Shown here: one piece after another, positions 1 through 64,000 of the stretch
Layout of the letters: each line of letters begins with the position of its first letter
How positions within the stretch are numbered: position 1 is the stretch's first letter
Source: Acidovorax sp. sic0104
GTDB taxonomy: Bacteria > Pseudomonadota > Gammaproteobacteria > Burkholderiales > Burkholderiaceae_C
Assembly (NCBI RefSeq): GCF_019219095.1
Contig: NZ_JAHUWH010000017.1
Coordinates: 1 to 64,000 of the forward strand
Direction of reading: 5' to 3'
DNA length: 64,000 bases
Notes under the pieces: model-generated
The model's database searches: none
The model's input: the letters and a program-made list of their open reading frames with translations, nothing else
Told to the model about the DNA's origin: nothing
Program-made: the position numbers and the translations under genes

Positions 1-2
1 GG

Positions 3-209
3 CTATCAACATGGCTTCACTCCCTGGGTGGATTGAAACGACTCTATCAACTCTTGCAGAACGGCTCGCGCCATGAAGAGTGGATAGCGTTTAGAGTCTA
101 TGCAATCATCCGGGATGCGACAACTAGCTGGCTAGCTCGATGGAAGCGGGTAGTGTCAGACCGTCCGCCTGATCGGCGGGTGTCAGATACCGCAGATCCC
201 CGCAGTTGA
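3..209 (+). CDS. Possible C-terminal end of an unidentified protein (cut by window edge)
   Basis: Frame 3 is open from the window edge to a TGA at 207-209, giving 68 residues that include a Trp/Arg-rich stretch with hydrophobic spacing. The composition is protein-like, but no motif is recognisable and the length is not statistically convincing. It could be the tail of a gene starting outside the window, or chance. From 210 to 280 I see nothing that can be named. Confidence 0.3.
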   Translation, partial: LSTWLHSLGGLKRLYQLLQNGSRHEEWIAFRVYAIIRDATTSWLARWKRVVSDRPPDRRVSDTADPRS

Positions 210-280
210 GCGTCCGCTGCGTCAAAGCGGCCGCAGGCTGGCCCATCCGAATCCTGAGGTACCTGCCAGCCATTCACCGC

Positions 281-3112
281 TCAATGCGCCTTGTCCCAGT
301 TCGGCCCCACGCCCACTTCGGCCAGCAGCGGCACCTTGAGCTCTGCCACCTCCGCCATCAAACGCGGAATGTGCGTGCGAAGCCACTCCACCTCCCCTTC
401 GGGCAGCTCGAACACCAGTTCGTCGTGCACCTGCATGATCATCTTGATGCCCGGCTTGTTCGCGTCCAGCTCCTGCTGCACCGCCACCATCGCCTTCTTG
501 ATCAGGTCCGCCGCCGTGCCCTGCATCGGCGCGTTGATGGCCGCGCGCTCCGCGCCGCTGCGGCGGGGGCCGTTGGGGGAGTTGATCTCGGGCAGGTACA
601 GGCGGCGGCCGAAGACGGTCTCCACATAGCCCCGCGCCTTGGCGGACGCCTTGGTTTCGTCCATGTACTGCTTCACGCCAGGGTAGCGCTGAAAGTACCG
701 GTCGATGTAGGCGGCTGCGGCCTTGGTCTCGATCCCCAGGTTCTTGGCCAGGCCGAAGCTGCTCATGCCGTAGATGAGGCCGAAGTTGATGACCTTGGCG
801 TAGCGGCGCTGTTCGCTGCTCACCTGGTCGACCTCGACGCCGAACACTTCGGCGGCGGTGGCGCGGTGGACGTCCAGGCCGTTACGAAACGCGTGCAGCA
901 GCGATTCGTCGCCGCTGATGTGGGCCATGATGCGCAGCTCGATCTGGCTGTAGTCGGCGCTCGCGATCACGCTGCCCGGCGGCGCCACGAAGGCTTCGCG
1001 CACGCGGCGGCCTTCCGCCGTGCGGATGGGGATGTTCTGCAGGTTGGGGTCGTTGCTGGACAGGCGGCCCGTGATGGCCACGGCCTGGGCGTAGTGGGTG
1101 TGCACGCGGCCGGTGCGCGGGTCGGCCAGTTGCGCCAGCTTGTCGGTGTAGGTGCCCTTGAGCTTGGACAGGCTGCGGTGCTCCAGCAGCTTGGCGGGCA
1201 GAGGGTAGTCCTCGGCCAGTTTTTCCAGCACCTCTTCGTCGGTGCTGCGGGCGCCGGTGGCGGTCTTCTTGACCACGGGCATGCCCAGCTTGTCGAAGAA
1301 GATTTCACCGAGCTGCTTGGGGGAGCCGAGGTTGAAGGGCTGGCCCGCGATCTCGTACGCGTCCTGTTCCAGCTTCAGGATGCGCTGGCCCAGCTCGTGG
1401 CTCTGGCTGGCCAGCGTGGCGGCATCGATCAGCACGCCGTTGCGCTCGATGCGGAACAGCGCCTCGCTGCTGGCCATCTCCAGCTCGTAGATGCCGCGCA
1501 GCTTGTCCTCGGCTTCGAGCAGTGGCCAGAGGACGCGGTGCACGTCCAGCGTCTGGTCGGAGTCCTCGCACGAATAGGCCGCCGCCTTGTCCACTTCCAC
1601 CTGGGCAAACGGAATCTGCTTGGCGCCCTTGCCGCACAGGTCTTCATAGCTGATGCCGCTGCGGCCGGTGTGGCGCTCGGCCAGGCTGGCCAGGCCGTGG
1701 GGCTTGTGCACCTCGAGCACGTAGCTTTGCAGCATGGTGTCGTGCGCATAGCCACGCACGTCGATGCCATGGTTCTTGAAAACATGGCGGTCGTACTTGA
1801 TGTGCTGGCCCAGCTTGGCGCGGCTCGCGTCTTCGAGCCAGGGCTTGAGTCTGGCGAGTACCTCGTCGAAAGGCAGTTGCTCGGGCGCATCGGGCCCGGC
1901 GTGGCGCAGAGGGATGTAGGCGGCGGAACCGGGCTCGGTGCTGAAGCTGATGCCGACGATCTCGGCACGCAGCTCGTCCAGCGACGTGGTCTCTGTGTCG
2001 ATGGCTGCCAGCTCGGCCACCTGCAGCTTGGCAAGCCAGCGGTCGAAGTCGCTCCAGGTGAGAATGGTTTCATAGGCCACCTCGCGGCCCTGCGCGGCTT
2101 CCGCGACGAAGGTCGCCTCGGGCGATGCGAACAGATCACCGCTGGCGCCGGGCAGCGCAGCCGTGGTGTTGGCAGGGGCCGAGGGTTCCAGCGCGCGGGC
2201 CAGGCCCTTGAAGCCAAACTTTTGATAGAAATCCCGCAGGGCGACCGCTTCTTCCTGCTTCATGGCGATTGCATCCATGGCGGGCAGGCCGTCAACATGC
2301 CCCGCCAGGTCGCAGTCGGTCTTGATGGTGACCAGTTGCCGCCCAGTGGGCAGCCATTGCAGCGCACCGCGCAGGTTCTCGCCCGCCACGCCCTTGATCT
2401 CGCCAGCCCGGGCGATCAGCGCGTCGAGCGAGCCGTATTCGCCGAGCCACTTGGCCGCCGTCTTGGGCCCGACCTTGGGCACGCCGGGCACGTTGTCCAC
2501 CGTGTCGCCCACCAGGGTCTGGTAGTCCACCATGAGCGCGGGAGGCACGCCGAACTCGGCGGTCACGCCGGCCACGTCGCGTTTCTTGCCATTCATGGTG
2601 TCGATGATGGTGATGTGCTCGTTCACCAGTTGCGACAGGTCCTTGTCGCCGCTGGAGACGATCACCTCCACGCCCTGCGCCGCCGCCACGGCGGCCAGCG
2701 TGCCGATCACGTCGTCCGCTTCGACGCCCGGCACGCAGACCACGGGCCAGCCCAGAAGGCGCACCACCTCGTGGATGGGCTCGATCTGCGCGCGCAGGTC
2801 GTCCGGCATGGGCGAGCGCTGCGCCTTGTATTCTGGGTAGAGGGCGTCACGAAAGGTCGGGCCGCTCGCATCGAACACGCACGCGGCATAGCCCGCCGGA
2901 AACTCCTTCTTCAACGCCTGCAGCATGTTGATCATGCCGCGGATGGCGCCGGTGGCCGGGCTCGTGGGGTCGCCAGGCACGGCACGCAGGTCGGGCATCG
3001 CATGGAATGCGCGGTAGAGATAGCTGGAGCCGTCCACCAGCACCAGGGTCTTTTTGTCGCCGGGCTGCTGCGCGGTGGAGCCGGGGGTCACAGAGGAGGA
3101 TTCTTCGGTCAT
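281..3112 (-). CDS. polA: DNA polymerase I
   Basis: This is a full-length family A DNA polymerase of 943 residues, used in Okazaki-fragment processing and excision repair. The N-terminal third is a FEN-type 5'-3' exonuclease, with VDGSSYLYRAFHA near the start and an acidic GVEADDVIG metal-site segment. The middle is a DEDD 3'-5' exonuclease domain that keeps its AIDTETTS motif, so proofreading is probably active. The C-terminal polymerase carries motif A (DYSQIELR) and motif C (VHDELVFE). I chose the ATG at 3112 because it gives the family's usual short N-terminus; an upstream in-frame extension reaches into the divergent gene. polA next to a DUF2782 gene and thrB is a recurrent proteobacterial arrangement. 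Confidence 0.97.
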   Translation of the reverse strand: MTEESSSVTPGSTAQQPGDKKTLVLVDGSSYLYRAFHAMPDLRAVPGDPTSPATGAIRGMINMLQALKKEFPAGYAACVFDASGPTFRDALYPEYKAQRSPMPDDLRAQIEPIHEVVRLLGWPVVCVPGVEADDVIGTLAAVAAAQGVEVIVSSGDKDLSQLVNEHITIIDTMNGKKRDVAGVTAEFGVPPALMVDYQTLVGDTVDNVPGVPKVGPKTAAKWLGEYGSLDALIARAGEIKGVAGENLRGALQWLPTGRQLVTIKTDCDLAGHVDGLPAMDAIAMKQEEAVALRDFYQKFGFKGLARALEPSAPANTTAALPGASGDLFASPEATFVAEAAQGREVAYETILTWSDFDRWLAKLQVAELAAIDTETTSLDELRAEIVGISFSTEPGSAAYIPLRHAGPDAPEQLPFDEVLARLKPWLEDASRAKLGQHIKYDRHVFKNHGIDVRGYAHDTMLQSYVLEVHKPHGLASLAERHTGRSGISYEDLCGKGAKQIPFAQVEVDKAAAYSCEDSDQTLDVHRVLWPLLEAEDKLRGIYELEMASSEALFRIERNGVLIDAATLASQSHELGQRILKLEQDAYEIAGQPFNLGSPKQLGEIFFDKLGMPVVKKTATGARSTDEEVLEKLAEDYPLPAKLLEHRSLSKLKGTYTDKLAQLADPRTGRVHTHYAQAVAITGRLSSNDPNLQNIPIRTAEGRRVREAFVAPPGSVIASADYSQIELRIMAHISGDESLLHAFRNGLDVHRATAAEVFGVEVDQVSSEQRRYAKVINFGLIYGMSSFGLAKNLGIETKAAAAYIDRYFQRYPGVKQYMDETKASAKARGYVETVFGRRLYLPEINSPNGPRRSGAERAAINAPMQGTAADLIKKAMVAVQQELDANKPGIKMIMQVHDELVFELPEGEVEWLRTHIPRLMAEVAELKVPLLAEVGVGPNWDKAH

Positions 3113-3166
3113 GGGCGGATTGTGCACGCGCGGCCCCGCAACGGCCGGCGCTCTACAATCCCGCCC

Positions 3167-3526
3167 ATGCGCGCTGTACACCTCCTTTTGCTGCTGGGCA
3201 TGGCCTCCAGCACCGTCCTGGCCCAAACACCCAGTCAAAATGCCCCGCAAGGCACGGCAGAAAAGCGCGAGGCGCTATCAGAACCAGAGCAACTGGGTGG
3301 CCGTGGCAACCAGCGCACCCAGCGCATCCAGATCGAGGACGCGGGCAGCCGGGTGGACGAGCTGCGCGTGGGCGGGCAGACCCAGACGATTTCCGTGCAG
3401 CCCAAGACAGGCAACCTGCCCGGCTACGAAGTGCAATCGCCCGATGGCGCCCGCAGCCGCGCTGGCAGCAACAGCGGCGCAGAGACAACCACCGGCCCGC
3501 GCGTCTGGAACGTGCTGAAGTTCTAA
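3167..3526 (+). CDS. Secreted DUF2782-type protein
   Basis: This protein of 119 residues begins with a clear signal peptide ending at VLAQ near residue 20. Its core has alternating charged and hydrophobic segments (RIQIEDAG, ELRVGGQTQTI, YEVQSPDG) and a C-terminal WNVLKF. The pattern, size and position between polA and thrB fit the DUF2782 family of unknown function. It diverges from polA with 54 bp between the starts and is followed 101 bp later by thrB on the same strand. The family call is by resemblance; a periplasmic location is inferred from the signal peptide. Confidence 0.8.
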   Translation: MRAVHLLLLLGMASSTVLAQTPSQNAPQGTAEKREALSEPEQLGGRGNQRTQRIQIEDAGSRVDELRVGGQTQTISVQPKTGNLPGYEVQSPDGARSRAGSNSGAETTTGPRVWNVLKF

Positions 3527-3627
3527 TCCCGGCCGCACCGGCTGCGCCGCTGCGTCCCGTGAGGGCCTGCGCGCCCCGCAGTTGCCTTCTTTCTCGTCAG
3601 TCCTTTCCCCTTACGCACCCCTGAGCG

Positions 3628-4578
3628 ATGGCCGTTTTTACCGAAGTCTCCAATACCGAGGCGCAAGATCTGCTGCGCCGTCTGCAACTGGGTGAGCTGG
3701 TGGAGCTGCGCGGCATCGAGGGCGGCATCGAGAACACCAACTACTTTCTCACCAGCGAGCAGGGCGAGTTCGTGCTCACGCTGTTCGAGCGCCTCACCGC
3801 CGAGCAGTTGCCGTTCTACCTGCACCTGATGAAGCACCTGGCGCACGGTGGCGTGCCGGTGCCCGACCCGCGCGCCGACAAGGACGGCGACATCCTGCTG
3901 TCCGTGTGCGGCAAGCCCGCCGCGGTAGTGAACAAGCTGCGCGGCAAGAGCCAGCTGGCGCCGCAGGGCGCGCACTGCGCGGCCGTGGGCACGATGCTGG
4001 CGCGCATGCACCTAGCCGGGCGCGACTTCGAGCGCCGCCAGCCCAACCTGCGCGGCCTGCCCTGGTGGAACGAGACCGTGCCCGTGGTGCTGCCGCACAT
4101 CGGCGATGCGCAGGCGGCCCTGCTGCGCTCCGAGCTGGCCTATCAGAACCATGTGGCCGCCAGCGCAGCCTATGCGGCCCTGCCCTCTGGGCCCGTGCAC
4201 GCCGACCTGTTCCGCGACAACGTGATGTTCGAGGGCGACGAACTCACCGGCTTCTTCGACTTCTACTTCGCCGGCGTGGACACCTGGCTGTTCGACCTGG
4301 CCGTGTGCCTGAACGACTGGTGCATCGACCTGCCAACAGGCCGCCACGATGCCGCGCGCGCCGCGCGCATGCTCGACGCCTACCAGGCCGTGCGCCCGCT
4401 CACGGCCGCCGAGCGCGAACTGCTGCCCGCCATGGCGCGCGCAGGCGCCCTGCGGTTCTGGATATCGCGGCTGTGGGACTTCTACCTGCCGCGCGAAGCC
4501 TCCATGCTCAAGCCCCACGATCCCACGCACTTCGAGCGCGTTCTGCAGGACCGCATAGCGCACCCCTTGCATCCCTGA
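3628..4578 (+). CDS. thrB: Homoserine kinase (ThrB, APH-fold type)
   Basis: This enzyme phosphorylates homoserine with ATP in the threonine branch of aspartate-family synthesis. The 316-residue protein belongs to the aminoglycoside-phosphotransferase-fold ThrB type found in Pseudomonas and beta-proteobacteria, not the GHMP-kinase type of enteric bacteria. Visible motifs are the nucleotide-loop segment [12 protein letters not shown] near residues 30-41, the catalytic loop [12 protein letters not shown] near 190-201 and the metal-site segment [12 protein letters not shown] near 208-219. The length is typical. It is the third member of the polA / DUF2782 / thrB neighbourhood. Confidence 0.95.
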
Positions 4579-4796
4579 GGACGGGCCGCGCGGGCAAGGC
4601 CAGCGCACGCCCCCCCGCAGCCACCGGGCACCGTCCCCCTCCGCTGACACCCTGCGCGGCGCCTGGAATGGGGCACTGGGGTAAATTCAGCACTGTGGCC
4701 CGTCCATCACCGCCGTGCCGCCACGGGGCCCGGCCAGGGACCGTGGGGTGGAACACCCCGGGCGCAGGCACACTTTTCTTCCCGAGTCATCCATTC

Positions 4797-5645
4797 ATGA
4801 AACTCCACATCGTTCCCGCCAGTACCGGCATGACCTGGGTCAAGCAAGGCATCCGCGCGTTCTGGCGGCAGCCCCTGGCGCTGGCGGCGCTGTTCTTCAT
4901 GTCCATGGCGGCCATGTCGCTGGCGGCAATGATCCCGCTGGTGGGCCCGGCGGTCGCGCTGGCGCTGCTGCCGTCAGCCACGCTGGCGATGATGGTGGCG
5001 GCTGCCGAAGCCACACAAGGACGCTTTCCCACACCGGCGCTGCTGCTGGTGGCGTTTCGCACGGGCCAGCAGCGCCTGCGCGACATGCTGACGCTGGGGG
5101 CGCTGTATGCGGTCGGGTTCCTCGCCGTCATCGGGCTGTCGGCCCTGGTGGACGGCGGGCAGTTCGCCAAGGTCTACTTCGGCGGCGCGCCACTGACCAA
5201 GGAAATGGCCGAGCAGCCGGCCTTCCAGAGCGCCATGTGGCTGTGCATGATGCTGTACCTGCCGCTGTCACTGCTGTTCTGGCACGCGCCGGGGCTGGTG
5301 CACTGGCACGGCGTACCTCCGGTCAAGGCATTGTTCTTCTCCATCGTGGCCTGCATGCGCAACTTCGGTGCGTTCTTCGTCTACGGACTGGGCTGGCTGG
5401 GCGTGTTCCTGCTGGGCGCCGTGGTCGTCACGCTCGCCGCGGCGCTGCTCGCGGCCCTGGGGCTGGGCGGCGCTGCCTCCGGCGGCATGGTGGTGGGCTC
5501 GGCGATGATGCTCGCCGCCATGTTCCTGACCTCTGTGGTGTTCACCTTCCGAGATTGCTTCGAGCCGCCCTACCATCCCTCTGACGAAGCACCCCATGAT
5601 GCCGCGCCCCCCTCACCCTCCGGCCCAACTGCTGGGCCGCACTGA
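4797..5645 (+). CDS. BPSS1780-type polytopic membrane protein
   Basis: This 282-residue protein has about six hydrophobic segments and opens with KLHIVPASTGMTWVKQGIRAF followed by an FWRQPLAL segment. That opening resembles the BPSS1780 family of inner-membrane proteins, whose function is unknown. The C-terminal tail is Pro/Asp/His-rich and probably cytoplasmic. Its last 50 bases overlap the start of the FecR-domain gene, so the two are probably co-transcribed and translationally coupled. Between thrB and this start lie 218 bp with no gene that I can support. Confidence 0.75.
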   Translation: MKLHIVPASTGMTWVKQGIRAFWRQPLALAALFFMSMAAMSLAAMIPLVGPAVALALLPSATLAMMVAAAEATQGRFPTPALLLVAFRTGQQRLRDMLTLGALYAVGFLAVIGLSALVDGGQFAKVYFGGAPLTKEMAEQPAFQSAMWLCMMLYLPLSLLFWHAPGLVHWHGVPPVKALFFSIVACMRNFGAFFVYGLGWLGVFLLGAVVVTLAAALLAALGLGGAASGGMVVGSAMMLAAMFLTSVVFTFRDCFEPPYHPSDEAPHDAAPPSPSGPTAGPH

Positions 5646-6447
5646 AGACGAGTTGAACTGGCACCGGCGCCGCAGCCTGCTGCAGGCGGCGGCGCTGTGG
5701 GTGGCCGGCGGCGGCTGGACGGCCGCCCATGCCCAGTCGCGCAGCAACATCGTGGAGCTGCGTGGCGACGTGCTGCGCAATGGCGAGGCCCTCACAGCGC
5801 AGCACAGCATCGCCGCAGGCGACCGCATCGAGACCGGCCCGGGCGCCACGGTGGTGTTTGCGGTGGGCGACGGCGCCTTCATGGTGCGCCAGAACTCCAA
5901 CGTGGCGCTGGAGGGCGACACGCCCAGCGCGGTCAAGGTGCTGCGCCTCATCAGCGGCGCGGTGGCCAGCGTCTGGGGCCGGGGCGCGGACCGCAAGGTC
6001 ATTCTGCCCACGGCCACCGCCGGCATCCGAGGCACCGGGGTGTATGCCGAGATCTTTTCAGACCAGGGCGACCGGGGCTACTTCTGCAACTGCTATGGCA
6101 CGGTGGACCTGGCCACCGGCGGCGAGAGCGTGGTGAGCGAAGCCTCGTACCACCAGTCGTTCTGGATAGAGAACGCGCCGCGCAACGGCCGCCTGCTCAC
6201 GCCCGCTGGGGCCATCAACCATACGGACGAGGAGATGGAGTTCCTGGCCAGCCTGATCCAGCAGCGCACCGCCTGGCAGATCGCGGGCCGCAAGGGCACG
6301 AAGGACGGACAGGGCCAGCTCTACAACACCCCGAGCACGCCTGGCGCGCCGGCCTCGGCACCCGCGCCATTCCCCGCCGCGCCGGGCAGCACGGCGCCCC
6401 GCCCGGGCGGGGGCTACGGCGAGCAGCCCTACGGCTATGGCGGCTGA
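5596..6447 (+). CDS. FecR-domain protein with twin-arginine-like leader
   Basis: This 283-residue protein has a leader with RRRSLLQ and a hydrophobic stretch ending at AHAQ near residue 47, suggesting Tat or Sec export. It is followed by a FecR-type beta domain (residues about 55-160: GDVLRNGEAL, RIETGPGATVVFAVG, IRGTGVYAEI). Two cysteines sit in FCNCYG near residue 157. The C-terminus is Pro/Ala/Gly-rich with two Tyr-Gly clusters and looks disordered. No FecI sigma factor or TonB receptor gene is adjacent, so it is not a standard iron-signalling FecR. The ATG at 5596 overlaps the previous gene by 50 bp; no later start in that frame keeps the leader. Confidence 0.8.
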   Translation: MMPRPPHPPAQLLGRTEDELNWHRRRSLLQAAALWVAGGGWTAAHAQSRSNIVELRGDVLRNGEALTAQHSIAAGDRIETGPGATVVFAVGDGAFMVRQNSNVALEGDTPSAVKVLRLISGAVASVWGRGADRKVILPTATAGIRGTGVYAEIFSDQGDRGYFCNCYGTVDLATGGESVVSEASYHQSFWIENAPRNGRLLTPAGAINHTDEEMEFLASLIQQRTAWQIAGRKGTKDGQGQLYNTPSTPGAPASAPAPFPAAPGSTAPRPGGGYGEQPYGYGG

Positions 6448-6474
6448 CGCCACGCTGGACGGGCCATCCCCATG

Positions 6475-6500
6475 AAAAAAACCGGGGGACACGCCCCCGG
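6475..6500 (-). terminator. Rho-independent terminator of the PhoX-type gene
   Basis: A perfect 7-bp stem (CCGGGGG / CCCCCGG, 5-nt loop) is followed on the minus strand by seven T residues. It lies about 30 bp past the stop of the PhoX-type gene, and the U-tract points that way. Confidence 0.85.
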
Positions 6501-6532
6501 CTTCATACATTGCCCTGCGGGCAATCCGGAAC

Positions 6533-8716
6533 TCAGACGCCGATCAGGCCGCCGTCGCTGCGCGTGATGACCACGGTGGCCGAGCGGGGACGGGCGTTGC
6601 CGCCATCGGGCCAGTGGCTCTCAAACTTCGTCGCGTCGCCGATGTTGGCGTCGGCGGTGTTCTCGCCCGGATGCTGGATGTTGATGAACAGCGCACGGCC
6701 GTCACCCGACTCGGCGATGCCCGTGATCTCGCAGCCCTTGGGGCCGACCAGGAAGCGCTTGAGCTGCGTATCCTTCTCGCCGGGCTTGGCACCGACGATG
6801 GTCTCTTGCGTGCGGGTCGTGTCGCCGCTCTTGTTGGTGATGGTCTTCTTGCCACCATCGCCCACCTGGCCGGGCACGGCGGCCAGCAGCATGCAGTTGG
6901 TCACATCGGTGTAGGCACCATCGTCCGTCTCGAGCCACGCCAGTCCCTGCGTGGCCTGGCTGAACCACAGGCCGTCGGGGCTGGAGAAGTCGTTGTCGGC
7001 GCCCAGGCCCGAGATGTTGATGTCGGCCGCTGCCGTGGAGCGCGCACCGAACAGGTACACGTCCCAGGCAAAGCTCGCGCCCGCATTGCCGGCCTTCTCG
7101 GCAAACCGCACGATGTGGCCGTTGGGGTTGCCGTTCTGCGCCGTCTGTGCCGTGCCCTTGGGGTCGTTGTAGAAGCGCGGGTTGGCCGCATCGGTCTTGT
7201 CGATGGGGCGCGAAGACGCATTGGTGTTGGTCAGCGTCACGTACACGTCGCCGGTCTTGGGGTTGACGGCCGTCCACTCGGGGCGGTCCATCTTGGTCGC
7301 GCCCACCACGTCGGCCGCCAGGCGGGCATGGATCAGCACGTCGGCCTGGCTGGAGAACGCATAGTTGGCCGAGGTTTCGCCGATGCCGTTCTTGCCGAAG
7401 GACAGCTCCACCCACTCGCCCGTTCCGTCGGCCTTGAACTTGGCCACGTACAGCTTGCCGTCGTCCATGTACTTGTCGCCGGCGGCCAGGCCGCCGGTGG
7501 CGTCTGCAGCGTCCCAGTTCTTGTTGGAGACGAACTTGTACACGTACTCGTTGCGTGCGTCGTCGCCCATGTACCACACGAGCGGCTTGCCGGCCTCGAC
7601 GCGGCCCAGGCAGGCGCCTTCATGGCCGGCACGGCCCAGGGCGGTGCGCTTGCGCGGCGTGCTGGTGGGGTTGAACGGATCGATCTCGACCACCCAGCCA
7701 TAGGTGTTGTGGGCGTTGCGGTAGTCGGCCGAGGCGTCGGCGCCCTTGACGTCGAGCACCCAGCGGTCGAAGGTGTCCTGCTCGGCGGCATCTGCGGCGC
7801 CCTGCGTGGTGCCCCACAGGCCGTAGAAGTCCTGCGGGCCGACGCCGTAGCGCTTGATGGCGGCCAGTTCCTTGGCCGTGCGCTTGGCATCGTCGGTGGC
7901 CGCAGTGCGCGAGAAATAGCCGTACCAGTTCTCTTCGCAGGTCAGGTAGGTGCCCCACGGCGTGGTGCCGTTGGCGCAGTTGTTCACGGTGCCGCGCGTG
8001 GCGGTGCCGGCCGGCGAGTACTTGCTCTTGACGAAGTCCGTGCCGCGCACGGGGCCGGACAGCTCCATCGGCGTGAGGGTGTGCACGCGGCGGTTGAAGC
8101 TCGAGTCCTGCTTGTAGCTCCACTTGCCGTCGGCGCCCTTGGTCGTCTCGATGATGCTCACGCCGTGCAGGTAGAACTCGCGCTTGACTTCGCTGGGCAC
8201 GGTGCGCTTGCCGCCCACCACGGTGCGGCCCGTGGGGTGCAGGAACACGGGGGTCAGCGATTCGTGGTTCATCACCAGCAGACCGCGGCTGCCGGCCTTG
8301 GCGTCCCACTTGCCGCTGCCATTGGCACCGAACCAGGTCATGCCGTCGTGGTGGTCGCCAGCGCGGCGGTCGTAGGTGGCAGGGTCGTCCGTGCCATCGT
8401 TCTTGTACGCAGGCACGCCAGCGGCGATCGGGTCGCCCAGACGGTACAGCACGCTGGCGGTGTAGCCGGCGGGCACGACAACGGCGTCGCTCAGGCTCTT
8501 GGCAACAGCGTTGAAGCCCAGCTTCAGGCCGGCCGCCGGATTGGCCGGATCGTCGCTGCCGCCGCAGGCGGCCAGCGAGATGCTGCCCAGCATCGCGCCA
8601 CCAGCGGTCGCCACGGTACCGCGCAGCAGGTTGCGGCGGCTCAGGCGGGCTTCGACCATCGTCGAGAACGATGGGTTGCTGGTGGTGTTGTAGCCGATGT
8701 CATCGGGGTCGGTCAT
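6533..8716 (-). CDS. PhoX family (DUF839) Tat-exported phosphatase-like protein
   Basis: This 727-residue protein carries a twin-arginine leader (LSRRNLLRG near residue 26), followed by a hydrophobic stretch and AACGG. The body is a PhoX/DUF839 beta-propeller-like domain with typical segments such as GMTWFGANGSGKWD, LLVMNHE, WGTYLTCEENWYG and GHEGACLGRVEAG. PhoX proteins are calcium/iron-dependent alkaline phosphatases, but many DUF839 members are untested. I prefer the ATG at 8716, which has GAGGA 5 bp upstream; an in-frame ATG at 8728 has no ribosome-binding site. The gene diverges from the imelysin operon across a Fur-box-like site, so it may respond to iron as well as, or instead of, phosphate. 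Confidence 0.88.
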   Translation of the reverse strand: MTDPDDIGYNTTSNPSFSTMVEARLSRRNLLRGTVATAGGAMLGSISLAACGGSDDPANPAAGLKLGFNAVAKSLSDAVVVPAGYTASVLYRLGDPIAAGVPAYKNDGTDDPATYDRRAGDHHDGMTWFGANGSGKWDAKAGSRGLLVMNHESLTPVFLHPTGRTVVGGKRTVPSEVKREFYLHGVSIIETTKGADGKWSYKQDSSFNRRVHTLTPMELSGPVRGTDFVKSKYSPAGTATRGTVNNCANGTTPWGTYLTCEENWYGYFSRTAATDDAKRTAKELAAIKRYGVGPQDFYGLWGTTQGAADAAEQDTFDRWVLDVKGADASADYRNAHNTYGWVVEIDPFNPTSTPRKRTALGRAGHEGACLGRVEAGKPLVWYMGDDARNEYVYKFVSNKNWDAADATGGLAAGDKYMDDGKLYVAKFKADGTGEWVELSFGKNGIGETSANYAFSSQADVLIHARLAADVVGATKMDRPEWTAVNPKTGDVYVTLTNTNASSRPIDKTDAANPRFYNDPKGTAQTAQNGNPNGHIVRFAEKAGNAGASFAWDVYLFGARSTAAADINISGLGADNDFSSPDGLWFSQATQGLAWLETDDGAYTDVTNCMLLAAVPGQVGDGGKKTITNKSGDTTRTQETIVGAKPGEKDTQLKRFLVGPKGCEITGIAESGDGRALFINIQHPGENTADANIGDATKFESHWPDGGNARPRSATVVITRSDGGLIGV

Positions 8717-9068
8717 GGATGTCCTCATGGGGTTGTTGTGCAAACCACGGGAGCGTAGAAACGCTGCGTGACGCCGGCATGAAGGTTTCGTGACGGGTTG
8801 ACGACAACGCTGCCGGACACGTCCACCCGCCGCACCCGCGCTATCCCCTGAGATTCGCCCGGCCAATAAGGATGCGAATTAATCTCATTCATATAATCAA
8901 TCGTTCTTTGGATTGACCGGCTGCCTGGCCCGGCGCCCCCTCTCTGAGCAAGGGGCGTGATGCCCGCCAGCCCACAACTTCCCATCCAGACCCAACGGCC
9001 TTCGGGCCTGCCACCCGCCTTGCGCCAGCGCAGGGCGGCCGTCATCGTTCGTTTCAGGAGAAAGCGCA
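8717..9068. other. Divergent control region between the PhoX-type gene and the imelysin operon
   Basis: These 352 bp hold no credible gene. The middle (about 8865-8915) is AT-rich against a GC-rich background and contains the Fur-box-like site listed separately. The end provides the AGGAG ribosome-binding site for the GTG start of the first imelysin gene. Confidence 0.7.
8873..8887. promoter_or_regulatory. Fur-box-like operator
   Basis: The 15-mer TGCGAATTAATCTCA matches the 7-1-7 Fur consensus TGATAATNATTATCA at 10 of 14 informative positions, with dyad symmetry and an AT-rich surround. A weaker overlapping half-site follows to about 8903. It sits between two divergent genes whose families (imelysin/DUF1111/DUF1513) are iron-repressed in other proteobacteria. 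Repression of both directions by Fur is inferred. Confidence 0.6.
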
Positions 9069-10286
<1,218 letters not shown>

Positions 10287-10288
10287 GC

Positions 10289-11770
10289 ATGCAGAGACCG
10301 CAAGCCAATCGCCCCCGGCGCGCCCTGCGCCTGGCGGCAGCCAGCATCGGCATCGCCGCCGTGGGAGGCCTCGGATTTGGCGCCCTGACGGCTGCGCCAC
10401 AGCCCGACCCGCAGGGGGAGAAGACCGGCGGCGAGACCACCGTTTTCGCCACCGGGCGCAACGCCTTCTCGTTCCCGGCCGCCAACCTCACCGACGAGGA
10501 GCGCACGCGCTTCGTCATCGGCAACTCGTTCTTCCGGCGCAACTGGGTGGAGGCGCCCGCCTCCACCAAGGCGCGCGACGGGCTGGGCCCGCACTTCATC
10601 GCGCGCTCGTGCGGCGGCTGCCATGTGCAGGACGGCCGGGGCGAACCGCCGGAAATCTTCAACCGCCTGGGCGAGACCAAGGACCCCACGGTGGCCCTGC
10701 TGATCCGCCTGTCCATCCCCGGCACCGACGCGCATGGCGGGCCGGTGCACGACCCCGTGTACGGCGACCAGTTCAACAATGCAGCCATCCAGGGCGTCAA
10801 GCCCGAAGGCCGCGTGACCCTGCGCTACGACACCATCAAGGGCAAGTTCGCCGACGGTACGCCCTACACACTGCAAAAGCCCACCTACGGCTTTGCCGAC
10901 CTGGGCTACGGACCCATGCACCCCCAAGTCATGACCAGCCCGCGCATTGCGCCGCAGATCATCGGCGTGGGCCTGCTCGAAGCCATTGCGGAGGCCGACA
11001 TCCTGGCCAACGCCGCCGATCAGGCCGCCGCCCCCGGCCCCATCAAGGGCGTGCCCAACAAGGTATGGGACGCACAGGCGGGCCGCATGATGACGGGCCG
11101 CTTCGGATGGAAGGCCAATGTGGCCACCATCGCGCACCAGACGGGCGGGGCCTTCCTGGGCGACATGGGCATCACCTCGCGCCACTTCGCGCAGGAGGCC
11201 TGCACGCCCACGCAGAAGGACTGCCTGGCGGCCCCCAGCGGCAAGAGCGGTGGAGAACAAGGCCAGCCCGGCGTCGAGATCGACGACAAGACCCTGGCCG
11301 ACGTGATCTTCTACCAGGCCACGCTCGCCCCCCCCGCACGCCGCAACATCAACGATGCGCAGGTGCTGCGCGGCCAGGCGCTGTTCAGCCAAGCCCAGTG
11401 CGCCACCTGCCACCGTCCGAGCTACGTCACCAAGGAAGGCCCCTTCCCGCACCTGACCAGCAAGGCGCTGAGCGGGCAGCGCATCTTCCCCTACACCGAC
11501 CTGCTGCTGCACGACATGGGCGAGCGGCTGGCCGACGGCCGGCCCGACTTCGGCGCCAGCGGCCGGCAATGGAAGACCCCGCCGCTGTGGGGCACGGGCC
11601 TGATCAAGGACGTGAACGGCCACACGCGCCTGCTGCACGACGGGCGCGCGCGCGGCGTGCTCGAAGCCGTGCTGTGGCATGGCGGCGAAGCCGAAGCGGC
11701 CAAGGACCAGGTGCTCAAGATGAAAAAGGCCGACCGGGATGCGCTCGTGAAATTCGTGGAGTCTCTATGA
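10289..11770 (+). CDS. Di-haem oxidoreductase family protein (DUF1111)
   Basis: This 493-residue protein has an N-terminal membrane anchor or signal (residues about 12-32) and two CxxCH haem-binding motifs, CGGCH near residue 110 and CATCH near residue 371. It belongs to the DUF1111 'thiol oxidoreductase-like' di-haem family, related to MauG/cytochrome c peroxidases. It is always found with imelysin genes in this type of locus, so a redox role in periplasmic iron handling is plausible but unproven here. The ATG lies 2 bp after the previous stop, so translation is probably coupled. Confidence 0.92.
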   Translation: MQRPQANRPRRALRLAAASIGIAAVGGLGFGALTAAPQPDPQGEKTGGETTVFATGRNAFSFPAANLTDEERTRFVIGNSFFRRNWVEAPASTKARDGLGPHFIARSCGGCHVQDGRGEPPEIFNRLGETKDPTVALLIRLSIPGTDAHGGPVHDPVYGDQFNNAAIQGVKPEGRVTLRYDTIKGKFADGTPYTLQKPTYGFADLGYGPMHPQVMTSPRIAPQIIGVGLLEAIAEADILANAADQAAAPGPIKGVPNKVWDAQAGRMMTGRFGWKANVATIAHQTGGAFLGDMGITSRHFAQEACTPTQKDCLAAPSGKSGGEQGQPGVEIDDKTLADVIFYQATLAPPARRNINDAQVLRGQALFSQAQCATCHRPSYVTKEGPFPHLTSKALSGQRIFPYTDLLLHDMGERLADGRPDFGASGRQWKTPPLWGTGLIKDVNGHTRLLHDGRARGVLEAVLWHGGEAEAAKDQVLKMKKADRDALVKFVESL

Positions 11771-11783
11771 ACAGAACTAGCCC

Positions 11784-11851
11784 CCACGCTCCGCCGCTGC
11801 GCGGGGCGCTGCCCCCCGAGGGGGTCGCGTTTTCATCTTGGGGCGGCCCGG
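11784..11851. repeat. Comamonadaceae-type GC-tract repeat
   Basis: The segment contains a CCGCTGCGCGG dyad, a CCCCCCGAGGGGG dyad and a CTTGGGGCGGCCCGG tail. The same combination recurs in variant form at 12966-13020 and 49164-49207. It lies between the DUF1111 stop and the preferred start of the second imelysin. Confidence 0.55.
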
Positions 11852-11853
11852 CG

Positions 11854-12963
11854 ATGAAAACATCCCTCATCGCAGCCGCCCTGCTGCTGGCCGCCCTGCT
11901 CCCCCTCGCTGCGCAGGCTCAGCCTTCTGCATCCGCGGCATCCACCGTCCCTGCCTGGCAGCGCAATGCCGTGCCGTTCTACGACACGGTGCACGCCCTG
12001 CAAGGCATCTACGGCCACTGGGCCCTGCCCCGCGCACAGGACTTCGACCGCAACGCGCGCGCGCTGGTGCCCGCTGTGGCGGCCTTGTGCCAGGCGCCGG
12101 CGGCGGACGGCAAGGCAGCGCTCGAATCCGCCCGCACCGCCTGGCAGGCCACGGCCCGCGCGTGGGAGCAGCTGGCCGCCGTGTCCGTGGGCCCCGTCAT
12201 CGCCCGCCGCAGCCAGCGCGCGATCGACTTCACGCCCACGCGCCCGGCGCTGATAGAAAAAGCCATCGCCGCCCAACCCCAGGGCGCCAAGGCCTTCGAG
12301 CGCATCGGCACGCCCGCCAAGGGCCTGCCCGCGCTGGAATGGCTGCTGTGGACACGCCCGGCCCAGCCCGGCAGCCCCGCCTGCAGCTACGCCCACGAGG
12401 TGGCGCAGGACGTGGCGCGTGAATCGGCGGCGCTCACCAAGGCCTTTACCGACGCCGCCGCGACCGATTGGGGCGCCGAAGACGAACAGGAAGGCTCCAC
12501 ACAGGCCATCAGCGAATTCGTGAACCAGTGGGTGGGCGGCATCGAGCGCCTGCGCTGGGCGCAGATGGACAAACCCCTGCGCGCGGCCCAGGGAACGCGC
12601 ACGCCGGACTACCCCCGCACCGCCAGCGGCAACACGCTGGCCGCCTGGGCCGCGACCTGGGGCGGCCTGCGCAGCGTGACCACCCTGGCCGCCAGCGCCG
12701 ACATCCCCGCCGCCGGCGAGGCCTTGGTGCCGCTCGAGATGTACCTGCGCGGCAAGGGCCTGAACCCGCTGGCCGACAAGCTGCGAGAGGCCACCGACAA
12801 GGTCGACACGTCGATGGCGCAGGTGCAGAAGTCCGGCCTTCAGAACAAGGCGGCCGTCCAGCAGACGGCCAGGGACCTGGCCGCGCTCAAGTTCCTGGCC
12901 GAGTCCGAAGTGGCGCCTGCGCTGCAGGTGAGCATCGGGTTCTCGGATGCCGATGGGGACTAG
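11854..12963 (+). CDS. Second imelysin-family periplasmic protein
   Basis: This 369-residue protein has a signal peptide ending at AAQAQ (about residue 22) and an imelysin fold. The signature region reads KGLPALEWLLW, so the His of GxHxxE is replaced while the Glu is kept. That change is common in the second imelysin paralogue of such operons and suggests altered metal binding. An alternative in-frame ATG at 11767 overlaps the DUF1111 stop, but it would add 29 residues encoded by a GC-tract repeat ahead of the signal peptide. I therefore prefer 11854. Confidence 0.88.
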   Translation: MKTSLIAAALLLAALLPLAAQAQPSASAASTVPAWQRNAVPFYDTVHALQGIYGHWALPRAQDFDRNARALVPAVAALCQAPAADGKAALESARTAWQATARAWEQLAAVSVGPVIARRSQRAIDFTPTRPALIEKAIAAQPQGAKAFERIGTPAKGLPALEWLLWTRPAQPGSPACSYAHEVAQDVARESAALTKAFTDAAATDWGAEDEQEGSTQAISEFVNQWVGGIERLRWAQMDKPLRAAQGTRTPDYPRTASGNTLAAWAATWGGLRSVTTLAASADIPAAGEALVPLEMYLRGKGLNPLADKLREATDKVDTSMAQVQKSGLQNKAAVQQTARDLAALKFLAESEVAPALQVSIGFSDADGD

Positions 12964-12994
12964 GCCAGGCAGCCCCGCTGAGGCGATGCGCGCC

Positions 12995-13010
12995 GTCCCC
13001 CCGGGGGGAC
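12995..13010. repeat. Perfect 16-bp C/G-tract palindrome in a GC-tract repeat
   Basis: GTCCCCCC followed by GGGGGGAC forms a perfect palindrome just after the second imelysin stop. It is part of a variant of the GC-tract repeat also seen near 11784 and 49164. It lies upstream of the preferred DUF1513 start at 13073. Confidence 0.5.
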
Positions 13011-13072
13011 GCCACCCGCAGATCGCCCAGGCCGGTTCTGCGGCGGCGCTCGCCTTGGCCCCGGCCCTCGGC

Positions 13073-14209
13073 ATGCCGCGCGGCGGTCGCCGCGATGCGC
13101 TGCTCGCCCTGGCAGGCCTCGGCGCATGGGTGCTGGCCCCTGGCGCGGCGCAAGCCAAAGCACAGGGCCGCGCCATCCGTCTCGCCGCCGCCTGGGAACA
13201 CCAGGGCAGTTTCCACATCGGTGTGCTGTCCACGCAGGAAGGCGCCGGGCAGGCGCTGCAGGTCCACGCATCGCTGGAAGTACCCACACGCGCCCACGGC
13301 CTGTGCATGCTGCCCGATGGGTCGGTGCTGGCCACGGCCCGCCGGCCCGGCGACTGGCTGGTGCGCTGGCGGCCCGGCGCGGGCAGCGAACCGCATTGGT
13401 TTTGGCAGGACGGCGAGCGCTCCTTCAACGGCCACGTGCTGGCCAGCGCCGATGGCCAGCGGCTTTACACCACCGAGACCGATGCCGAGACCGGCGCGAG
13501 CTGGATCGTGGCGCGCGATGCGGGCACGCTCGCACCCGCCGCCGAGTGGCCCACCCACGGCATTGATGCGCACGAACTGATCTGGGACACACGCGGTGGC
13601 GGCGGCCAGGGCAACGCCCCCACGCTCATCGTCGCCAACGGCGGCGTGCCCACGGCCCCCGAAACTGGCCGCGTCAAGCGCGACCTGGGCACCATGGATT
13701 CATCGCTCGTGCGGCTGGATGCCCGCACGGGCCGGCTGCTGGGCCAATGGCGCCTGCAGGACAAGCGCCTGAGCCTGCGCCACCTGGCCTGGAGCCCCGA
13801 CGGCCAAGTGCTGGGCATTGCCCTGCAGGCGGAGCACGACGATGCCGCGGCAAAGGTTGCCGCCCCCGTGCTGGCCCTGTTCGACGGCATCGCGCTGCGC
13901 GTGGTGTCGGCGCCCCCGCACATCGCCCCCAGCCTGAACGGCTACGGTGGCAGCACCGCCGCCACGCCCGCAGGCTGGGCCGTGAGCTGCCCGCGCGCCC
14001 ACGGCATCGCCACGTTTTCGCTCCAGGGCGAGTGGCAGGGCCTGGTGCCACTGCCCGAGGTGTGCCCTCTGGCCGTGCGCAGCGGCGCGCTGTGGGCCGG
14101 CGGCCTGGCCGCCAGCCTGCAGGACGCACTGGCGCCGGACCCGTTGAATCACCCGCACGGAAGCCAGCTGCAAGGCGTGCGGCTGGACAACCATTGGGTG
14201 ACTGCATGA
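13073..14209 (+). CDS. DUF1513 family exported beta-propeller protein
   Basis: This protein of 378 residues has a leader with GGRRDALLALAG and a cleavage site near AAQA (about residue 27), resembling a Tat signal. The mature part is a repeated WD/propeller-like sequence (HGLCMLPDGSVLAT, GHVLASADGQRLYTTE, HELIW, LSLRHLAWSPDGQVLG) typical of DUF1513. It closes the imelysin/DUF1111/imelysin operon and presumably acts in the same periplasmic iron-related process; no activity is known for the family. The frame is open upstream to 12947, but that part is GC-repeat sequence. I chose the ATG next to the leader. Confidence 0.85.
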   Translation: MPRGGRRDALLALAGLGAWVLAPGAAQAKAQGRAIRLAAAWEHQGSFHIGVLSTQEGAGQALQVHASLEVPTRAHGLCMLPDGSVLATARRPGDWLVRWRPGAGSEPHWFWQDGERSFNGHVLASADGQRLYTTETDAETGASWIVARDAGTLAPAAEWPTHGIDAHELIWDTRGGGGQGNAPTLIVANGGVPTAPETGRVKRDLGTMDSSLVRLDARTGRLLGQWRLQDKRLSLRHLAWSPDGQVLGIALQAEHDDAAAKVAAPVLALFDGIALRVVSAPPHIAPSLNGYGGSTAATPAGWAVSCPRAHGIATFSLQGEWQGLVPLPEVCPLAVRSGALWAGGLAASLQDALAPDPLNHPHGSQLQGVRLDNHWVTA

Positions 14210-14224
14210 ACGCCCGCTTTTTTT

Positions 14225-14280
14225 TGATCAAACAAGGCCCTGGCGCTCTCCAGCAAAGCGCCGTTAGCTACTAAAAGTAG
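14225..14280. repeat. Dispersed palindromic element (GGCGCT/AGCGCC plus CTAC/GTAG)
   Basis: An intergenic element between the convergent DUF1513 gene and the fibre operon. It combines TGATCA, a GGCGCT...AGCGCC stem and CTACtaaaaGTAG. It is the longest member of the dispersed palindrome family found across this window, and its hairpins could stop transcription from either side. Confidence 0.5.
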
Positions 14281-14363
14281 AGCGTTCGGGCATTGGATTG
14301 CCGACGCATGGCAGCCCGTCCAGAACGAACCCGGAGGCCCTGGTCGCCGCGTGGCCCGGGTTG

Positions 14364-14618
14364 TCAACGCCCCGTGAACATGAAGTACGCCAGCACGCAC
14401 ACCGCCAGTGCCACGATGAGCTTGGCAATCCATGGCGTCACCAGCCACCCGCCCAGCGCCACGGCCACGCGGCCCCACACATGCGGGGATTGCAGCGCGT
14501 TGTGCGGCTGCGCTGGCGGCGAAGGCCCCCGGTCCTGCAGCGGATAACCGCAGGACGGGCAGGACGGTGCGTGCGATGAGATGTCACGCCCGCATTCGGG
14601 GCAGCGGATCAGGGCCAT
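14364..14618 (-). CDS. Zinc-ribbon protein with C-terminal membrane segment
   Basis: This 84-residue protein starts with a two-knuckle zinc ribbon (CPEC at residues 6-9, CPSC at 20-23) and ends with one transmembrane segment at about 62-82. The Pro-rich linker suggests a cytoplasmic metal-binding head on a membrane anchor. It begins 4 bp after the OmpA-domain gene stop, so it is probably the last gene of the fibre operon. Its connection to fibre assembly is only positional. Confidence 0.75.
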   Translation of the reverse strand: MALIRCPECGRDISSHAPSCPSCGYPLQDRGPSPPAQPHNALQSPHVWGRVAVALGGWLVTPWIAKLIVALAVCVLAYFMFTGR

Positions 14619-14622
14619 GGGT

Positions 14623-15336
14623 CTATCTCCCGTCCTTGCTCGGAACGCCGATCAGTATCTGCACGCGGCGGTTCAGTTGGCGCCCCTGCGGGTCGTCCCG
14701 GCCGTCTGGCAAGGTGTTCGGCGCCACCGGCTCTCGCTTGCCCCGGCCATCGGTGCGTGCCTGCCGGCCGGTCTGCTGCTGCAGCGCCCGCGCCACGGCC
14801 TCGGCACGGCGCAGGGACAGCGGGTCGTTGTAGGCGTCCGTGCCCTTGCCGTCGGTGTGGCCCAGCACCGTGAGCGGCGCGCTGGCGTAGCTCTTGATGA
14901 GCTCGGCCGCCTTCGCGATCGAGGGCGCCGCATCGGCCCGCAACTCGGCCTTGTCGAAATCGAAGAGCACGTCGGCGGGCAGGTCGATGGAGATCGCCTG
15001 CTCGGGGGTGGAGCGGGCCTTGAGTTCAGCCAGCAGGGCGCGGGTCGCCTGCAGCCGCTCCCTGGGTACCTCGGCTTCGCGCAGGATGGTCTGCGGCCCA
15101 CCGCTGCGCTGCAGCGTGGTGTCCTGCGAGCGAGCGGCCAGGCCGCCCCCCTGCTCCTGCAAGCGCAGCGTGGTGGACGGGGCCCCCGACGCCGGCTCCA
15201 GCCGGGTGGGAACGCCCGCCAGCGCCCTGCCGCTGCGCACCACCTCCTGCGCTGCCGCAGGGGCCGTGATTGCCATTGCCAGGCACGACAGGCTCAGCCC
15301 AAGCCAAAGCCGGCCCTGCAGCGTCCGGTGCCGCAT
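14623..15336 (-). CDS. OmpA-domain peptidoglycan-binding protein
   Basis: This 237-residue protein has a signal peptide ending at APAAAQ (about residue 30), a linker, and an OmpA_C domain at about 115-235 (DVLFDFDKAELR, VLGHTDGKGTDAYNDPLS, QLNRRVQI). Such domains bind diaminopimelate in peptidoglycan. The protein has no beta-barrel and no lipobox, so it would be periplasmic. Its ATG overlaps the upstream lipoprotein stop (TGATG), tying it to the fibre operon. Here it probably anchors the secretion apparatus or a fibre base to the wall. Confidence 0.88.
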   Translation of the reverse strand: MRHRTLQGRLWLGLSLSCLAMAITAPAAAQEVVRSGRALAGVPTRLEPASGAPSTTLRLQEQGGGLAARSQDTTLQRSGGPQTILREAEVPRERLQATRALLAELKARSTPEQAISIDLPADVLFDFDKAELRADAAPSIAKAAELIKSYASAPLTVLGHTDGKGTDAYNDPLSLRRAEAVARALQQQTGRQARTDGRGKREPVAPNTLPDGRDDPQGRQLNRRVQILIGVPSKDGR

Positions 15337-15968
15337 CAGCCGCCTTGCAGGGGCAGGTCGACCACCAGCCCCGGCGCCACGATGTTGTCGTCCTGGTTGC
15401 CGTCGTTGAAGACCAGCTTGAGCTTGCGCGCCGACGGTGACACCGCGCCCATGAAGACCAGTTGGCCGTCCAGCGTCTCGCCTTCGCGGATGGTGATGTC
15501 GCGGTTGTTGTCCGGGCGCTTGATGTGCAGGCGCGCGCCGGTCTCGTCCTGCAGGTAGGTATCGGCCAGCGCCAGCATGGTGGTATTGGTGATGCGGTTG
15601 GCGAAGGAAATGCTCACATCGAGCACCGTGGCGTCCGCGCCGATCTCCACGGCCTTGATGCGCACCGTGACGCCGGCAGCGGCAACGCCCTGCACGGCCA
15701 GCGGGACGCGCTTGGGTGACGCCGCTGCCACGGGTGCGGCCGGCGGCGCGGCAGCCACCGCAGACGTCGTTGACGCGGCCGGCGGCGTTGCCACGGCAGG
15801 AGCCGCAGCGGGCGCGGCGCCCACGGCGGGCGCCTCGGGCGCCCGGTCCTTGCACGCGGCCAGGAGCAGGGCCGCCGTGGCAAGGCCCAAGGCGGTGGCC
15901 TTGCGCACGGCCACCCGGGTCCGGCGGATCGAAACCACGGTGTGCAAGGCGTCGGATGGAGTGTGCAT
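15336..15968 (-). CDS. Lipoprotein with Ala/Pro linker and beta-sandwich-like domain
   Basis: This 210-residue protein has a hydrophobic leader ending in LLLAAC, so Cys39 is the likely lipidation site. Residues about 45-95 are a low-complexity Ala/Pro linker, long enough to reach through the periplasm. The C-terminal 110 residues (VRIKAVEIGADATVLDVSIS, ITIREGETLDGQLVFMG) resemble small Ig-like domains of the DUF4352 kind. Family assignment is tentative. The gene overlaps the OmpA-domain gene by the TGATG arrangement. Confidence 0.75.
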   Translation of the reverse strand: MHTPSDALHTVVSIRRTRVAVRKATALGLATAALLLAACKDRAPEAPAVGAAPAAAPAVATPPAASTTSAVAAAPPAAPVAAASPKRVPLAVQGVAAAGVTVRIKAVEIGADATVLDVSISFANRITNTTMLALADTYLQDETGARLHIKRPDNNRDITIREGETLDGQLVFMGAVSPSARKLKLVFNDGNQDDNIVAPGLVVDLPLQGG

Positions 15969-16050
15969 GGTGTACTTGGAGATCACTGGTGATTGGTTTT
16001 GTGTGACGGTGGTTGAAGGCTCGCGAGCGATGGGTGCCAGGGTCGCGCCG

Positions 16051-16614
16051 TCAACGGATGCGGATGCTGTTGGTCTGGCCAGTGGCGCCTTGCCCGGGGG
16101 CCGCTGGCTGCGCGCCCCGCGAGCAGTCGCGCGTGCGCACATCGTTGGCATTGCGCCCCTGCACGATGACGGTGCGGCCCTCCAGCCGCGCGCCCGACAC
16201 GTCCACGCTGTTGACGGACGCGGACCCATCCTCGGCGCAGCGCGTGCCCGCAGCCGTGTTGCCTGACACCTCGATGCGATTGCCTTCTACGGAAGCTCTG
16301 GGCGCACGGCCGGGATGGCCTGCAGCGCCGGCAGGCGTGCCAGGCCGGGCCACGGGGCTCGCGCGGTGGGTGGGGGGCGGCGGGCTTGCAGGCTCTGTGC
16401 CGGTGGTGCCTGTAGCCCCTGTCGGTCCCACCGGCCCCGTCGGCCCCGTCGGCCCGACAGGACCCACTGGGCCGCTCGGACCGGCAGCCAACGCCGCCGA
16501 GCCTGCTGTCAGCACCCCGCACAACGCGACCGCCACGCACCGCAGCGTCGCGCGGCATGCCAGACCGTGGAGTCTTGCCCACCCTGGGTATGGCGACATC
16601 GCTCTCTTCATCAT
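16051..16614 (-). CDS. Secreted collagen-like / solenoid-repeat hybrid protein
   Basis: This 187-residue protein has a long leader (cleavage near residue 43), then ten uninterrupted Gly-X-Y triplets (residues 45-74, mostly GPV/GPT), a Pro/Ala-rich linker, and two repeat units at 112-187. These units match the repeats of the two large repeat proteins at the other end of the operon (IEVSGNTA, SVNSVDVSG, VIVQGRNANDV, ending TNSIRIR). Cys126 and Cys164, one per unit, may form a disulfide. The start has GGAGG 6 bp upstream. A trimeric collagen-like stalk carrying a fibre-compatible cap is a plausible reading; the function is unproven. Confidence 0.82.
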   Translation of the reverse strand: MMKRAMSPYPGWARLHGLACRATLRCVAVALCGVLTAGSAALAAGPSGPVGPVGPTGPTGPVGPTGATGTTGTEPASPPPPTHRASPVARPGTPAGAAGHPGRAPRASVEGNRIEVSGNTAAGTRCAEDGSASVNSVDVSGARLEGRTVIVQGRNANDVRTRDCSRGAQPAAPGQGATGQTNSIRIR

Positions 16615-16627
16615 CAGATCCTCCGCA

Positions 16628-17461
16628 TCAGGGCGGCGCCTTGCCCGGAACGCCCGGCAACGTGCTGCCGGGCGCCGCTGCGGAGGCGGCAGCCGCCGGC
16701 CGGGGCACGGCCGTCATGCCTGGCAGCCCCGACCCCGGCCGCGTGGCCGCGGCAGCGGCGGGCCGGGCGTCGCCGCCGCGGTCCGTGCCATCCCCCGCAG
16801 CCTGCCGCTGCACGCGCGCCTCCAGCTCGGACGCAAAGCGCTCGGCCAGCGCGACTTCCTCCACGGCCATCTCCGCACCCAGCTCGTTGATGACCGACAG
16901 CACATTGCGGTGCGTGCCGGTGTCGGGCTGGGCCATGCGCTCCAGCAGGCGGGCATAGCCCAGGGCGCGCACGTTGTCCTTGGGAACGCCCTGGCCCTTG
17001 CGGTTCATCTCGGACAGGCGCTGCATGGCGCGCGGGTCGCCACGCACGGCGGCCAGCAGGTACCAGCGGTAGGCCTGCCCCATGTCACCCAGGCCAGAGC
17101 GCGGGTTCTGGTAGGCATCGCCCACGAAGGAGAGCAACTGCGGGTTCTGCGTGTTCAAGGCCTCGCGCTTGAGACGCTCCAGCTCGTTGCGGTAGATGGG
17201 ACCCTGGCAGCCCAGCTCGGGCACGCCGCGCTCCAGGGCCTCGTTGCACGATTCGATGAAACGCGCACCCACGGTGGCCCCGGGCGCAGTGGTCTGTTGC
17301 GCGGGGGCAGGCGTTGGGGTGCCCGACGTGGCTGCCGCAGCCGCACCGGGACTGGCGGGCGCTGGGCTGGCGGGTGGCAGTTGCGCGAACGCCGGCACTG
17401 TCAGCGCGGCATACAGCATCCAGGGTGCACCCCGGCGCAGGGGGCTGGCAACACGCATCAT
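16628..17461 (-). CDS. Secreted Sel1/TPR-like repeat protein
   Basis: This 277-residue protein has a signal peptide (cleavage near PAFAQ, residue 27), a Pro/Ala linker, and a helical Sel1-like region at about 90-215 (MGQAYRWYLLAAVRGDPRAM, KDNVRALGYARLLERM). The C-terminus is a disordered Ala/Pro/Gly tail. Sel1 repeats usually mediate protein-protein contact. Its ATG overlaps the stop of the CsgG-like gene (ATGA), indicating coupled synthesis. A periplasmic adaptor or chaperone role for the secretion channel is inferred. Confidence 0.78.
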   Translation of the reverse strand: MMRVASPLRRGAPWMLYAALTVPAFAQLPPASPAPASPGAAAAATSGTPTPAPAQQTTAPGATVGARFIESCNEALERGVPELGCQGPIYRNELERLKREALNTQNPQLLSFVGDAYQNPRSGLGDMGQAYRWYLLAAVRGDPRAMQRLSEMNRKGQGVPKDNVRALGYARLLERMAQPDTGTHRNVLSVINELGAEMAVEEVALAERFASELEARVQRQAAGDGTDRGGDARPAAAAATRPGSGLPGMTAVPRPAAAASAAAPGSTLPGVPGKAPP

Positions 17462-18627
17462 GTGCCCGCCTTGGCGCCTGCGGGCGCTGCGGCGCCGGCC
17501 GGTGCCGCACCGGGAATCTGCGCCTGTGCGGTATCCCAGGACATGGGCACCCCGAAGAACAGCGGCTCGAAGCCCTGCCAGGTCATCACGTCCACGGCGC
17601 CCAGCGACGCAAAGCGTTGGGCGTAGACCTTCTCGAGCGCCTGGCGCGTCTGGTCGTCGTACTGCTGCGTGACCTGCACCGGCTCGCCGTACTTGCGCAG
17701 CGTGACCTGCACGAGGCCGAGCTTGAGCTCTGGCGTGAGGCCGTTGTAGGCCGCGCGCATGTTCTCGATCACCACGGGGTCGGGCGTGCCGTTCGGGATG
17801 CAGCGCCAGTACGGGGTGTTGGTGGCCTTGCCGACCAGCTCGAGCACGCTCAGGTCCACCAGCGTGCGGATCGCCGAGTGGCGCCCCTGCAGGTATTTGC
17901 CTTCGAGCTTGAAGCCGAAGGCGTCGCCATAGAAGCCCAGGCTGGCGTTGTCTTCGGAACTGAAGTTGAGCACCTTGACCACGTTCGATGCCTGCACCTG
18001 CGGCACCATCTGCTGGGTGGAGAAGCTCACCAGATTCAGGTCCAGCGCCAGGGCGGAATAGATGGCCGTGCGCTTGACGTCGCCGCCCAGTGTGGTCTTG
18101 CCGTTGCCCTTGCCGAACTCGATGCCCGCCGAGTTCACGCGGCCGGCGCCGGCGATGGCACGGTCGAACTCCGTGAGCGCGCCGGTGATGAGAAAGTCGG
18201 GCATCGTCACGCCGAACTTGGCGCCCAGCTGCGCCTGCGACACCAGGTAGTCGGGGTGGTAGGGCACGTACACCACGCGCGCGCCGATGCGGTTGACGGC
18301 GGTGCGCACCATCTCGGTGATGTCCCCGGGGATCTCCGCCCCCACCAGCGGACTCGACAGGTTGGTGGCATCCAGGATGCTGCGGGTCTGCATGTAGATG
18401 ACCGGGTCGCCCTCCTTGTAGACGTCCAGCATGCGCCCGAAGCGGCCCAGCGCCAGTGAATAGGGGCTCAGGTTGGTCACGGGCAGGAGTTTGTCGGCCT
18501 CGCGCTCCTGCAGCAGGGTATTCGCGTCCTTGAGCGCGTTCTCGGTGGTTGCGCAGCCCGCGAGGGCAGCCAGGGCCAGGGCCATTGCCCCCCAGCGCAA
18601 TGTTTTCTTCTTCGTTGTCGTCTTCAT
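17458..18627 (-). CDS. CsgG/HfaB-type outer-membrane secretion channel lipoprotein
   Basis: This lipoprotein of 389 residues has the lipobox ALAGC with Cys25. The body follows the CsgG layout: a helix rich in aliphatics (EMVRTAVNRIGARVVYV), a strand DFLITGALTEFDR aligning with the IMVEGSIIGYE strand of CsgG, a long strand pair LALDLNLVSFSTQQMVPQVQ corresponding to the NLRVVNVSTGEIL region, and a C-terminal helix STAIR-like region (HSAIRTLVDLSVLELVG). CsgG forms the ungated pore that exports curli subunits, and HfaB does so for holdfast anchor proteins. The extra C-terminal 70 residues and Ala/Pro/Gly tail are unlike CsgG. Being surrounded by secreted repeat proteins strongly supports an export role. 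Confidence 0.82.
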   Translation of the reverse strand: MKTTTKKKTLRWGAMALALAALAGCATTENALKDANTLLQEREADKLLPVTNLSPYSLALGRFGRMLDVYKEGDPVIYMQTRSILDATNLSSPLVGAEIPGDITEMVRTAVNRIGARVVYVPYHPDYLVSQAQLGAKFGVTMPDFLITGALTEFDRAIAGAGRVNSAGIEFGKGNGKTTLGGDVKRTAIYSALALDLNLVSFSTQQMVPQVQASNVVKVLNFSSEDNASLGFYGDAFGFKLEGKYLQGRHSAIRTLVDLSVLELVGKATNTPYWRCIPNGTPDPVVIENMRAAYNGLTPELKLGLVQVTLRKYGEPVQVTQQYDDQTRQALEKVYAQRFASLGAVDVMTWQGFEPLFFGVPMSWDTAQAQIPGAAPAGAAAPAGAKAGT

Positions 18628-18696
18628 GGTTCTTTGTTTTCGTGGTGTTGTGAAAGCCCCGCTCTCTCGGGGCTGCAAGGCGCTTGGGCCGCTGCG

Positions 18697-19158
18697 TCAG
18701 CGGCCTGAATTGAGGACTGTGATGTTCTCCACCCCCTTGCCTTCCACATAGAGCGTCACGTTGCCGTTGACGTTGCCCTGGATCACCGGGCTGGCGATGC
18801 GCAGCGTGCCGTCGGCGCCGCGCTGCACGTCCGAATAGGTGGAGCGGATCACGATGTTCTTCTGCCCTTCAGGCAGCTTGAGCGTGCCGTCCGGCTGCAC
18901 CAGCGCGCTCTGGTCCACCAGCGTGTTCTGCGAGATGGCGCGGTTCACGCGGGCCTTGGCGCTGACGGATGGGTAGACGCCGTCGTTCAGCCGCACACCG
19001 CTTTGCGCCATGTCCTTGTAGGCGCCCAGCTGCTCGCCGTAGTTCACCAGCTGCGCCTGCGCGCCGGTTGCCGTCAGCGCCAGCACACCGGCTGCGCAAG
19101 ACAGCCACCATGCCCGCGCGGCACGCCCGGGAAATTTCCTTGTTTCTCTGTTTTCCAT
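18697..19158 (-). CDS. Secreted protein of unknown family in the fibre operon
   Basis: This 153-residue protein has a signal peptide (cleavage near AQAQ, residue 35). The mature part is beta-rich, with segments NIVIRSTYSDV, GTLRIASPVIQGNVNGNVTLYVEG and a terminal VENITVLNSGR. The start has AAGGAG 6 bp upstream. It lies between the giant repeat protein and the CsgG-like channel, the position of minor subunits or nucleators in curli-like loci. The length is close to that of the HfaA type, but I cannot show homology. Confidence 0.72.
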   Translation of the reverse strand: MENRETRKFPGRAARAWWLSCAAGVLALTATGAQAQLVNYGEQLGAYKDMAQSGVRLNDGVYPSVSAKARVNRAISQNTLVDQSALVQPDGTLKLPEGQKNIVIRSTYSDVQRGADGTLRIASPVIQGNVNGNVTLYVEGKGVENITVLNSGR

Positions 19159-19216
19159 TGCTGCTCCTTCATCCACTGAAATCGAGAATCCGCTGCGCGG
19201 CGGGCCGTTGCGGGGC

Positions 19217-22200
19217 CTACATGCTCAGCAGGTTGACCGCCGGCAGCACCGTGACCGACTGGTTCACCACGCCGGTCGAAGGGATCGTGTAGGTGTAGCC
19301 AGGGTTGGCCGCGAACGGTGTGTTGCCCGCCACGCCGACGACCCCCGTGACGGCGCCGCCCAGGTTGCGCACGCTGCCCGATGTCATGCCCGCCGCTGCG
19401 GCGGTCATGTTCCCGACGATGGTCACCGCGCCGGTGATCACGCCCTGGTTGATCACGGAGTTGGACACGCCGCCCACGGCCGCGTTGCCCTGGTTGCCCG
19501 CGATCACGACAGTGCCCGCCATGACCCCGTGGTTCACCAGCGAGTTGACGGTGCCACCCATCGTGGCGCTGCCCCGGTTGCCGGCGATCAGCACCCGGCC
19601 TGACAGTTGGCCGCGGTTGTCCACGCTGTTGACCGTGCCGCCGCCCGTGGCGTTGCCCTGGTTGCCGGTCACGACGATCTGCGCGCCTGCGACGCTGCCG
19701 CTGTTGTGCAGCCCGTTGACCAGGCCACCGCCGCTGGCGCGGCCCGTGTTGCCCGCGATCAGCACCTGGCTGCCCTTGATGGAGCCGGAGCCGGAGACGC
19801 TGCTGACCTTGCTGCTGCCCCCCTGGGCGCTGGCCTGGTTGCCCAGGATGGTGATGTTCGAGCCCGTGATGCTGCCTTCGGCGCGCACGCTGTTGGCCAG
19901 CGCGCCGGAGTTTGCCGAACCCGCGTTGCCGATGATGGTGATCTGGCTGCCGGTGACGCGGCCGTTGCCCACCACGCTGTTGATGGCGCCGCCATCGCGT
20001 GCCGAACCCTGGTTCCCCAGGATGGTGATGCTGCCGCCCTGCAGCGTGCCCGCCACGTCCACGCTGTTGGCCGCGCCCTGCTGCGCCGTGCCCTGGTTGG
20101 CCGTCACAGTGACGTTCGAGCCTGTGATGCGTCCACGGCTTTGCGCCCGCACGCTGTTGGCCACGCCGTCGCGCCCTGCGGCCCGCGCACCGCCCTGGTT
20201 ACCCACCACCTGCACCGAGCTGCCCTGCAGCGTGCCGTCCACCTGCACGCTGTTGGCCAGCGCAGTGCTGCCCTGCTCGGCCTGCGTGGACACCGCGGTG
20301 TTGGCCGCGATCAAGGCCTGCACGCCATCCACGCGGCCGCCCGCGCCTTGCGAGAAGCTGTTGGCGGCGGCCAGGCCCTCGGTGGCCTGCACCCGGCCTG
20401 CCGCGTTGCCCATGAGCTGCAGGCTCGCCGCGCGCATGTCGCCCAGCACCTGGACCGCGTTCGCGTTGGCTTGCCCGATGCCCTTGCCGAAAGCGGCAAA
20501 GCCGGCCACGGTGCCTTCGCGGCCCTCGCTGCGCACGTCGGACGCGGTGTTGCCCGCCAGGGTGAGGTTGCTGCCCTGCACACGGCCCTGCGCATTGATC
20601 GACAGCGCGTTGGCGTTGATGCGGCCGCCATCGGCATTGAGCTGCCGCGCGGTATTGCCCGCCACCAGCAGGCCGGTCTGCGACAGCGCCGTCGCGCCCG
20701 ACCCATCCATGTACAGGCCGTTGGCAGCCAGCACGCCGTTGGACTTGCTGCCTACACCGAGCGCCTGCGCACCGCTGCCGGCTGCACGGATGTCCTCGCC
20801 GGTGTTGCCCACGATGGTGACGGGACTGCCTTGCACGGAGGCACTGCGGTAGCCAGCCAGTGCATTGACCAGTGCCGTGCCCCCCGTGGCGTGCACGCCG
20901 CGCGCAGTATTGGCCGCGATAAGCCAGGGCGAAGAGGCATCCACCCGCGCGCCGTCGTGCAGCACCAGGGCGTTGGCGGCCGCGCGTGCGCGGGTTTCGC
21001 GCCCGACCAGCCCGCCGGCGCCTGAGACCGAATCGGCCGTGGTGGTCATGTCCGTGGCGGTGTTGTTGCTCAGCACGCCATCAGCCGACAGCCTGGACGG
21101 CGCACCCGCCCCGTTTTCGATCGCAATGCTGTTGGCCTGCAGCGCGCCGCCGCGCGCTGCCAGGCGCGAGGCCGTGTTGGCCGCCATCGTCAGCGTGGCA
21201 GCATCAAGCTGCGAACCCGTGACGGACAGCGTGTTCGCCAGCGCGGCGGACTGCTGGCTCGCTGAAAACAGCAGCCCGCCACCTGCCTGCGCGGCGTAGC
21301 CGGTGGACTGCACGCCGTCGGCACGATTGCCCGCCAGCGTGACGGCCGTGTTCTGCACGCGGCCTTCGCTCACCATCAGAGCGTTGGCGGCGGCCAGGCC
21401 GCCCGATCCGGTCACGGACTCGCCCCGGTTGCCCGACACGGTGACTGCTGCCCGCTCCAGCGTGGACTGGTGGTCGGCCACCACAGTGTTGGCCAGCGCT
21501 CGGCCGTTGCGCTCCAGCGCACCCACCGCGCCGCCGCCGATACTGCCCGCACCGCCCGCAGTGCGCACCTTGTCGGCCACGTTGCCGGACAGCAGCACCG
21601 ATCCCCCGCGCACCGTCGCGTTGTCCAGCCACAGGCTGTTGGCGGCGGCGCCGCCGCCCGTGGCGACCACGTCGCGGGCCTCATTGCCGGCGAGCCGGTG
21701 CACCGGACCTTCAGCCAGTTCGCCGCGCGTGACGGAAATGGTGTTGGCCAGGGCCGATGCCGACACCCTCACATCGGCCAGCGCACCGCCCAGGATCGAG
21801 CCTTCTCCGCCCCACGCCTGCACGTTGCGCGCCTTGTTGCCGGACACGCCCGCCTGGTAGCCGGCCGAGCCCGCGAGCTTGTGGTCGGTGAAGCTGATGC
21901 TGTTGGCCAGAGCGCTGCCGCCGGTGGCGATGACTTCGGCGGCCTCATTGTCTGCAAGCACCAGCTGCGCGCCCTTGAGCTCGCTGGTGGCCAGCGTGAC
22001 GGCGTTGGCCGCGGCCACGCCGGTCAGGTTCACTTGCGCGATGGTGCCGCGCCCCACCGCGCCGCCTCCGCCACCCGCACGCACGTCCTGCGCGCGGTTG
22101 CCGGTGTGCAGCACCCGCGTGTCCACCAGCACGGAGCGCGCTGCGGTCAAGGCATTGGCCAGCGCCGAGCCACCGATGGAGGTGACGCGCCGTGCATCGT

Positions 22201-22798
22201 TGTCCGTCAGTGCGATGTCGGAATTGCGCACTTCTGTCGCGTCCAGCAGCACGCTGTTGGCCGTGGCGCGACCCGGCATCTGCAAAGAGCCGGTGCCCAG
22301 CAGCACCTCGGCCTTGGCACCGAAGGCCGCGACGTCGGCTGCGCGGTTGCCCTGCACCAGCAGGCGGCTTGCCGTGAGCGGCTTGACGCCCTCCGAACTC
22401 GCAGCCAGCACCATGTTGGCCGTGGCCGCACCGCCCAGCGCGTGTATGAAGCCGTTGACCTGATTGCCCAGAACGTACACCCGCGACTGGCGCACATCCA
22501 TGGCCGCCAGGCCAATGCCGTTGGCCTGCGCCGTGCCGGCCAGGTCCACCCGCATGCCGGCATTGGCCAGGGCAGAGCCCTTGCCGCCTGTGGAGACCAC
22601 CGGGCCCGTGGACTTGTTGTCCAGCACCTGGAGCTGGCTGTTGCCATCCACCTGCGTGCCGGGGCTGTTCTTGTGCCAACCCAGGCCGCCCAGCATGGAT
22701 TCCTGGGCGCCGGCACCGGCAGGCGCCACGGCCACCGAGATGCCCAGCAGCCACAGCGCGGCCTTTTCATGCGGTTGCGTCTTGCGCTTGATGTGCAC
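19217..22798 (-). CDS. Giant secreted solenoid-repeat surface protein (candidate fibre or adhesin)
   Basis: This 1193-residue protein has a signal peptide (cleavage near AGAQ, residue 31). The rest is about 30 copies of a beta-solenoid-like unit with core pattern hhhxGNxAxxVxAxGGxAxANSh. From about residue 110 to 826, units of about 48-52 residues alternate with units of 34-37. From residue 857 to the end there are ten or eleven uniform 28-30-residue units (for example ITGSNITILGNQ). Composition is Gly/Ala/Asn/Val-rich with almost no Cys. The start is GTG with AGGGG upstream. Length, repetition and the nearby CsgG-like channel suggest a surface fibre or adhesin; the fold is inferred from periodicity. 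Confidence 0.85.
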   Translation of the reverse strand: MHIKRKTQPHEKAALWLLGISVAVAPAGAGAQESMLGGLGWHKNSPGTQVDGNSQLQVLDNKSTGPVVSTGGKGSALANAGMRVDLAGTAQANGIGLAAMDVRQSRVYVLGNQVNGFIHALGGAATANMVLAASSEGVKPLTASRLLVQGNRAADVAAFGAKAEVLLGTGSLQMPGRATANSVLLDATEVRNSDIALTDNDARRVTSIGGSALANALTAARSVLVDTRVLHTGNRAQDVRAGGGGGAVGRGTIAQVNLTGVAAANAVTLATSELKGAQLVLADNEAAEVIATGGSALANSISFTDHKLAGSAGYQAGVSGNKARNVQAWGGEGSILGGALADVRVSASALANTISVTRGELAEGPVHRLAGNEARDVVATGGGAAANSLWLDNATVRGGSVLLSGNVADKVRTAGGAGSIGGGAVGALERNGRALANTVVADHQSTLERAAVTVSGNRGESVTGSGGLAAANALMVSEGRVQNTAVTLAGNRADGVQSTGYAAQAGGGLLFSASQQSAALANTLSVTGSQLDAATLTMAANTASRLAARGGALQANSIAIENGAGAPSRLSADGVLSNNTATDMTTTADSVSGAGGLVGRETRARAAANALVLHDGARVDASSPWLIAANTARGVHATGGTALVNALAGYRSASVQGSPVTIVGNTGEDIRAAGSGAQALGVGSKSNGVLAANGLYMDGSGATALSQTGLLVAGNTARQLNADGGRINANALSINAQGRVQGSNLTLAGNTASDVRSEGREGTVAGFAAFGKGIGQANANAVQVLGDMRAASLQLMGNAAGRVQATEGLAAANSFSQGAGGRVDGVQALIAANTAVSTQAEQGSTALANSVQVDGTLQGSSVQVVGNQGGARAAGRDGVANSVRAQSRGRITGSNVTVTANQGTAQQGAANSVDVAGTLQGGSITILGNQGSARDGGAINSVVGNGRVTGSQITIIGNAGSANSGALANSVRAEGSITGSNITILGNQASAQGGSSKVSSVSGSGSIKGSQVLIAGNTGRASGGGLVNGLHNSGSVAGAQIVVTGNQGNATGGGTVNSVDNRGQLSGRVLIAGNRGSATMGGTVNSLVNHGVMAGTVVIAGNQGNAAVGGVSNSVINQGVITGAVTIVGNMTAAAAGMTSGSVRNLGGAVTGVVGVAGNTPFAANPGYTYTIPSTGVVNQSVTVLPAVNLLSM
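19348..20230 (-). repeat. C-terminal block of 28-30-residue coding repeats
   Basis: About ten tandem in-frame units of 84-102 bp encode residues 857-1149 of the giant protein. Each begins with a short strand (ITGSNITI, VTGSQITI, IKGSQVLI and similar), then GNxGxA, a glycine turn and NSV. They are protein repeats with variable DNA, not identical spacers. Confidence 0.8.
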
Positions 22799-22831
22799 TC
22801 AGAGCCCCTGTCGACGTGAAAGGATGATGGC

Positions 22832-22858
22832 CAGGCTGCCGGGCGCGCGCCCGGCCTG
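22832..22858 (-). promoter_or_regulatory. Intercistronic hairpin between the small and giant repeat genes
   Basis: GCCGGGC-gcgc-GCCCGGC is a perfect 7-bp stem extended by CAGG/CCTG. It lies in the 88-bp gap between the two repeat genes. No T-tract follows, so it is more likely an mRNA-stabilising or partial-termination structure. It could raise the amount of small subunit over the giant protein. Confidence 0.5.
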
Positions 22859-22886
22859 CCTGCAGTTGGTCACTGGGCCCATGGGC

Positions 22887-23246
22887 TCAATTGATGTTGA
22901 CGCTGTTGACGTTGGCCGTGCCGCCGATGGCCTTGATGTCGGTGGCCTCGTTGCCGCTCACGGTGATGTCCGAATTGCGGATCTTGGAGCCCGTGATGTT
23001 GATGCTGTTGACGTTGGCCACGCCTTCCATGGAGATCTCGCCCACCTTGATGCCAGCCTTGCCGCCACCGGCGATGACGTTGGTCGCCTTGTTGTTGGTC
23101 ACCATGATCCGGCTGTTGGTCACTTCCGATCCCGCCGACCCCTTGCCCGAGAACAGGCCGGGAATGGTGACGTTGCCGCTCTGGGCAAAGGCTGCGCCGC
23201 ACGTGAGGGTGAGTGCAGCAGCGGCGGTAATGGCAATTTTGCGCAT
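22887..23246 (-). CDS. Small secreted solenoid-repeat protein (candidate major subunit)
   Basis: This 119-residue protein has a classical signal peptide (cleavage AFA|Q at residue 21). The mature 98 residues hold one long repeat unit (about 47 residues, starting RIMVTNNKATNVIAGGGKAG) and one short unit (DITVSGNEATDIKAIGG), ending exactly on the conserved NSVNI strand. This is the same long-short pair that is multiplied in the giant protein next door. The start has AAGGA 8 bp upstream. As first gene of the operon it may be the main fibre subunit, as CsgA is in curli; this is inference. Confidence 0.82.
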   Translation of the reverse strand: MRKIAITAAAALTLTCGAAFAQSGNVTIPGLFSGKGSAGSEVTNSRIMVTNNKATNVIAGGGKAGIKVGEISMEGVANVNSINITGSKIRNSDITVSGNEATDIKAIGGTANVNSVNIN

Positions 23247-23623
23247 ATCAATAATCCTTGTGAAATTGGAAATAATCGATGAGCAGCCCCTTTGCGGCCT
23301 GCCAGCGGATTCTTGATGAGCACGTTTGCCGCGACAGTAAATAAATGTTGCCGCTCAAATACCAAGAGAAAAGAGCCCCTGCGCGCAGCCCCTCACGCAC
23401 TGCAGCACCCTCGCAGGGCGCATGGCATTTCGTTTTGTAGGACAAGGACTTACGAAGAACATCCGTGTGCACCGACATGCGCGGCGGCCCAATGAAACCA
23501 GTTTCAAGATCCAAAAAACTAACAAGTCTTCACACTTCGTATAACTATGAATCTCAAACCAACATCTTGAAATCTGTTCTCCAAGGAAAATAATTGTTAA
23601 TGCCTCGGATTATTGTCATAAAT
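23247..23623. other. AT-rich divergent promoter region of the fibre operon
   Basis: These 377 bp separate the fibre operon from the divergent lipoprotein gene and are AT-rich for this genome. I found no convincing gene and no clean -35/-10 pair. An imperfect duplication lies at 23600-23655, where two copies of ATGCCTCG(G/T)ATT occur, one upstream and one inside the lipoprotein start. Any regulator site for the fibre operon should be here. Confidence 0.55.
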
Positions 23624-24226
23624 ATGAAATCAAATACCATGCCTCGTATTGCATTCGTGGCCGCCGCACTGTTGATGGCGGGCTGCTCGCCTTCGGCACC
23701 TCCGCCTGTCGCCTACCCCAGCGACGCACAGATTTCCGCGGCCCTGGAAACGCAGTTTGCGAGCGACCGCAACAGTGCGGCTGCGCGGGAGCTGATCCGC
23801 ACCCTGGGGGGAGACAAAGGCAAGCTGCGCTTTCAGATCCACCATGTGATCTATCGCCAGGGTGCGTACGAGGCGCGCTACGACGCGGTGCTGGTGATGG
23901 GGCAATCGGGAGCACAAAGCCTGCAGGCGTTGTACGCCAGCATGATTCCGGAGGCAGAGCGCACCAAGCTGCCCGAGGCCAGCGTGTTGGCCTACGAGAC
24001 CTGGCTCAAGCAGCAGGCAGAGGCGCTCAAGAAAACATCCGCGCCCCAGGCTGCGGCGTTGAACAACACGCTGGAGATGCTGGGCAAGTGCTACCGCGAC
24101 CTGCAAGCGGGCGCCGAGGTCCCAGTCATGCTGGGCCTGGGTGCGCTGATATCGCCCGAGCGCAACGGCTTGTACGCGGAAAAGCTCGCCCTGCCGGACA
24201 CCACGGCGCGCTGCCTGCCCGCGTGA
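23624..24226 (+). CDS. Lipoprotein of unknown function
   Basis: This 200-residue protein has a leader ending in LLMAGC, so Cys20 or so is lipidated. The rest is helical (ISAALETQFASDR, LKQQAEALKKTSAPQAAALNNTLEMLGKCYRDL) and has two further cysteines. No family is recognised. It faces the fibre operon across an AT-rich region and may share control with it. The start is uncertain: a TTG at 23594, and ATGs at 23600, 23624 and 23639 are all in frame. I used 23624 because it gives a normal lipoprotein leader. Confidence 0.65.
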   Translation: MKSNTMPRIAFVAAALLMAGCSPSAPPPVAYPSDAQISAALETQFASDRNSAAARELIRTLGGDKGKLRFQIHHVIYRQGAYEARYDAVLVMGQSGAQSLQALYASMIPEAERTKLPEASVLAYETWLKQQAEALKKTSAPQAAALNNTLEMLGKCYRDLQAGAEVPVMLGLGALISPERNGLYAEKLALPDTTARCLPA

Positions 24227-24286
24227 TGAGGCTCCCGCGCAGGGCCAGCGCTGCCACTGCTCACGGCCGCGCCGGGCCGGAGATGC

Positions 24287-24829
24287 CTATGGCGCGGCAA
24301 CCCTCGAAAGGATGAGCGTTGCCGCGGCCTCGGCGCTACAGCGGGCACTGTCTATCGCCAGCAGGCCGGCCGCTGCGGGCCACGGTGCATAGGCGTGCTG
24401 GCATACCGCCGCCCAGGCAGGCGGCACATGGCCCGGCACGTCGCTCGTCCTTTGCTCTACGCGCCTTCGATGCTCCGGCACATCCGAGCAGACCACTTCC
24501 ACATCCAGGCACCGCGCCTGTGCATCGTGCGCCACGCCGTGCCAGGCCTTGCGGGTGACAGGCAGCGGGTTCACGCAGTCCACCAGCACGGGCAAGCCCA
24601 GCGCCAACTGGGCTCCTGCCAGGGCGTAGGCCACCATGTAACCCGCCGGTCCCACATCGCCACCTTGCAGGGCATCGCTGTCCCGCAGCGCCTGCTCGAT
24701 GGTGTCGATGCGCAGGTAGACCGCCGGCCACCGCGCTAGCAGCGCGCGGGCGATGGTGCTCTTGCCCACGCCGGGCAGGCCCGCCAGCACCACCAGCACG
24801 GGGGCCCTGAGCGCGGGTGCGTCGTCCAA
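24287..24829 (-). CDS. P-loop (AAA-type) kinase-like protein
   Basis: This 180-residue protein begins with a strand and Walker A loop GLPGVGKST (residues about 18-26). It continues with RIDTIEQAL, the GxxVLVDCVNP strand (Walker B-like), and an arginine-rich lid segment EHRRRVEQR. This is the layout of small-molecule or nucleotide kinases annotated as AAA family ATPases or chloramphenicol-phosphotransferase-like. The substrate is unknown. Its TTG start directly abuts the uvrD stop (TGATTG), so it is translated from the uvrD message. Confidence 0.75.
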   Translation of the reverse strand: MDDAPALRAPVLVVLAGLPGVGKSTIARALLARWPAVYLRIDTIEQALRDSDALQGGDVGPAGYMVAYALAGAQLALGLPVLVDCVNPLPVTRKAWHGVAHDAQARCLDVEVVCSDVPEHRRRVEQRTSDVPGHVPPAWAAVCQHAYAPWPAAAGLLAIDSARCSAEAAATLILSRVAAP

Positions 24830-27286
<2,457 letters not shown>

Positions 27287-27328
27287 GTGCCCATTGTAGA
27301 AAGCGCCCCCGGCGCCTCACCCCCGACC

Positions 27329-28051
27329 ATGAAAAACATTGTTCCTGCATCTGCCGGCTTGCTGCTGGCCCTTTTTGGCGCCGCGCAGGCGCACGCCCAG
27401 GCCACCTGCAGCAGCGATCGCCAGGCGCGCCCGGCGGCAGTGCTCGAACGCTTCATCAGTGCCGACTGCGAGGCATGCTGGGGTGATCAGGCCACGCCAG
27501 CGCCGTCTGCGCAGTCAGGCACCGTGGTGCTCGACTGGATCGTGCCCGGCGCGGCGGGAGAAGACGCCCCGCTGTCGGCAGCGGCCACGAACGACGCACT
27601 CGCGCGCTTGCAGGCACTGCGCAGGCCCGTGCCCACCCGCACCGATGTGTACGCCGCCACCACCACGGACGCCCCCGCGCCCGGCATGCTGCGCGTGGCG
27701 CACGGCCAGCCGTTCAACGACTACCTGGGCACGGCGATTTCGCTCAGTCCGCCGCGCGGCACCGCGCAGCGCAGCGCAGCGGAGGGGCCATGGAGCTTCT
27801 ATCTTCTGCTGGTGGAATCCGTCCCTGCTGGCACCGACGGCACCGCCGTGCCGAGAAATCTCGTGCGAAACATGCTCCAGGGCACGTGGGACCAGCGCAA
27901 TCAGCTATCAAAAAGAGAGCTGTTCGGCTGGAAGGAGATTCGCCCCATGCGCATCCCCGAAGGCTCCAGGCCCGAGCGCCTGCGCATGGTGGGCTGGGTG
28001 CAGGACACGCAAGGGCGCGTGGTGGCGGCTGCACAATCCGCCTGCCGCTGA
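27329..28051 (+). CDS. Secreted protein of unknown function
   Basis: This 240-residue protein has a signal peptide ending AHAQA (about residue 23). A short N-terminal part carries CEACW preceded by RFISADC, a CxxC arrangement like thioredoxin-fold proteins. However, the rest (LDWIVPG, YLGTAISLSPP, WSFYLLLVES, RLRMVGWVQD) is not a thioredoxin fold that I recognise. It diverges from uvrD with 42 bp between starts and is followed by a good terminator. A dispersed palindrome at 27903-27921 encodes LSKREL. No function is assigned. Confidence 0.7.
   Translation: MKNIVPASAGLLLALFGAAQAHAQATCSSDRQARPAAVLERFISADCEACWGDQATPAPSAQSGTVVLDWIVPGAAGEDAPLSAAATNDALARLQALRRPVPTRTDVYAATTTDAPAPGMLRVAHGQPFNDYLGTAISLSPPRGTAQRSAAEGPWSFYLLLVESVPAGTDGTAVPRNLVRNMLQGTWDQRNQLSKRELFGWKEIRPMRIPEGSRPERLRMVGWVQDTQGRVVAAAQSACR
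27903..27921. repeat. Dispersed palindrome inside a secreted-protein gene
   Basis: AGCTATCaaaaaGAGAGCT is a 7-bp dyad with one mismatch, read in frame in the gene at 27329-28051. It is a member of the GCTAT...ATAGC family. Confidence 0.4.
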
Positions 28052-28148
28052 AGCCGTCACGCATGCCCTGCGAGCGCTCGGGCCAAAGCCCATACCGGTC
28101 ATACCCCCATCGTTATAGGGTCTGCCAGACAGGCGGGTAGAATCAATC

Positions 28149-28181
28149 ACCGGGCCCAAGTTTCTTGACGCCCGGTTTTTT
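28149..28181 (+). terminator. Rho-independent terminator upstream of guaC
   Basis: ACCGGGC...GCCCGGT forms a 7-bp stem followed by TTTTTT. It lies 98 bp past the previous stop and 128 bp before guaC. It most likely ends the upstream gene; a role as a guaC leader attenuator is possible but nothing else supports it. Confidence 0.75.
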
Positions 28182-28308
28182 GTGCCCGCGCAGTGCGGGG
28201 TTCGGAGCGGCCACCACGGCCCCGCCCACAAACCAAGCCGGGGCCAGGCCAAGCGCCCACCGCAGCAGAAATCGTTTTGCTGCGTCCTTTGATGGAGCTT
28301 GGAATCTC

Positions 28309-29286
28309 ATGGAAATCTTCGATTACGACAACGTCCTGCTGCTGCCGCGCAAGTGCCGCGTCGAAAGCCGCTCGGAATGCGACGCCGGCGTGGAGCTGGG
28401 CGGGCGCTCGTTCCGGCTGCCGGTGGTGCCGTCCAACATGAAGACAGTGGTGGACGAAAAGATCTGCACCTGGATGGCGAAAAACGGCTACTTCTACGTG
28501 ATGCACCGCTTCGACCTGGACAATGTCCAGTTCGTGAAGGACATGCATGCGCAGGGTTGCTACGCCTCCATCTCGCTGGGCGTGAAGCAGCCTGACTACG
28601 ACACCGTGGACCAGCTGGTGGCCCTGGGCCTCACGCCCGAATACATCACCATCGACATTGCCCATGGCCATGCCGACAGCGTGAAGAACATGATCGGCTA
28701 CCTCAAGCAGCACCTGCCCGGCGCCTTCGTGATTGCCGGCAACGTGGCCACGCCCGAAGCGGTGATCGACCTGGAAAACTGGGGCGCAGACGCGACCAAG
28801 GTCGGCGTGGGGCCGGGCAAGGTGTGCATCACCAAGCTCAAGACCGGCTTTGGCACGGGCGGCTGGCAGCTGTCGGCGCTCAAGTGGTGCGCCCGCGTGG
28901 CCACCAAGCCCATCATTGCCGACGGTGGTATCCGCAGCCATGGCGACATCGCCAAGAGCATCCGCTTTGGCGCGAGCATGGTGATGATCGGCTCGCTGTT
29001 CGCGGGCCACGAGGAATCGCCCGGCCAGACCGTCGAGGTGGATGGCGCGCTGTTCAAGGAGTACTACGGCTCGGCCAGCGACTTCAACAAGGGCGAGTAC
29101 AAGCACGTCGAAGGCAAGCGCATCCTGGAGCCCGTCAAGGGCAAGCTCGCCAACACGCTCATCGAAATGGAGCAGGACGTGCAAAGCTCCATCAGCTACG
29201 CGGGTGGCAAGAAGCTGATGGACATCCGCAAGGTGAATTACGTGATCCTGGGCGGCGACAACGCGGGCGAGCACCTGCTGATGTAG
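28309..29286 (+). CDS. guaC: GMP reductase
   Basis: This 325-residue enzyme converts GMP to IMP with NADPH in purine salvage. It has the IMPDH/GMPR TIM barrel without CBS domains. Visible landmarks are the start [36 protein letters not shown], the catalytic loop [15 protein letters not shown] with its Cys (about residue 174), and [20 protein letters not shown]. The sequence resembles the firmicute-type GMP reductase group more than the enteric one. It appears monocistronic. Confidence 0.93.
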
Positions 29287-29329
29287 CGGCGCACGCCACG
29301 CGTCTCCATACCCCTGCGGCCCGCTCCCG

Positions 29330-30211
29330 CTACATCCGCAGAAGGTTCTGCGCCATGTGGTGCAGGTCCTTGCCGGGCTGCGCCAGGGTGTCGAGGATGC
29401 TGAAGTGGTGCAGCCCCGGCAGCACCTGGCAGCGCGGCACCGAGTGCTCGCCCCAGGCCTGCTGCACCAGGCCGTTCTGGCGGCGGAACTCATCGCTCTC
29501 GTCCCCGCCCGCCACGCAGTAGAGGATGCCATGCTCGGGCGCCAGCAGGCGCGCCGGGCTGTCCTGCAGCACGTGCTGGTCGGTCAGGCGCAGGGTCTCC
29601 TGCAGGAAGGGCGTGTGCTGGAGCGGCTCCAGGTCATGCACGCCCGAGATCGACAGCGCATTGCGCACCAGGCCGTCGGGCAAGCCCGAGCCGATCAATG
29701 GCCACACGCTGGTCAGCAGCATGGCCGCCAGATGCCCGCCCGCGGAATGCCCGGCCACCGTGATGCGCCGCGGATCGCCGCCATGGCCCTCGATGTTGCG
29801 CGCCACCCAGGCCAGCGCCTTTTCCATCTGGCGCACGATGTGCGGGATGGTGACGGGTGCATCGGGCGTGCCGGGGCACAGCGCGTAGTTGACCACCACC
29901 ACGCAAAAGCCCGCCTGCGTGAACGGTGGCGCAACGAAGGAATGGTCGGACTTGTCGAGCGCACGCCAATAGCCGCCATGGATGAAGACCAGCACCGGGA
30001 CACCACCGGACGCCGCTCGGGCTGACGGGAAGATGTCCAGCGTCTCGCGGGCCCCGGTTCCGTAGGCCACATCGAGCACACAGGGCTGGCTGGCACGCAC
30101 CTCGGCAGATACCCGGGCCCAGCGCTGCAGGTAGTCCATGTGGTCAGGAACCAGGGCGCGGTTGTTGTACATGCGCTCCAGCCACGCGGGGTCGTTCAGG
30201 GGCAGGCTCAT
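29330..30211 (-). CDS. Alpha/beta hydrolase (esterase / kynurenine-formamidase-like)
   Basis: This 293-residue enzyme has the oxyanion motif HGGYW (about residue 76) and the nucleophile elbow GHSAGG (about residue 152). A late Asp (GGDESDEF) and a His (GLHHFSILD) complete a catalytic triad. The HGGYW variant is typical of arylformamidases and related esterases. The short length and single domain fit. The substrate cannot be read from the sequence. It diverges from the dehydrogenase gene at 30335. Confidence 0.85.
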   Translation of the reverse strand: MSLPLNDPAWLERMYNNRALVPDHMDYLQRWARVSAEVRASQPCVLDVAYGTGARETLDIFPSARAASGGVPVLVFIHGGYWRALDKSDHSFVAPPFTQAGFCVVVVNYALCPGTPDAPVTIPHIVRQMEKALAWVARNIEGHGGDPRRITVAGHSAGGHLAAMLLTSVWPLIGSGLPDGLVRNALSISGVHDLEPLQHTPFLQETLRLTDQHVLQDSPARLLAPEHGILYCVAGGDESDEFRRQNGLVQQAWGEHSVPRCQVLPGLHHFSILDTLAQPGKDLHHMAQNLLRM

Positions 30212-30334
30212 GGTGTTGTCTCCTTCGCTGCAGAATCATCTGGCCAATCGCGCTGGGCTGCAAGCTCCGTGACAGGGATATGCACCAAAAAGGAACATGA
30301 TGTCCGACGAGACAATCCACACAACGGACACGCC

Positions 30335-31222
30335 ATGACGCCTCCCCCACCGCTTCGCATCGCAGTCCTCGGCATTGGCATGATGGGCCGCCCGATGGCG
30401 CGCCGCCTGCGCGAAGCAGGGCACCAGATCCACGCGTGGAACCGAACCCGCGCCAAGGCAGAGCCGCTGGCGGCGTTCGGCATCACCGTGCACGACACCC
30501 CCTCCAGCGCAGTGCAGCATGCCGACATCGTGGTCAGCTTGCTCGAGAACGGCCCCGTGGTCGGGCACGTGCTTTTCGCCAGTGGGACCGCTGCCGCCAT
30601 GCGCAAGGGAGCGCTCTTCATCGACATGGCGTCGATCCAGCCCCGCGAGGCGCGCGACCATGCGGCCCGGTTGGACGAACTGGGTGTCTCGCATCTGGAC
30701 GCCCCAGTCTCCGGTGGCACCGTGGGGGCCGAGAACGGCACGCTCGCCATCCTGGTGGGCGGCCGCCATGAAGACTTCGCGAGGGCCCAGCCCATGTTTG
30801 CCGCACTGGGCCGAGCAACCCATGTGGGCCCGCACGGCGCCGGTCAATTGACCAAGCTGGCCAACCAGATGATCGTGGGCATCACCATCGGCGCCGTGGC
30901 AGAAGCGCTGCTGTTCGCCGCCAAGGGCGGGGCCGACATGGCCAAGGTGCGCGAAGCCATCAGCGGCGGCTTTGCCGACAGCCGCATCCTGCAGTTGCAC
31001 GGCCAACGCATGGTCGAGCGAGATTTCGCGCCCCGCGGCCGCATGGCAGTGCAGCTCAAGGACATGCGCAATGCGCTGGCCACCGCCGGAGAGATCGGCT
31101 TCGATGCGCCCATCACGGCCTTGTTCGAGCAGCTCTACGCCGAAGGCGTGGAACACGGCCTGGGAGAGCTGGACCACAGCGGCCTCTTCATCGAGCTTGC
31201 CAGCCGCAACGCGCAGCAATAA
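30335..31222 (+). CDS. NAD(P)-dependent 3-hydroxyisobutyrate-dehydrogenase-like oxidoreductase
   Basis: This 295-residue protein begins with a Rossmann fold (VLGIGMMGRPMARRL). It has the family segments FIDMASIQP, the substrate loop LDAPVSGGTVGAENGTL and GQLTKLANQMIVG with the catalytic Lys, then a helical C-terminal domain. It belongs to the beta-hydroxyacid dehydrogenase family, which includes 3-hydroxyisobutyrate, tartronate-semialdehyde and glyoxylate reductases; the exact substrate is not determined. It ends 85 bp before tRNA-Lys. Confidence 0.88.
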   Translation: MTPPPPLRIAVLGIGMMGRPMARRLREAGHQIHAWNRTRAKAEPLAAFGITVHDTPSSAVQHADIVVSLLENGPVVGHVLFASGTAAAMRKGALFIDMASIQPREARDHAARLDELGVSHLDAPVSGGTVGAENGTLAILVGGRHEDFARAQPMFAALGRATHVGPHGAGQLTKLANQMIVGITIGAVAEALLFAAKGGADMAKVREAISGGFADSRILQLHGQRMVERDFAPRGRMAVQLKDMRNALATAGEIGFDAPITALFEQLYAEGVEHGLGELDHSGLFIELASRNAQQ

Positions 31223-31237
31223 ATTTCACGCCCCGAC

Positions 31238-31267
31238 TTGCGCAGTGCCGAAAAATTAGTGCATAAT
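31238..31267 (+). promoter_or_regulatory. Sigma-70-like promoter of tRNA-Lys
   Basis: TTGCGC and CATAAT are separated by 18 bp and sit 40 bp upstream of the mature tRNA 5' end. The match is good for a stable-RNA promoter. Confidence 0.6.
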
Positions 31268-31307
31268 TCGAGGCTCTGCAGCAATGCAGACAGATTTACA
31301 AAAGTTT

Positions 31308-31383
31308 GGGTTCTTAGCTCAGTTGGTAGAGCAGCGGACTCTTAATCCGTAGGTCGAGTGTTCGAGTCACTCAGGACCCACCA
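31308..31383 (+). tRNA. tRNA-Lys (anticodon CTT)
   Basis: The 76-nt sequence folds as a standard cloverleaf. The acceptor stem is GGGTTCT / AGGACCC, the D-arm contains AGCTCAGTTGGTAGAGC, and the anticodon arm is GCGGA / TCCGT with loop CTCTTAA, giving anticodon CTT. The T-arm loop is TTCGAGT and the CCA end is encoded. Its 3' half from 31339 on is duplicated at 36178 and, in decayed form, near 39010, showing that this gene is the insertion target of the adjacent island. Confidence 0.97.
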
Positions 31384-31450
31384 AACTTAGCCCTCACGGG
31401 CAGAGAAGCCGCAGCTATCAAACCGATAGCAGCGGCTTTTTTCTTTGGCG
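31339..31450 (+). repeat. Island attachment-site repeat, copy 1 (attL-like, within functional tRNA-Lys)
   Basis: These 112 bp run from the anticodon loop of tRNA-Lys through its terminator. They match 36178-36289 with a single mismatch (31395 C versus 36234 T). Similarity then continues in diverged form for about 45 bp. Tyrosine-recombinase elements typically use tRNA 3' halves in this way. Confidence 0.9.
31408..31442 (+). terminator. tRNA-Lys terminator carrying the GCTAT...ATAGC core
   Basis: GCCGC-a-GCTATC-aaacc-GATAGC-a-GCGGC followed by TTTTTT is a long interrupted stem with a U-tract. The centre is the same palindrome dispersed elsewhere in the window. Confidence 0.85.
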
Positions 31451-31522
31451 CGGATATGTGATGTTTTATGTGATGCATCTCATATCCAGTAGTTCGGCGG
31501 CACCCTATGCCGGGGCCGTTCG

Positions 31523-31975
31523 CTATGAGACATGCAGCTGCCCGCCGCCCTCTCGATAGCGTTTCATGAGCCAGGACGAAAGGTCATTCAGCACCAGTTG
31601 CGCGACTTCGGCCGAGGGGGCGCACAGCCACGACTGGGGCCAACGCTGCAGATAGCCCTCGTCCCATTGCAATCCGGACAACACAAAGGTTTGCGCGTTG
31701 CGCTTCTTCGCAATGCGCGGGCTGGCCAGACCCAACAACAGATACCGGTCGCCGGCTTGGTCGCACAAGTCCGAGCGCCAAACCCTGTCGTATGAGGTGC
31801 TGACCAGCAGCCCGGCCAGCACGGGCCGAGTGCGAAGCAACGGGGCCGGCAGGAATACACCGGCAAAGCGCAGTTGAACGACGCATGATTGGAGCCCATG
31901 CGCCCGCCGGTTCTCTTTGTGCGCCGCGCTTCCCACCGAGGCGCAGGAGGATGGGGTGATGCCTGGTAAGTCCAT
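31523..31975 (-). CDS. SOS-controlled island protein of unknown function
   Basis: This 150-residue protein starts at an ATG preceded by AAGGA at 5 bp, and 15 bp further upstream lies a near-perfect LexA box. It shows patterned hydrophobic and charged segments (VVQLRFAGVFLPAP, AGDRYLLLGLAS, LVLNDLSSWLMKRYREG) and looks like a genuine folded protein. I do not recognise a family. An SOS-induced gene of about this size beside decayed prophage genes recalls phage antirepressors such as Tum of coliphage 186, but only by context. It is convergent with the tRNA side of the island. Confidence 0.65.
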   Translation of the reverse strand: MDLPGITPSSCASVGSAAHKENRRAHGLQSCVVQLRFAGVFLPAPLLRTRPVLAGLLVSTSYDRVWRSDLCDQAGDRYLLLGLASPRIAKKRNAQTFVLSGLQWDEGYLQRWPQSWLCAPSAEVAQLVLNDLSSWLMKRYREGGGQLHVS

Positions 31976-31989
31976 TGCCGTCCTTGATA

Positions 31990-32005
31990 CTGTATAAATA
32001 TACAG
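31990..32005 (-). promoter_or_regulatory. LexA (SOS) box
   Basis: CTGTATAAATATACAG has perfect CTGT-N8-ACAG dyad ends with an AT core, matching the proteobacterial LexA consensus. It sits just upstream of the ATG at 31975 and would overlap its promoter. No intact gene reads rightwards from it. Confidence 0.82.
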
Positions 32006-32319
32006 CACTCACCGCCCGACCGGTTCTCCCGGCCAGCGATAAAAGCCGTCAAATCCCGTCATGTGGAACCGCACCAAAACCGGGCGCGAGCCCGCACCGG
32101 GCCTTGCGCTGCCCGGGGTCGGCAGGGTCGGCAGAAACGGCCTATCAAGAGGGTAGGCGCGGCGGGGTCTCGACTGCGCGCCGCCGCCCCTGGGTGGGGT
32201 CCGAGAGCGGCCGGGCGCCCACCCTGCCCTCTGCGGCGTGCGGTCAGGGCCGTGAAGGGGCGCAGCAGGTTCGGCCAAGGGGTGGGGAGACGCTGGAGGG
32301 CGGTGCGCTGCACGGGCGT

Positions 32320-32345
32320 AAAAAAGGCCACCTCGTGGGTGGCCT
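32320..32345 (-). terminator. Terminator after the methyltransferase remnant
   Basis: AGGCCACC / GGTGGCCT with a 5-nt loop is followed on the minus strand by a T-tract. It lies about 20 bp after the stop at 32364. Confidence 0.8.
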
Positions 32346-32363
32346 GGTCATGTCGCGGGATAT

Positions 32364-32798
32364 CTACGCTGCGGTGTGTGGCGCCTCGGCATCCGCGAGC
32401 CGCTGGGCGGCAATGTCGAAGTAGTGCCCGTCCTGTTCAATTCCGATGAACTGATAGCCCAGCTCGAGCGCCGCTACCCCAGTGGAGCCAGACCCCATGA
32501 ACGGGTCCAAGATGATCCCGCCTGGGGGCACTGCCTGGCACAGCTGGCGCATCAGGTCCACGGGCTTGCCAGTCATGTGGAATTTTTTGCGGTGGTCTAC
32601 CCGTTCGCGCACCACGCCCGGCCACGGGCCGCCATGGACGGCCGGCGCCAGGGGACCATTCGACCCCCACACCACGTATTCCGCCTGGTGACGGAAGTAG
32701 CCCTTGTGTGGTGCGCGCGAGGCTTCGGTTTTGTCCCATGGCACCAGACCACGCCAGACCAAGCCGCCCGACTGGAACGCATCCGTGAGGGTGGGCAT
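32364..32798 (-). pseudogene. 3' remnant of a phage DNA methyltransferase
   Basis: The 144-residue open frame is the C-terminal half of an N4/N6-type DNA methyltransferase. It has the AdoMet motif DPFMGSGSTG (about residue 98), the following GIEQDGHYFDIAAQRL segment, and an upstream GSNGPLAP region. The catalytic DPPY half is missing. The sequence begins abruptly where the portal gene ends, so the two were joined by a deletion. It is unlikely to methylate DNA. Confidence 0.8.
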
Positions 32799-33429
32799 CT
32801 GACAGGTACAAGATGAAACCGGCGTGGGAGCCGTTGTTGTAGTACTTGCGGCGGAACAGGGTTGCGGACTCGTTGAGCCACGCCGACTGCAGCGCTGCCA
32901 GGTACTCGGGCAGGCCGTACACCTCCTGATTCACGTCTGGCTCCATCAGGTGGAACACCGCCCCGCGGCGGAATTCGTGCTCCTGCCGGTAGCCCTGGAT
33001 GAAGAAATAGCGGTCCAGCTCGGCGCCGCGCCGCATGAACTTGGACAGCGAGTGCCGCAACTGCATCGAGCCGCCCAGCCGGTTGCGGGGCATTTCCAGA
33101 TAAGCATTGCCGAACGTGAGGAAGTCCAACGCGAACTTGCTGAAGGTCGCGCGGTCCAGCAGCTTGTGCGGAATGAAGGTGCTGGCCAGCACATTGCGCT
33201 TCACGTAAAGCGCGCTCGCGTGGTGAGGGCTCGCGCGGAAAGACTTGGCCAGGCCGTCCCAGCTCAAAGGCGGCTCGTACCATTTGCCGTTGAGCCAGCT
33301 TTCCACGTAGTCCAGCATCTCGCCCTGCATTACGGGTGTGGGCTCCCCGAAGGTGAAGGCCTCGAAACGTGAGGCCGGGCCGGCGGCCACGGCGGCGGCG
33401 CCATCGGCCGGGGTTTCTGCGACGGTCAT
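32437..33429 (-). pseudogene. Truncated phage portal protein fused out of frame to methyltransferase DNA
   Basis: Residues 1-210 are a PBSX/P2-type portal protein (DYVESWLNGKWYEPPLSWDG, HHASALYVKRNVL, DFLTFGNAYLEMPRN, ending at NNGSHAGFILYLSD). After about 32799 the frame continues into methyltransferase DNA read in another frame, giving 120 meaningless residues. The normal C-terminal half of the portal is absent. The ATG overlaps the terminase stop (ATGA), so the original gene order is kept. Confidence 0.82.
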
Positions 33430-33983
33430 CCAAAAATCTCCATAATTGATTGGTTGGCGCTGGAACTGCCTTCCAGCGGCTCGTTATCGAGGGCGTGCAT
33501 GCAAGCCCAGGCCAGGTCCGCATGTCCGGTTTGTTCGGTGCGGCCGGCGGTGTAGGTGGCCTGGCTACCGCTGGCCGTGAGGGTGCGTTTGATGGACATG
33601 AACGCTTGCGCCAGGTCGATGCCAACGGCGCCGTTGTCGAACTCCAGCCGGCCTTTGCTGATGATGCTTTTGGCTTTCAGCACCAGCATCGTTTTGACTT
33701 CGACCGAGTAATTGATGGCCTTGGCCGCAGGGAAGAACTTGCTCACCAGCTCATACACACCGCGCCCCATGGGCTTCACACGCACGGAGGATCCCGTGAG
33801 CTTCAAAACAAGGCACCCCATCTCGAATGGGATCTCTGCAAGGTACACGGATTCCTTGCCGTTGCCCTTCTCGTTCAAAGGGCCGTTTTTGATGCAGAAG
33901 GGACGCAGCTCTTCGAGGTGATTCTTCGGCACCAAAGGACATGGGATGTCTTGCCACTGCACGGGCATGTGGCTTGCGGGCAC
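33426..33983 (-). pseudogene. C-terminal remnant of phage terminase large subunit
   Basis: The last 115 residues match the terminase ATPase-subunit C-terminus (GVYELVSKFFPAAKAINYSVEVK, GRLEFDNG, AQAFMSIKRTLTASG, HADLAWACMHALDNEPL). The N-terminal 70 residues do not look like terminase, and the boundary lies near 33770, suggesting another deletion join. The ATPase domain is missing, so the protein cannot package DNA. Confidence 0.78.
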
Positions 33984-34170
33984 CCCAATTGAGCAGATTC
34001 AGCTGCTTTGTGGGCATTCAGACAAGTCGACCACGGAGAAGTACATCAAGGCGCGATGGAACGCTCTAGCGCAGCCCAACCAGCTCCACATCTGAGTTTG
34101 CAGCAACACGTTGCGCGTTGTTACGAGACGTCACTCCCCGGTAGGACAAGGCCGCGATTCACGCCAGAAT

Positions 34171-34186
34171 TTAACATCTGTGTTAA
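34171..34186 (+). promoter_or_regulatory. Operator palindrome of the TAC module
   Basis: TTAACAtctgTGTTAA is a perfect 6-bp inverted repeat 10 bp upstream of the toxin-like ATG, in an AT-rich promoter zone. It is well placed for autorepression by the XRE-family antitoxin encoded next. Confidence 0.7.
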
Positions 34187-34196
34187 CCTGCAGCCT

Positions 34197-34715
34197 ATGA
34201 TGCTCTTGAAGCAGGTCACCATTGACGCTATCTACAGCCATACCCAGAAAGGCGCAGAACGGGCTCTCACCCCGGGACGCAGCTATGGGAAGGTGTGGGA
34301 TGTCTGCACGCCTGCGGGCACCGATGTGGATTTGTCGAAGTCAAAATTTTTTAAGTCAATCACTGCAGATATTTCAGACGATGTCGGCAAAAAGAAAAAT
34401 TTCTTTGATCTCGTCAACGGCGTTTTTGAAGCATCCAATATTGATAATTTTAGAGAATACTACAGCGAATCAACTACCACGCAATTCAAAGAAGCTCATG
34501 CCTTTGATTACGGGGGAAGAAAAATAAAAATCCACGAAGTGAAAAATCTCAGAAAAAAGGAGCGACTCTACATTTACTGCGGTGAGCTTGCCGGCAAAAA
34601 GCGATGTGTATTGCTTCTTGCGATTCATAAAAAAGATGAGACCACGCCAGAAAATGTGAAGACCTACTGCGAAGATCAAGTTAAAGAATTTCTCAAACAT
34701 ACGCAAGGCCGATAA
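34197..34715 (+). CDS. HigB/RelE (Gp49-like) toxin of a TAC module
   Basis: This protein of 172 residues has a C-terminal part (about 105-170) that follows the HigB/Gp49 layout: a strand KIHEVKNLRKKERLYIYCG, a strand KKRCVLLLAIHKK, and a helix with ETTPENVKTYCEDQVKEFL. HigB-type toxins cut mRNA on the ribosome. The N-terminal 100 residues are an extension with no recognised fold. Codon use and base composition are AT-rich compared with the host, pointing to transfer. It starts 10 bp after a palindromic operator and is followed 3 bp later by the XRE gene. An open frame upstream to 34008 is phage-remnant sequence; the ATG at 34197 is preferred. Confidence 0.7.
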   Translation: MMLLKQVTIDAIYSHTQKGAERALTPGRSYGKVWDVCTPAGTDVDLSKSKFFKSITADISDDVGKKKNFFDLVNGVFEASNIDNFREYYSESTTTQFKEAHAFDYGGRKIKIHEVKNLRKKERLYIYCGELAGKKRCVLLLAIHKKDETTPENVKTYCEDQVKEFLKHTQGR

Positions 34716-34718
34716 ATC

Positions 34719-35189
34719 ATGACCAAGTCCACACTCAACATTAAGATCAAGAACGAAATCAAGGAAAATTCCGATTTGTTCTGCTCCATTCGTAGAAGTG
34801 AGCTTGCGCATCACCTTAAAGGTTGCATGATTAAAAAGGGATTGAGAATTTCCGATATCGCCGAGCGTCTTGAGGTTTCTACGGCAAATATTTCTCGGAT
34901 GCTGAATGGCAGGCAAAATCTTACGCTGGACAACATCTATGCGATTGCCGACGCCCTGCAAGAGCGAATCATTTTTTCACTCGAATGCAATTGGCAAGAG
35001 GACATCAAGGCGAGAGTTGAAAGCGAATTTTTCAGAAATGAGGATAAGTGGTGTCCGAGTGACAGACACCCGTCTACCAATTTGCGATATTACAAGGGCA
35101 TTAATATTGAAGCAGCAAATGAGGACACACTACCCGACTTCCAATGGTTAGGATTTTGTGAATCATCCTTTCTGGAGCAGAGAGCATGA
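34719..35189 (+). CDS. XRE-family antitoxin with C-terminal extension (TAC antitoxin)
   Basis: This 156-residue protein has a helix-turn-helix of the HigA type at about residues 40-80 (KKGLRISDIAERLEVSTANISRMLNGRQNLTLDNIYAIADAL). After it comes a long tail with two Trp/Cys-containing segments. In TAC systems the antitoxin carries a C-terminal chaperone-addiction region recognised by the SecB-like protein; the tail here is a candidate for that role. It lies 3 bp after the toxin gene and overlaps the chaperone gene (ATGA). Confidence 0.8.
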   Translation: MTKSTLNIKIKNEIKENSDLFCSIRRSELAHHLKGCMIKKGLRISDIAERLEVSTANISRMLNGRQNLTLDNIYAIADALQERIIFSLECNWQEDIKARVESEFFRNEDKWCPSDRHPSTNLRYYKGINIEAANEDTLPDFQWLGFCESSFLEQRA

Positions 35190-35803
35190 CATCTGAACTC
35201 GGCCTTGACAGGCTGGAATTTCATGAGATAAAGATTAGGGCAAACCAAAAGGCGAAATCCGCCTTGGAGAGCCATGTTCCGCAGCTGCAGATCGACTTTG
35301 AGAAATACAACCTTTACCACCGGTCGAAAATTGCTTTCCCCGACTCAGAAGTAGAGGATCCGCGTCACTTCGCAGTTACCTATGGTGTCAAACTGGAGAG
35401 TAAAGCAGGTGAACTCATGCCCTACGAGATTGAAGTAGAAGCAATGGCGCTGTTGAACTACATGGGCGACGATCTCACAGGGGCGGATCGATTTAGAGCG
35501 GTGCGCTTTTCGGGCTATCAAATGCTGCACGGAGCTATTCGAGAGATGGTAGCTAATGTCACGGCGCGCAGTCGGCACGGGCTCTTACAAATTCCGTCAC
35601 GCAATTTCAATGGCCTCGCAAAGCGGGAAGCCAATGAGGATGAAGCGGAGAGGGTCGCGCACTTGGCTCGCCTGAAAGACGGAGTGAAAGCTGATCTGAT
35701 TACGGCGGACGTTTTGCCGAAGAGGGGCCGGCGTATCACCACTGAGGCACCGCCAAAGAAGAAGCCTCCCACAGCAAAACGAAAGCCCTCGACTGACAGT
35801 TGA
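35186..35803 (+). CDS. SecB-like chaperone of a TAC module
   Basis: This 205-residue protein has a SecB-like core at about 15-155: alternating strands (FAVTYGVKLESKAG, YEIEVEAMALLNYMG) and the end helix region SGYQMLHGAIREMVANVTARS followed by LLQIPSRNFNGL. The last part parallels the ARE-hx-xhxxRG...PxNFxAL end of SecB. The C-terminal 40 residues are Lys/Arg/Pro-rich and disordered. A SecB-like protein directly overlapping an antitoxin is the hallmark of toxin-antitoxin-chaperone systems such as Rv1955-Rv1957 and CmdTAC. A housekeeping SecB would be encoded elsewhere. Confidence 0.75.
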   Translation: MTSELGLDRLEFHEIKIRANQKAKSALESHVPQLQIDFEKYNLYHRSKIAFPDSEVEDPRHFAVTYGVKLESKAGELMPYEIEVEAMALLNYMGDDLTGADRFRAVRFSGYQMLHGAIREMVANVTARSRHGLLQIPSRNFNGLAKREANEDEAERVAHLARLKDGVKADLITADVLPKRGRRITTEAPPKKKPPTAKRKPSTDS

Positions 35804-35893
35804 GTTGTTCTGCGGCTCCTGTCCTTCGTGGCGGGGGCGCTATACATTGCTCAATTTGGCCCAGTTCGCGGACGAATTCCCCCAAAGCTACAG

Positions 35894-35948
35894 AGCACTC
35901 GGGTCGCGAAGCGTCCATTTCTATCATCCGCTTCGCGGCCCGGGTGCT
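35894..35948. repeat. Long 20-bp inverted repeat hairpin after the TAC module
   Basis: AGCACTCGGGTCGCGAAGCG is followed after 15 nt by CGCTTCGCGGCCCGGGTGCT, pairing over 20 bp with two G-T pairs. No U-tract follows. It may end the TAC transcript, act as a small RNA, or be a recombination site of the element. Confidence 0.65.
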
Positions 35949-36177
35949 CTGCTGGTGGTGCCCGCTCAGCTCAAAAGTTGAGCGTCCGCTTTCATCTTCT
36001 ACCCCAGGCTGCTCCTGGCCGAGCACAGTCGGCGGCTAGAGTTGTAACCTCACATATACAGTACTGTACCGGTAGATTACCAAACATAAATCACCGACTC
36101 CTGATTGAAAAGTATGTGACACTACAGAGTCAGAAAGCTAGGAACGGCGCGGTATAGAGGCCTGAATGCCCGGGGGC

Positions 36178-36289
36178 CTCTTAATCCGTAGGTCGAGTGT
36201 TCGAGTCACTCAGGACCCACCAAACTTAGCCCTTACGGGCAGAGAAGCCGCAGCTATCAAACCGATAGCAGCGGCTTTTTTCTTTGGCG
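36178..36289 (+). repeat. Island attachment-site repeat, copy 2
   Basis: These 112 bp repeat 31339-31450 with one mismatch and contain the 3' 45 nt of tRNA-Lys, the spacer and the terminator hairpin (36247-36281). The 5' half of the tRNA is absent, so it is not a functional tRNA gene. It marks the right end of unit 1 and the left end of unit 2. Confidence 0.9.
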
Positions 36290-36877
36290 TGGAGATGCGA
36301 CGTTTTATGTGCCGCGTCATATACGCAGTACCCGCCGCCCCCACCGCCTCTTGCGCGTGAGATAAATAGCGCGCGCAAGCCACCCGACCGCGGTGCCCGC
36401 TGGCGTCTTTCGGACCGACCATGCACAACCAGTTCTATCGGCGGCAGCTTGACAGGCGCTGGCGCTTGCTCGCTGGTCCCCAGAGCCCGCCATGCCAGTC
36501 GCCTCTTTCCAGCGCCACCAAGGTGCGCTTGTCCTGCATGTGGCCCGCCCGCATCGGATCGGGCTGGTGCATCAGCGTGAGCCATGCAGTATGCCCGTTG
36601 TCCTGTCAAAACGTCTCCGCGCAGCTCCGAGCGGAGTCGATGCAGCGCTGGTCAGTGCGCCGCAGGCCCTCGATTTCGCCCGCGCCGCGCGTTGGCCGTA
36701 GCCAGGGCGCAGGGATCCTCTGCACGACTCATCACTCCGTGCGCATCTGCGGACTCGGGCAGTCCGCTGCGTGCTTTGTTGGCCGCAAAAATGACGCCTT
36801 GCGGCCTGTCCCGATCCGCACTACCACGACTCCCCGGGTTATGCAGAATATTATCAAGCCATTTATTAATGACGGCC

Positions 36878-36906
36878 TTGCAAAAAGCAACTATCAAATC
36901 TTATAC
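36878..36906 (+). promoter_or_regulatory. Possible sigma-70 promoter of the unit 2 gene pair
   Basis: TTGCAA and TTATAC are 17 bp apart in AT-rich DNA, 106 bp upstream of the ATG at 37012. A TATAAT also occurs at about 36919 but lacks a good -35. Confidence 0.4.
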
Positions 36907-37011
36907 CGATCATTCCCCATATAATCCCTCAAATGATACATCTCTAACAAGCAGTTTCAAATTACCCCAAAGTGCAAAGATAGACTGAACCTCCCTTTGA
37001 TCGGAGGTGAA

Positions 37012-38016
37012 ATGAATAAATTCATGCTAGCGATAGCTGTTTTGGTTAGTTCTCACGGCGCGCTTGCTGCCGGAACTGGGTATATTGATAGTGCATCGGC
37101 GTGGACATATAACGGCTGGGCATGTGATTTGGCGGCCCCTGGTTATCAGGTACCTGTACATGCCTGGCGAGACGATGGAAAATTCCTTGGTGGCGTAGGG
37201 GCCGTCATTCCACGAGAAGCGGCTGTCGGAGCCGCATGTGGAAGCCCGCATAGCGCCCACGGCTTTAGCCTCAATATCGAGCAAAAGCCCGAATTCATGG
37301 ATGGAAAAATCCACAACGTCACGCTTTACACAATCGACCAAGCGGGCAATCCAGCGCCATTTCCAGGCGGCCCGGTGAGAGTGCAGTTTCCCGGCTCCTC
37401 CAACAATGCAGCAGCTCCAAGAGCGCCCGGCGATGTTGTTGGACGAGAACTTGCACAAACCGGTCTTGGATGGACGGGCCACATAGGCATATGGGACGGC
37501 TCTCAAATTATTGAGATGCTGAACGAAGGCTCAGGGAACCGTGTTTTCGCCAACACCTGGGAAAATTTCAAATCCCGGGATGCAGTGACATGGAATACCG
37601 CCTATCCAAATTTCCCAGGCCATACGATTAAGTCCTGCTGGATTGCAAGCTGCGATATCAATTCAAATCGCCCAGACCAGCAGCAAGTTGCCGCACAGCA
37701 AGCCGTGGTGAGACGAGCATTTCAAGTCTATTTGATTGGATCGGACTATACGCTGACATCCTTCTACACCAACGCTGAGCCATCGATGACTGATTACACG
37801 TCACCAGGCTGGCGGCGACCAGCTATCCGAGGGCAATACCGTTGCGACACCTTCGTGTATGACGCGTTCCGTGCAAGCACCGACATCCTTCTAAGCGGAG
37901 TTTTCCCGTATCGCGATGTATACAACCAGCCTTCGAGCTGGAGGGATAAGGTTAGCAGCCTTACAAGCGGCGTAATTCTCCCTTCCAATATCTTGGAAAA
38001 AATCCGGGGATTTTGA
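37012..38016 (+). CDS. Exported papain-like (permuted NlpC/P60-type) protein
   Basis: This 334-residue protein has a signal peptide (about 19 residues, ending GALA). It continues with a beta domain at 22-127 (GYIDSASAWTYNGWACDL, HGFSLNIEQK), of a kind found in secreted carbohydrate-related proteins. Then comes a papain-like domain in permuted order: GDVVGREL and GHIGIWDGS with His157, later YRCDTFVYDAF with Cys278. His-before-Cys is the YaeF/YiiX arrangement. A peptidoglycan or lipid amide target is possible. The start has GGAGGT 4 bp upstream. It overlaps its partner gene by one base. Base composition is lower in GC than the core genome. Confidence 0.72.
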   Translation: MNKFMLAIAVLVSSHGALAAGTGYIDSASAWTYNGWACDLAAPGYQVPVHAWRDDGKFLGGVGAVIPREAAVGAACGSPHSAHGFSLNIEQKPEFMDGKIHNVTLYTIDQAGNPAPFPGGPVRVQFPGSSNNAAAPRAPGDVVGRELAQTGLGWTGHIGIWDGSQIIEMLNEGSGNRVFANTWENFKSRDAVTWNTAYPNFPGHTIKSCWIASCDINSNRPDQQQVAAQQAVVRRAFQVYLIGSDYTLTSFYTNAEPSMTDYTSPGWRRPAIRGQYRCDTFVYDAFRASTDILLSGVFPYRDVYNQPSSWRDKVSSLTSGVILPSNILEKIRGF

Positions 38017-38963
38017 TGAAAAAGGCACCCATCTTTGCTGTCATACTTATATTACTCATGATCGGGATAGGTGCCTATTCCCTTCCGAACAGGGATACAA
38101 ATCCACAGGCCATGCCAACCCAGCCCATCGAATCTCGGGCCAGGGCATTGAGCGAACCAGAAATTCAATCAATGCTTTTCGAGATCGACAAGTCATTCTC
38201 CGGAGGCACTCTGGAACACAGGAAACAACTGGCAAGGACATTGAACGAGGCATATTTCAAAACCAAGTCCGTGGATCTTAGAAGAAAAATATCGAACACA
38301 CTAACACGGCTGCTGAAATCCGAAGCTGATACGAGCGTGGCGCGAGCAATAGCGATGAGCCATTCCAGGCTATACTTTGACGACAATACCCTAGCAAATC
38401 TAAAAGATGCCTACGAACGAAAGGTCTTGTCATTTGACGACTACTATGGAGAGTTGGCGCACGTTTTTCCAGGTGCACCACCGGAAGTCCGCGAGGGTAT
38501 CATCCGTGATATTGCAGCCAGCCATAACAGATATGCAGTAGATATTGTTGCAAGCAATATAAATGGCGACAACAAGATGGTTCTTTCGGAATACGAAACA
38601 ACAGAGCTTCAAAAATTCTTGAGAACAAACGAGCCAATTTTTTCCGGTACCGCAGACGCTTATGGCCAGTTTGAAGCCATCAGGTATGAACAATGGATTC
38701 TTGCAGGGGCAAACTTGGCAAAAAGTACAGGATCAACAAGCGCCGAGCAATTCATGGTAGACAAGCTTCTGGATTCAAAAACAGACCCCCGAGCTTTGGT
38801 AGCGATTGCCACATCACCTTTCATGAATTCGCTTCCCCCCGAGCAGCGCAACTCTGGATCTTGGGCACTCATACAGTCAAAGGCCCAGGATTTCATCAAT
38901 AAAAATCCTGCCAATCCAAGCCTGCAGTTGGCGGGTCAACAAATCGTCTTGAACAGCAAGTGA
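38016..38963 (+). CDS. Membrane-anchored helical partner protein, unknown family
   Basis: This 315-residue protein has one N-terminal membrane segment (about 5-23, FAVILILLMIGIGAYSL), and the rest is predicted helical and exported (HRKQLARTLNEAYF, DDYYGELAHVFPGAPPEVREGII, TDPRALVAIATSPFMNSLPPEQ). No known motif is seen. Its ATG overlaps the stop of the papain-like gene (TGATG), so the two are made together. An immunity, inhibitor or complex partner for the papain-like enzyme is the simplest reading, but it is inference. Confidence 0.65.
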   Translation: MKKAPIFAVILILLMIGIGAYSLPNRDTNPQAMPTQPIESRARALSEPEIQSMLFEIDKSFSGGTLEHRKQLARTLNEAYFKTKSVDLRRKISNTLTRLLKSEADTSVARAIAMSHSRLYFDDNTLANLKDAYERKVLSFDDYYGELAHVFPGAPPEVREGIIRDIAASHNRYAVDIVASNINGDNKMVLSEYETTELQKFLRTNEPIFSGTADAYGQFEAIRYEQWILAGANLAKSTGSTSAEQFMVDKLLDSKTDPRALVAIATSPFMNSLPPEQRNSGSWALIQSKAQDFINKNPANPSLQLAGQQIVLNSK

Positions 38964-39275
38964 TATCGGCAGCAACCACACATGCGACTTTCAAGGCAGT
39001 GGGGACAAGGCCTCCCAACCCGCAGGTCGAGTTTTCAATTCACTCAGCCCCCAACCAGATTGCGAAGCCACTACGGCGGAGGTTGTGGCGGCTTTCTCAT
39101 TCTGATGCCGCAGTACCATAGCCCGGCGTCCTACAACCTGCACCTCGCGCAAGGCCGCACACTCCCCATCCCGACGGTGGCGGAGCGCGCCACCACCACA
39201 ATGCCACGCGCGCAATCCGGCCCGCGCGGTGTGCCGCCTCCATGCCCCGAGCCCATGTCCCAAGGAGATTTCGCC
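38964..39275. other. Right edge of the island
   Basis: These 312 bp carry the decayed third attachment-site copy (39010-39103) and then return to host-like GC-rich sequence ahead of the cellulase gene. No gene is supported. Confidence 0.6.
39010..39103 (+). repeat. Decayed third copy of the tRNA-Lys attachment repeat
   Basis: The stretch from GCCTCCCAACCCG to TCACTCAG aligns with the repeat at 36177, with seven substitutions in the first 37 positions, five of them transitions. It is followed by a degraded version of the terminator stem (GAAGCCAC...GTGGCGGCTTTCT). It closes unit 2 and shows an older insertion event at the same tRNA. Confidence 0.7.
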
Positions 39276-40463
39276 ATGCCACCACCGCTGCACCGACGAA
39301 AGGCTTTGCTGATCGGGGCCAGCGCGCTGACGCCGGCATTGTGGTCGCCCGCTCGCTCGCAGCAGCCTGCCGTCGTCCCCGTTGCCCCCGCATCCGCCCT
39401 GCCCCCCGGTGGGCACTGGCCACAATGGGACGCCTTCAAGGCGCAGTTCGTGAGCAGCGAAGGGCGCGTGATCTCGGACGACGGTGAAGGCGGGCGCACC
39501 TACTCCGAAGGCCAGTCGTACGGGCTCTTCTTCGCACTCGTGGCCAACGACCGCAAGGGCTTCGATACGTTGCTGCGCTGGACCCAGAACAATTTGTGCG
39601 GCGGCGACCTGGGTGCGCGGCTGCCCGCATGGCTTTGGGGCAAGCTGCCCGATGGCAGCTGGGGGGTCCTCGACAGCAACGCTGCATCCGACGCCGACAT
39701 CTGGATCGCCTACATCCTGGGAGAGGCTGCGCGGCTGTGGAAAGAACCTCGCTACCAGGCGCTGGGCGCGCGCCTGGCGCAGCGCATTCTTGCCGAAGAG
39801 ACGGCTGACATCCCGCAGCTCGGCCTGACCTTGTTGCCCGGCCCGCGCGGCTTCGCCGAGGGCGACAGCCGCTGGAAGCTCAACCCCAGCTATATGCCGC
39901 TGCAGGTCATGCAGCGGCTGTCCACGCTCTATCCGCAGGCCGGCTGGAAGCAGTTGGCGCAAAGCTCCCAGAAAATCATCGTGGGGTCGGCACCCAAAGG
40001 TTTCTCTCCGGACTGGACACTGTACGACGCGCAGCAGGGCTTCCTCATTGACGCGAAAGGCAAGGAAAAAGGCCAGGGCGGCTACAACGCCATCCGCGTC
40101 TACCTGTGGGCCGGCATGCTGGCGCCCGGGGCGCCTGGCCGCAAAGCTCTGCTGGTCGCGCTGGCGCCCATGGCCAACCACGTGCGCGCGCAGGGCCAGC
40201 CACCCGAATCCATCGATGTACTCACGGGCCAAGCCTCCGGCGCCGGCCCTGCAGGGTTTTCTGCAGCCCTGCTGCCATTCCTGCAGGCGCAAGGGGACGT
40301 TGCGGCCCTGGATGCACAGCGCAGCCGGCTGGCTGCCACCCCCATTAGGCCCACTGCCTACTACGAACAGACGCTCTCCCTGTTCGGCCAGGGGTGGATG
40401 GACGGCTGGTACCGCTTTTCTCCGTCAGGCCAGCTCGACCCTCACAAGCGCAAGGCGCGCTGA
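39276..40463 (+). CDS. bcsZ: Periplasmic cellulase, glycoside hydrolase family 8 (BcsZ-like)
   Basis: This 395-residue protein has a leader with HRRKALLIGASAL and cleavage near ARSQQ (about residue 25). The GH8 domain includes the catalytic acid in RTYSEGQSYGLFFAL (about residue 77), DSNAASDADIWIAYIL with the second acidic site, and RWKLNPSYMPLQVMQRL. BcsZ trims cellulose during bacterial cellulose export. No bcsA, bcsB or bcsC gene lies next to it in this window, so its partner operon is elsewhere or absent. AAGGAG 8 bp upstream supports the ATG at 39276. Confidence 0.88.
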   Translation: MPPPLHRRKALLIGASALTPALWSPARSQQPAVVPVAPASALPPGGHWPQWDAFKAQFVSSEGRVISDDGEGGRTYSEGQSYGLFFALVANDRKGFDTLLRWTQNNLCGGDLGARLPAWLWGKLPDGSWGVLDSNAASDADIWIAYILGEAARLWKEPRYQALGARLAQRILAEETADIPQLGLTLLPGPRGFAEGDSRWKLNPSYMPLQVMQRLSTLYPQAGWKQLAQSSQKIIVGSAPKGFSPDWTLYDAQQGFLIDAKGKEKGQGGYNAIRVYLWAGMLAPGAPGRKALLVALAPMANHVRAQGQPPESIDVLTGQASGAGPAGFSAALLPFLQAQGDVAALDAQRSRLAATPIRPTAYYEQTLSLFGQGWMDGWYRFSPSGQLDPHKRKAR

Positions 40464-40599
40464 ACAACCAGCACCCCGCCAAAAAGCCAGGTCGCCGACG
40501 CTCCGCACGCCTTAACATCGCGCATTCCGCACGCGCATCCACGTTGCCCGCAAAGCACCATGCCTTTGCCGTGGCACCACCCACCCGCCCTGCCTGCCC

Positions 40600-41832
40600 A
40601 TGAATCCCAACGCCCACACGCTCTGGCGCGCCCCCCAATGGGCCCTGGCGGCCCTGCTCGCCGTCCTGGGCATGCTGGGGCCGTTTTCCATCGACACCTA
40701 CATTCCCGCTTTCACCGGCATCGCCTCCGCGCTGGGCGCCACGCCGGTGGAAATGCAGCAGACCCTGTCGGCCTACCTCTTCGGCTTTGCATTCATGAAT
40801 TTGTTCCATGGCGCCTTGGCCGACAGCTTCGGCCGGCGCCCGGTGGTGCTGTGCGGGATTGCCATGTTCACCATCGCTTCGGCGGGTTGCGCGCTGTCGC
40901 AGAGCATCGGACAGCTCATCGCCTTCCGGGCGCTGCAGGGCTTGTCCACCGGCGCCGGCATCGTGGTGTCGCGCGCGGTGATCCGCGACATGTTTCCGCC
41001 GGCGCGCGCGCAGCAGGTGATGAGCCAGGTCACGATCTATTTCGGCGTGGCGCCCGCTATCGCGCCCATCGTCGGCGGCTGGCTGTTCGTGCACACGGGC
41101 TGGCACAGCATCTTCTGGTTTCTGACCTTCGTGGGCGTCGCGCTGTGGATCGCCAACTTCAAGCTGCTGCCCGAAACCCTGCACGCCGACCTGCGCCAGC
41201 CCTTCAACGTGCCGCACCTGATGCGCGGCTATTGGCAACTGGGCTCGAGCCCGCGCTTCGTGCTGCTGGCCCTGGCCAGCGGCGTGCCGTTCAACGGCAT
41301 GTTCCTCTATGTGCTGGCAGCGCCGGCCTTCCTGGGCGAACACCTGGCCTTGCCTCCCACCCAGTTTTTCTGGTTCTTCGTGCTGACCATCTCGGGGATC
41401 ATGGGCGGGGCATGGCTCAGCGGGCGCCTGGCGGGCAAGATCGCACCCAAGCGCCAGATCCGGCACGGGTTCGTGATCATGTTCACGGTGGCCGTGCTGA
41501 ACCTCGCTGCCAATCTTCTGTTTCCGGTCCACGTGGCCTGGGCGCTGGCACCCATCGCCGTGTTTTCATTCGGCTGGGCCTTGATGGTGCCTGTGGTGAC
41601 CTTGCTGGTGCTGGACCTGCATCCGGAGCGGCGCGGGATGGCATCGTCGATGCAGGCGTTCGTGGGGTCCACCGCCAACGGGCTGGTGGCCGGGGTCATC
41701 GTGCCGCTGGTGATGCACTCCACGGTGCTGCTGGCCCTGGCCTCGCTGCTGATGATGTGCGTAGGCCTTGGCGCCTGGATGTACCTGCACCATCGCTGGC
41801 CCGAGATCGGCCGCACGGCAGCTGCCGGCTAG
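40600..41832 (+). CDS. Bcr/CflA-type MFS drug efflux transporter
   Basis: This 410-residue protein has twelve hydrophobic segments. The first helix ends with the DTYIPAF motif, and the loop after helix 2 has ADSFGRRPV (MFS signature A). Helix 4 carries RALQGLSTGAGIVVSRAVIRDMF, typical of the Bcr/CflA/14-TM-related DHA1 drug-proton antiporters. The substrate cannot be predicted. It is 137 bp from bcsZ on the same strand, without overlap. Confidence 0.88.
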   Translation: MNPNAHTLWRAPQWALAALLAVLGMLGPFSIDTYIPAFTGIASALGATPVEMQQTLSAYLFGFAFMNLFHGALADSFGRRPVVLCGIAMFTIASAGCALSQSIGQLIAFRALQGLSTGAGIVVSRAVIRDMFPPARAQQVMSQVTIYFGVAPAIAPIVGGWLFVHTGWHSIFWFLTFVGVALWIANFKLLPETLHADLRQPFNVPHLMRGYWQLGSSPRFVLLALASGVPFNGMFLYVLAAPAFLGEHLALPPTQFFWFFVLTISGIMGGAWLSGRLAGKIAPKRQIRHGFVIMFTVAVLNLAANLLFPVHVAWALAPIAVFSFGWALMVPVVTLLVLDLHPERRGMASSMQAFVGSTANGLVAGVIVPLVMHSTVLLALASLLMMCVGLGAWMYLHHRWPEIGRTAAAG

Positions 41833-41868
41833 CCGCCACCGCATGCAGGGCTCGCCACAGACCCTCGG

Positions 41869-43365
41869 CTACGGGGCACCGGCCGGGCCGAGCCCGTCCC
41901 TGCCCGGCTGGCGCCGGTCCACGCTCTTGTCCTGGTAATAGCGCAGCTTCTCGGCGTACATGGCCTGGTCCGCGCGGTGGATGGCGGCCTCCACGGCATC
42001 GCCCGAACGGCACGATGCAACCCCCATGGCCAGACTGAGCGGCTGCCCCGGGTAGAACTGGTTGTTCAGGTCCACCATCGACAGGATGCGTTCCTGCAGT
42101 GCGTAGGCGCTGCGCTCGTCCATGCCCGGCAGCAGCACGGTGAATTCGTCGCCGCCGATGCGCGCTGCGCAGGCGGGCAGGTCTACCGCCTTGGCCAGCA
42201 CCTCGCCCACGCGGCGCAGCATGGAGTCGCCCGCCGCATGGCCCTGCTCGTCGTTCACCACCTTCAGGCCGTTGAGGTCGATGGCGATGACCGACAGCGG
42301 CCACGGGCCTTTGCGGGTGATGCGGTTGAGCTCCTCGGCGTAGAACGCACGGTTGCGCAACTGGGTGAGCACGTCGTGCTTGCCCAGGTATTCGAGGTAG
42401 GCCTCTGCTTTCTTGCGGGCCGTGATGTCCACGAGCGAGAGCAGCACGAGCCCCCAGTCGGCCAGATGGTCCGCCAGCACCGAGAACTGCATGTGGATGT
42501 GCACGGCATCGCCCGAGAGCGCGTAGTTCACCACTTCACGCTGCTGGAATGTCTTGCCCTCCCAGAGGTCCAGCAGTTGCTCCGCGAAAGACTCGTGCAT
42601 CTCGCCGCGGAACACCCGGCTGATGTTGTTGAGCAGCATCTCCTTGCTGCTCGCACCGAACATGCGCAGCGTTTGCTGGTTCACGTCGATGACGCGAATC
42701 TCCTGCATGCAGCGCGAGACGAACTCCGGGTGCACCGTGATGAAGGTCTTGAAGTCGGTGATGCCCTGCGCACGCGCGCCATCCAGCAGGCTTTTGACAG
42801 CGCTGAAATCCTCCACCCACAGAGATACGGGCGAATGCTCGAACAGGTCACGCGCATATTGTTCGCTGCGGCGCAGTTGGCGAGCGCCGTGCACCTCGGG
42901 GGTCGTGTCTTCCAGCGAGACGAGTACGCGGCTCCAGTTGTCTTCGTAGCCCGGCAAGATGCGGGCGCGGATCTTCACATCCAAGCGGCGTCCGTCCAGG
43001 GCATAGTTGACGGTCTGGTTCGAGAATTCCTGGTGCCCCGCCCACAGCTGTGCCAGCTCATGCGACACCGCGTCGTGCATGTCGTCGCGAAAGACCTTGT
43101 CCAGGTTGGCCTCCAGAACCTGCTGGCTTTCGGCGGCAAACAGCTCCAGCGTGCGTTGGTTGACCTTCAGGACCTTGAGCGAGCGGCTGCACTGGCGCAC
43201 CCGTGCAGGGTCTGCGGCCAGATGGGCCCGGATGTCGGTCACGCCGTCGGCGCGCCAGTGGTCGAATATCTGCTTGAGCGCGCTGTAGTCTTCAAGCCAG
43301 AGCGACACGGGCGCCAGCTCGAACATGTGCTCAAAGTCTGCACCCGATGAAAAAGAAGACGACAC
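41869..43365 (-). CDS. Diguanylate cyclase with two PAS domains
   Basis: This 498-residue protein has two homologous N-terminal PAS-like sensor domains (about 8-135 and 145-270, both beginning with FE-LAPVSLW / FEHSPVSLWVEDFSA). A GGDEF domain (about 325-490) has an intact RIGGDEFTVLL. The RxxD inhibitory site five residues ahead of GGDEF is absent, so product inhibition is probably lost. There are no membrane segments, so it is cytoplasmic. The GTG at 43365 has GGAGGA 7 bp upstream. C-di-GMP made here could act on surface attachment genes. Confidence 0.9.
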   Translation of the reverse strand: MSSSFSSGADFEHMFELAPVSLWLEDYSALKQIFDHWRADGVTDIRAHLAADPARVRQCSRSLKVLKVNQRTLELFAAESQQVLEANLDKVFRDDMHDAVSHELAQLWAGHQEFSNQTVNYALDGRRLDVKIRARILPGYEDNWSRVLVSLEDTTPEVHGARQLRRSEQYARDLFEHSPVSLWVEDFSAVKSLLDGARAQGITDFKTFITVHPEFVSRCMQEIRVIDVNQQTLRMFGASSKEMLLNNISRVFRGEMHESFAEQLLDLWEGKTFQQREVVNYALSGDAVHIHMQFSVLADHLADWGLVLLSLVDITARKKAEAYLEYLGKHDVLTQLRNRAFYAEELNRITRKGPWPLSVIAIDLNGLKVVNDEQGHAAGDSMLRRVGEVLAKAVDLPACAARIGGDEFTVLLPGMDERSAYALQERILSMVDLNNQFYPGQPLSLAMGVASCRSGDAVEAAIHRADQAMYAEKLRYYQDKSVDRRQPGRDGLGPAGAP

Positions 43366-43436
43366 GGCTGATTCCTCCGGCACCAATTATTGTCGAGCCG
43401 CCGGAGGATCGACACTGATGTGGCTTCATCGCGCAC

Positions 43437-43468
43437 AAAAAAGGCCGGCGCCCTTCGGCGCCAGCCTT
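43437..43468 (-). terminator. Terminator of the DEAD-box helicase gene
   Basis: AAGGCcGGCGCC-cttc-GGCGCCaGCCTT is followed on the minus strand by six T residues, about 65 bp past the stop. Confidence 0.85.
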
Positions 43469-43530
43469 CTTGCCTGCATCGCCTGACCTTGCGGCCAGAA
43501 CCTGCAGTGAGGTCCCGACGGACGACCCGC

Positions 43531-45423
43531 TCAGCGCGCGGGACGCGCCGGACGCTTACGTGCGTCGTGGGGCACGAACGGCTTGCCACCGCCCGCACCG
43601 GCCGGCTTTGCGAAATCAGGCCTGCGGGGCGCGAAATCGCCACGGGGTGCGCCAGCACCTTCGCCGCGCGGAGCAAAACCGCCACGACCGGCATCGCCGA
43701 AGCCAGGCTTGCGGCCGTAGCCTTCGCCGTCGCGGCGCGGGGCGCTCGAGGCACCACGGTAGCCGCCGCCGTCACGGCCGGCAAAACCACCGCCGAAACC
43801 GCCCCGGTCATTGTTGTTGTTACCGCCACCGAAACCACCGCGGTCGTTGCCACCGAAGCCGCCACGGTCGCTGCTGTTGCCGCGTGCCGGGCCGCCGAAG
43901 CGGCGCTCACGGCCGTAGCCACCGCCTTCACGCCCTTCGAAACCGCCACCGGAGCGACCACGGCCGCCGAAGTCGGCACGGGGCGCCTGGGGTGCACGCT
44001 GTGCAGGCTCCATGCCCGGGACCACTTCCGCCTTGAACTGCTGCCGACTGTACGACTCAATGTCGTAGATCTTGCGGCGATCGCGGAACTCCGCAAACGT
44101 GACGGCCAGGCCGTCGCGTCCGGCACGGCCCGTACGGCCGATGCGGTGGGTGTAGTCCTCGGCCTTCATGGGCAGGCCGAAGTTGAACACGTGGGTGATC
44201 GTGGGCACGTCGATACCGCGTGCGGCCACGTCGGTTGCCACGAGGATCTGCACCTGGCCGTTGCGCAGCGCCATCAGGCGACGATTGCGCAAGCCCTGGC
44301 TCAGCGCACCGTGCAGCGCCACGGCCGAGAAGCCCTCCTGCTGCAGGTCGTTGGCCAGGCCGTCGCATTCCACCTGGGTGCTCGCAAACACGATGGCCTG
44401 GTTGATCGACGTGTCACGCAGCCAGTGGTCGAGCAGCTTGCGCTTGTGCTGTGCGTTGTCGGCCCAATGCAGGATCTGCTTGATGTTGGCGTGCTTGGCC
44501 TGCGGCGTGTCGATGGTGACCTTCTGTACGGACGAACCGCCATCGTGCATCACGCGCATTGCCAGTTGCTGGATGCGCGGCGCGAAAGTGGCGCTGAACA
44601 TCATGGTCTGCTTGCGCTGGCTGGTCAGCTGGTTCAGTTCGGCCAAATCGTCCGAGAAGCCCAGGTCGAGCATGCGGTCGGCTTCGTCGACCACGAGGAA
44701 CTGCACCTTGTCGAGCTTGATCTGCATCGAGCGCTGCAGGTCCAGCAGACGGCCGGGAGTGGCCACCACCAGGTCGGCGTTCTGCAGCTTGGCGATCTGG
44801 AGTTGGTAAGGCATGCCGCCCACCACGTTGGCAACACGCAGGCCTCGGCAGTGCTTGACGAGGTCGATGGCGTCGTGCGCCACCTGCTGCGCCAGTTCAC
44901 GCGTGGGGCACAGGATCAGGGCGCCAGGGGTGGCTGCCTTGAAGTTGCGCGAGCTGGTGGGGTCCTTGCGCTTGGCACGCTTGGGAGCGGGTTCACCACG
45001 GGCTGCAGCCTCGGCCACGGCGCGCTCGAACGCAGCACGCTCTTCGGCTTCTGCAGCCGCTTGCTGATTGATCAGCGTGTGCAGCACGGGCAGCAGGAAG
45101 GCGGCGGTCTTGCCGCTGCCTGTCTGGCTGGAGACCATCAGGTCGATGAACTTGGTGGCATCGTTGCCGCCACCCATGGCCAGTGGGATGGCCTTGAGCT
45201 GTACAGCCGTGGGCTGGGTGTAGCCCAGGTCTGCCACGGCCTGCACGAGTTCAGAGGCCAGGCCCAGCTCGACGAAGCCATTGGGCTCGGGCGTCACGGC
45301 AGCGCTGCCTTCGGCGGCGACGGCCACTGCCGCATCAAGGGGAGAAGACTGCACGGAAACGTCGGCAGCAAAGGAAGTATCGGCAGGCGCGAATTCGCCC
45401 TGCACCAAGGAGGTGTCGGTCAT
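43531..45423 (-). CDS. DEAD-box RNA helicase (RhlE-like)
   Basis: This 630-residue protein has a Q-motif region (FVELGLASELVQAVADLGYTQPT), SQTGSGKTAAFLLP (Walker A), CPTRELAQQVA, VVDEADRMLDLGF (DEAD), SATF, and HRIGRTGRAGRDG. Residues about 470-620 are a Gly/Arg/Phe-rich RGG-type tail that should bind RNA and may promote condensation. An insertion of about 35 charged residues (EAEERAAFERAVAEAAARGEP) follows motif I. It probably acts in ribosome assembly or RNA turnover. The ATG at 45423 has GAGAG upstream. Confidence 0.92.
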   Translation of the reverse strand: MTDTSLVQGEFAPADTSFAADVSVQSSPLDAAVAVAAEGSAAVTPEPNGFVELGLASELVQAVADLGYTQPTAVQLKAIPLAMGGGNDATKFIDLMVSSQTGSGKTAAFLLPVLHTLINQQAAAEAEERAAFERAVAEAAARGEPAPKRAKRKDPTSSRNFKAATPGALILCPTRELAQQVAHDAIDLVKHCRGLRVANVVGGMPYQLQIAKLQNADLVVATPGRLLDLQRSMQIKLDKVQFLVVDEADRMLDLGFSDDLAELNQLTSQRKQTMMFSATFAPRIQQLAMRVMHDGGSSVQKVTIDTPQAKHANIKQILHWADNAQHKRKLLDHWLRDTSINQAIVFASTQVECDGLANDLQQEGFSAVALHGALSQGLRNRRLMALRNGQVQILVATDVAARGIDVPTITHVFNFGLPMKAEDYTHRIGRTGRAGRDGLAVTFAEFRDRRKIYDIESYSRQQFKAEVVPGMEPAQRAPQAPRADFGGRGRSGGGFEGREGGGYGRERRFGGPARGNSSDRGGFGGNDRGGFGGGNNNNDRGGFGGGFAGRDGGGYRGASSAPRRDGEGYGRKPGFGDAGRGGFAPRGEGAGAPRGDFAPRRPDFAKPAGAGGGKPFVPHDARKRPARPAR

Positions 45424-45733
45424 GATTTTTCTCTCACGAAGACGGTCGCGGGCGCAGCCCGCGATTGGCTTCGTCAAATGGTTAAAAAACATCAACCATC
45501 AAACGAAACCTGCGCCGGCGCCAAGGGCCTGAGCGGGTGGGCGTTATTCGCCAGTCCTGCACTGTCTGGGACAGTCGGCTGGCAAGCCCGGTGTGTGAGG
45601 GGAGATGCACAAACTGCGAGGGATTCCTGCGCAGCCAGCGATTATGGCACGTTTAAGGGTTTCCCCGCAATACCCCTCTGGTTCACTGCGCGGGGCGGGC
45701 GCCGATCTCGCGGCGGCAGACCCGCCAGAACGC

Positions 45734-46327
45734 TCAGGACTCCTTCGCATCCACCGACAGCAAGTGTTTGCGGTAGTGGGCCAGCTCTTCGATGGATTCG
45801 TGCACGTCGGCCAGCGCGGTGTGCTTCTGGGCTTTCTTGAAACTGGTGTAGGCCTCGGGTTTCCAGCGCTTGGCCAATTCCTTGAGGGTGCTCACATCGA
45901 CATTGCGGTAGTGGAAGAAGCGTTCGAGCTTGGGCATGTAGCGCACCAGGAAGCGCCTGTCCTGGCCGATGCTGTTGCCGCACATCGGCGCCACGCCCTT
46001 GGGCACATACTTGGACAGGAAGGTAATGATCTCCTGCTCGGCGGCTTCCTCTGTCACGGTGGAGGCTTTCACCTTGTCGATGAGGCCGCTCCTGCCGTGC
46101 GTGCCCTTGTTCCATGCATCCATGCCGTTGAGCAACTCGTCGGACTGGTGGATGGCAAACACGGGCCCTTCGACGCGGGGCTCCAGGTGGGGGCCGGTCA
46201 CGACGACAGCGATTTCCAGCAGGCGGTCGGTATCGGGCTCCAGACCGGTCATTTCGCAATCGAGCCAGACGAGGTTCTGGTCGGACTTGGCAAGCACGGG
46301 TGTCGGGGTGGGATGGGCTTCGGACAT
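45734..46327 (-). CDS. orn: Oligoribonuclease
   Basis: This 197-residue DEDDh exonuclease degrades 2-5-nt RNAs and pGpG, the final step of c-di-GMP breakdown. The acidic residues appear as [11 protein letters not shown], the DRRFL site, and [18 protein letters not shown] with His. The N-terminus has about 12 extra residues compared with the E. coli enzyme. Alternative ATG at 46336 would add three residues. It diverges from the M48 protease gene. Confidence 0.95.
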
Positions 46328-46407
46328 GGCGCGCATTGTCGCCGATGCCCACGCCGTCAGCAGGTGCAGCGGCTCCCAGCAGGCGTCCCCCGGTAAACTC
46401 CGCCCAC

Positions 46408-47715
46408 ATGCCATCGACCGACGTCCTCTCCCCCTCCCTGATACTGACTTTGGCGTTCGCCGTGGCGCTGTCGCTGGGCCTCGTGCTGAAGTTCTGGCTC
46501 TCCACGCGTCAGATCCGCCACGTGGCACGCCATCGCGGCGCAGTGCCCGCGCCTTTTTCGGAGCGCATTGCGCTCCCGGCGCACCAGAAAGCCGCCGACT
46601 ACACCATCACCAAGTCGCGCCTGGGCCTGCTGGAGATGGCGCTGGGCGCTGCCGTGCTTCTGGGCTGGACGCTGCTCGGCGGACTGGACGCACTGAACCA
46701 GGCGCTGCTGGCGCTTCTGGGCGGCGGCATGTGGCAGCAGATCGCACTGCTGGTGGCCTTCGTGGCCATCAGCGGACTCATCGACCTGCCCCTGTCGCTG
46801 TACCAGACCTTCGTGGTGGAAGAACGTTTCGGCTTCAACAAGATGACTTGGCGCCTGTGGCTGGGCGACGCGGTCAAGGGCCTGCTGGTGGGGGCCATCA
46901 TCGGTCTGCCCATCGCCGCGTTGATCCTCTGGCTGATGGGCGCTGCAGGCCCGCTGTGGTGGCTGTGGGCCTGGTGCTTCTGGATGGGCTTCAACCTGCT
47001 GTTGATGGTGGTCTACCCCACCTTCATCGCGCCGCTGTTCAACAAGTTCCAGCCCCTCGAAGACGAGTCGCTCAAGGCCCGGGTGACGGCGCTGATGCAG
47101 CGCTGCGGCTTCTCGGCCAAAGGCCTCTTCGTGATGGACGGCAGCCGCCGCAGCGCGCATGCCAACGCCTACTTCACCGGGTTCGGCGCGGCCAAGCGGG
47201 TGGTGTTCTACGACACGCTTTTGCGCCAGCTCGCGCCAGGCGAAGTCGAGGCTGTGCTGGCCCATGAACTGGGCCACTTCAAGCACCGCCACATCGTGCA
47301 GCGCATTGTCGTCATGTTCGCGCTGAGCCTGGCGGGCTTTGCCCTGCTGGGTTGGCTGTCCAACCAGGTGTGGTTCTACACCGGCCTGGGCGTGCGCCCC
47401 AACATCTCGCTGGACCCTGCTGCCGCAGCCGCGCCCAACGATGCCCTGGCATTGTTGCTGTTCATGCTGGTGGTGCCGGTGTTCACCTTCTTCATCTCGC
47501 CGCTGTTTTCTCAGCAGTCCCGCCGCCACGAGTTCCAGGCCGATGCCTACGCCGTGGCCCAGGCCAGCGGTGCCGACCTGTCGTCTGCGCTGCTCAAGCT
47601 GTACGAGGACAATGCCTCCACACTCACGCCCGATCCGGTGTACGTGAAGTTCTACTACTCGCACCCTCCTGCCACCGAGCGGCTGGCGCGCATGCAAACA
47701 CCTGCCCATTCATGA
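46408..47715 (+). CDS. M48 family (Ste24-type) membrane metalloprotease
   Basis: This 435-residue protein has several membrane helices, a zinc site HELGH at about residue 289 with a downstream Glu ([11 protein letters not shown]), and the CAAX-protease-like N-terminal part ([23 protein letters not shown]). It is of the Ste24/prenyl-protease type, which in bacteria takes part in membrane protein quality control. Its stop overlaps the pterin dehydratase start (ATGA). Confidence 0.92.
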
Positions 47716-48053
47716 CGACGAACTCCATGCTCAAGAAAAAAGACTGGTCCACACAGACCCGGCGCGCGCTGACCGCTACGGAAGTAGTAGCAAACCTGGC
47801 CAAGCTCGAAGGCTGGAGCCTGAGCGGCGACGGTGCTGACGTGGCCATCGAGAAGACCTACCACTTCGCCAACTACTACGAAACGATCTCCTTCGTGAAC
47901 GCGCTGGCCTTCGTTGCCAATGCGCAGGACCACCACCCCGACCTGTCGGTGCACTACAACCGCTGTGTGGTGCGTCTGAACACGCACGATGTGCACGGCA
48001 TCTCTTCCACCGACTTCGAGTGCGCAGCCCAGTTCGATGCGCTCGTGGCCTGA
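47712..48053 (+). CDS. Pterin-4a-carbinolamine dehydratase
   Basis: This 113-residue protein has the PCD motif: FANYYETISFVNALAFVANAQDHHPDLSVHYNRC with the catalytic HH, followed by VRLNTHDVHGIS. It recycles the pterin cofactor of aromatic amino acid hydroxylases. No hydroxylase gene is nearby. It overlaps the M48 protease gene by 4 bases. Confidence 0.92.
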   Translation: MTTNSMLKKKDWSTQTRRALTATEVVANLAKLEGWSLSGDGADVAIEKTYHFANYYETISFVNALAFVANAQDHHPDLSVHYNRCVVRLNTHDVHGISSTDFECAAQFDALVA

Positions 48054-48091
48054 TCGCTGTCGCCCCACCATGACCCGTCACCCGCACCACC

Positions 48092-49036
48092 ATGGCTGAG
48101 CGCAGCGCCCTCATGGAAGGCACGGTGGTCGCCAGCCACGGGCGCCACTGCATGGTCGAGACGCCAGACGGCGAGCGCCGCATCTGCCACCCACGCGGCA
48201 AGAAGAACCAGTCCGTGGTGGGAGACCGGGTGCTGTGGCAGGCCCCCCCACCCGGCCAGGGCGACGAAGGCACCATCGAGAAGGTGCAGCAGCGCCGCAA
48301 CCTCTTCTACCGCCAGGACGAGATCCGCACCAAGTCCTTTGCCGCCAACCTCGACCAAGTCCTGATCCTGATCGCGGCGGAACCTGTTTTCTCCGAAAGC
48401 CAGCTTGCACGCGCGCTGATTGCCGCCGAGGCCGAGGGCATCAAGCCCCTCATCGGCCTGAACAAGAGCGACCTGGTCGAGCCGTTTGCCCGCGCCTGGG
48501 AGCGCCTGGTGCCCTACCGCCACATGGGCTTGGGCAGGCACTACGGCGTGCTGCCGCTGTCGCTGGCCCTGTCCAGCGAGGTGGACCGCGCCTTGCTGAT
48601 GGAGCACCTGAAGGGCAAGACCACGCTGGTGCTGGGCCCTTCGGGCTCGGGCAAGAGCACACTGATCAACCTGCTGGTGCCGGGCGCCACGGTGCTGACG
48701 GGAGAAATCTCGCAGGCGCTCAACTCCGGCAAGCACACGACCACCAGCACGCACTGGTACTGGATGGACAAGGAGCGCACGACCGCGCTCATCGACTCAC
48801 CGGGCTTCCAGGAATTCGGCCTGCACCACATCGCCCCCATGCAGCTTGCCGCCTGCATGCCCGACATCGCGGAGCACGCCACCGACTGCAAGTTCTACAA
48901 CTGCACCCACCTGCACGAACCGGGCTGCGGCGTGTTGGATGCAGTCAAAAACGGCCCTGACGCAGGTGGAATAAGCGCAACGCGCTACAAAATTTATAGC
49001 GATCTGTTTGAAGAGCTGAGCCACACCCGGTATTGA
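48092..49036 (+). CDS. rsgA: Ribosome small-subunit GTPase A
   Basis: This 314-residue GTPase matures the 30S subunit. It has an N-terminal OB fold (EGTVVASHGRHCMVE), then the circularly permuted GTPase: NKSD (G4) ahead of GPSGSGKSTLIN (G1), DSPGFQEF (G3). The C-terminal zinc-binding segment follows, with CKFYNCTHLHEPGC. A dispersed palindrome (48983-49001) is read in frame near the C-terminus, encoding ATRYKIYS. Confidence 0.95.
   Translation: MAERSALMEGTVVASHGRHCMVETPDGERRICHPRGKKNQSVVGDRVLWQAPPPGQGDEGTIEKVQQRRNLFYRQDEIRTKSFAANLDQVLILIAAEPVFSESQLARALIAAEAEGIKPLIGLNKSDLVEPFARAWERLVPYRHMGLGRHYGVLPLSLALSSEVDRALLMEHLKGKTTLVLGPSGSGKSTLINLLVPGATVLTGEISQALNSGKHTTTSTHWYWMDKERTTALIDSPGFQEFGLHHIAPMQLAACMPDIAEHATDCKFYNCTHLHEPGCGVLDAVKNGPDAGGISATRYKIYSDLFEELSHTRY
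48983..49001. repeat. Dispersed palindrome inside rsgA
   Basis: CGCTAcaaaatttaTAGCG is a 5-bp dyad around an AT-rich core in the C-terminal coding region of rsgA. Confidence 0.5.
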
Positions 49037-49163
49037 CCGGCATGGGTAATTGCAAGGCGCAGGAGACGAATAGACACGGGCAGTGAAGCGCGCCGCACTT
49101 CGCACAGGCACACCCCACACCAGCGCACCCGTGGAGCTGGCTTTGCCAGGCCACCGGGTGCGT

Positions 49164-49207
49164 CCCCCTCCGGGGGAAGCCGCGCAGCGGCTCAGGGGGG
49201 CTTTTTT
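49164..49207 (+). terminator. GC-tract repeat acting as terminator of rsgA
   Basis: CCCCCT...AGGGGG encloses AGCCGC-gca-GCGGCT and is followed by TTTTTT. It is a member of the GC-tract repeat family that is also seen at 11784 and 12966, here in the form of an efficient terminator between convergent genes. Confidence 0.75.
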
Positions 49208-49210
49208 CCA

Positions 49211-50197
49211 CTACCCCAGCAGCCGCGCAAGGGTCAGAAGCGCCAGCAGCAGCATCCACACCACCACCGAGCGCCACACCAGTCCCACCACACTGCGCAA
49301 GTGACCCACCTCCGGCTCGCGGCCGGGGGTGGAATCGCTGTCGCCCAGGTCTGCATCGATCTCCAGGCCCGGCGGTGCATGCAGTTCGGTACGGGCTTTC
49401 AGCGCCTCGCCACCGAGTCGCACGTTGATGGCACCGGCTGTGGCGGCCAACACGACGCCATCGTTGTCATTGGGAAACCGCTGCGCATGGAAGCGCCAGC
49501 CCTCAATGGCTTCCTCGAAACTGCCCACCACCGCGAAGCTCAGTGCCGTGAAGCGGGCCGGGAGCCAGTCGATCACCGTCCATGCCTGCGCCGACGCCTG
49601 TTGCAGCGAGGCGCTGGCCGGCTGCGTGCCGGTGCGCTGCCTGTAGTGCCAGTAGCGCGATACGAATTCGGCCAGGCGGTACAGCACGGCGCCGGTCGGC
49701 CCCAGGCCCAGTGCGGCGAGCACAGAGAACCAGGCCAGCACGCCGAACACATGGCGGTGCGCCGCCAGCACCGAATACTCGATCACGTGGCGAACGATCT
49801 CGCTGCGCGGCAGGGCGCCCACATCCACCTGCTGCCAATGGGCCAGACGCTCGCGCGCGGCATCTTCGTTGCCCTCCTCCAGCGCGTCGCGGATGCCGGT
49901 GAAGTGATGGCTGAACTGCCGAAACCCCAGCGTGATGTAGAGCACCGCCACGCTCCAGAGGACCGCGAAGGGCCAGCCCAGGCCCCACAGCAGCAGCCAG
50001 TGGATGGCCAGCGTCACCAGCGCGGGCACGATCACGGCGAGGCTCCACGCCACCCAGCCGTGGTGCGGCTTGCCTGCATCGAAGTTGCGGCTCACGGACA
50101 AGGCCCACGCACGCAGGCCTGCGTGGATGGGATTGCTGCGGGCCAGCGGGCGGGCCTGCTCGATCAGCAGAGCGAACAGGATGGCGAAGAAACTCAT
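49211..50197 (-). CDS. CobD/CbiB-family membrane protein
   Basis: This 328-residue protein has an N-terminal helix (SFFAILFALLIEQARPL) and further membrane segments, and the segment VLYRLAEFVSRYWHYRQ. The layout resembles CobD/CbiB-family proteins annotated as cobalamin biosynthesis regulators in beta-proteobacteria, and AmpE. There are no other cobalamin genes nearby, so a direct role in cobalamin synthesis is doubtful. It follows the rplS-nudix region on the same strand. Confidence 0.8.
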   Translation of the reverse strand: MSFFAILFALLIEQARPLARSNPIHAGLRAWALSVSRNFDAGKPHHGWVAWSLAVIVPALVTLAIHWLLLWGLGWPFAVLWSVAVLYITLGFRQFSHHFTGIRDALEEGNEDAARERLAHWQQVDVGALPRSEIVRHVIEYSVLAAHRHVFGVLAWFSVLAALGLGPTGAVLYRLAEFVSRYWHYRQRTGTQPASASLQQASAQAWTVIDWLPARFTALSFAVVGSFEEAIEGWRFHAQRFPNDNDGVVLAATAGAINVRLGGEALKARTELHAPPGLEIDADLGDSDSTPGREPEVGHLRSVVGLVWRSVVVWMLLLALLTLARLLG

Positions 50198-50374
50198 GGG
50201 CGCCAATGATACTGGCGCTGCGCATGCACAGAGCAGGTTTGCGCGCGATGGCAGACCCATCGGCCGCCAAGCGCGCTGCACTGCACTGCTCTGGCCAGAG
50301 CCCCTGCACGCCGACCGCGGGGCGGCGCACGCAACGCACCTCTCTTCGGGATGGCCCGAAGCCGCCTGGGTGGA

Positions 50375-51106
50375 TCAACCCGCCATCATGAACCGGTAGA
50401 AGTTGCGCAGCATGCCCGCCGTCGCGCCCCAGATGTAGTGGGTCTTTTCCCCATCCTGAAAAGGCATGGAGAACCATTCGCGGTGGATGCCATCACGGTC
50501 GAACACATGGCGGCGGTGATTCGCGGGGTCGAGCACAAACGCCAGCGGCACCTCGAACAAATCCGCCACTTCGTAGGGGTTGGGCGTGAGCACGCAGTCG
50601 GGCCGCACCAGCGCCACCACCGGGGTGATGATGAAGGACGAGCCCGTCACATAGGTGGGCAGCGAACCCAGCACGTCAACAAACTCTGGCGCAAGCCCCA
50701 CTTCTTCCTGCGCTTCGCGCAGCGCCGTACGGGCGGGCGTGGCGTCCTCGGGGTCCGCGCGCCCTCCCGGGAAGGCGACCTGTCCCGAGTGGGTGGACAG
50801 GTGCGCCGTGCGCTCGGTCAGCAGCACCATGGGTTGCTCTCGCTGAATGATCGCCAGCAGTACTGAAGCGTGGGCAGGCTCGCGGTTCATGAACCTCTTT
50901 TCCATCACCACCTCCGGCTCCCACTGCGGCGGGTGCGCAAAGCGTGCGCGCAATGCACCGGGCGTCTGGTCCTGCAGTGGTACCGCAGGCAGGTGCGTGT
51001 CCACGCCCACGACCGGCACCAGGCGCGGGTCGAAATCGGGCAAGCTGGACAGCGGCGCGATGACCGACGAGACAGCAGCAGGAGGAGGCGGCGGCGAAGA
51101 GTTCAC
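50375..51106 (-). CDS. NUDIX hydrolase, CoA pyrophosphatase-like
   Basis: This 243-residue protein has the UPF0035 element LLTERTAHLSTHSGQVAFPGG ahead of the Nudix box (GGRADPEDATPARTALREAQEEVGL, written here as the span at about residues 115-140). The pair defines CoA/coenzyme A diphosphatases. The start is GTG at 51106. Downstream of rplS, it may be transcribed separately because a terminator precedes it. Confidence 0.88.
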   Translation of the reverse strand: MNSSPPPPPAAVSSVIAPLSSLPDFDPRLVPVVGVDTHLPAVPLQDQTPGALRARFAHPPQWEPEVVMEKRFMNREPAHASVLLAIIQREQPMVLLTERTAHLSTHSGQVAFPGGRADPEDATPARTALREAQEEVGLAPEFVDVLGSLPTYVTGSSFIITPVVALVRPDCVLTPNPYEVADLFEVPLAFVLDPANHRRHVFDRDGIHREWFSMPFQDGEKTHYIWGATAGMLRNFYRFMMAG

Positions 51107-51145
51107 GGTCGGCGACTGGAAAGGGATGGGGAAGGCCTCAAAAGC

Positions 51146-51179
51146 AAAAAGCCGCTACAGGCAGTCGCTGTAGCGGCTT
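51146..51179 (-). terminator. Terminator of the rpsP-rimM-trmD-rplS operon
   Basis: AAGCCGCTACAG / CTGTAGCGGCTT is a perfect 12-bp stem with a 7-nt loop, followed on the minus strand by TTTTT. It lies about 30 bp past rplS. Confidence 0.88.
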
Positions 51180-51210
51180 GTCGGGACTGGGCCACGCCCA
51201 ATGGGTCCGA

Positions 51211-51606
<396 letters not shown>

Positions 51607-51735
51607 GTGAGTTTCCTAGTGATCTTGTCCGCGCCAAAAATGGCTGCGTCGGGATTGACGTCTCAGTGTGTCAGAGGGAAAGCTCCCTGTTGAAACGGCC
51701 GGCCAGAGGATCGAAAAGCCTTTGATTATAGCAAG

Positions 51736-52494
51736 TCAGGCGAGCTTGGCCAATACCGCTTCGTCCACGGGCGCCAGACGGCCTGCCTTTCGCGCGACGT
51801 CGATCAGGTCCGGGCGGTGCCGGGCCGTGATGGCCAGGCGCTGGTCACGCCGCCAGCGCTCGATCTGCGCATGGTGGCCGGACATCAACGCCGCCGGCAC
51901 CGGCTGCCCGGCCCATTCTTCGGGGCGGGTGTAGTGCGGGCAATCGAGCAGGCCGTCGAGCGCCGGGTTGAAGCTGTCGAGCTGGTGGCTGCCTTCGTCG
52001 TTGAGCACGCCGGGCTGCAGGCGCGCCACGGCATCAAGCAGGGCCATGGCGGCAATCTCGCCGCCAGACAGCACGAAGTCGCCCAGGCTGATCTGCACAT
52101 CGACGTGGGTGTCGATGAAACGCTGGTCGATACCCTCGTACCGGCCGCACAGAAGGACGGCGCCGCTGCTCGCGGACCAGCGCTCGACCGCCGCATGGCT
52201 GAGCGGTTCGCCAATCGGCGAAAACAGCACCACCGGGGCACGGCCCGTCTCGGGTTCCGCCCGCTCTGCCCGGATGGCGGCCAGGCAACGTGCCAGCGGC
52301 TCGGCCAGCATGACCATGCCCGGGCCGCCACCGAAGGGGCGGTCGTCCACGCGGCGGTAGTTGCCTTCGGCATGGTCGCGAGGGTTCCACAGCCGCACAT
52401 CCACCTGCCCGCTGGCGTACGCGCGGCGGGTCACGCCGCTGGCCAGGAACGGCGCGAACAGCTCGGGGAACAAGGTGATGACGTCAAAGCGCAT
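51736..52494 (-). CDS. trmD: tRNA (guanine-37-N1)-methyltransferase
   Basis: This 252-residue SPOUT enzyme methylates G37 of tRNAs reading CNN codons. Visible are the start MRFDVITLFPELF, RPFGGGPGMVM, LCGRYEGIDQR, and the knot GDFVLSGGEIAA. The length is typical. It lies between rimM and rplS. Confidence 0.96.
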   Translation of the reverse strand: MRFDVITLFPELFAPFLASGVTRRAYASGQVDVRLWNPRDHAEGNYRRVDDRPFGGGPGMVMLAEPLARCLAAIRAERAEPETGRAPVVLFSPIGEPLSHAAVERWSASSGAVLLCGRYEGIDQRFIDTHVDVQISLGDFVLSGGEIAAMALLDAVARLQPGVLNDEGSHQLDSFNPALDGLLDCPHYTRPEEWAGQPVPAALMSGHHAQIERWRRDQRLAITARHRPDLIDVARKAGRLAPVDEAVLAKLA

Positions 52495-52525
52495 GGTGCG
52501 CGGCGCTACGGCAAGCGGTACCGGG

Positions 52526-53095
52526 TCAGTAGTCGGGCTGCCAGTCGACAGTGATGCGCTTTTCGGGCAGCTCCACCTTGTCGATGAAGGCCGAGACAAA
52601 CGGGATCATGCGCTCCTGCGCCTTGCCGTCCTGCTCGTAGGCCAGCACCAACACCGTCTGCGGCCCGGTGGCCATGAGCTCGCGCACCTCGCCCAGGGCC
52701 ACGCCTTCGCGGTTGACGACCGACAGGCCGATCAAATCGACCCAGTAGTACTCGTCCTGCGTGGTGGACGGAAAACTCGACCGGGGCACGAAGATGCGCG
52801 CACCGCGCAGCGCCTCGGCCGCGTCGCGGTCGTCGATGCCCTCGGCCCACGCAACTACCGTATCGGAATGATCCTTGGCCTGGCGGATGGAGAGCAGCAC
52901 GGTACCGGCAAACGCCTTGGCGCCGCGCTCGGAGGGCTGCAGATACCAGCGCTTGGCAGAGAAAAGCGCCTCGGGGCTGCTGCTGTGGGAAAGCACCTTG
53001 AACCAGCCCTTGACCCCCCAGGCGTCGGCGATGCGCCCCACCTCGACGGCGTCGGCGGGCAGCTGTGCGGGTTCAAGGGTGAGGTTGGCAGCCAT
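52526..53095 (-). CDS. rimM: Ribosome maturation factor RimM
   Basis: This 189-residue protein has a RimM N-terminal domain (VEVGRIADAWGVKGWFKV) and a C-terminal PRC barrel (EYYWVDLIGLSVVNREG, VLVLAYEQDGKAQERMIPFV). It binds S19 during 30S assembly. It starts 74 bp after rpsP, with a strong hairpin in the gap. Confidence 0.95.
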   Translation of the reverse strand: MAANLTLEPAQLPADAVEVGRIADAWGVKGWFKVLSHSSSPEALFSAKRWYLQPSERGAKAFAGTVLLSIRQAKDHSDTVVAWAEGIDDRDAAEALRGARIFVPRSSFPSTTQDEYYWVDLIGLSVVNREGVALGEVRELMATGPQTVLVLAYEQDGKAQERMIPFVSAFIDKVELPEKRITVDWQPDY

Positions 53096-53115
53096 GGCGG
53101 TGATTCCAGAATAGG

Positions 53116-53160
53116 AAAAGGGCGGGTCCCGCCGGCATGCCGAACGGAACCCGCCCTTTT
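53116..53160 (-). terminator. Attenuator-like hairpin between rpsP and rimM
   Basis: AAAAGGGCGGGT / ACCCGCCCTTTT is a perfect 12-bp stem with a 21-nt loop that contains GCCGGC. On the minus strand a short T-run follows. It lies 10 bp after the rpsP stop inside the operon, so partial termination would raise S16 over the enzymes downstream. Confidence 0.7.
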
Positions 53161-53169
53161 CAGGGAGCT

Positions 53170-53421
53170 TTAAGCAGCCTTCTTGGCGGCTTGCTTGATC
53201 AGGCGGTCCACGGTAGGCGAGGACTGGGCGCCCACGCTCTGCCAGTACGTCAGACGGTCTTGCACGATGCGCAGGCCTTCTTCGGATTCCTTGGCGGTGG
53301 GGTTGTAGAAGCCGATGCGCTCGATGAAGCGGCCATCGCGGCGCACGCGCTTGTCAGCAACGACGATGTTGAAGAAAGGACGGCCCTTGGAGCCGCCGCG
53401 GGAGAGTCGAATGACGACCAT
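53170..53421 (-). CDS. rpsP: 30S ribosomal protein S16
   Basis: This 83-residue protein has the standard S16 sequence: [38 protein letters not shown], and [15 protein letters not shown]. First gene of the rpsP-rimM-trmD-rplS operon; it diverges from the GNAT gene. Confidence 0.97.
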
Positions 53422-53565
53422 GATTTATCCTTCGGGTGGTGAACTTCCGGCATCTGCCGCAAGCCACAGTGTTCGCAACCATATTCGCAACGCTTGAGAC
53501 ACGCGACATGGCCACCCGGCCAGCGACACGCTGCAAAGCCCGCGATTATATCCATTTCCTCACAA

Positions 53566-54090
53566 ATGCCCATCATTCGTCCCAGCACCGACGGCGACCT
53601 GCCCGCGATCACCTCCATCTACAAGCACCACGTACTGCACGGCACGGGCACCTTCGAGATCGATCCTCCCTCGGAAACCGACATGGCGGGCCGCCGCGCC
53701 GACGTGCTGGCCAAGGGCCTGCCCTGGCTGGTGGCCGAGCAGGACGACGGCCGCGTGCTGGGCTTTGCCTACGCCAACTGGTTCAAGCCGCGCCCCGCCT
53801 ACCGCTTCTCTGCCGAGGACTCGATCTACATCGCCGAAGACGCGCGGGGTATGGGCCTGGGCCGGCAGTTGCTGTCCGAACTGGCGGCGCAGGCCGAGGC
53901 GGCCGGCGTGCGCAAATTGCTGGCCGTGATCGGCGATTCGGCCAACGCGGGCTCCATCGGCGTGCACCGGGCGCTGGGCTTCACCGATGTCGGGGTCATG
54001 AAGTCGGTGGGTTGGAAATTCGGTGCCTGGCGGGACATCGTGCTGATGGAAAAGACCCTGGGCGCGGGCGACACCACGTCGCCCGAATGA
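53566..54090 (+). CDS. GNAT acetyltransferase, phosphinothricin-acetyltransferase-like
   Basis: This 174-residue protein has the GNAT fold with the acetyl-CoA loop RGMGLGRQLL (about residue 100) and the family segments YKHHVLHGTGTFEIDPP, LGFAYANWFKPRPAYRFSAEDSIYI and HRALGFTDVGVM. This is the phosphinothricin/methionine-sulfone acetyltransferase subgroup. The true substrate is not known. It overlaps the TM2 gene by ATGA. Confidence 0.88.
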   Translation: MPIIRPSTDGDLPAITSIYKHHVLHGTGTFEIDPPSETDMAGRRADVLAKGLPWLVAEQDDGRVLGFAYANWFKPRPAYRFSAEDSIYIAEDARGMGLGRQLLSELAAQAEAAGVRKLLAVIGDSANAGSIGVHRALGFTDVGVMKSVGWKFGAWRDIVLMEKTLGAGDTTSPE

Positions 54091-54548
54091 CAATGGCCCG
54101 CATGAAGAACAAGACAGCGGCGGCCTGGCTCGCCTTTCTGGGCGGTCCCCTCGGCCTGCATCGCTTTTACCTGCACGGCCTGGGCGACCTCATTGGCTGG
54201 CTGCTGCCCATCCCCACCGCGCTGGGCATCTACGGCATCCAGCGGGTGCAGCAGATGGGGCAGGACGATCACACCAGCTGGATGCTGATCCCGCTGCTGG
54301 GCTTCACCATCGCGGGCTGCGCGCTGCAGGCCATCCTGTTCGCGCTGAAGACGCCTGAAGTGTGGAACGCGCGCTACAACCCCAGCGCCGCACCCGACGC
54401 TCCGGCGGGTCGTACGCAGTGGATCACCATAGGAGCCATCATCGTGGCGCTGATGGTGGGCACTGCGGTGCTGATGGCCAGCCTGGCGTTCAGCTTCCAG
54501 CGGTACTTCGAGTACCAGATCGAGGAAGCCCGCAAGATCTCGCAATGA
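54087..54548 (+). CDS. TM2-domain membrane protein
   Basis: This 153-residue protein begins with a TM2 domain (KNKTAAAWLAFLGGPLGLHRFYLHGLGDLIGWLLPIP, that is residues about 6-42), then two further membrane segments. The function of bacterial TM2 proteins is unknown. The start at 54087 overlaps the GNAT stop; ATGs at 54093 and 54102 are alternatives, the last one giving the usual family N-terminus. Confidence 0.78.
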   Translation: MTMARMKNKTAAAWLAFLGGPLGLHRFYLHGLGDLIGWLLPIPTALGIYGIQRVQQMGQDDHTSWMLIPLLGFTIAGCALQAILFALKTPEVWNARYNPSAAPDAPAGRTQWITIGAIIVALMVGTAVLMASLAFSFQRYFEYQIEEARKISQ

Positions 54549-54600
54549 CCTGACCGGCGTGGCACCGCGGGGCGCTTCGCCCGCAGGCAGGCACCACGCG

Positions 54601-54636
54601 AAACGCCCCGTGAAACTCTGGTCCCACGGGGCGTTT
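54601..54636. terminator. Bidirectional terminator between TM2 gene and pit
   Basis: AAACGCCCCGTG / CACGGGGCGTTT is a perfect 12-bp stem with a 12-nt loop, with short A and T runs at either side. It separates convergent genes and can serve both. Confidence 0.75.
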
Positions 54637-54657
54637 GCACTTTATCAGCAAGGGTCT

Positions 54658-54680
54658 ATTGCTACCAATTCAGGAGCAAT
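54658..54680. repeat. Dispersed palindrome downstream of pit
   Basis: ATTGCT...AGCAAT is a 6-bp dyad around ACCAATTCAGG, in the gap between the terminator and the pit stop. Same family as those in uvrD and rsgA. Confidence 0.45.
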
Positions 54681-54692
54681 CATCGCGAGTGG

Positions 54693-55703
54693 TCAGAATA
54701 TCTGCAGGCTGATCCAGTACGCCACGGCAGCCACGAATGCACTGGCCGGAATGGTCAGGATCCAGGCCCAGATGATGTTGCCCGCCACACCCCAGCGCAC
54801 GGCACTGGCGCGCTGCGTGGAGCCCACGCCGACGATGGCGCCGGTGATGGTGTGGGTGGTGGACACGGGGATGCCCAGCGCAGTGGCCAGGAACAGCGTG
54901 AGCGCCCCGCCCGTCTCGGCGCAGAAGCCGCCCACGGGCTTGAGCTTGGTGATCTTCTGGCCCATGGTCTTGACGATGCGCCAGCCGCCGAACATGGTCC
55001 CCAGGCCGATGGCCACGTAGCAGCTCACGATGGTCCAGGTGGGCGGCGACGCATCGCTGGCCGACGAGTACCCGGTGGCGATCAACAGCAGCCAGATGAT
55101 GCCGATGGTCTTTTGGGCGTCGTTGCCCCCGTGTCCCAGGCTGTAGGCCCCGGCGGATACGAGCTGCAGCCGGCGGAACCACTTGTCCACCTTGCTCGGT
55201 CGCGTGCGCCGGAAGATCCAGGCCACCCCCACCATCATGAGCGAGCCGAGCGCAAAACCCAGAAGCGGCGACACGAAGATGAACGCCACCGTCTTCAGGA
55301 TGCCCGCGGAGATGAGCGCGCTGGCGCCCGCCTTGGCGATCACCGCGCCCACGATGCCGCCGATGAGCGCGTGCGACGAGCTGCTGGGGATGCCGTAATA
55401 CCAGGTGATCACGTTCCAGGTGATGGCGCCCACGAGGGCCCCGAACACCACGTGCGTGTCGACGATGCCGGGCTGCACGATGCCCTTGCCCACGGTAGCC
55501 GCCACGCTCAGGTGAAAGATGAAGATCGCGATGAAGTTGAAGAACGCCGCGAACAGCACCGCCTGCGCGGGCTTGAGCACGCCCGTGGAGACCACGGTGG
55601 CAATCGAGTTGGCGGCATCGTGAAACCCGTTCATGAAGTCGAACAGGATCGCCAGCGCCACGAGCAGAACCACAACCCACAGGGCCGTCTGTACGGTTTC
55701 CAT
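54693..55703 (-). CDS. Low-affinity inorganic phosphate transporter (PIT family)
   Basis: This 336-residue protein has about ten membrane segments and both PIT signature copies: GFHDAANSIATVVSTGVL near the N-terminus and GGNDAQKTIGI in the middle, plus GIPVSTTHTITGAI. It moves phosphate with protons or cations. It sits 19 bp after the DUF47 gene stop, the usual pairing, behind a Pho-box-like site. Confidence 0.94.
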   Translation of the reverse strand: METVQTALWVVVLLVALAILFDFMNGFHDAANSIATVVSTGVLKPAQAVLFAAFFNFIAIFIFHLSVAATVGKGIVQPGIVDTHVVFGALVGAITWNVITWYYGIPSSSSHALIGGIVGAVIAKAGASALISAGILKTVAFIFVSPLLGFALGSLMMVGVAWIFRRTRPSKVDKWFRRLQLVSAGAYSLGHGGNDAQKTIGIIWLLLIATGYSSASDASPPTWTIVSCYVAIGLGTMFGGWRIVKTMGQKITKLKPVGGFCAETGGALTLFLATALGIPVSTTHTITGAIVGVGSTQRASAVRWGVAGNIIWAWILTIPASAFVAAVAYWISLQIF

Positions 55704-55722
55704 GCTGGTCAGCCTGCCCGGA

Positions 55723-56370
55723 TCAGGAGTTCTCGAGGACGATGCCCTCGATGCAGTTGGCCACGTCCTCGCACTTGTCGGTGATGGTCTCGAGCAGCTC
55801 GTAGATGGCCTTGAGCTTGATCACTTCGCGGACATCGGGCTCCTCGCGGAACAGCTTGCTCATGGCGCTGCGCATCACGCGGTCGGCGTCGGATTCGAGC
55901 TTGTCGATTTCCTCGCAGGTCTTGAGCGCGGCCTCGGCCACGGCCGGGTCGGCGATCTTGTCCAAGAGCTTCACGGCATCGCGCAGGCGCTCGCAGCACT
56001 TGAGGCTCAGGTCCGTGAGGCGCGTGATTTCCTCGGTCATGTGGCGCACGTCATACAGCGCCATGGTCTCGGCGGAGTCCTGGATCAGGTCGGCCACGTC
56101 ATCCATCGTGTTGATGAGCGTGTGGATCTGCTCACGGTCGATGGGGGTGATGAAGGTCTTGTGGATGGACTTGTTCACCTCGTGCGTCACACGGTCGGCG
56201 GCGCGTTCGGCGTTGTCCACGTCCTGGTTGTACTTGTCGCGCAGGTGCGGATCGTTGTAGTTGGCCACCAGTTGCGAAAACGCCCGGGCCGCCTCGACGA
56301 TCCGGTCCGCATGCTGGTTGAACATCTCGAAAAAATTGCCTTCGCGTGGCAACAGCTTGGCAAACAGCAT
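55723..56370 (-). CDS. DUF47 (PhoU-like) protein paired with the PIT transporter
   Basis: This 215-residue all-helical protein starts MLFAKLLPREGNFFEMFNQHADRI and has the acidic motifs DNAERAADRVTHEV and EIDKLESDADRVMRSAM, which in PhoU-type proteins bind metals. DUF47 proteins regulate the adjoining PIT transporter. It is the first gene of a two-gene operon whose promoter region carries three Pho-box-like repeats. Confidence 0.92.
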   Translation of the reverse strand: MLFAKLLPREGNFFEMFNQHADRIVEAARAFSQLVANYNDPHLRDKYNQDVDNAERAADRVTHEVNKSIHKTFITPIDREQIHTLINTMDDVADLIQDSAETMALYDVRHMTEEITRLTDLSLKCCERLRDAVKLLDKIADPAVAEAALKTCEEIDKLESDADRVMRSAMSKLFREEPDVREVIKLKAIYELLETITDKCEDVANCIEGIVLENS

Positions 56371-56415
56371 GGAGGCTCCTGCAGGGGGATCGGTTTTTTG
56401 AAAAGAGACAAAGCC

Positions 56416-56442
56416 ATGACATTCACATGACTTTTTGGTGAC
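56416..56442 (-). promoter_or_regulatory. Triple Pho-box-like repeat (PhoB site)
   Basis: Read on the minus strand, GTCAC, GTCAT and GTCAT occur exactly 11 bp apart (starting at 56442, 56431 and 56420). This matches the 11-bp direct-repeat spacing of PhoB-bound Pho boxes (TGTCA-type units). The last unit lies 46 bp upstream of the DUF47 ATG. Induction by phosphate starvation is inferred. Confidence 0.65.
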
Positions 56443-56591
56443 TCCGGGAGTTTAACCGCCCGCCTTCCTGCGCTCCTGCCTTCCGCACGCCCACGCCAGC
56501 GCGGACCGCCGCACGACGCCTGCAGGCAGGCACCACGTTGCTGATACGGGGGCGAAATTGGCCGTCTGCGCCCTACCAGCAAGCGCCAACC

Positions 56592-56608
56592 GCTATCCAA
56601 TCCATAGC
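56592..56608. repeat. Dispersed palindrome, intergenic
   Basis: GCTATccaatccATAGC is a perfect 5-bp dyad around a 7-nt core, preceded by AAGCGCC. Same family as the elements in genes. Confidence 0.5.
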
Positions 56609-56790
56609 AATTGCAGGGATGACTGCCGCAAGGCGCTGCGCAGGGTCGGCGCGCTCCTACAAATAAGCGCCACGAGCTCCCACAGCATGCGGCTCGCAGC
56701 GCCGTAGATTGGACCGACGCCCCGAGCGGAGCGGCCCCTGCGCACCTGCGCAGGCCTTCAAGACCCACGACTTCAGCAAGGACATCCTCC

Positions 56791-57441
56791 ATGAGCACTT
56801 TCTTCACCCGCCAGGTTCCGCTGGCCCTGGCCATCGCAGCCTGCACCCTGGCGAGCGCGCAGGCCCAATCCAGCGCATCGTCCTCCGCACCGCCATCGAC
56901 CGCGGCAGCGTACGACGGGGGTTCCGGCCGCGGGTCCGTGCTGCCCTATACCCAGGACGGCTACATCGGGCTGAACGGCGGCCGCTCCAACTACAGCCTG
57001 AGCAACGGCCCCGCAGGTCTGGGGCTGAGCCAGGATGATTCGGGCAATGCCTACAAGATCTACGCCGGCGGCTTCTTCCACCGCAACGTGGGCGTGGAAC
57101 TGGGCTACCTGAACGCCGGTACGGCGCACCGCCTGGGCGGTGACACCAAGGCCCACGGCTTCAACCTGAGCCTGGTCGGCCGTGCGCCGCTGGGCGAGCA
57201 GTTCGACGTGTTCGGCAAGATCGGCACCACCTATGGCCGCACACGCACCTCCGGCCTCGCGGCCACGGGCGTCTCGCTGGGCAAGGAAGACGGCTTCGGG
57301 CTGTCCTACGGCCTGGGCGCGCGCTGGGCCTTCACGCCGCAATGGGCGGCAGTGGTCGAATGGGAGCGCCACAAGTTCAAGTTTTCGGACGGCGACGATT
57401 CGGTGAACCTGACGACCGTGGGCCTGCAGTACCGCTTCTGA
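56791..57441 (+). CDS. Outer-membrane beta-barrel protein (OmpA/OmpW-like)
   Basis: This 216-residue protein has a signal peptide ending SAQAQ (about residue 26), a short Ser-rich spacer, and alternating strands of an 8-stranded barrel (GYIGLNGGRSNYSL, YKIYAGGFFHRNVGVELGYLNAG, FGLSYGLGARWAFTP). It ends with LQYRF, whose terminal Phe is the outer-membrane assembly signal. The function is unknown; such proteins are often surface-exposed. A bidirectional terminator follows. Confidence 0.85.
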   Translation: MSTFFTRQVPLALAIAACTLASAQAQSSASSSAPPSTAAAYDGGSGRGSVLPYTQDGYIGLNGGRSNYSLSNGPAGLGLSQDDSGNAYKIYAGGFFHRNVGVELGYLNAGTAHRLGGDTKAHGFNLSLVGRAPLGEQFDVFGKIGTTYGRTRTSGLAATGVSLGKEDGFGLSYGLGARWAFTPQWAAVVEWERHKFKFSDGDDSVNLTTVGLQYRF

Positions 57442-57490
57442 GGCCCGTGCCGGGCAGCCTGCCGGCCACGCAGGCACCGCTCCCCAAAAC

Positions 57491-57522
57491 AAAAAAGCGC
57501 AGCTCGAAAGCTGCGCTTTTTT
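57491..57522. terminator. Bidirectional terminator between the barrel gene and livF
   Basis: AAAAAAGCGCAGCT-cgaa-AGCTGCGCTTTTTT is a perfect dyad with A- and T-runs on both sides. It separates convergent genes. Confidence 0.9.
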
Positions 57523-57578
57523 GATTCTGCGGACTGGCCCCGCCCCGGCGGATGGGCCTTGCGGCGCGCGGTAGCTGC

Positions 57579-58307
57579 TTACTCGCCCAGGTAGGCCGCG
57601 CGCACCTTCGGATCGTTCAGCAGACCCTGGCCGGGGCCCGTCATGGTGATCAGACCGGACTCCATCACGTAGCCACGGTCGGCAATGGCGAGCGCGCGGC
57701 TGGCGTTCTGCTCCACCAGAACGATGGTCACGCCCAGGGCGTACACATCGCGCACCACTTCGAAGATCTTGTCCACCATGATGGGCGACAAACCCATGGA
57801 GGGCTCATCGAGCAGCAGCACCTTGGGCTGGCTCATCAGCGCGCGGCCCATGGCCAGCATCTGCTGCTCGCCGCCGGACATGGTGCCGGCCAGCTGGTCC
57901 TTGCGCTCGCGCAGGCGCGGGAAGATGGTGAACATCTTCTCGATATCGGCCAGGATGCCGGCCTTGTCCTTGCGGATGTAGGCGCCCATCTGCAGGTTCT
58001 CGGTGATGGTCATGCGCGCGAACACGCCGCGGCCTTCCGGCACCATCACCAGGCCTTCCTTGACCAGGTCCCAGGCGCCCTTGCCCTTGATGCTCTTGCC
58101 CAGGTATTCGATGTCGCCATCGTTCATGCCCAGGGTGCCGGTGATGGCCTTCATGGTGGTGGTCTTGCCGGCGCCGTTGGAGCCGATGAGCGACACCAGT
58201 TCGCCCTCACGCACTTCGAAGTCCACGCCCTTGACGGCCTGGATACCGCCGTAGGCCACCTTCAGGCCCTTGACCTGCAATAAAACTTTGTTGGATTTTT
58301 CGGCCAT
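57579..58307 (-). CDS. livF: Branched-chain amino acid ABC transporter ATP-binding protein LivF
   Basis: This 242-residue ATPase has Walker A GSNGAGKTT, the ABC signature MSGGEQQMLAMGRAL, Walker B LLLDEPSMGL, and the LivF-type C-terminus. It powers uptake of branched-chain amino acids or similar amides together with LivG. It follows livG by 12 bp. No substrate-binding protein gene lies in the window. Confidence 0.93.
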   Translation of the reverse strand: MAEKSNKVLLQVKGLKVAYGGIQAVKGVDFEVREGELVSLIGSNGAGKTTTMKAITGTLGMNDGDIEYLGKSIKGKGAWDLVKEGLVMVPEGRGVFARMTITENLQMGAYIRKDKAGILADIEKMFTIFPRLRERKDQLAGTMSGGEQQMLAMGRALMSQPKVLLLDEPSMGLSPIMVDKIFEVVRDVYALGVTIVLVEQNASRALAIADRGYVMESGLITMTGPGQGLLNDPKVRAAYLGE

Positions 58308-58319
58308 TTGTTATGTCCT

Positions 58320-59102
58320 TCAGTGCCCGCCGGTGCCCAGATAGGCCTCGATCACTTTTTCGTTCTTCTGCACTTCGGCCGGGTTGCCCTCGGCGATCTG
58401 CTTGCCATAGTCGAGCACCGTCACACGGTCGCACAAACCCATCACCAGCTTCACATCGTGCTCGATGAGCAAGATGGTGCGGTTGTCGTTGCGGATGCGG
58501 TCGATGAGTTCGCGCAGCTGCACCTTCTCGGTGGCGTTCATGCCGGCCGCGGGCTCGTCCAGTGCGATGAGCTGGGGGTCGGTGGCCAGGGCGCGGGCAA
58601 TCTCCAGGCGGCGCTGGTCGCCGTAGCTCAGCGTGCGCGCCTTGTAGTCGGCGAACTTGCCGATGCCCACGTAGTCCAGCAATTCCTGCGCGCGACGGCG
58701 GATGGCGGCTTCTTCTTCCTTGAAGCCCTTGGTGCGGAACACCGCCCCCACCAGGCCGGACTTGGTGCGGATGTGGCGGCCCACCATCACGTTCTCCAGC
58801 GCCGTCATCTCAGCAAAGAGGCGAATGTTCTGGAACGTGCGGGCAATGCCGGCCTTGGCCACTTCATGCACGGCCGTGGGCTCGTAAGGCTTGCCAGCGA
58901 GTTCGAACGAGCCGGCGTCCGGCGTGTAGAGGCCGGTGATCACGTTGAAGAACGTGGTCTTGCCGGCGCCGTTGGGGCCGATCAGGCCGTAGACCTGGCC
59001 GCGCTGGATGGTGATGCCCACGTCGGACAGGGCCTGCAGGCCGCCGAAGCGCTTGGAGATACCGGCGACCTTCAGCACCACTTCATTGGATTTCTCTGTC
59101 AT
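58320..59102 (-). CDS. livG: Branched-chain amino acid ABC transporter ATP-binding protein LivG
   Basis: This 260-residue ATPase has Walker A GPNGAGKTT, signature LSYGDQRRLEIARALA, Walker B LIALDEPAAGMN, and the long LivG insertion (GRHIRTKSGLVGAVFRTKGFKEEEA). It is the partner of LivF. It is in operon order livH-livM-livG-livF. Confidence 0.93.
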   Translation of the reverse strand: MTEKSNEVVLKVAGISKRFGGLQALSDVGITIQRGQVYGLIGPNGAGKTTFFNVITGLYTPDAGSFELAGKPYEPTAVHEVAKAGIARTFQNIRLFAEMTALENVMVGRHIRTKSGLVGAVFRTKGFKEEEAAIRRRAQELLDYVGIGKFADYKARTLSYGDQRRLEIARALATDPQLIALDEPAAGMNATEKVQLRELIDRIRNDNRTILLIEHDVKLVMGLCDRVTVLDYGKQIAEGNPAEVQKNEKVIEAYLGTGGH

Positions 59103-59127
59103 TGCTAACTTTCGGTGGTGTTCGGCT

Positions 59128-60204
59128 TCAGGTCTTCTGCGTCAGGCTCTTGCCGTGCTCGGGCGAAGGCCACAGGCCGCGGGGGCGCAGCAGCATGATG
59201 ATGATCATGGCCAGGGCGATCAGCAGCTGGCGCAGGATGGCGGAGTCCAGGCGGCCGTCCGTCATGGCCTGCAGCGGCCCTGCCACGTAGCGCAGCACTT
59301 CGGGAAGCGCCGACAGCAGCACGGCACCCAGGATCACGCCGGGGATGTGGCCGATGCCGCCCAGCACCACCATGGCGACGATCATGACCGACTCCATCAG
59401 GCTGAACGACTCGGGGGAGACGAAGCCCTGGAACGCACCGAACATCGCACCCGACACGCCGCCGAACGACGCGCCCATGGCAAACGCCAGCAGCTTCATG
59501 TTGCGGGTGTTGATGCCCATGGCCTTGGCAGCGATTTCATCTTCGCGGATGGCCATCCAGGCGCGACCGACGCGCGAGTCCTGCAGGCGATAGCAGATGA
59601 CCACCGAGATCACCACCAGCACCAGGAACAGGTAGTAGTACAGCGTGACGGAGTTGATGTCGAAGCCGAACAGCTCCAGGCGCTTGCCCAGGTCAAGGCC
59701 GAAGATCTTGACCGAGTCGATCTGGCCCAGGCCCTTGGGGCCGTTGGTCAGGTTGACGGGGTGGTCCAGGTTGTTCAGGAAGATGCGGATGATTTCGCCG
59801 AAGCCCAGCGTGACGATGGCCAGGTAGTCGCCGCGCAGCTTCAGCGTGGGTGCCCCTAAAAGCGCCCCGAAGAATGCCGCCAGCAATGCCGCGACCGGTA
59901 TGACCAGCCACAGCGAGGTATGCAGACCGTTCGGGAACATCGCAGCGAACGCGGCGAAGGTATCGGCCAGGTGCGGCGACGCCATCAGTGCGAACAAATA
60001 GGCACCCACGGCGTAGAACGCCACGTAGCCCAGGTCGAGCAGGCCGGCGTAGCCCACGACGATGTTCAGGCCCAGGGCCAGCATCACGTACAGCAGGGCC
60101 AGGTCGGCAATGCGCACCCAGGCGTTGCCGAAGAATTGCAGGATCAGTGGCAGCACCAGCAGCGCGATCGCGCCGATGACCCAGTTGGTTTTGGTGTTCT
60201 TCAT
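59128..60204 (-). CDS. livM: Branched-chain amino acid ABC transporter permease LivM
   Basis: This 358-residue permease has about nine or ten membrane segments. Family landmarks are LALGLNIVVGYAGLLDLGYVAFYAVGAY, LGAPTLKLRGDYLAIVTLGFGEIIRI and IREDEIAAKAMGINTRNMKLLAF. The ATG at 60204 has GAGGAG upstream. It pairs with LivH to form the pore. Confidence 0.92.
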   Translation of the reverse strand: MKNTKTNWVIGAIALLVLPLILQFFGNAWVRIADLALLYVMLALGLNIVVGYAGLLDLGYVAFYAVGAYLFALMASPHLADTFAAFAAMFPNGLHTSLWLVIPVAALLAAFFGALLGAPTLKLRGDYLAIVTLGFGEIIRIFLNNLDHPVNLTNGPKGLGQIDSVKIFGLDLGKRLELFGFDINSVTLYYYLFLVLVVISVVICYRLQDSRVGRAWMAIREDEIAAKAMGINTRNMKLLAFAMGASFGGVSGAMFGAFQGFVSPESFSLMESVMIVAMVVLGGIGHIPGVILGAVLLSALPEVLRYVAGPLQAMTDGRLDSAILRQLLIALAMIIIMLLRPRGLWPSPEHGKSLTQKT

Positions 60205-60217
60205 GGTGTGGTGCTCC

Positions 60218-61147
60218 TCAGGCTCGGTCCGCCACACGCTCACCCAGCAGGCCCGAAGGGCGCAGCGTCAGGATGATGATGAGCACGATGAACGCAAAGA
60301 TGTCGGTGTAATGGCTGCCCAGGAGGCCGCCCGTGAGCGTGCCGATGTAGCCCGAGCCGATGGCTTCGATGAGGCCCAGCAGGATGCCGCCCACCACTGC
60401 GCCGGCCAGGTTGCCGATGCCGCCGAACACGGCCGCCGTGAAGGCCTTGAGCCCGGGCAGGAAGCCCATCGTGTGCTGCGCCGTGCCGTAGTTGGATGCG
60501 TACATGATGCCGGCGATGGCCGCCAGGATGGCGCCGATGATGAAGGTGGCCGAAATCACCATGTCGGGCTTGACGCCCATCAGCGAAGCCACGCGGGGGT
60601 TTTCTGCCGTGGCGCGCATGGCGCGGCCCAGGTTGGTGTGGTTCACCAGATAGACCAGCGAGGCCAGCGCGACGGCCGTCACACCCAGGATCAGGATCTG
60701 CGTGGGGGTGATGAATGCGCCGCCGATCTGGAACGGAGAGCTGGGCAGCAGCGTCGGATAAGGCTTGTAATTGGGCTTCCAGATGATCATCGCCAGCGTC
60801 TGCAGCAGGATCGACATGCCGATGGCGGTGATCAGGGGAGCCAGGCGCGGGCTGCTGCGCAGCGGCCGGTAGGCGATTTTCTCGATCGTGAAGTTCAGGG
60901 TGGCAGCCACCACGCACGCAATGATGGTGGCCAGCAGCAGGATGACCCAGCCGGGGGCGCCGGGCATTGCGCCCTGCATCATCCCTATGCAGCTCCAGCT
61001 GGTGAGTGCACCGATCATCAGCACTTCGCCGTGGGCGAAATTGATCAGTTGAATAATGCCGTACACCATGGTGTAGCCCAAGGCTATCAAGGCGTACATG
61101 CTGCCGAGAACCAGACCGTTGATGATCTGTTGCAGCAAAATGTCCAT
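60218..61147 (-). CDS. livH: Branched-chain amino acid ABC transporter permease LivH
   Basis: This 309-residue permease has the LivH start QQIINGLVLGSMYALIALGYTMVYGIIQLINFAHGE, the coupling segment GRAMRATAENPRVASLMGV, and the ending GLLGSHYTDIFAFIVLIIILTLRPSGLLGE. About eight membrane segments. It is the first gene of livHMGF. The region upstream (61148-61462) has a terminator but no gene. Confidence 0.92.
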   Translation of the reverse strand: MDILLQQIINGLVLGSMYALIALGYTMVYGIIQLINFAHGEVLMIGALTSWSCIGMMQGAMPGAPGWVILLLATIIACVVAATLNFTIEKIAYRPLRSSPRLAPLITAIGMSILLQTLAMIIWKPNYKPYPTLLPSSPFQIGGAFITPTQILILGVTAVALASLVYLVNHTNLGRAMRATAENPRVASLMGVKPDMVISATFIIGAILAAIAGIMYASNYGTAQHTMGFLPGLKAFTAAVFGGIGNLAGAVVGGILLGLIEAIGSGYIGTLTGGLLGSHYTDIFAFIVLIIILTLRPSGLLGERVADRA

Positions 61148-61462
61148 AAGAGAAGTCCTTCGTTTGTGACGCACCCACCGCTTTGGCACCGGAATCGGTA
61201 CAGCCTTGTGGGCCCGACTGCCATCTAGCAAAAAACCCGCCAGAAATGCAGCTGTGCGGGTTTGTGGTCGGGATTGTAGCGAGTAGTCACAAGCGGCCCC
61301 CACCAAGCCGGGCGGGGTTTTCCCTCGGGTTCGGGCCACATCAGCGCGGAACGCGATTCATAAGCCTGCATGATGCAAGCAGGAATATTGATGTGCAAAC
61401 TTATTACCAATCCGATGCAAAATCAGCATGACGATGTGTGCCGCACCCCGTTTTGCGCGGCG
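61148..61462. other. Gap between rarA and livH
   Basis: These 315 bp contain a minus-strand terminator (61232-61263), expected to end the rarA transcript, and presumably the livHMGF promoter closer to livH. I see no gene and no clear regulator site. Confidence 0.55.
61232..61263 (-). terminator. Probable rarA terminator
   Basis: On the minus strand AAACCCGC...GCGGGTTTTTT forms an 8-bp stem with a T-run. It lies about 200 bp after the rarA stop. Confidence 0.65.
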
Positions 61463-62794
61463 TCAAGAATCGTCGCCCAGCCCCTGGGGTGGCTCGGCTG
61501 ACGCATTGCGTTCGCGCAACTCGCGCAATTTCTGTGCAATCTTTATTTCGAGGCCTCGCTCCACCGGCTGGTAGAAGCCCGGCTCGGGCATGCCATCGGG
61601 GAGATAGTTTTCGCCGGCGGCAAAGCCGCCCTCCTCGTCGTGTGCGTAGCGGTAGCCCTTGCCGTAATCGAGCTCTTTCATGAGCTTGGTCGGTGCATTG
61701 CGCAGGTGCATCGGCACCGGGCGGGTGCCGTCCTTCTTCACCCAGGCGCGGGCCGCGTTGTAGGCCTTGTAGACCGCATTCGACTTGGGCGCCACGGCCA
61801 GGTACACGACGCACTCGGCCAGCGCCAGCTCGCCCTCGGGCGTACCCAGGCGTTCGTAGACCTCGGCGGCGTCGAGCGCCAGACGCAGCGCGCGCGGGTC
61901 GGCCAGGCCGATGTCTTCGCTGGCCATGCGCACCAGGCGGCGTGCCATGTAGCGCGGGTCGGCCCCGCCGTCGAGCATGCGCACCAGCCAGTACAGCGCG
62001 GCGTCGGGATCCGAGCCGCGCACCGACTTGTGCAGCGCGCTGATGGTGTCGTAGAACTGCTCGCCGCCCTTGTCGTAGCGGCGCATGCGCTCGCCCAGCA
62101 CCTTGAGCAGCCAGGCGTCGGTGATCTCGGCAAGCTTCTCCTGGGCAGCGGCCATGGCCAGCGTCTCCAGGGTGTTGAGCAGCCGGCGGGCGTCGCCGTC
62201 GGCATAGGCCACCAGGCGGTCGATTGCTACATTTTCAATAGCTGGAAGCGCTTTCTCCGTCTGCGCCAGAGCCACAATCTGCTTCAAATCCTCTTCCGAC
62301 AGCGGCTGCAGCACATACACGGCAGCGCGCGACAGCAGCGCGGAGTTGACCTCGAACGACGGGTTCTCGGTGGTGGCGCCGATGAAGGTGAACAGGCCCG
62401 ATTCGACATGCGGCAGGAAGGCGTCCTGCTGGCTCTTGTTGAAGCGGTGCACTTCGTCGACGAACACGATGGTGCGCTGCTGCATCAGCCCGTCGCGCGC
62501 CGCCTGGGCGCGCTCGACCGCCTCACGGATGTCCTTGACCCCGCCCAGCACCGCGCTGATGCTGATGAACTGCGCATCGAACGCATCGGCCATGAGCCGC
62601 GCGATGGTGGTCTTGCCCACGCCCGGCGGCCCCCACAGGATGCAGCTGTGGGGCCGGCCCGACTCGAACGCCAGGCGCAGCGGCATGCCGGGGCCCAGCA
62701 CATGCTGCTGGCCTATCACCTCGCCGAGCGTGCGAGGGCGCAGCCGTTCGGCCAGGGGCTGGTGCAGGTGGGGCGATGGAGGCGCTTCGGTCAT
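61463..62794 (-). CDS. rarA: Replication-associated recombination protein A (RarA/MgsA)
   Basis: This 443-residue AAA+ ATPase works at stalled replication forks and resembles clamp-loader subunits. It has GPPGVGKTTIARL (Walker A, about residue 55), VDEVHRFNKSQQDAFLPHVE (Walker B), GATTENPSFEVN (sensor 1), and the C-terminal MgsA tetramerisation region (GSDPDAALYWLVRMLDGG, RLVRMASEDIGLADP). A dispersed palindrome (62226-62242) lies in the coding region and encodes AIENVA. Confidence 0.95.
   Translation of the reverse strand: MTEAPPSPHLHQPLAERLRPRTLGEVIGQQHVLGPGMPLRLAFESGRPHSCILWGPPGVGKTTIARLMADAFDAQFISISAVLGGVKDIREAVERAQAARDGLMQQRTIVFVDEVHRFNKSQQDAFLPHVESGLFTFIGATTENPSFEVNSALLSRAAVYVLQPLSEEDLKQIVALAQTEKALPAIENVAIDRLVAYADGDARRLLNTLETLAMAAAQEKLAEITDAWLLKVLGERMRRYDKGGEQFYDTISALHKSVRGSDPDAALYWLVRMLDGGADPRYMARRLVRMASEDIGLADPRALRLALDAAEVYERLGTPEGELALAECVVYLAVAPKSNAVYKAYNAARAWVKKDGTRPVPMHLRNAPTKLMKELDYGKGYRYAHDEEGGFAAGENYLPDGMPEPGFYQPVERGLEIKIAQKLRELRERNASAEPPQGLGDDS
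62226..62242. repeat. Dispersed palindrome inside rarA
   Basis: GCTAcattttcaaTAGC is a 4-bp dyad around an AT-rich core, followed by AAGCGCTT, which also occurs in other members. It is read in frame in a low-conservation loop of RarA. Confidence 0.45.
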
Positions 62795-63016
62795 GCTCCG
62801 ATTCCATCACATCCGCCTGGCCCGCAGGCCGCAACGGGCATGGCGTGCGTGCAGGATGCGGCCCTGCCCGACACGAGCTTCTTGCGCCGCGCCGACGGCA
62901 CTGCCGGCGGCTGCCAGCCCGGTACGGCCCCCAGGTGACAGACATGGAGCAACCCAGCGTCTAGTATCAGGCCGGCCAGTTCACACATTCCCGTCCATTA
63001 CCGGAGCCTGCCAGCC

Positions 63017-63376
63017 ATGTCCCTTGCAGCCAATATCGTCGTCGGCCTGATCGGCGTCCTGCACGTCTACATCCTCGTGCTCGAGATGTTCCTGTGGGAA
63101 AAGCCCGCCGGGCGCAAGGCCTTCGGCCAGTCCAGGGAGCAGGCCGCAGCCACCAAGGTGCTGGCTGCCAATCAGGGCCTGTACAACGGCTTTCTTGCCG
63201 CAGGGCTGTTCTGGGGCCTGTACCTGGGCGACGCCGCAGGCCTGGGCGTGAAGGTGTTCTTCCTGCTGTGCGTGCTGGTCGCCGGCCTGTACGGCGCGGC
63301 CACAGCCAGCCGCAAGATCCTGTTCATCCAGTCCGTGCCCGCCGCCATCGGGCTGGCTCTTTTGCTGCTGGCCTGA
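63017..63376 (+). CDS. DUF1304 family small membrane protein
   Basis: This 119-residue protein has four membrane helices and the DUF1304 pattern: LHVYILVLEMFLWEKPAGRKAFG followed by NQGLYNGFLAAGLFWG. The function of the family is not known. It stands alone; the 222 bp before it (62795-63016) hold nothing that I can name. Confidence 0.88.
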   Translation: MSLAANIVVGLIGVLHVYILVLEMFLWEKPAGRKAFGQSREQAAATKVLAANQGLYNGFLAAGLFWGLYLGDAAGLGVKVFFLLCVLVAGLYGAATASRKILFIQSVPAAIGLALLLLA

Positions 63377-63409
63377 GCCCCAGTGCGCGCGGAGCAGGAC
63401 TGCGCCGCT

Positions 63410-64000
63410 CTACTGCTTGACCACATCCGCCCCTGCAGGCGGCTTGAACTGGAAGGTGCCCGCCGGCAGCGATGCGTTGGTCTGCATGCCGTTGAAGCGG
63501 ATCTGCGAACGCTGGCCGAAACTGTCCAGAATGTCCAGGGCTGCCAGTTGCTCGCTGGCAAAGCCCACGCGCACGCTCTTGAGCTGGCCTTCCTTGGTCT
63601 TGGGGGTGGCCAGCACCCACTGCAGGCCGTCCTGGTCTGGAGCGTTTTCAAGCGTGAATTCGGCCTTCAGGGCCGACAGGTCCGGCGCCGATGCCAACAG
63701 CGCTGCCGGCGTGGTGCCAAGCGCCTGTGCCTGGGCGCGCTGCGTGACCTGGTTCAGGTCCACGTCGTAGAGCCACAACGTCTGGCCGTCGGCCACGATG
63801 GTCTGCTCGAAGGGCTTCTTGTAGACGAACTTGAAGCGGTTGGGACGCTGGAACTCGAAGCTGCCGCTCGATTGCTTGGTGCGCGCTGCCTGGCCGTCCT
63901 TGGGCGGAGAGGTCACGGTCTGCGTGAATTCCGCCTTGCCCGTCTGGCTGCCCTTCATGAAGGACTCCAGGTTCTTCAGGCCGTCAGCGCTTGCTGCGCC
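63410..64000 (-). CDS. lolA: Outer-membrane lipoprotein carrier LolA (5' end outside window)
   Basis: The 196 residues visible show the LolA half-barrel: FTQTV, a GSFEFQRPNRFKFVYKKPFEQTIVADGQTLWLYDVDLNQVT core and a C-terminus FQFKPPAGADVV. LolA ferries lipoproteins across the periplasm from LolCDE to LolB. The frame runs open through the window edge at 64000, so the signal peptide and start lie beyond it. An internal ATG at 63958 is not the start. Confidence 0.92.
   Translation of the reverse strand, partial: GAASADGLKNLESFMKGSQTGKAEFTQTVTSPPKDGQAARTKQSSGSFEFQRPNRFKFVYKKPFEQTIVADGQTLWLYDVDLNQVTQRAQAQALGTTPAALLASAPDLSALKAEFTLENAPDQDGLQWVLATPKTKEGQLKSVRVGFASEQLAALDILDSFGQRSQIRFNGMQTNASLPAGTFQFKPPAGADVVKQ

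Follow-up and report, generated by a model that had tools for sequence, protein, structure and literature searches.

What might be built by a gene cluster that encodes a CsgG/HfaB-type lipoprotein in a genome with neither curlin repeats nor CsgF? The question arises at positions 14364-23246 of the 64,000-nucleotide stretch of Acidovorax sp. sic0104 DNA that we analysed (hereafter, the window; contig NZ_JAHUWH010000017.1). A sequence-only reading of this locus had reported no curlin R repeats and no csgF, and this is borne out genome-wide: the curlin repeat (PF07012) and CsgF (PF10614) each return 0 matches at E ≤ 1 in the window's genome. The same reading had proposed a complete type VIII-like secretion system with its own wall anchor. 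In favour of that proposal are a putative channel protein of the appropriate superfamily, the conservation of the cluster and an OmpA-type wall-binding protein; a tenth gene, p10, had been missed.

Layout and distribution of the locus

Nine minus-strand ORFs, running in the gene order p1 to p9, occupy 14364-23246, and to this extent the earlier description of nine genes on a single strand stands. Its further claim, that gaps are short or overlapping throughout, applies to p4/p5 (an overlap of 4, ATGA), p7/p8 (an overlap of 1, TGATG) and p8/p9 (a spacing of 4 bases), but four gaps measure 58-88 bases: p1-p2 (88), p2-p3 (58), p3-p4 (69) and p6-p7 (82). The remaining spacing, p5-p6, is 13 bases. 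As read from the sequence, signal-peptide-like stretches open p1, p2 and p3, and lipobox-like cysteines are present in p4 and p7. A scan of the cluster with domain and curated models recognised neither an alternative exporter nor polysaccharide genes inside it. Terminator-like sites between 14000 and 24000 number 4, fewer than the 6.1 found in shuffled sequence. In many loci the p1-p2 and p3-p4 intergenic stretches fold into hairpins, which in most are little stabler than same-composition shuffles, and we discarded them as candidate attenuators.

A search for other loci that hold this channel together with repeat proteins uncovered a conserved cluster. All nine genes are ordered alike in 19 of 21 named loci (from Acidovorax, Ottowia, Diaphorobacter, Variovorax, Xenophilus and Pseudacidovorax, plus two records named to family or phylum), and the other two, L093 and L100, are cut by contig ends; several locus records repeat a genome (L084=L022, L085=L021, L086=L024, L088=L026, L089=L027, L091=L023 and L152=L096), so that locus counts here and below are not all independent. 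ORF calling in these retrieved loci relied on a scorer of our own making, so that start positions there are approximate. Within the genus, a close p4 (E below 1e-200) and p3 co-occur exactly, in 9 of 36 genomes with the window's genome included, and the loci of the eight relatives contain the nine genes in identical order without exception (8/8). The order is also kept, with all nine genes, in L138 and L139. Seven further loci each encode p1-p8 (7/7), with p9 in five and p10 in six of them; in the one that is without p10 (L151), p1 and p2 were confirmed as separate ORFs.

The wider samples delimit this distribution. In a family sample of 398 genomes from 141 genera, p4 was matched at E ≤ 1e-30 in 19 of the genomes and 8 of the genera. 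Order-wide, a p4 match below 1e-180 was returned by 4 of 399 genomes, namely the window's, two others of the family and G051, which belongs to another family of the order and whose protein stood in the query; alignments A1 (order-wide p4) and A5 (p3 co-occurrence) both contain proteins of its locus, L029, and their G051 matches thus arise by construction. The p1 profile, applied to 369 genomes of the class, had its sole match in the window's genome. The conserved cluster is more than chance.

The tenth member, overlooked in the nine-gene description, is a divergent lipoprotein of 195 aa, p10 (23639-24226, plus strand), which we assign to the locus by linkage and co-occurrence. Its gene adjoins p1 in 30 of 31 loci, the sole exception being L100, a 3.4-kb contig; neighbours further out than p10 are matched only in Acidovorax loci and in L138. 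The 9 of 36 genomes of the genus that carry close p4 and p3 are precisely those that carry p10; it is single-copy in the window's genome and falls into no Pfam family. Between p1 and p10 lies a putative divergent control region (23247-23638) with promoter-like sites on both strands: the four sigma-70-like sites in 14000-24000 are all within 23236-23640, versus 0.5 expected, and these sites are consensus matches only.

The putative channel protein p4 and its neighbour p3

On the evidence of profiles and a tree, p4 (17458-18627, minus strand; 389 aa) is a lipoprotein of the CsgG/HfaB superfamily and a putative outer-membrane channel. Its best curated match is HfaB, to which a search of this ORF with model NF037935 gives E 3.1e-5; the score of 23.3 bits is far under the equivalog cut-off of 300, and Pfam CsgG (E 0.12) is likewise below its cut-off. 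In hhalign comparisons, p4 aligns with the HfaB set at 97.8% (E 1.1e-12), with a combined set of HfaB and curli CsgG at 98.1%, over a span of 229 columns that takes in most of the channel domain, and with Burkholderiales CsgG-type proteins at 99.0%, which is its best profile match; the HfaB set in these comparisons held one duplicated row, and the set named ‘trio_sub’ held one sequence only, as a text match had missed the others. The sequence-only typing of p4 as CsgG/HfaB is upheld by the HfaB model and by these alignments. Among the other families compared, the top value, 36%, came from 29 N-terminal residues that p4 has in common with p7. Comparisons of p4 with single curli CsgG sequences were not significant (4.9% for E. 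coli; not above 20% for L083), and its profile found none of the CsgG chains in the PDB at E ≤ 1.

A tree of 59 rows resolves four groups, each of them single: p4 (9 rows, 100/99), HfaB (7 rows, 98/96), curli CsgG (18 rows, 100/99) and the other Burkholderiales proteins (25 rows, 88/65). Constraining p4 to join HfaB is rejected (p-AU 0.0029), as is constraining it to join curli CsgG (p-AU 0.0030), with long-branch warnings attached to these p4 trees. By these sequence criteria, p4 is in the CsgG/HfaB superfamily, in a clade of its own, distinct from that of curli CsgG and from that of HfaB. We also note a C-terminal extension of p4 (17458-17826, minus strand), within the range that aligns to paralogues whose matching part is PG_binding_1. 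This domain is detected in the L040 paralogue (E 5e-7) and, under the cut-off, in that of L034, with DUF4384 also carried; a Pfam scan gives no PG_binding_1 match in the window's own p4.

The gene that adjoins that of the channel encodes p3 (18697-19158, minus strand; 153 aa), a secreted and strongly conserved protein of unknown family. Its profile matches none of HfaA, CsgF and CsgE, with HfaA at most 2.2%; E. coli CsgE was compared with p3 and p4, and neither matches it. A PDB match at E 0.0009 is to a synthetic PPR repeat protein by way of weak repeated pieces, and we find it unconvincing. A short common helix-like motif is visible in p3 and the small partner proteins of other Burkholderiales CsgG loci, which are described below. 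As for homology between the two, the profile score of 16.5 barely tops the highest value from 40 column shuffles, 16.3, and we make no such claim; the p3 of L093, apparently mis-started, was dropped from this comparison and retained in alignment A5 and in the p3 family set.

The repeat proteins and the remaining members

Two secreted repeat proteins had been recognised in the cluster by the sequence-only reading. Both p1 and p2 are indeed repeat-built, but the C-terminus of p6 is a third representative of the same family that had escaped notice. The simplest is p1 (22887-23246, minus strand; 119 aa), which is secreted and comprises a single long+short double repeat of ~85 residues; in a profile-profile comparison it matches p2 at 97.7%. 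When the p1 profile is run over the whole genome, it finds p1 and then eight places in the secreted giant subunit p2 (19217-22798, minus strand; 1193 aa), approximately one double unit apart. Seven of these matches reach E ≤ 1.4e-5 and the remaining one has 0.077; outside these two proteins, the next match, at 0.126, contains a stop. Because the profile matches p1 and then p2 repeatedly, we interpret p1 as one long+short unit and p2 as nine such units fused.

The nine double units of p2 span residues ~60-831 (20306-22621, minus strand), and in each a long unit of 48-51 residues is followed by a short unit of 34-39 residues, in strict alternation nine times over. After them come two 34-residue units, then a tail in which eight units measure 28-30 residues each (residues ~900-1128; 19415-20101, minus strand), and finally a last partial unit. 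An Asn opens each of the units, whose starts were chosen by hand in the window and afterwards mapped onto homologues, and this Asn is kept in relatives wherever the unit is present, except for one Thr in L024. The length of p2 varies among relatives by what are approximately whole units: the Pseudacidovorax protein is shorter by roughly one double unit of 85 residues and one unit of 28, and that of the Variovorax/Xenophilus group by roughly one unit of 28-30 residues. Three p1 cores were also placed head-to-tail and compared with the p2 family model: one joint is aligned through with a single one-residue gap, and the second joint is split between two alignments. There is no Cys in p2, and the only one in each of p1 and p3 is within the signal-peptide region.

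A different use of cysteine is seen in p6 (16051-16614, minus strand; 187 aa), which combines a collagen-like tract with a Cys-paired double unit of p1 type at its C-terminus; this C-terminus matches the p1 profile at 97.7% over 60 columns. The tract of the window's p6 contains ten consecutive Gly-X-Y triplets, a run that was reached in 0 of 2000 shuffles, and its match (E 0.0025) is below the Pfam cut-off. The tract is found in 12 of 21 p6 sequences and is absent from 9, whereas the Cys pair is present in 21 of 21. The previous label of ‘collagen-like hybrid’ is therefore correct insofar as the tract can be seen, but the tract is optional, and it is the Cys-paired p1-type unit that is constant; on the same grounds, we rejected a collagen-like adhesin. 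Judged from these profile and repeat comparisons, p1, p2 and the p6 C-terminus are one repeat family, with p2 as a fused p1 multimer. PDB sequence searches with the p1 and p2 profiles yielded nothing convincing.

The Sel1-type assignment of p5 (16628-17461, minus strand; 277 aa; signal-peptide-like start) holds at E 2.7e-6, with a score of 28.2 bits that just misses the Pfam cut-off of 30.7. The lipoprotein p7 (15336-15968, minus strand; 210 aa) has a weak DUF4352 match alone (E 0.02). An OmpA domain in p8 and a zinc ribbon in p9, both previously reported, are confirmed: p8 (14623-15336, minus strand; 237 aa) has an OmpA-family C-terminal domain (E 7e-16) and is likely to be a peptidoglycan anchor, and p9 (14364-14618, minus strand; 84 aa) combines its zinc ribbon (Zn_ribbon_3, E 2e-7) with a hydrophobic segment.

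A proposed surface rod, its alternatives and known systems

We hypothesize that the ten-gene locus encodes a curli-like surface rod that is exported through the outer membrane and anchored to the wall, by way of a CsgG-superfamily channel apart from curli CsgG and HfaB; we regard this reading as probable, if only moderately so. Bearing in mind their signal-peptide-like N-termini, p1, p2, p3 and p6 would leave the cytoplasm via Sec. The p1 and p2 chains, Cys-free after the signal region, would then cross the outer membrane unfolded via an oligomeric p4 pore, as homology suggests. Outside the cell, the long+short units may fold and stack upon one another, giving a repeat rod with Asn/Gly ladders. 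With its nine double units plus tail, p2 would be a ready-made rod or base; p1, the ends of which match a p2 unit boundary in the alignment, could add head-to-tail; and p6, as one Cys-paired double unit, might cap or nucleate. The position of p3 beside the channel and its strong conservation are consistent with a protein that gates secretion or couples it to assembly, that is, a CsgF/HfaA role without the sequence of either. The OmpA domain of p8, the C-terminal extension of p4 and the lipoproteins p7 and p10 would hold the complex to the wall and the outer membrane.

We rate the locus as an apparent type VIII-like export system with new substrates and partners. More tentatively, and as a possibility that we place short of probable, it could represent a third CsgG-type export branch beside curli and holdfast: its subunit would occur either free (p1) or as a nine-unit covalent polymer (p2), with a disulphide-stapled cap (p6), unfolded passage through one pore, a new gate (p3) and dedicated peptidoglycan anchors. 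If the surface-rod reading is right, CsgG-type export has given rise to at least one additional branch in Acidovorax, Variovorax and their kin, one that differs in its substrates and partners. A natural fused fibre subunit would then offer a direct way to study subunit stacking, the control of rod length and the passage of a chain approximately eight times longer than CsgA through a CsgG-type pore. Among the open-access journal articles searched, we found no description of this gene set.

Could p4 instead act as HfaB does, so that p1, p2, p6 and p3 assemble, in place of a long fibre, into a short complex at the surface to which a polysaccharide adhesin or capsule is tethered? HfaB is, after all, the top curated match of p4; two HfaB loci of other alphaproteobacteria encode an HfaD-like protein of ~1000 aa, comparable in size to p2; and HfaA and HfaD, in an excerpt of PMC6707917, require HfaB to reach the outer membrane and anchor a polysaccharide. 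We nevertheless consider this arrangement unlikely. The gene order is unlike that of holdfast loci, the cluster has no recognised polysaccharide genes, and a single clade of p4 and HfaB is rejected (p 0.003). Furthermore, the profile comparisons of p2 with HfaD (at most 6.5%) and of p3 with HfaA are empty, on which basis we rejected a true hfa locus.

Relatives of LpoB or TolB are periplasmic envelope lipoproteins of CsgG-like fold. Were p4 a protein of this kind and not a pore, the repeat proteins would exit otherwise or stay periplasmic. Its position under the Pfam CsgG cut-off is compatible with such a role, as is the other CsgG-type gene of the window's genome, which is without recognised repeat-protein neighbours and so indicates that a CsgG-type gene need not mark an export locus. 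Yet the HfaB/CsgG profile alignment covers most of the channel domain, and p4 is constantly linked to secreted repeat proteins, with a like linkage in related Burkholderiales loci; we judge a non-pore p4 to be improbable. A standard curli system whose parts have diverged would also bring together, in one cluster, a channel of the same superfamily and repeat subunits (and CsgA homologues with up to 22 repeats are described in an excerpt of PMC3521004), but we reject it as highly improbable: the curlin repeat and CsgF are unmatched in the genome, profile comparisons match neither p1 nor p2 to CsgA and do not match p1 to CsgB, and a single clade of p4 and curli CsgG is rejected (p 0.003).

The wall-anchored rod that we favour resembles curli (type VIII; csgBAC and csgDEFG) in having a CsgG-superfamily channel and secreted subunits built from repeats; it differs in being without the curlin repeat and CsgF, and in the presence of the fused p2, the Cys-paired p6 and genes of wall-anchor type. 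Its repeat units, at 28-51 residues, are also unlike the curlin unit of ~22 residues. In excerpts of published work, CsgE caps nonameric CsgG (PMC6050966), and Dueholm et al. (PMC3521004) found two curli systems in Betaproteobacteria and regarded many CsgG matches as likely paralogues of a larger family. The likeness to the Caulobacter holdfast anchor, HfaABD, is that p4 and HfaB belong to one superfamily and that secreted partners are encoded beside the channel; on the other hand, p4 forms a separate clade, p5-p10 are extra genes and the gene order is different.

The closest profile match of p4 leads to the uncharacterised CsgG loci of Burkholderiales (e.g., L031-L040, L140, L142 and L147). 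Their channels are mostly ~500-600 aa, with DUF4384 in both of those scanned; they have a small partner with Cys that ends like VVLRGDLVNICR; and Sel1-type or OmpA-type genes are near some of them. The subunits encoded there match neither p1 nor p2. A small Cys-containing secreted protein with a common ending, which was chosen after several partners had been seen, is encoded in 16 of 20 non-p4 CsgG-type loci, and in 13 of these 16 its gene is directly before that of the channel, on the same strand. An OmpA-type gene is within the stretch in 6 of the 20, and several of these loci encode secreted repeat proteins nearby. In L029, from G051, the genes for OmpA, p1-like, p3-like and p4 proteins are consecutive, with a p4 that is 45% identical; p2, p5, p6, p7, p9 and p10 were not recognised there. 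Given this minimal relative and the other Burkholderiales loci, the comparison of gene content indicates that the window's locus is an elaborate variant of a Burkholderiales channel group with many smaller relatives, and not a lone oddity.

Conserved motif of the putative channel protein and a second CsgG match

The putative channel gene of the cluster, p4 (minus strand, 17458..18627), encodes a CsgG/HfaB-superfamily lipoprotein in which a P-Y-W-x-C motif occupies residues 272-276 (window 17800-17814); this motif is invariant in our alignment of CsgG-type proteins (A3; 26 of 26). Only one further Pfam CsgG match was found in the window's own genome, in a gene for a protein of approximately 387 aa (G000:C44; L137:7704-8867), and no repeat-protein genes were recognised among its neighbours. 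Separately, we noted that a single TGA stop lies inside the p4 reading frame of a relative (G781:C1:1242799-1243929).

Surroundings of the cluster

Three plus-strand genes adjoin the cluster (window 10289-14209), their products presumably resembling di-heme peroxidase-like, imelysin-like and DUF1513-like proteins; counterparts of these genes were matched beside the cluster only in the Acidovorax loci and in L138. On the other side, 5' of the gene for the small secreted repeat protein p1 (minus strand, 22887..23246), a TGTGGATAA block, which has the form of a DnaA box, is present in seven of the Acidovorax loci (L021, L023, L025-L028 and L087); it is absent upstream of p1 in the window, L022 and L024. 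Elsewhere in the window, G+C content is 0.49-0.57 at 34001-40000 versus 0.62-0.74 in the remaining 2-kb windows, which may be the sign of a mobile or acquired island.

Other CsgG-type and HfaB loci

Burkholderiales genomes also contain a broader group of CsgG-type loci with repeat subunits (L031-L040 and L140-L148), and a small, Cys-containing secreted partner is encoded in 16 of 20 such loci. Two other loci carry, adjoining HfaB, HfaD-like proteins of approximately 1000 aa (L079:970-3978 and L080:576-3656), far longer than the holdfast-anchor protein HfaD of L073, L074 and L076 (402-418 aa).
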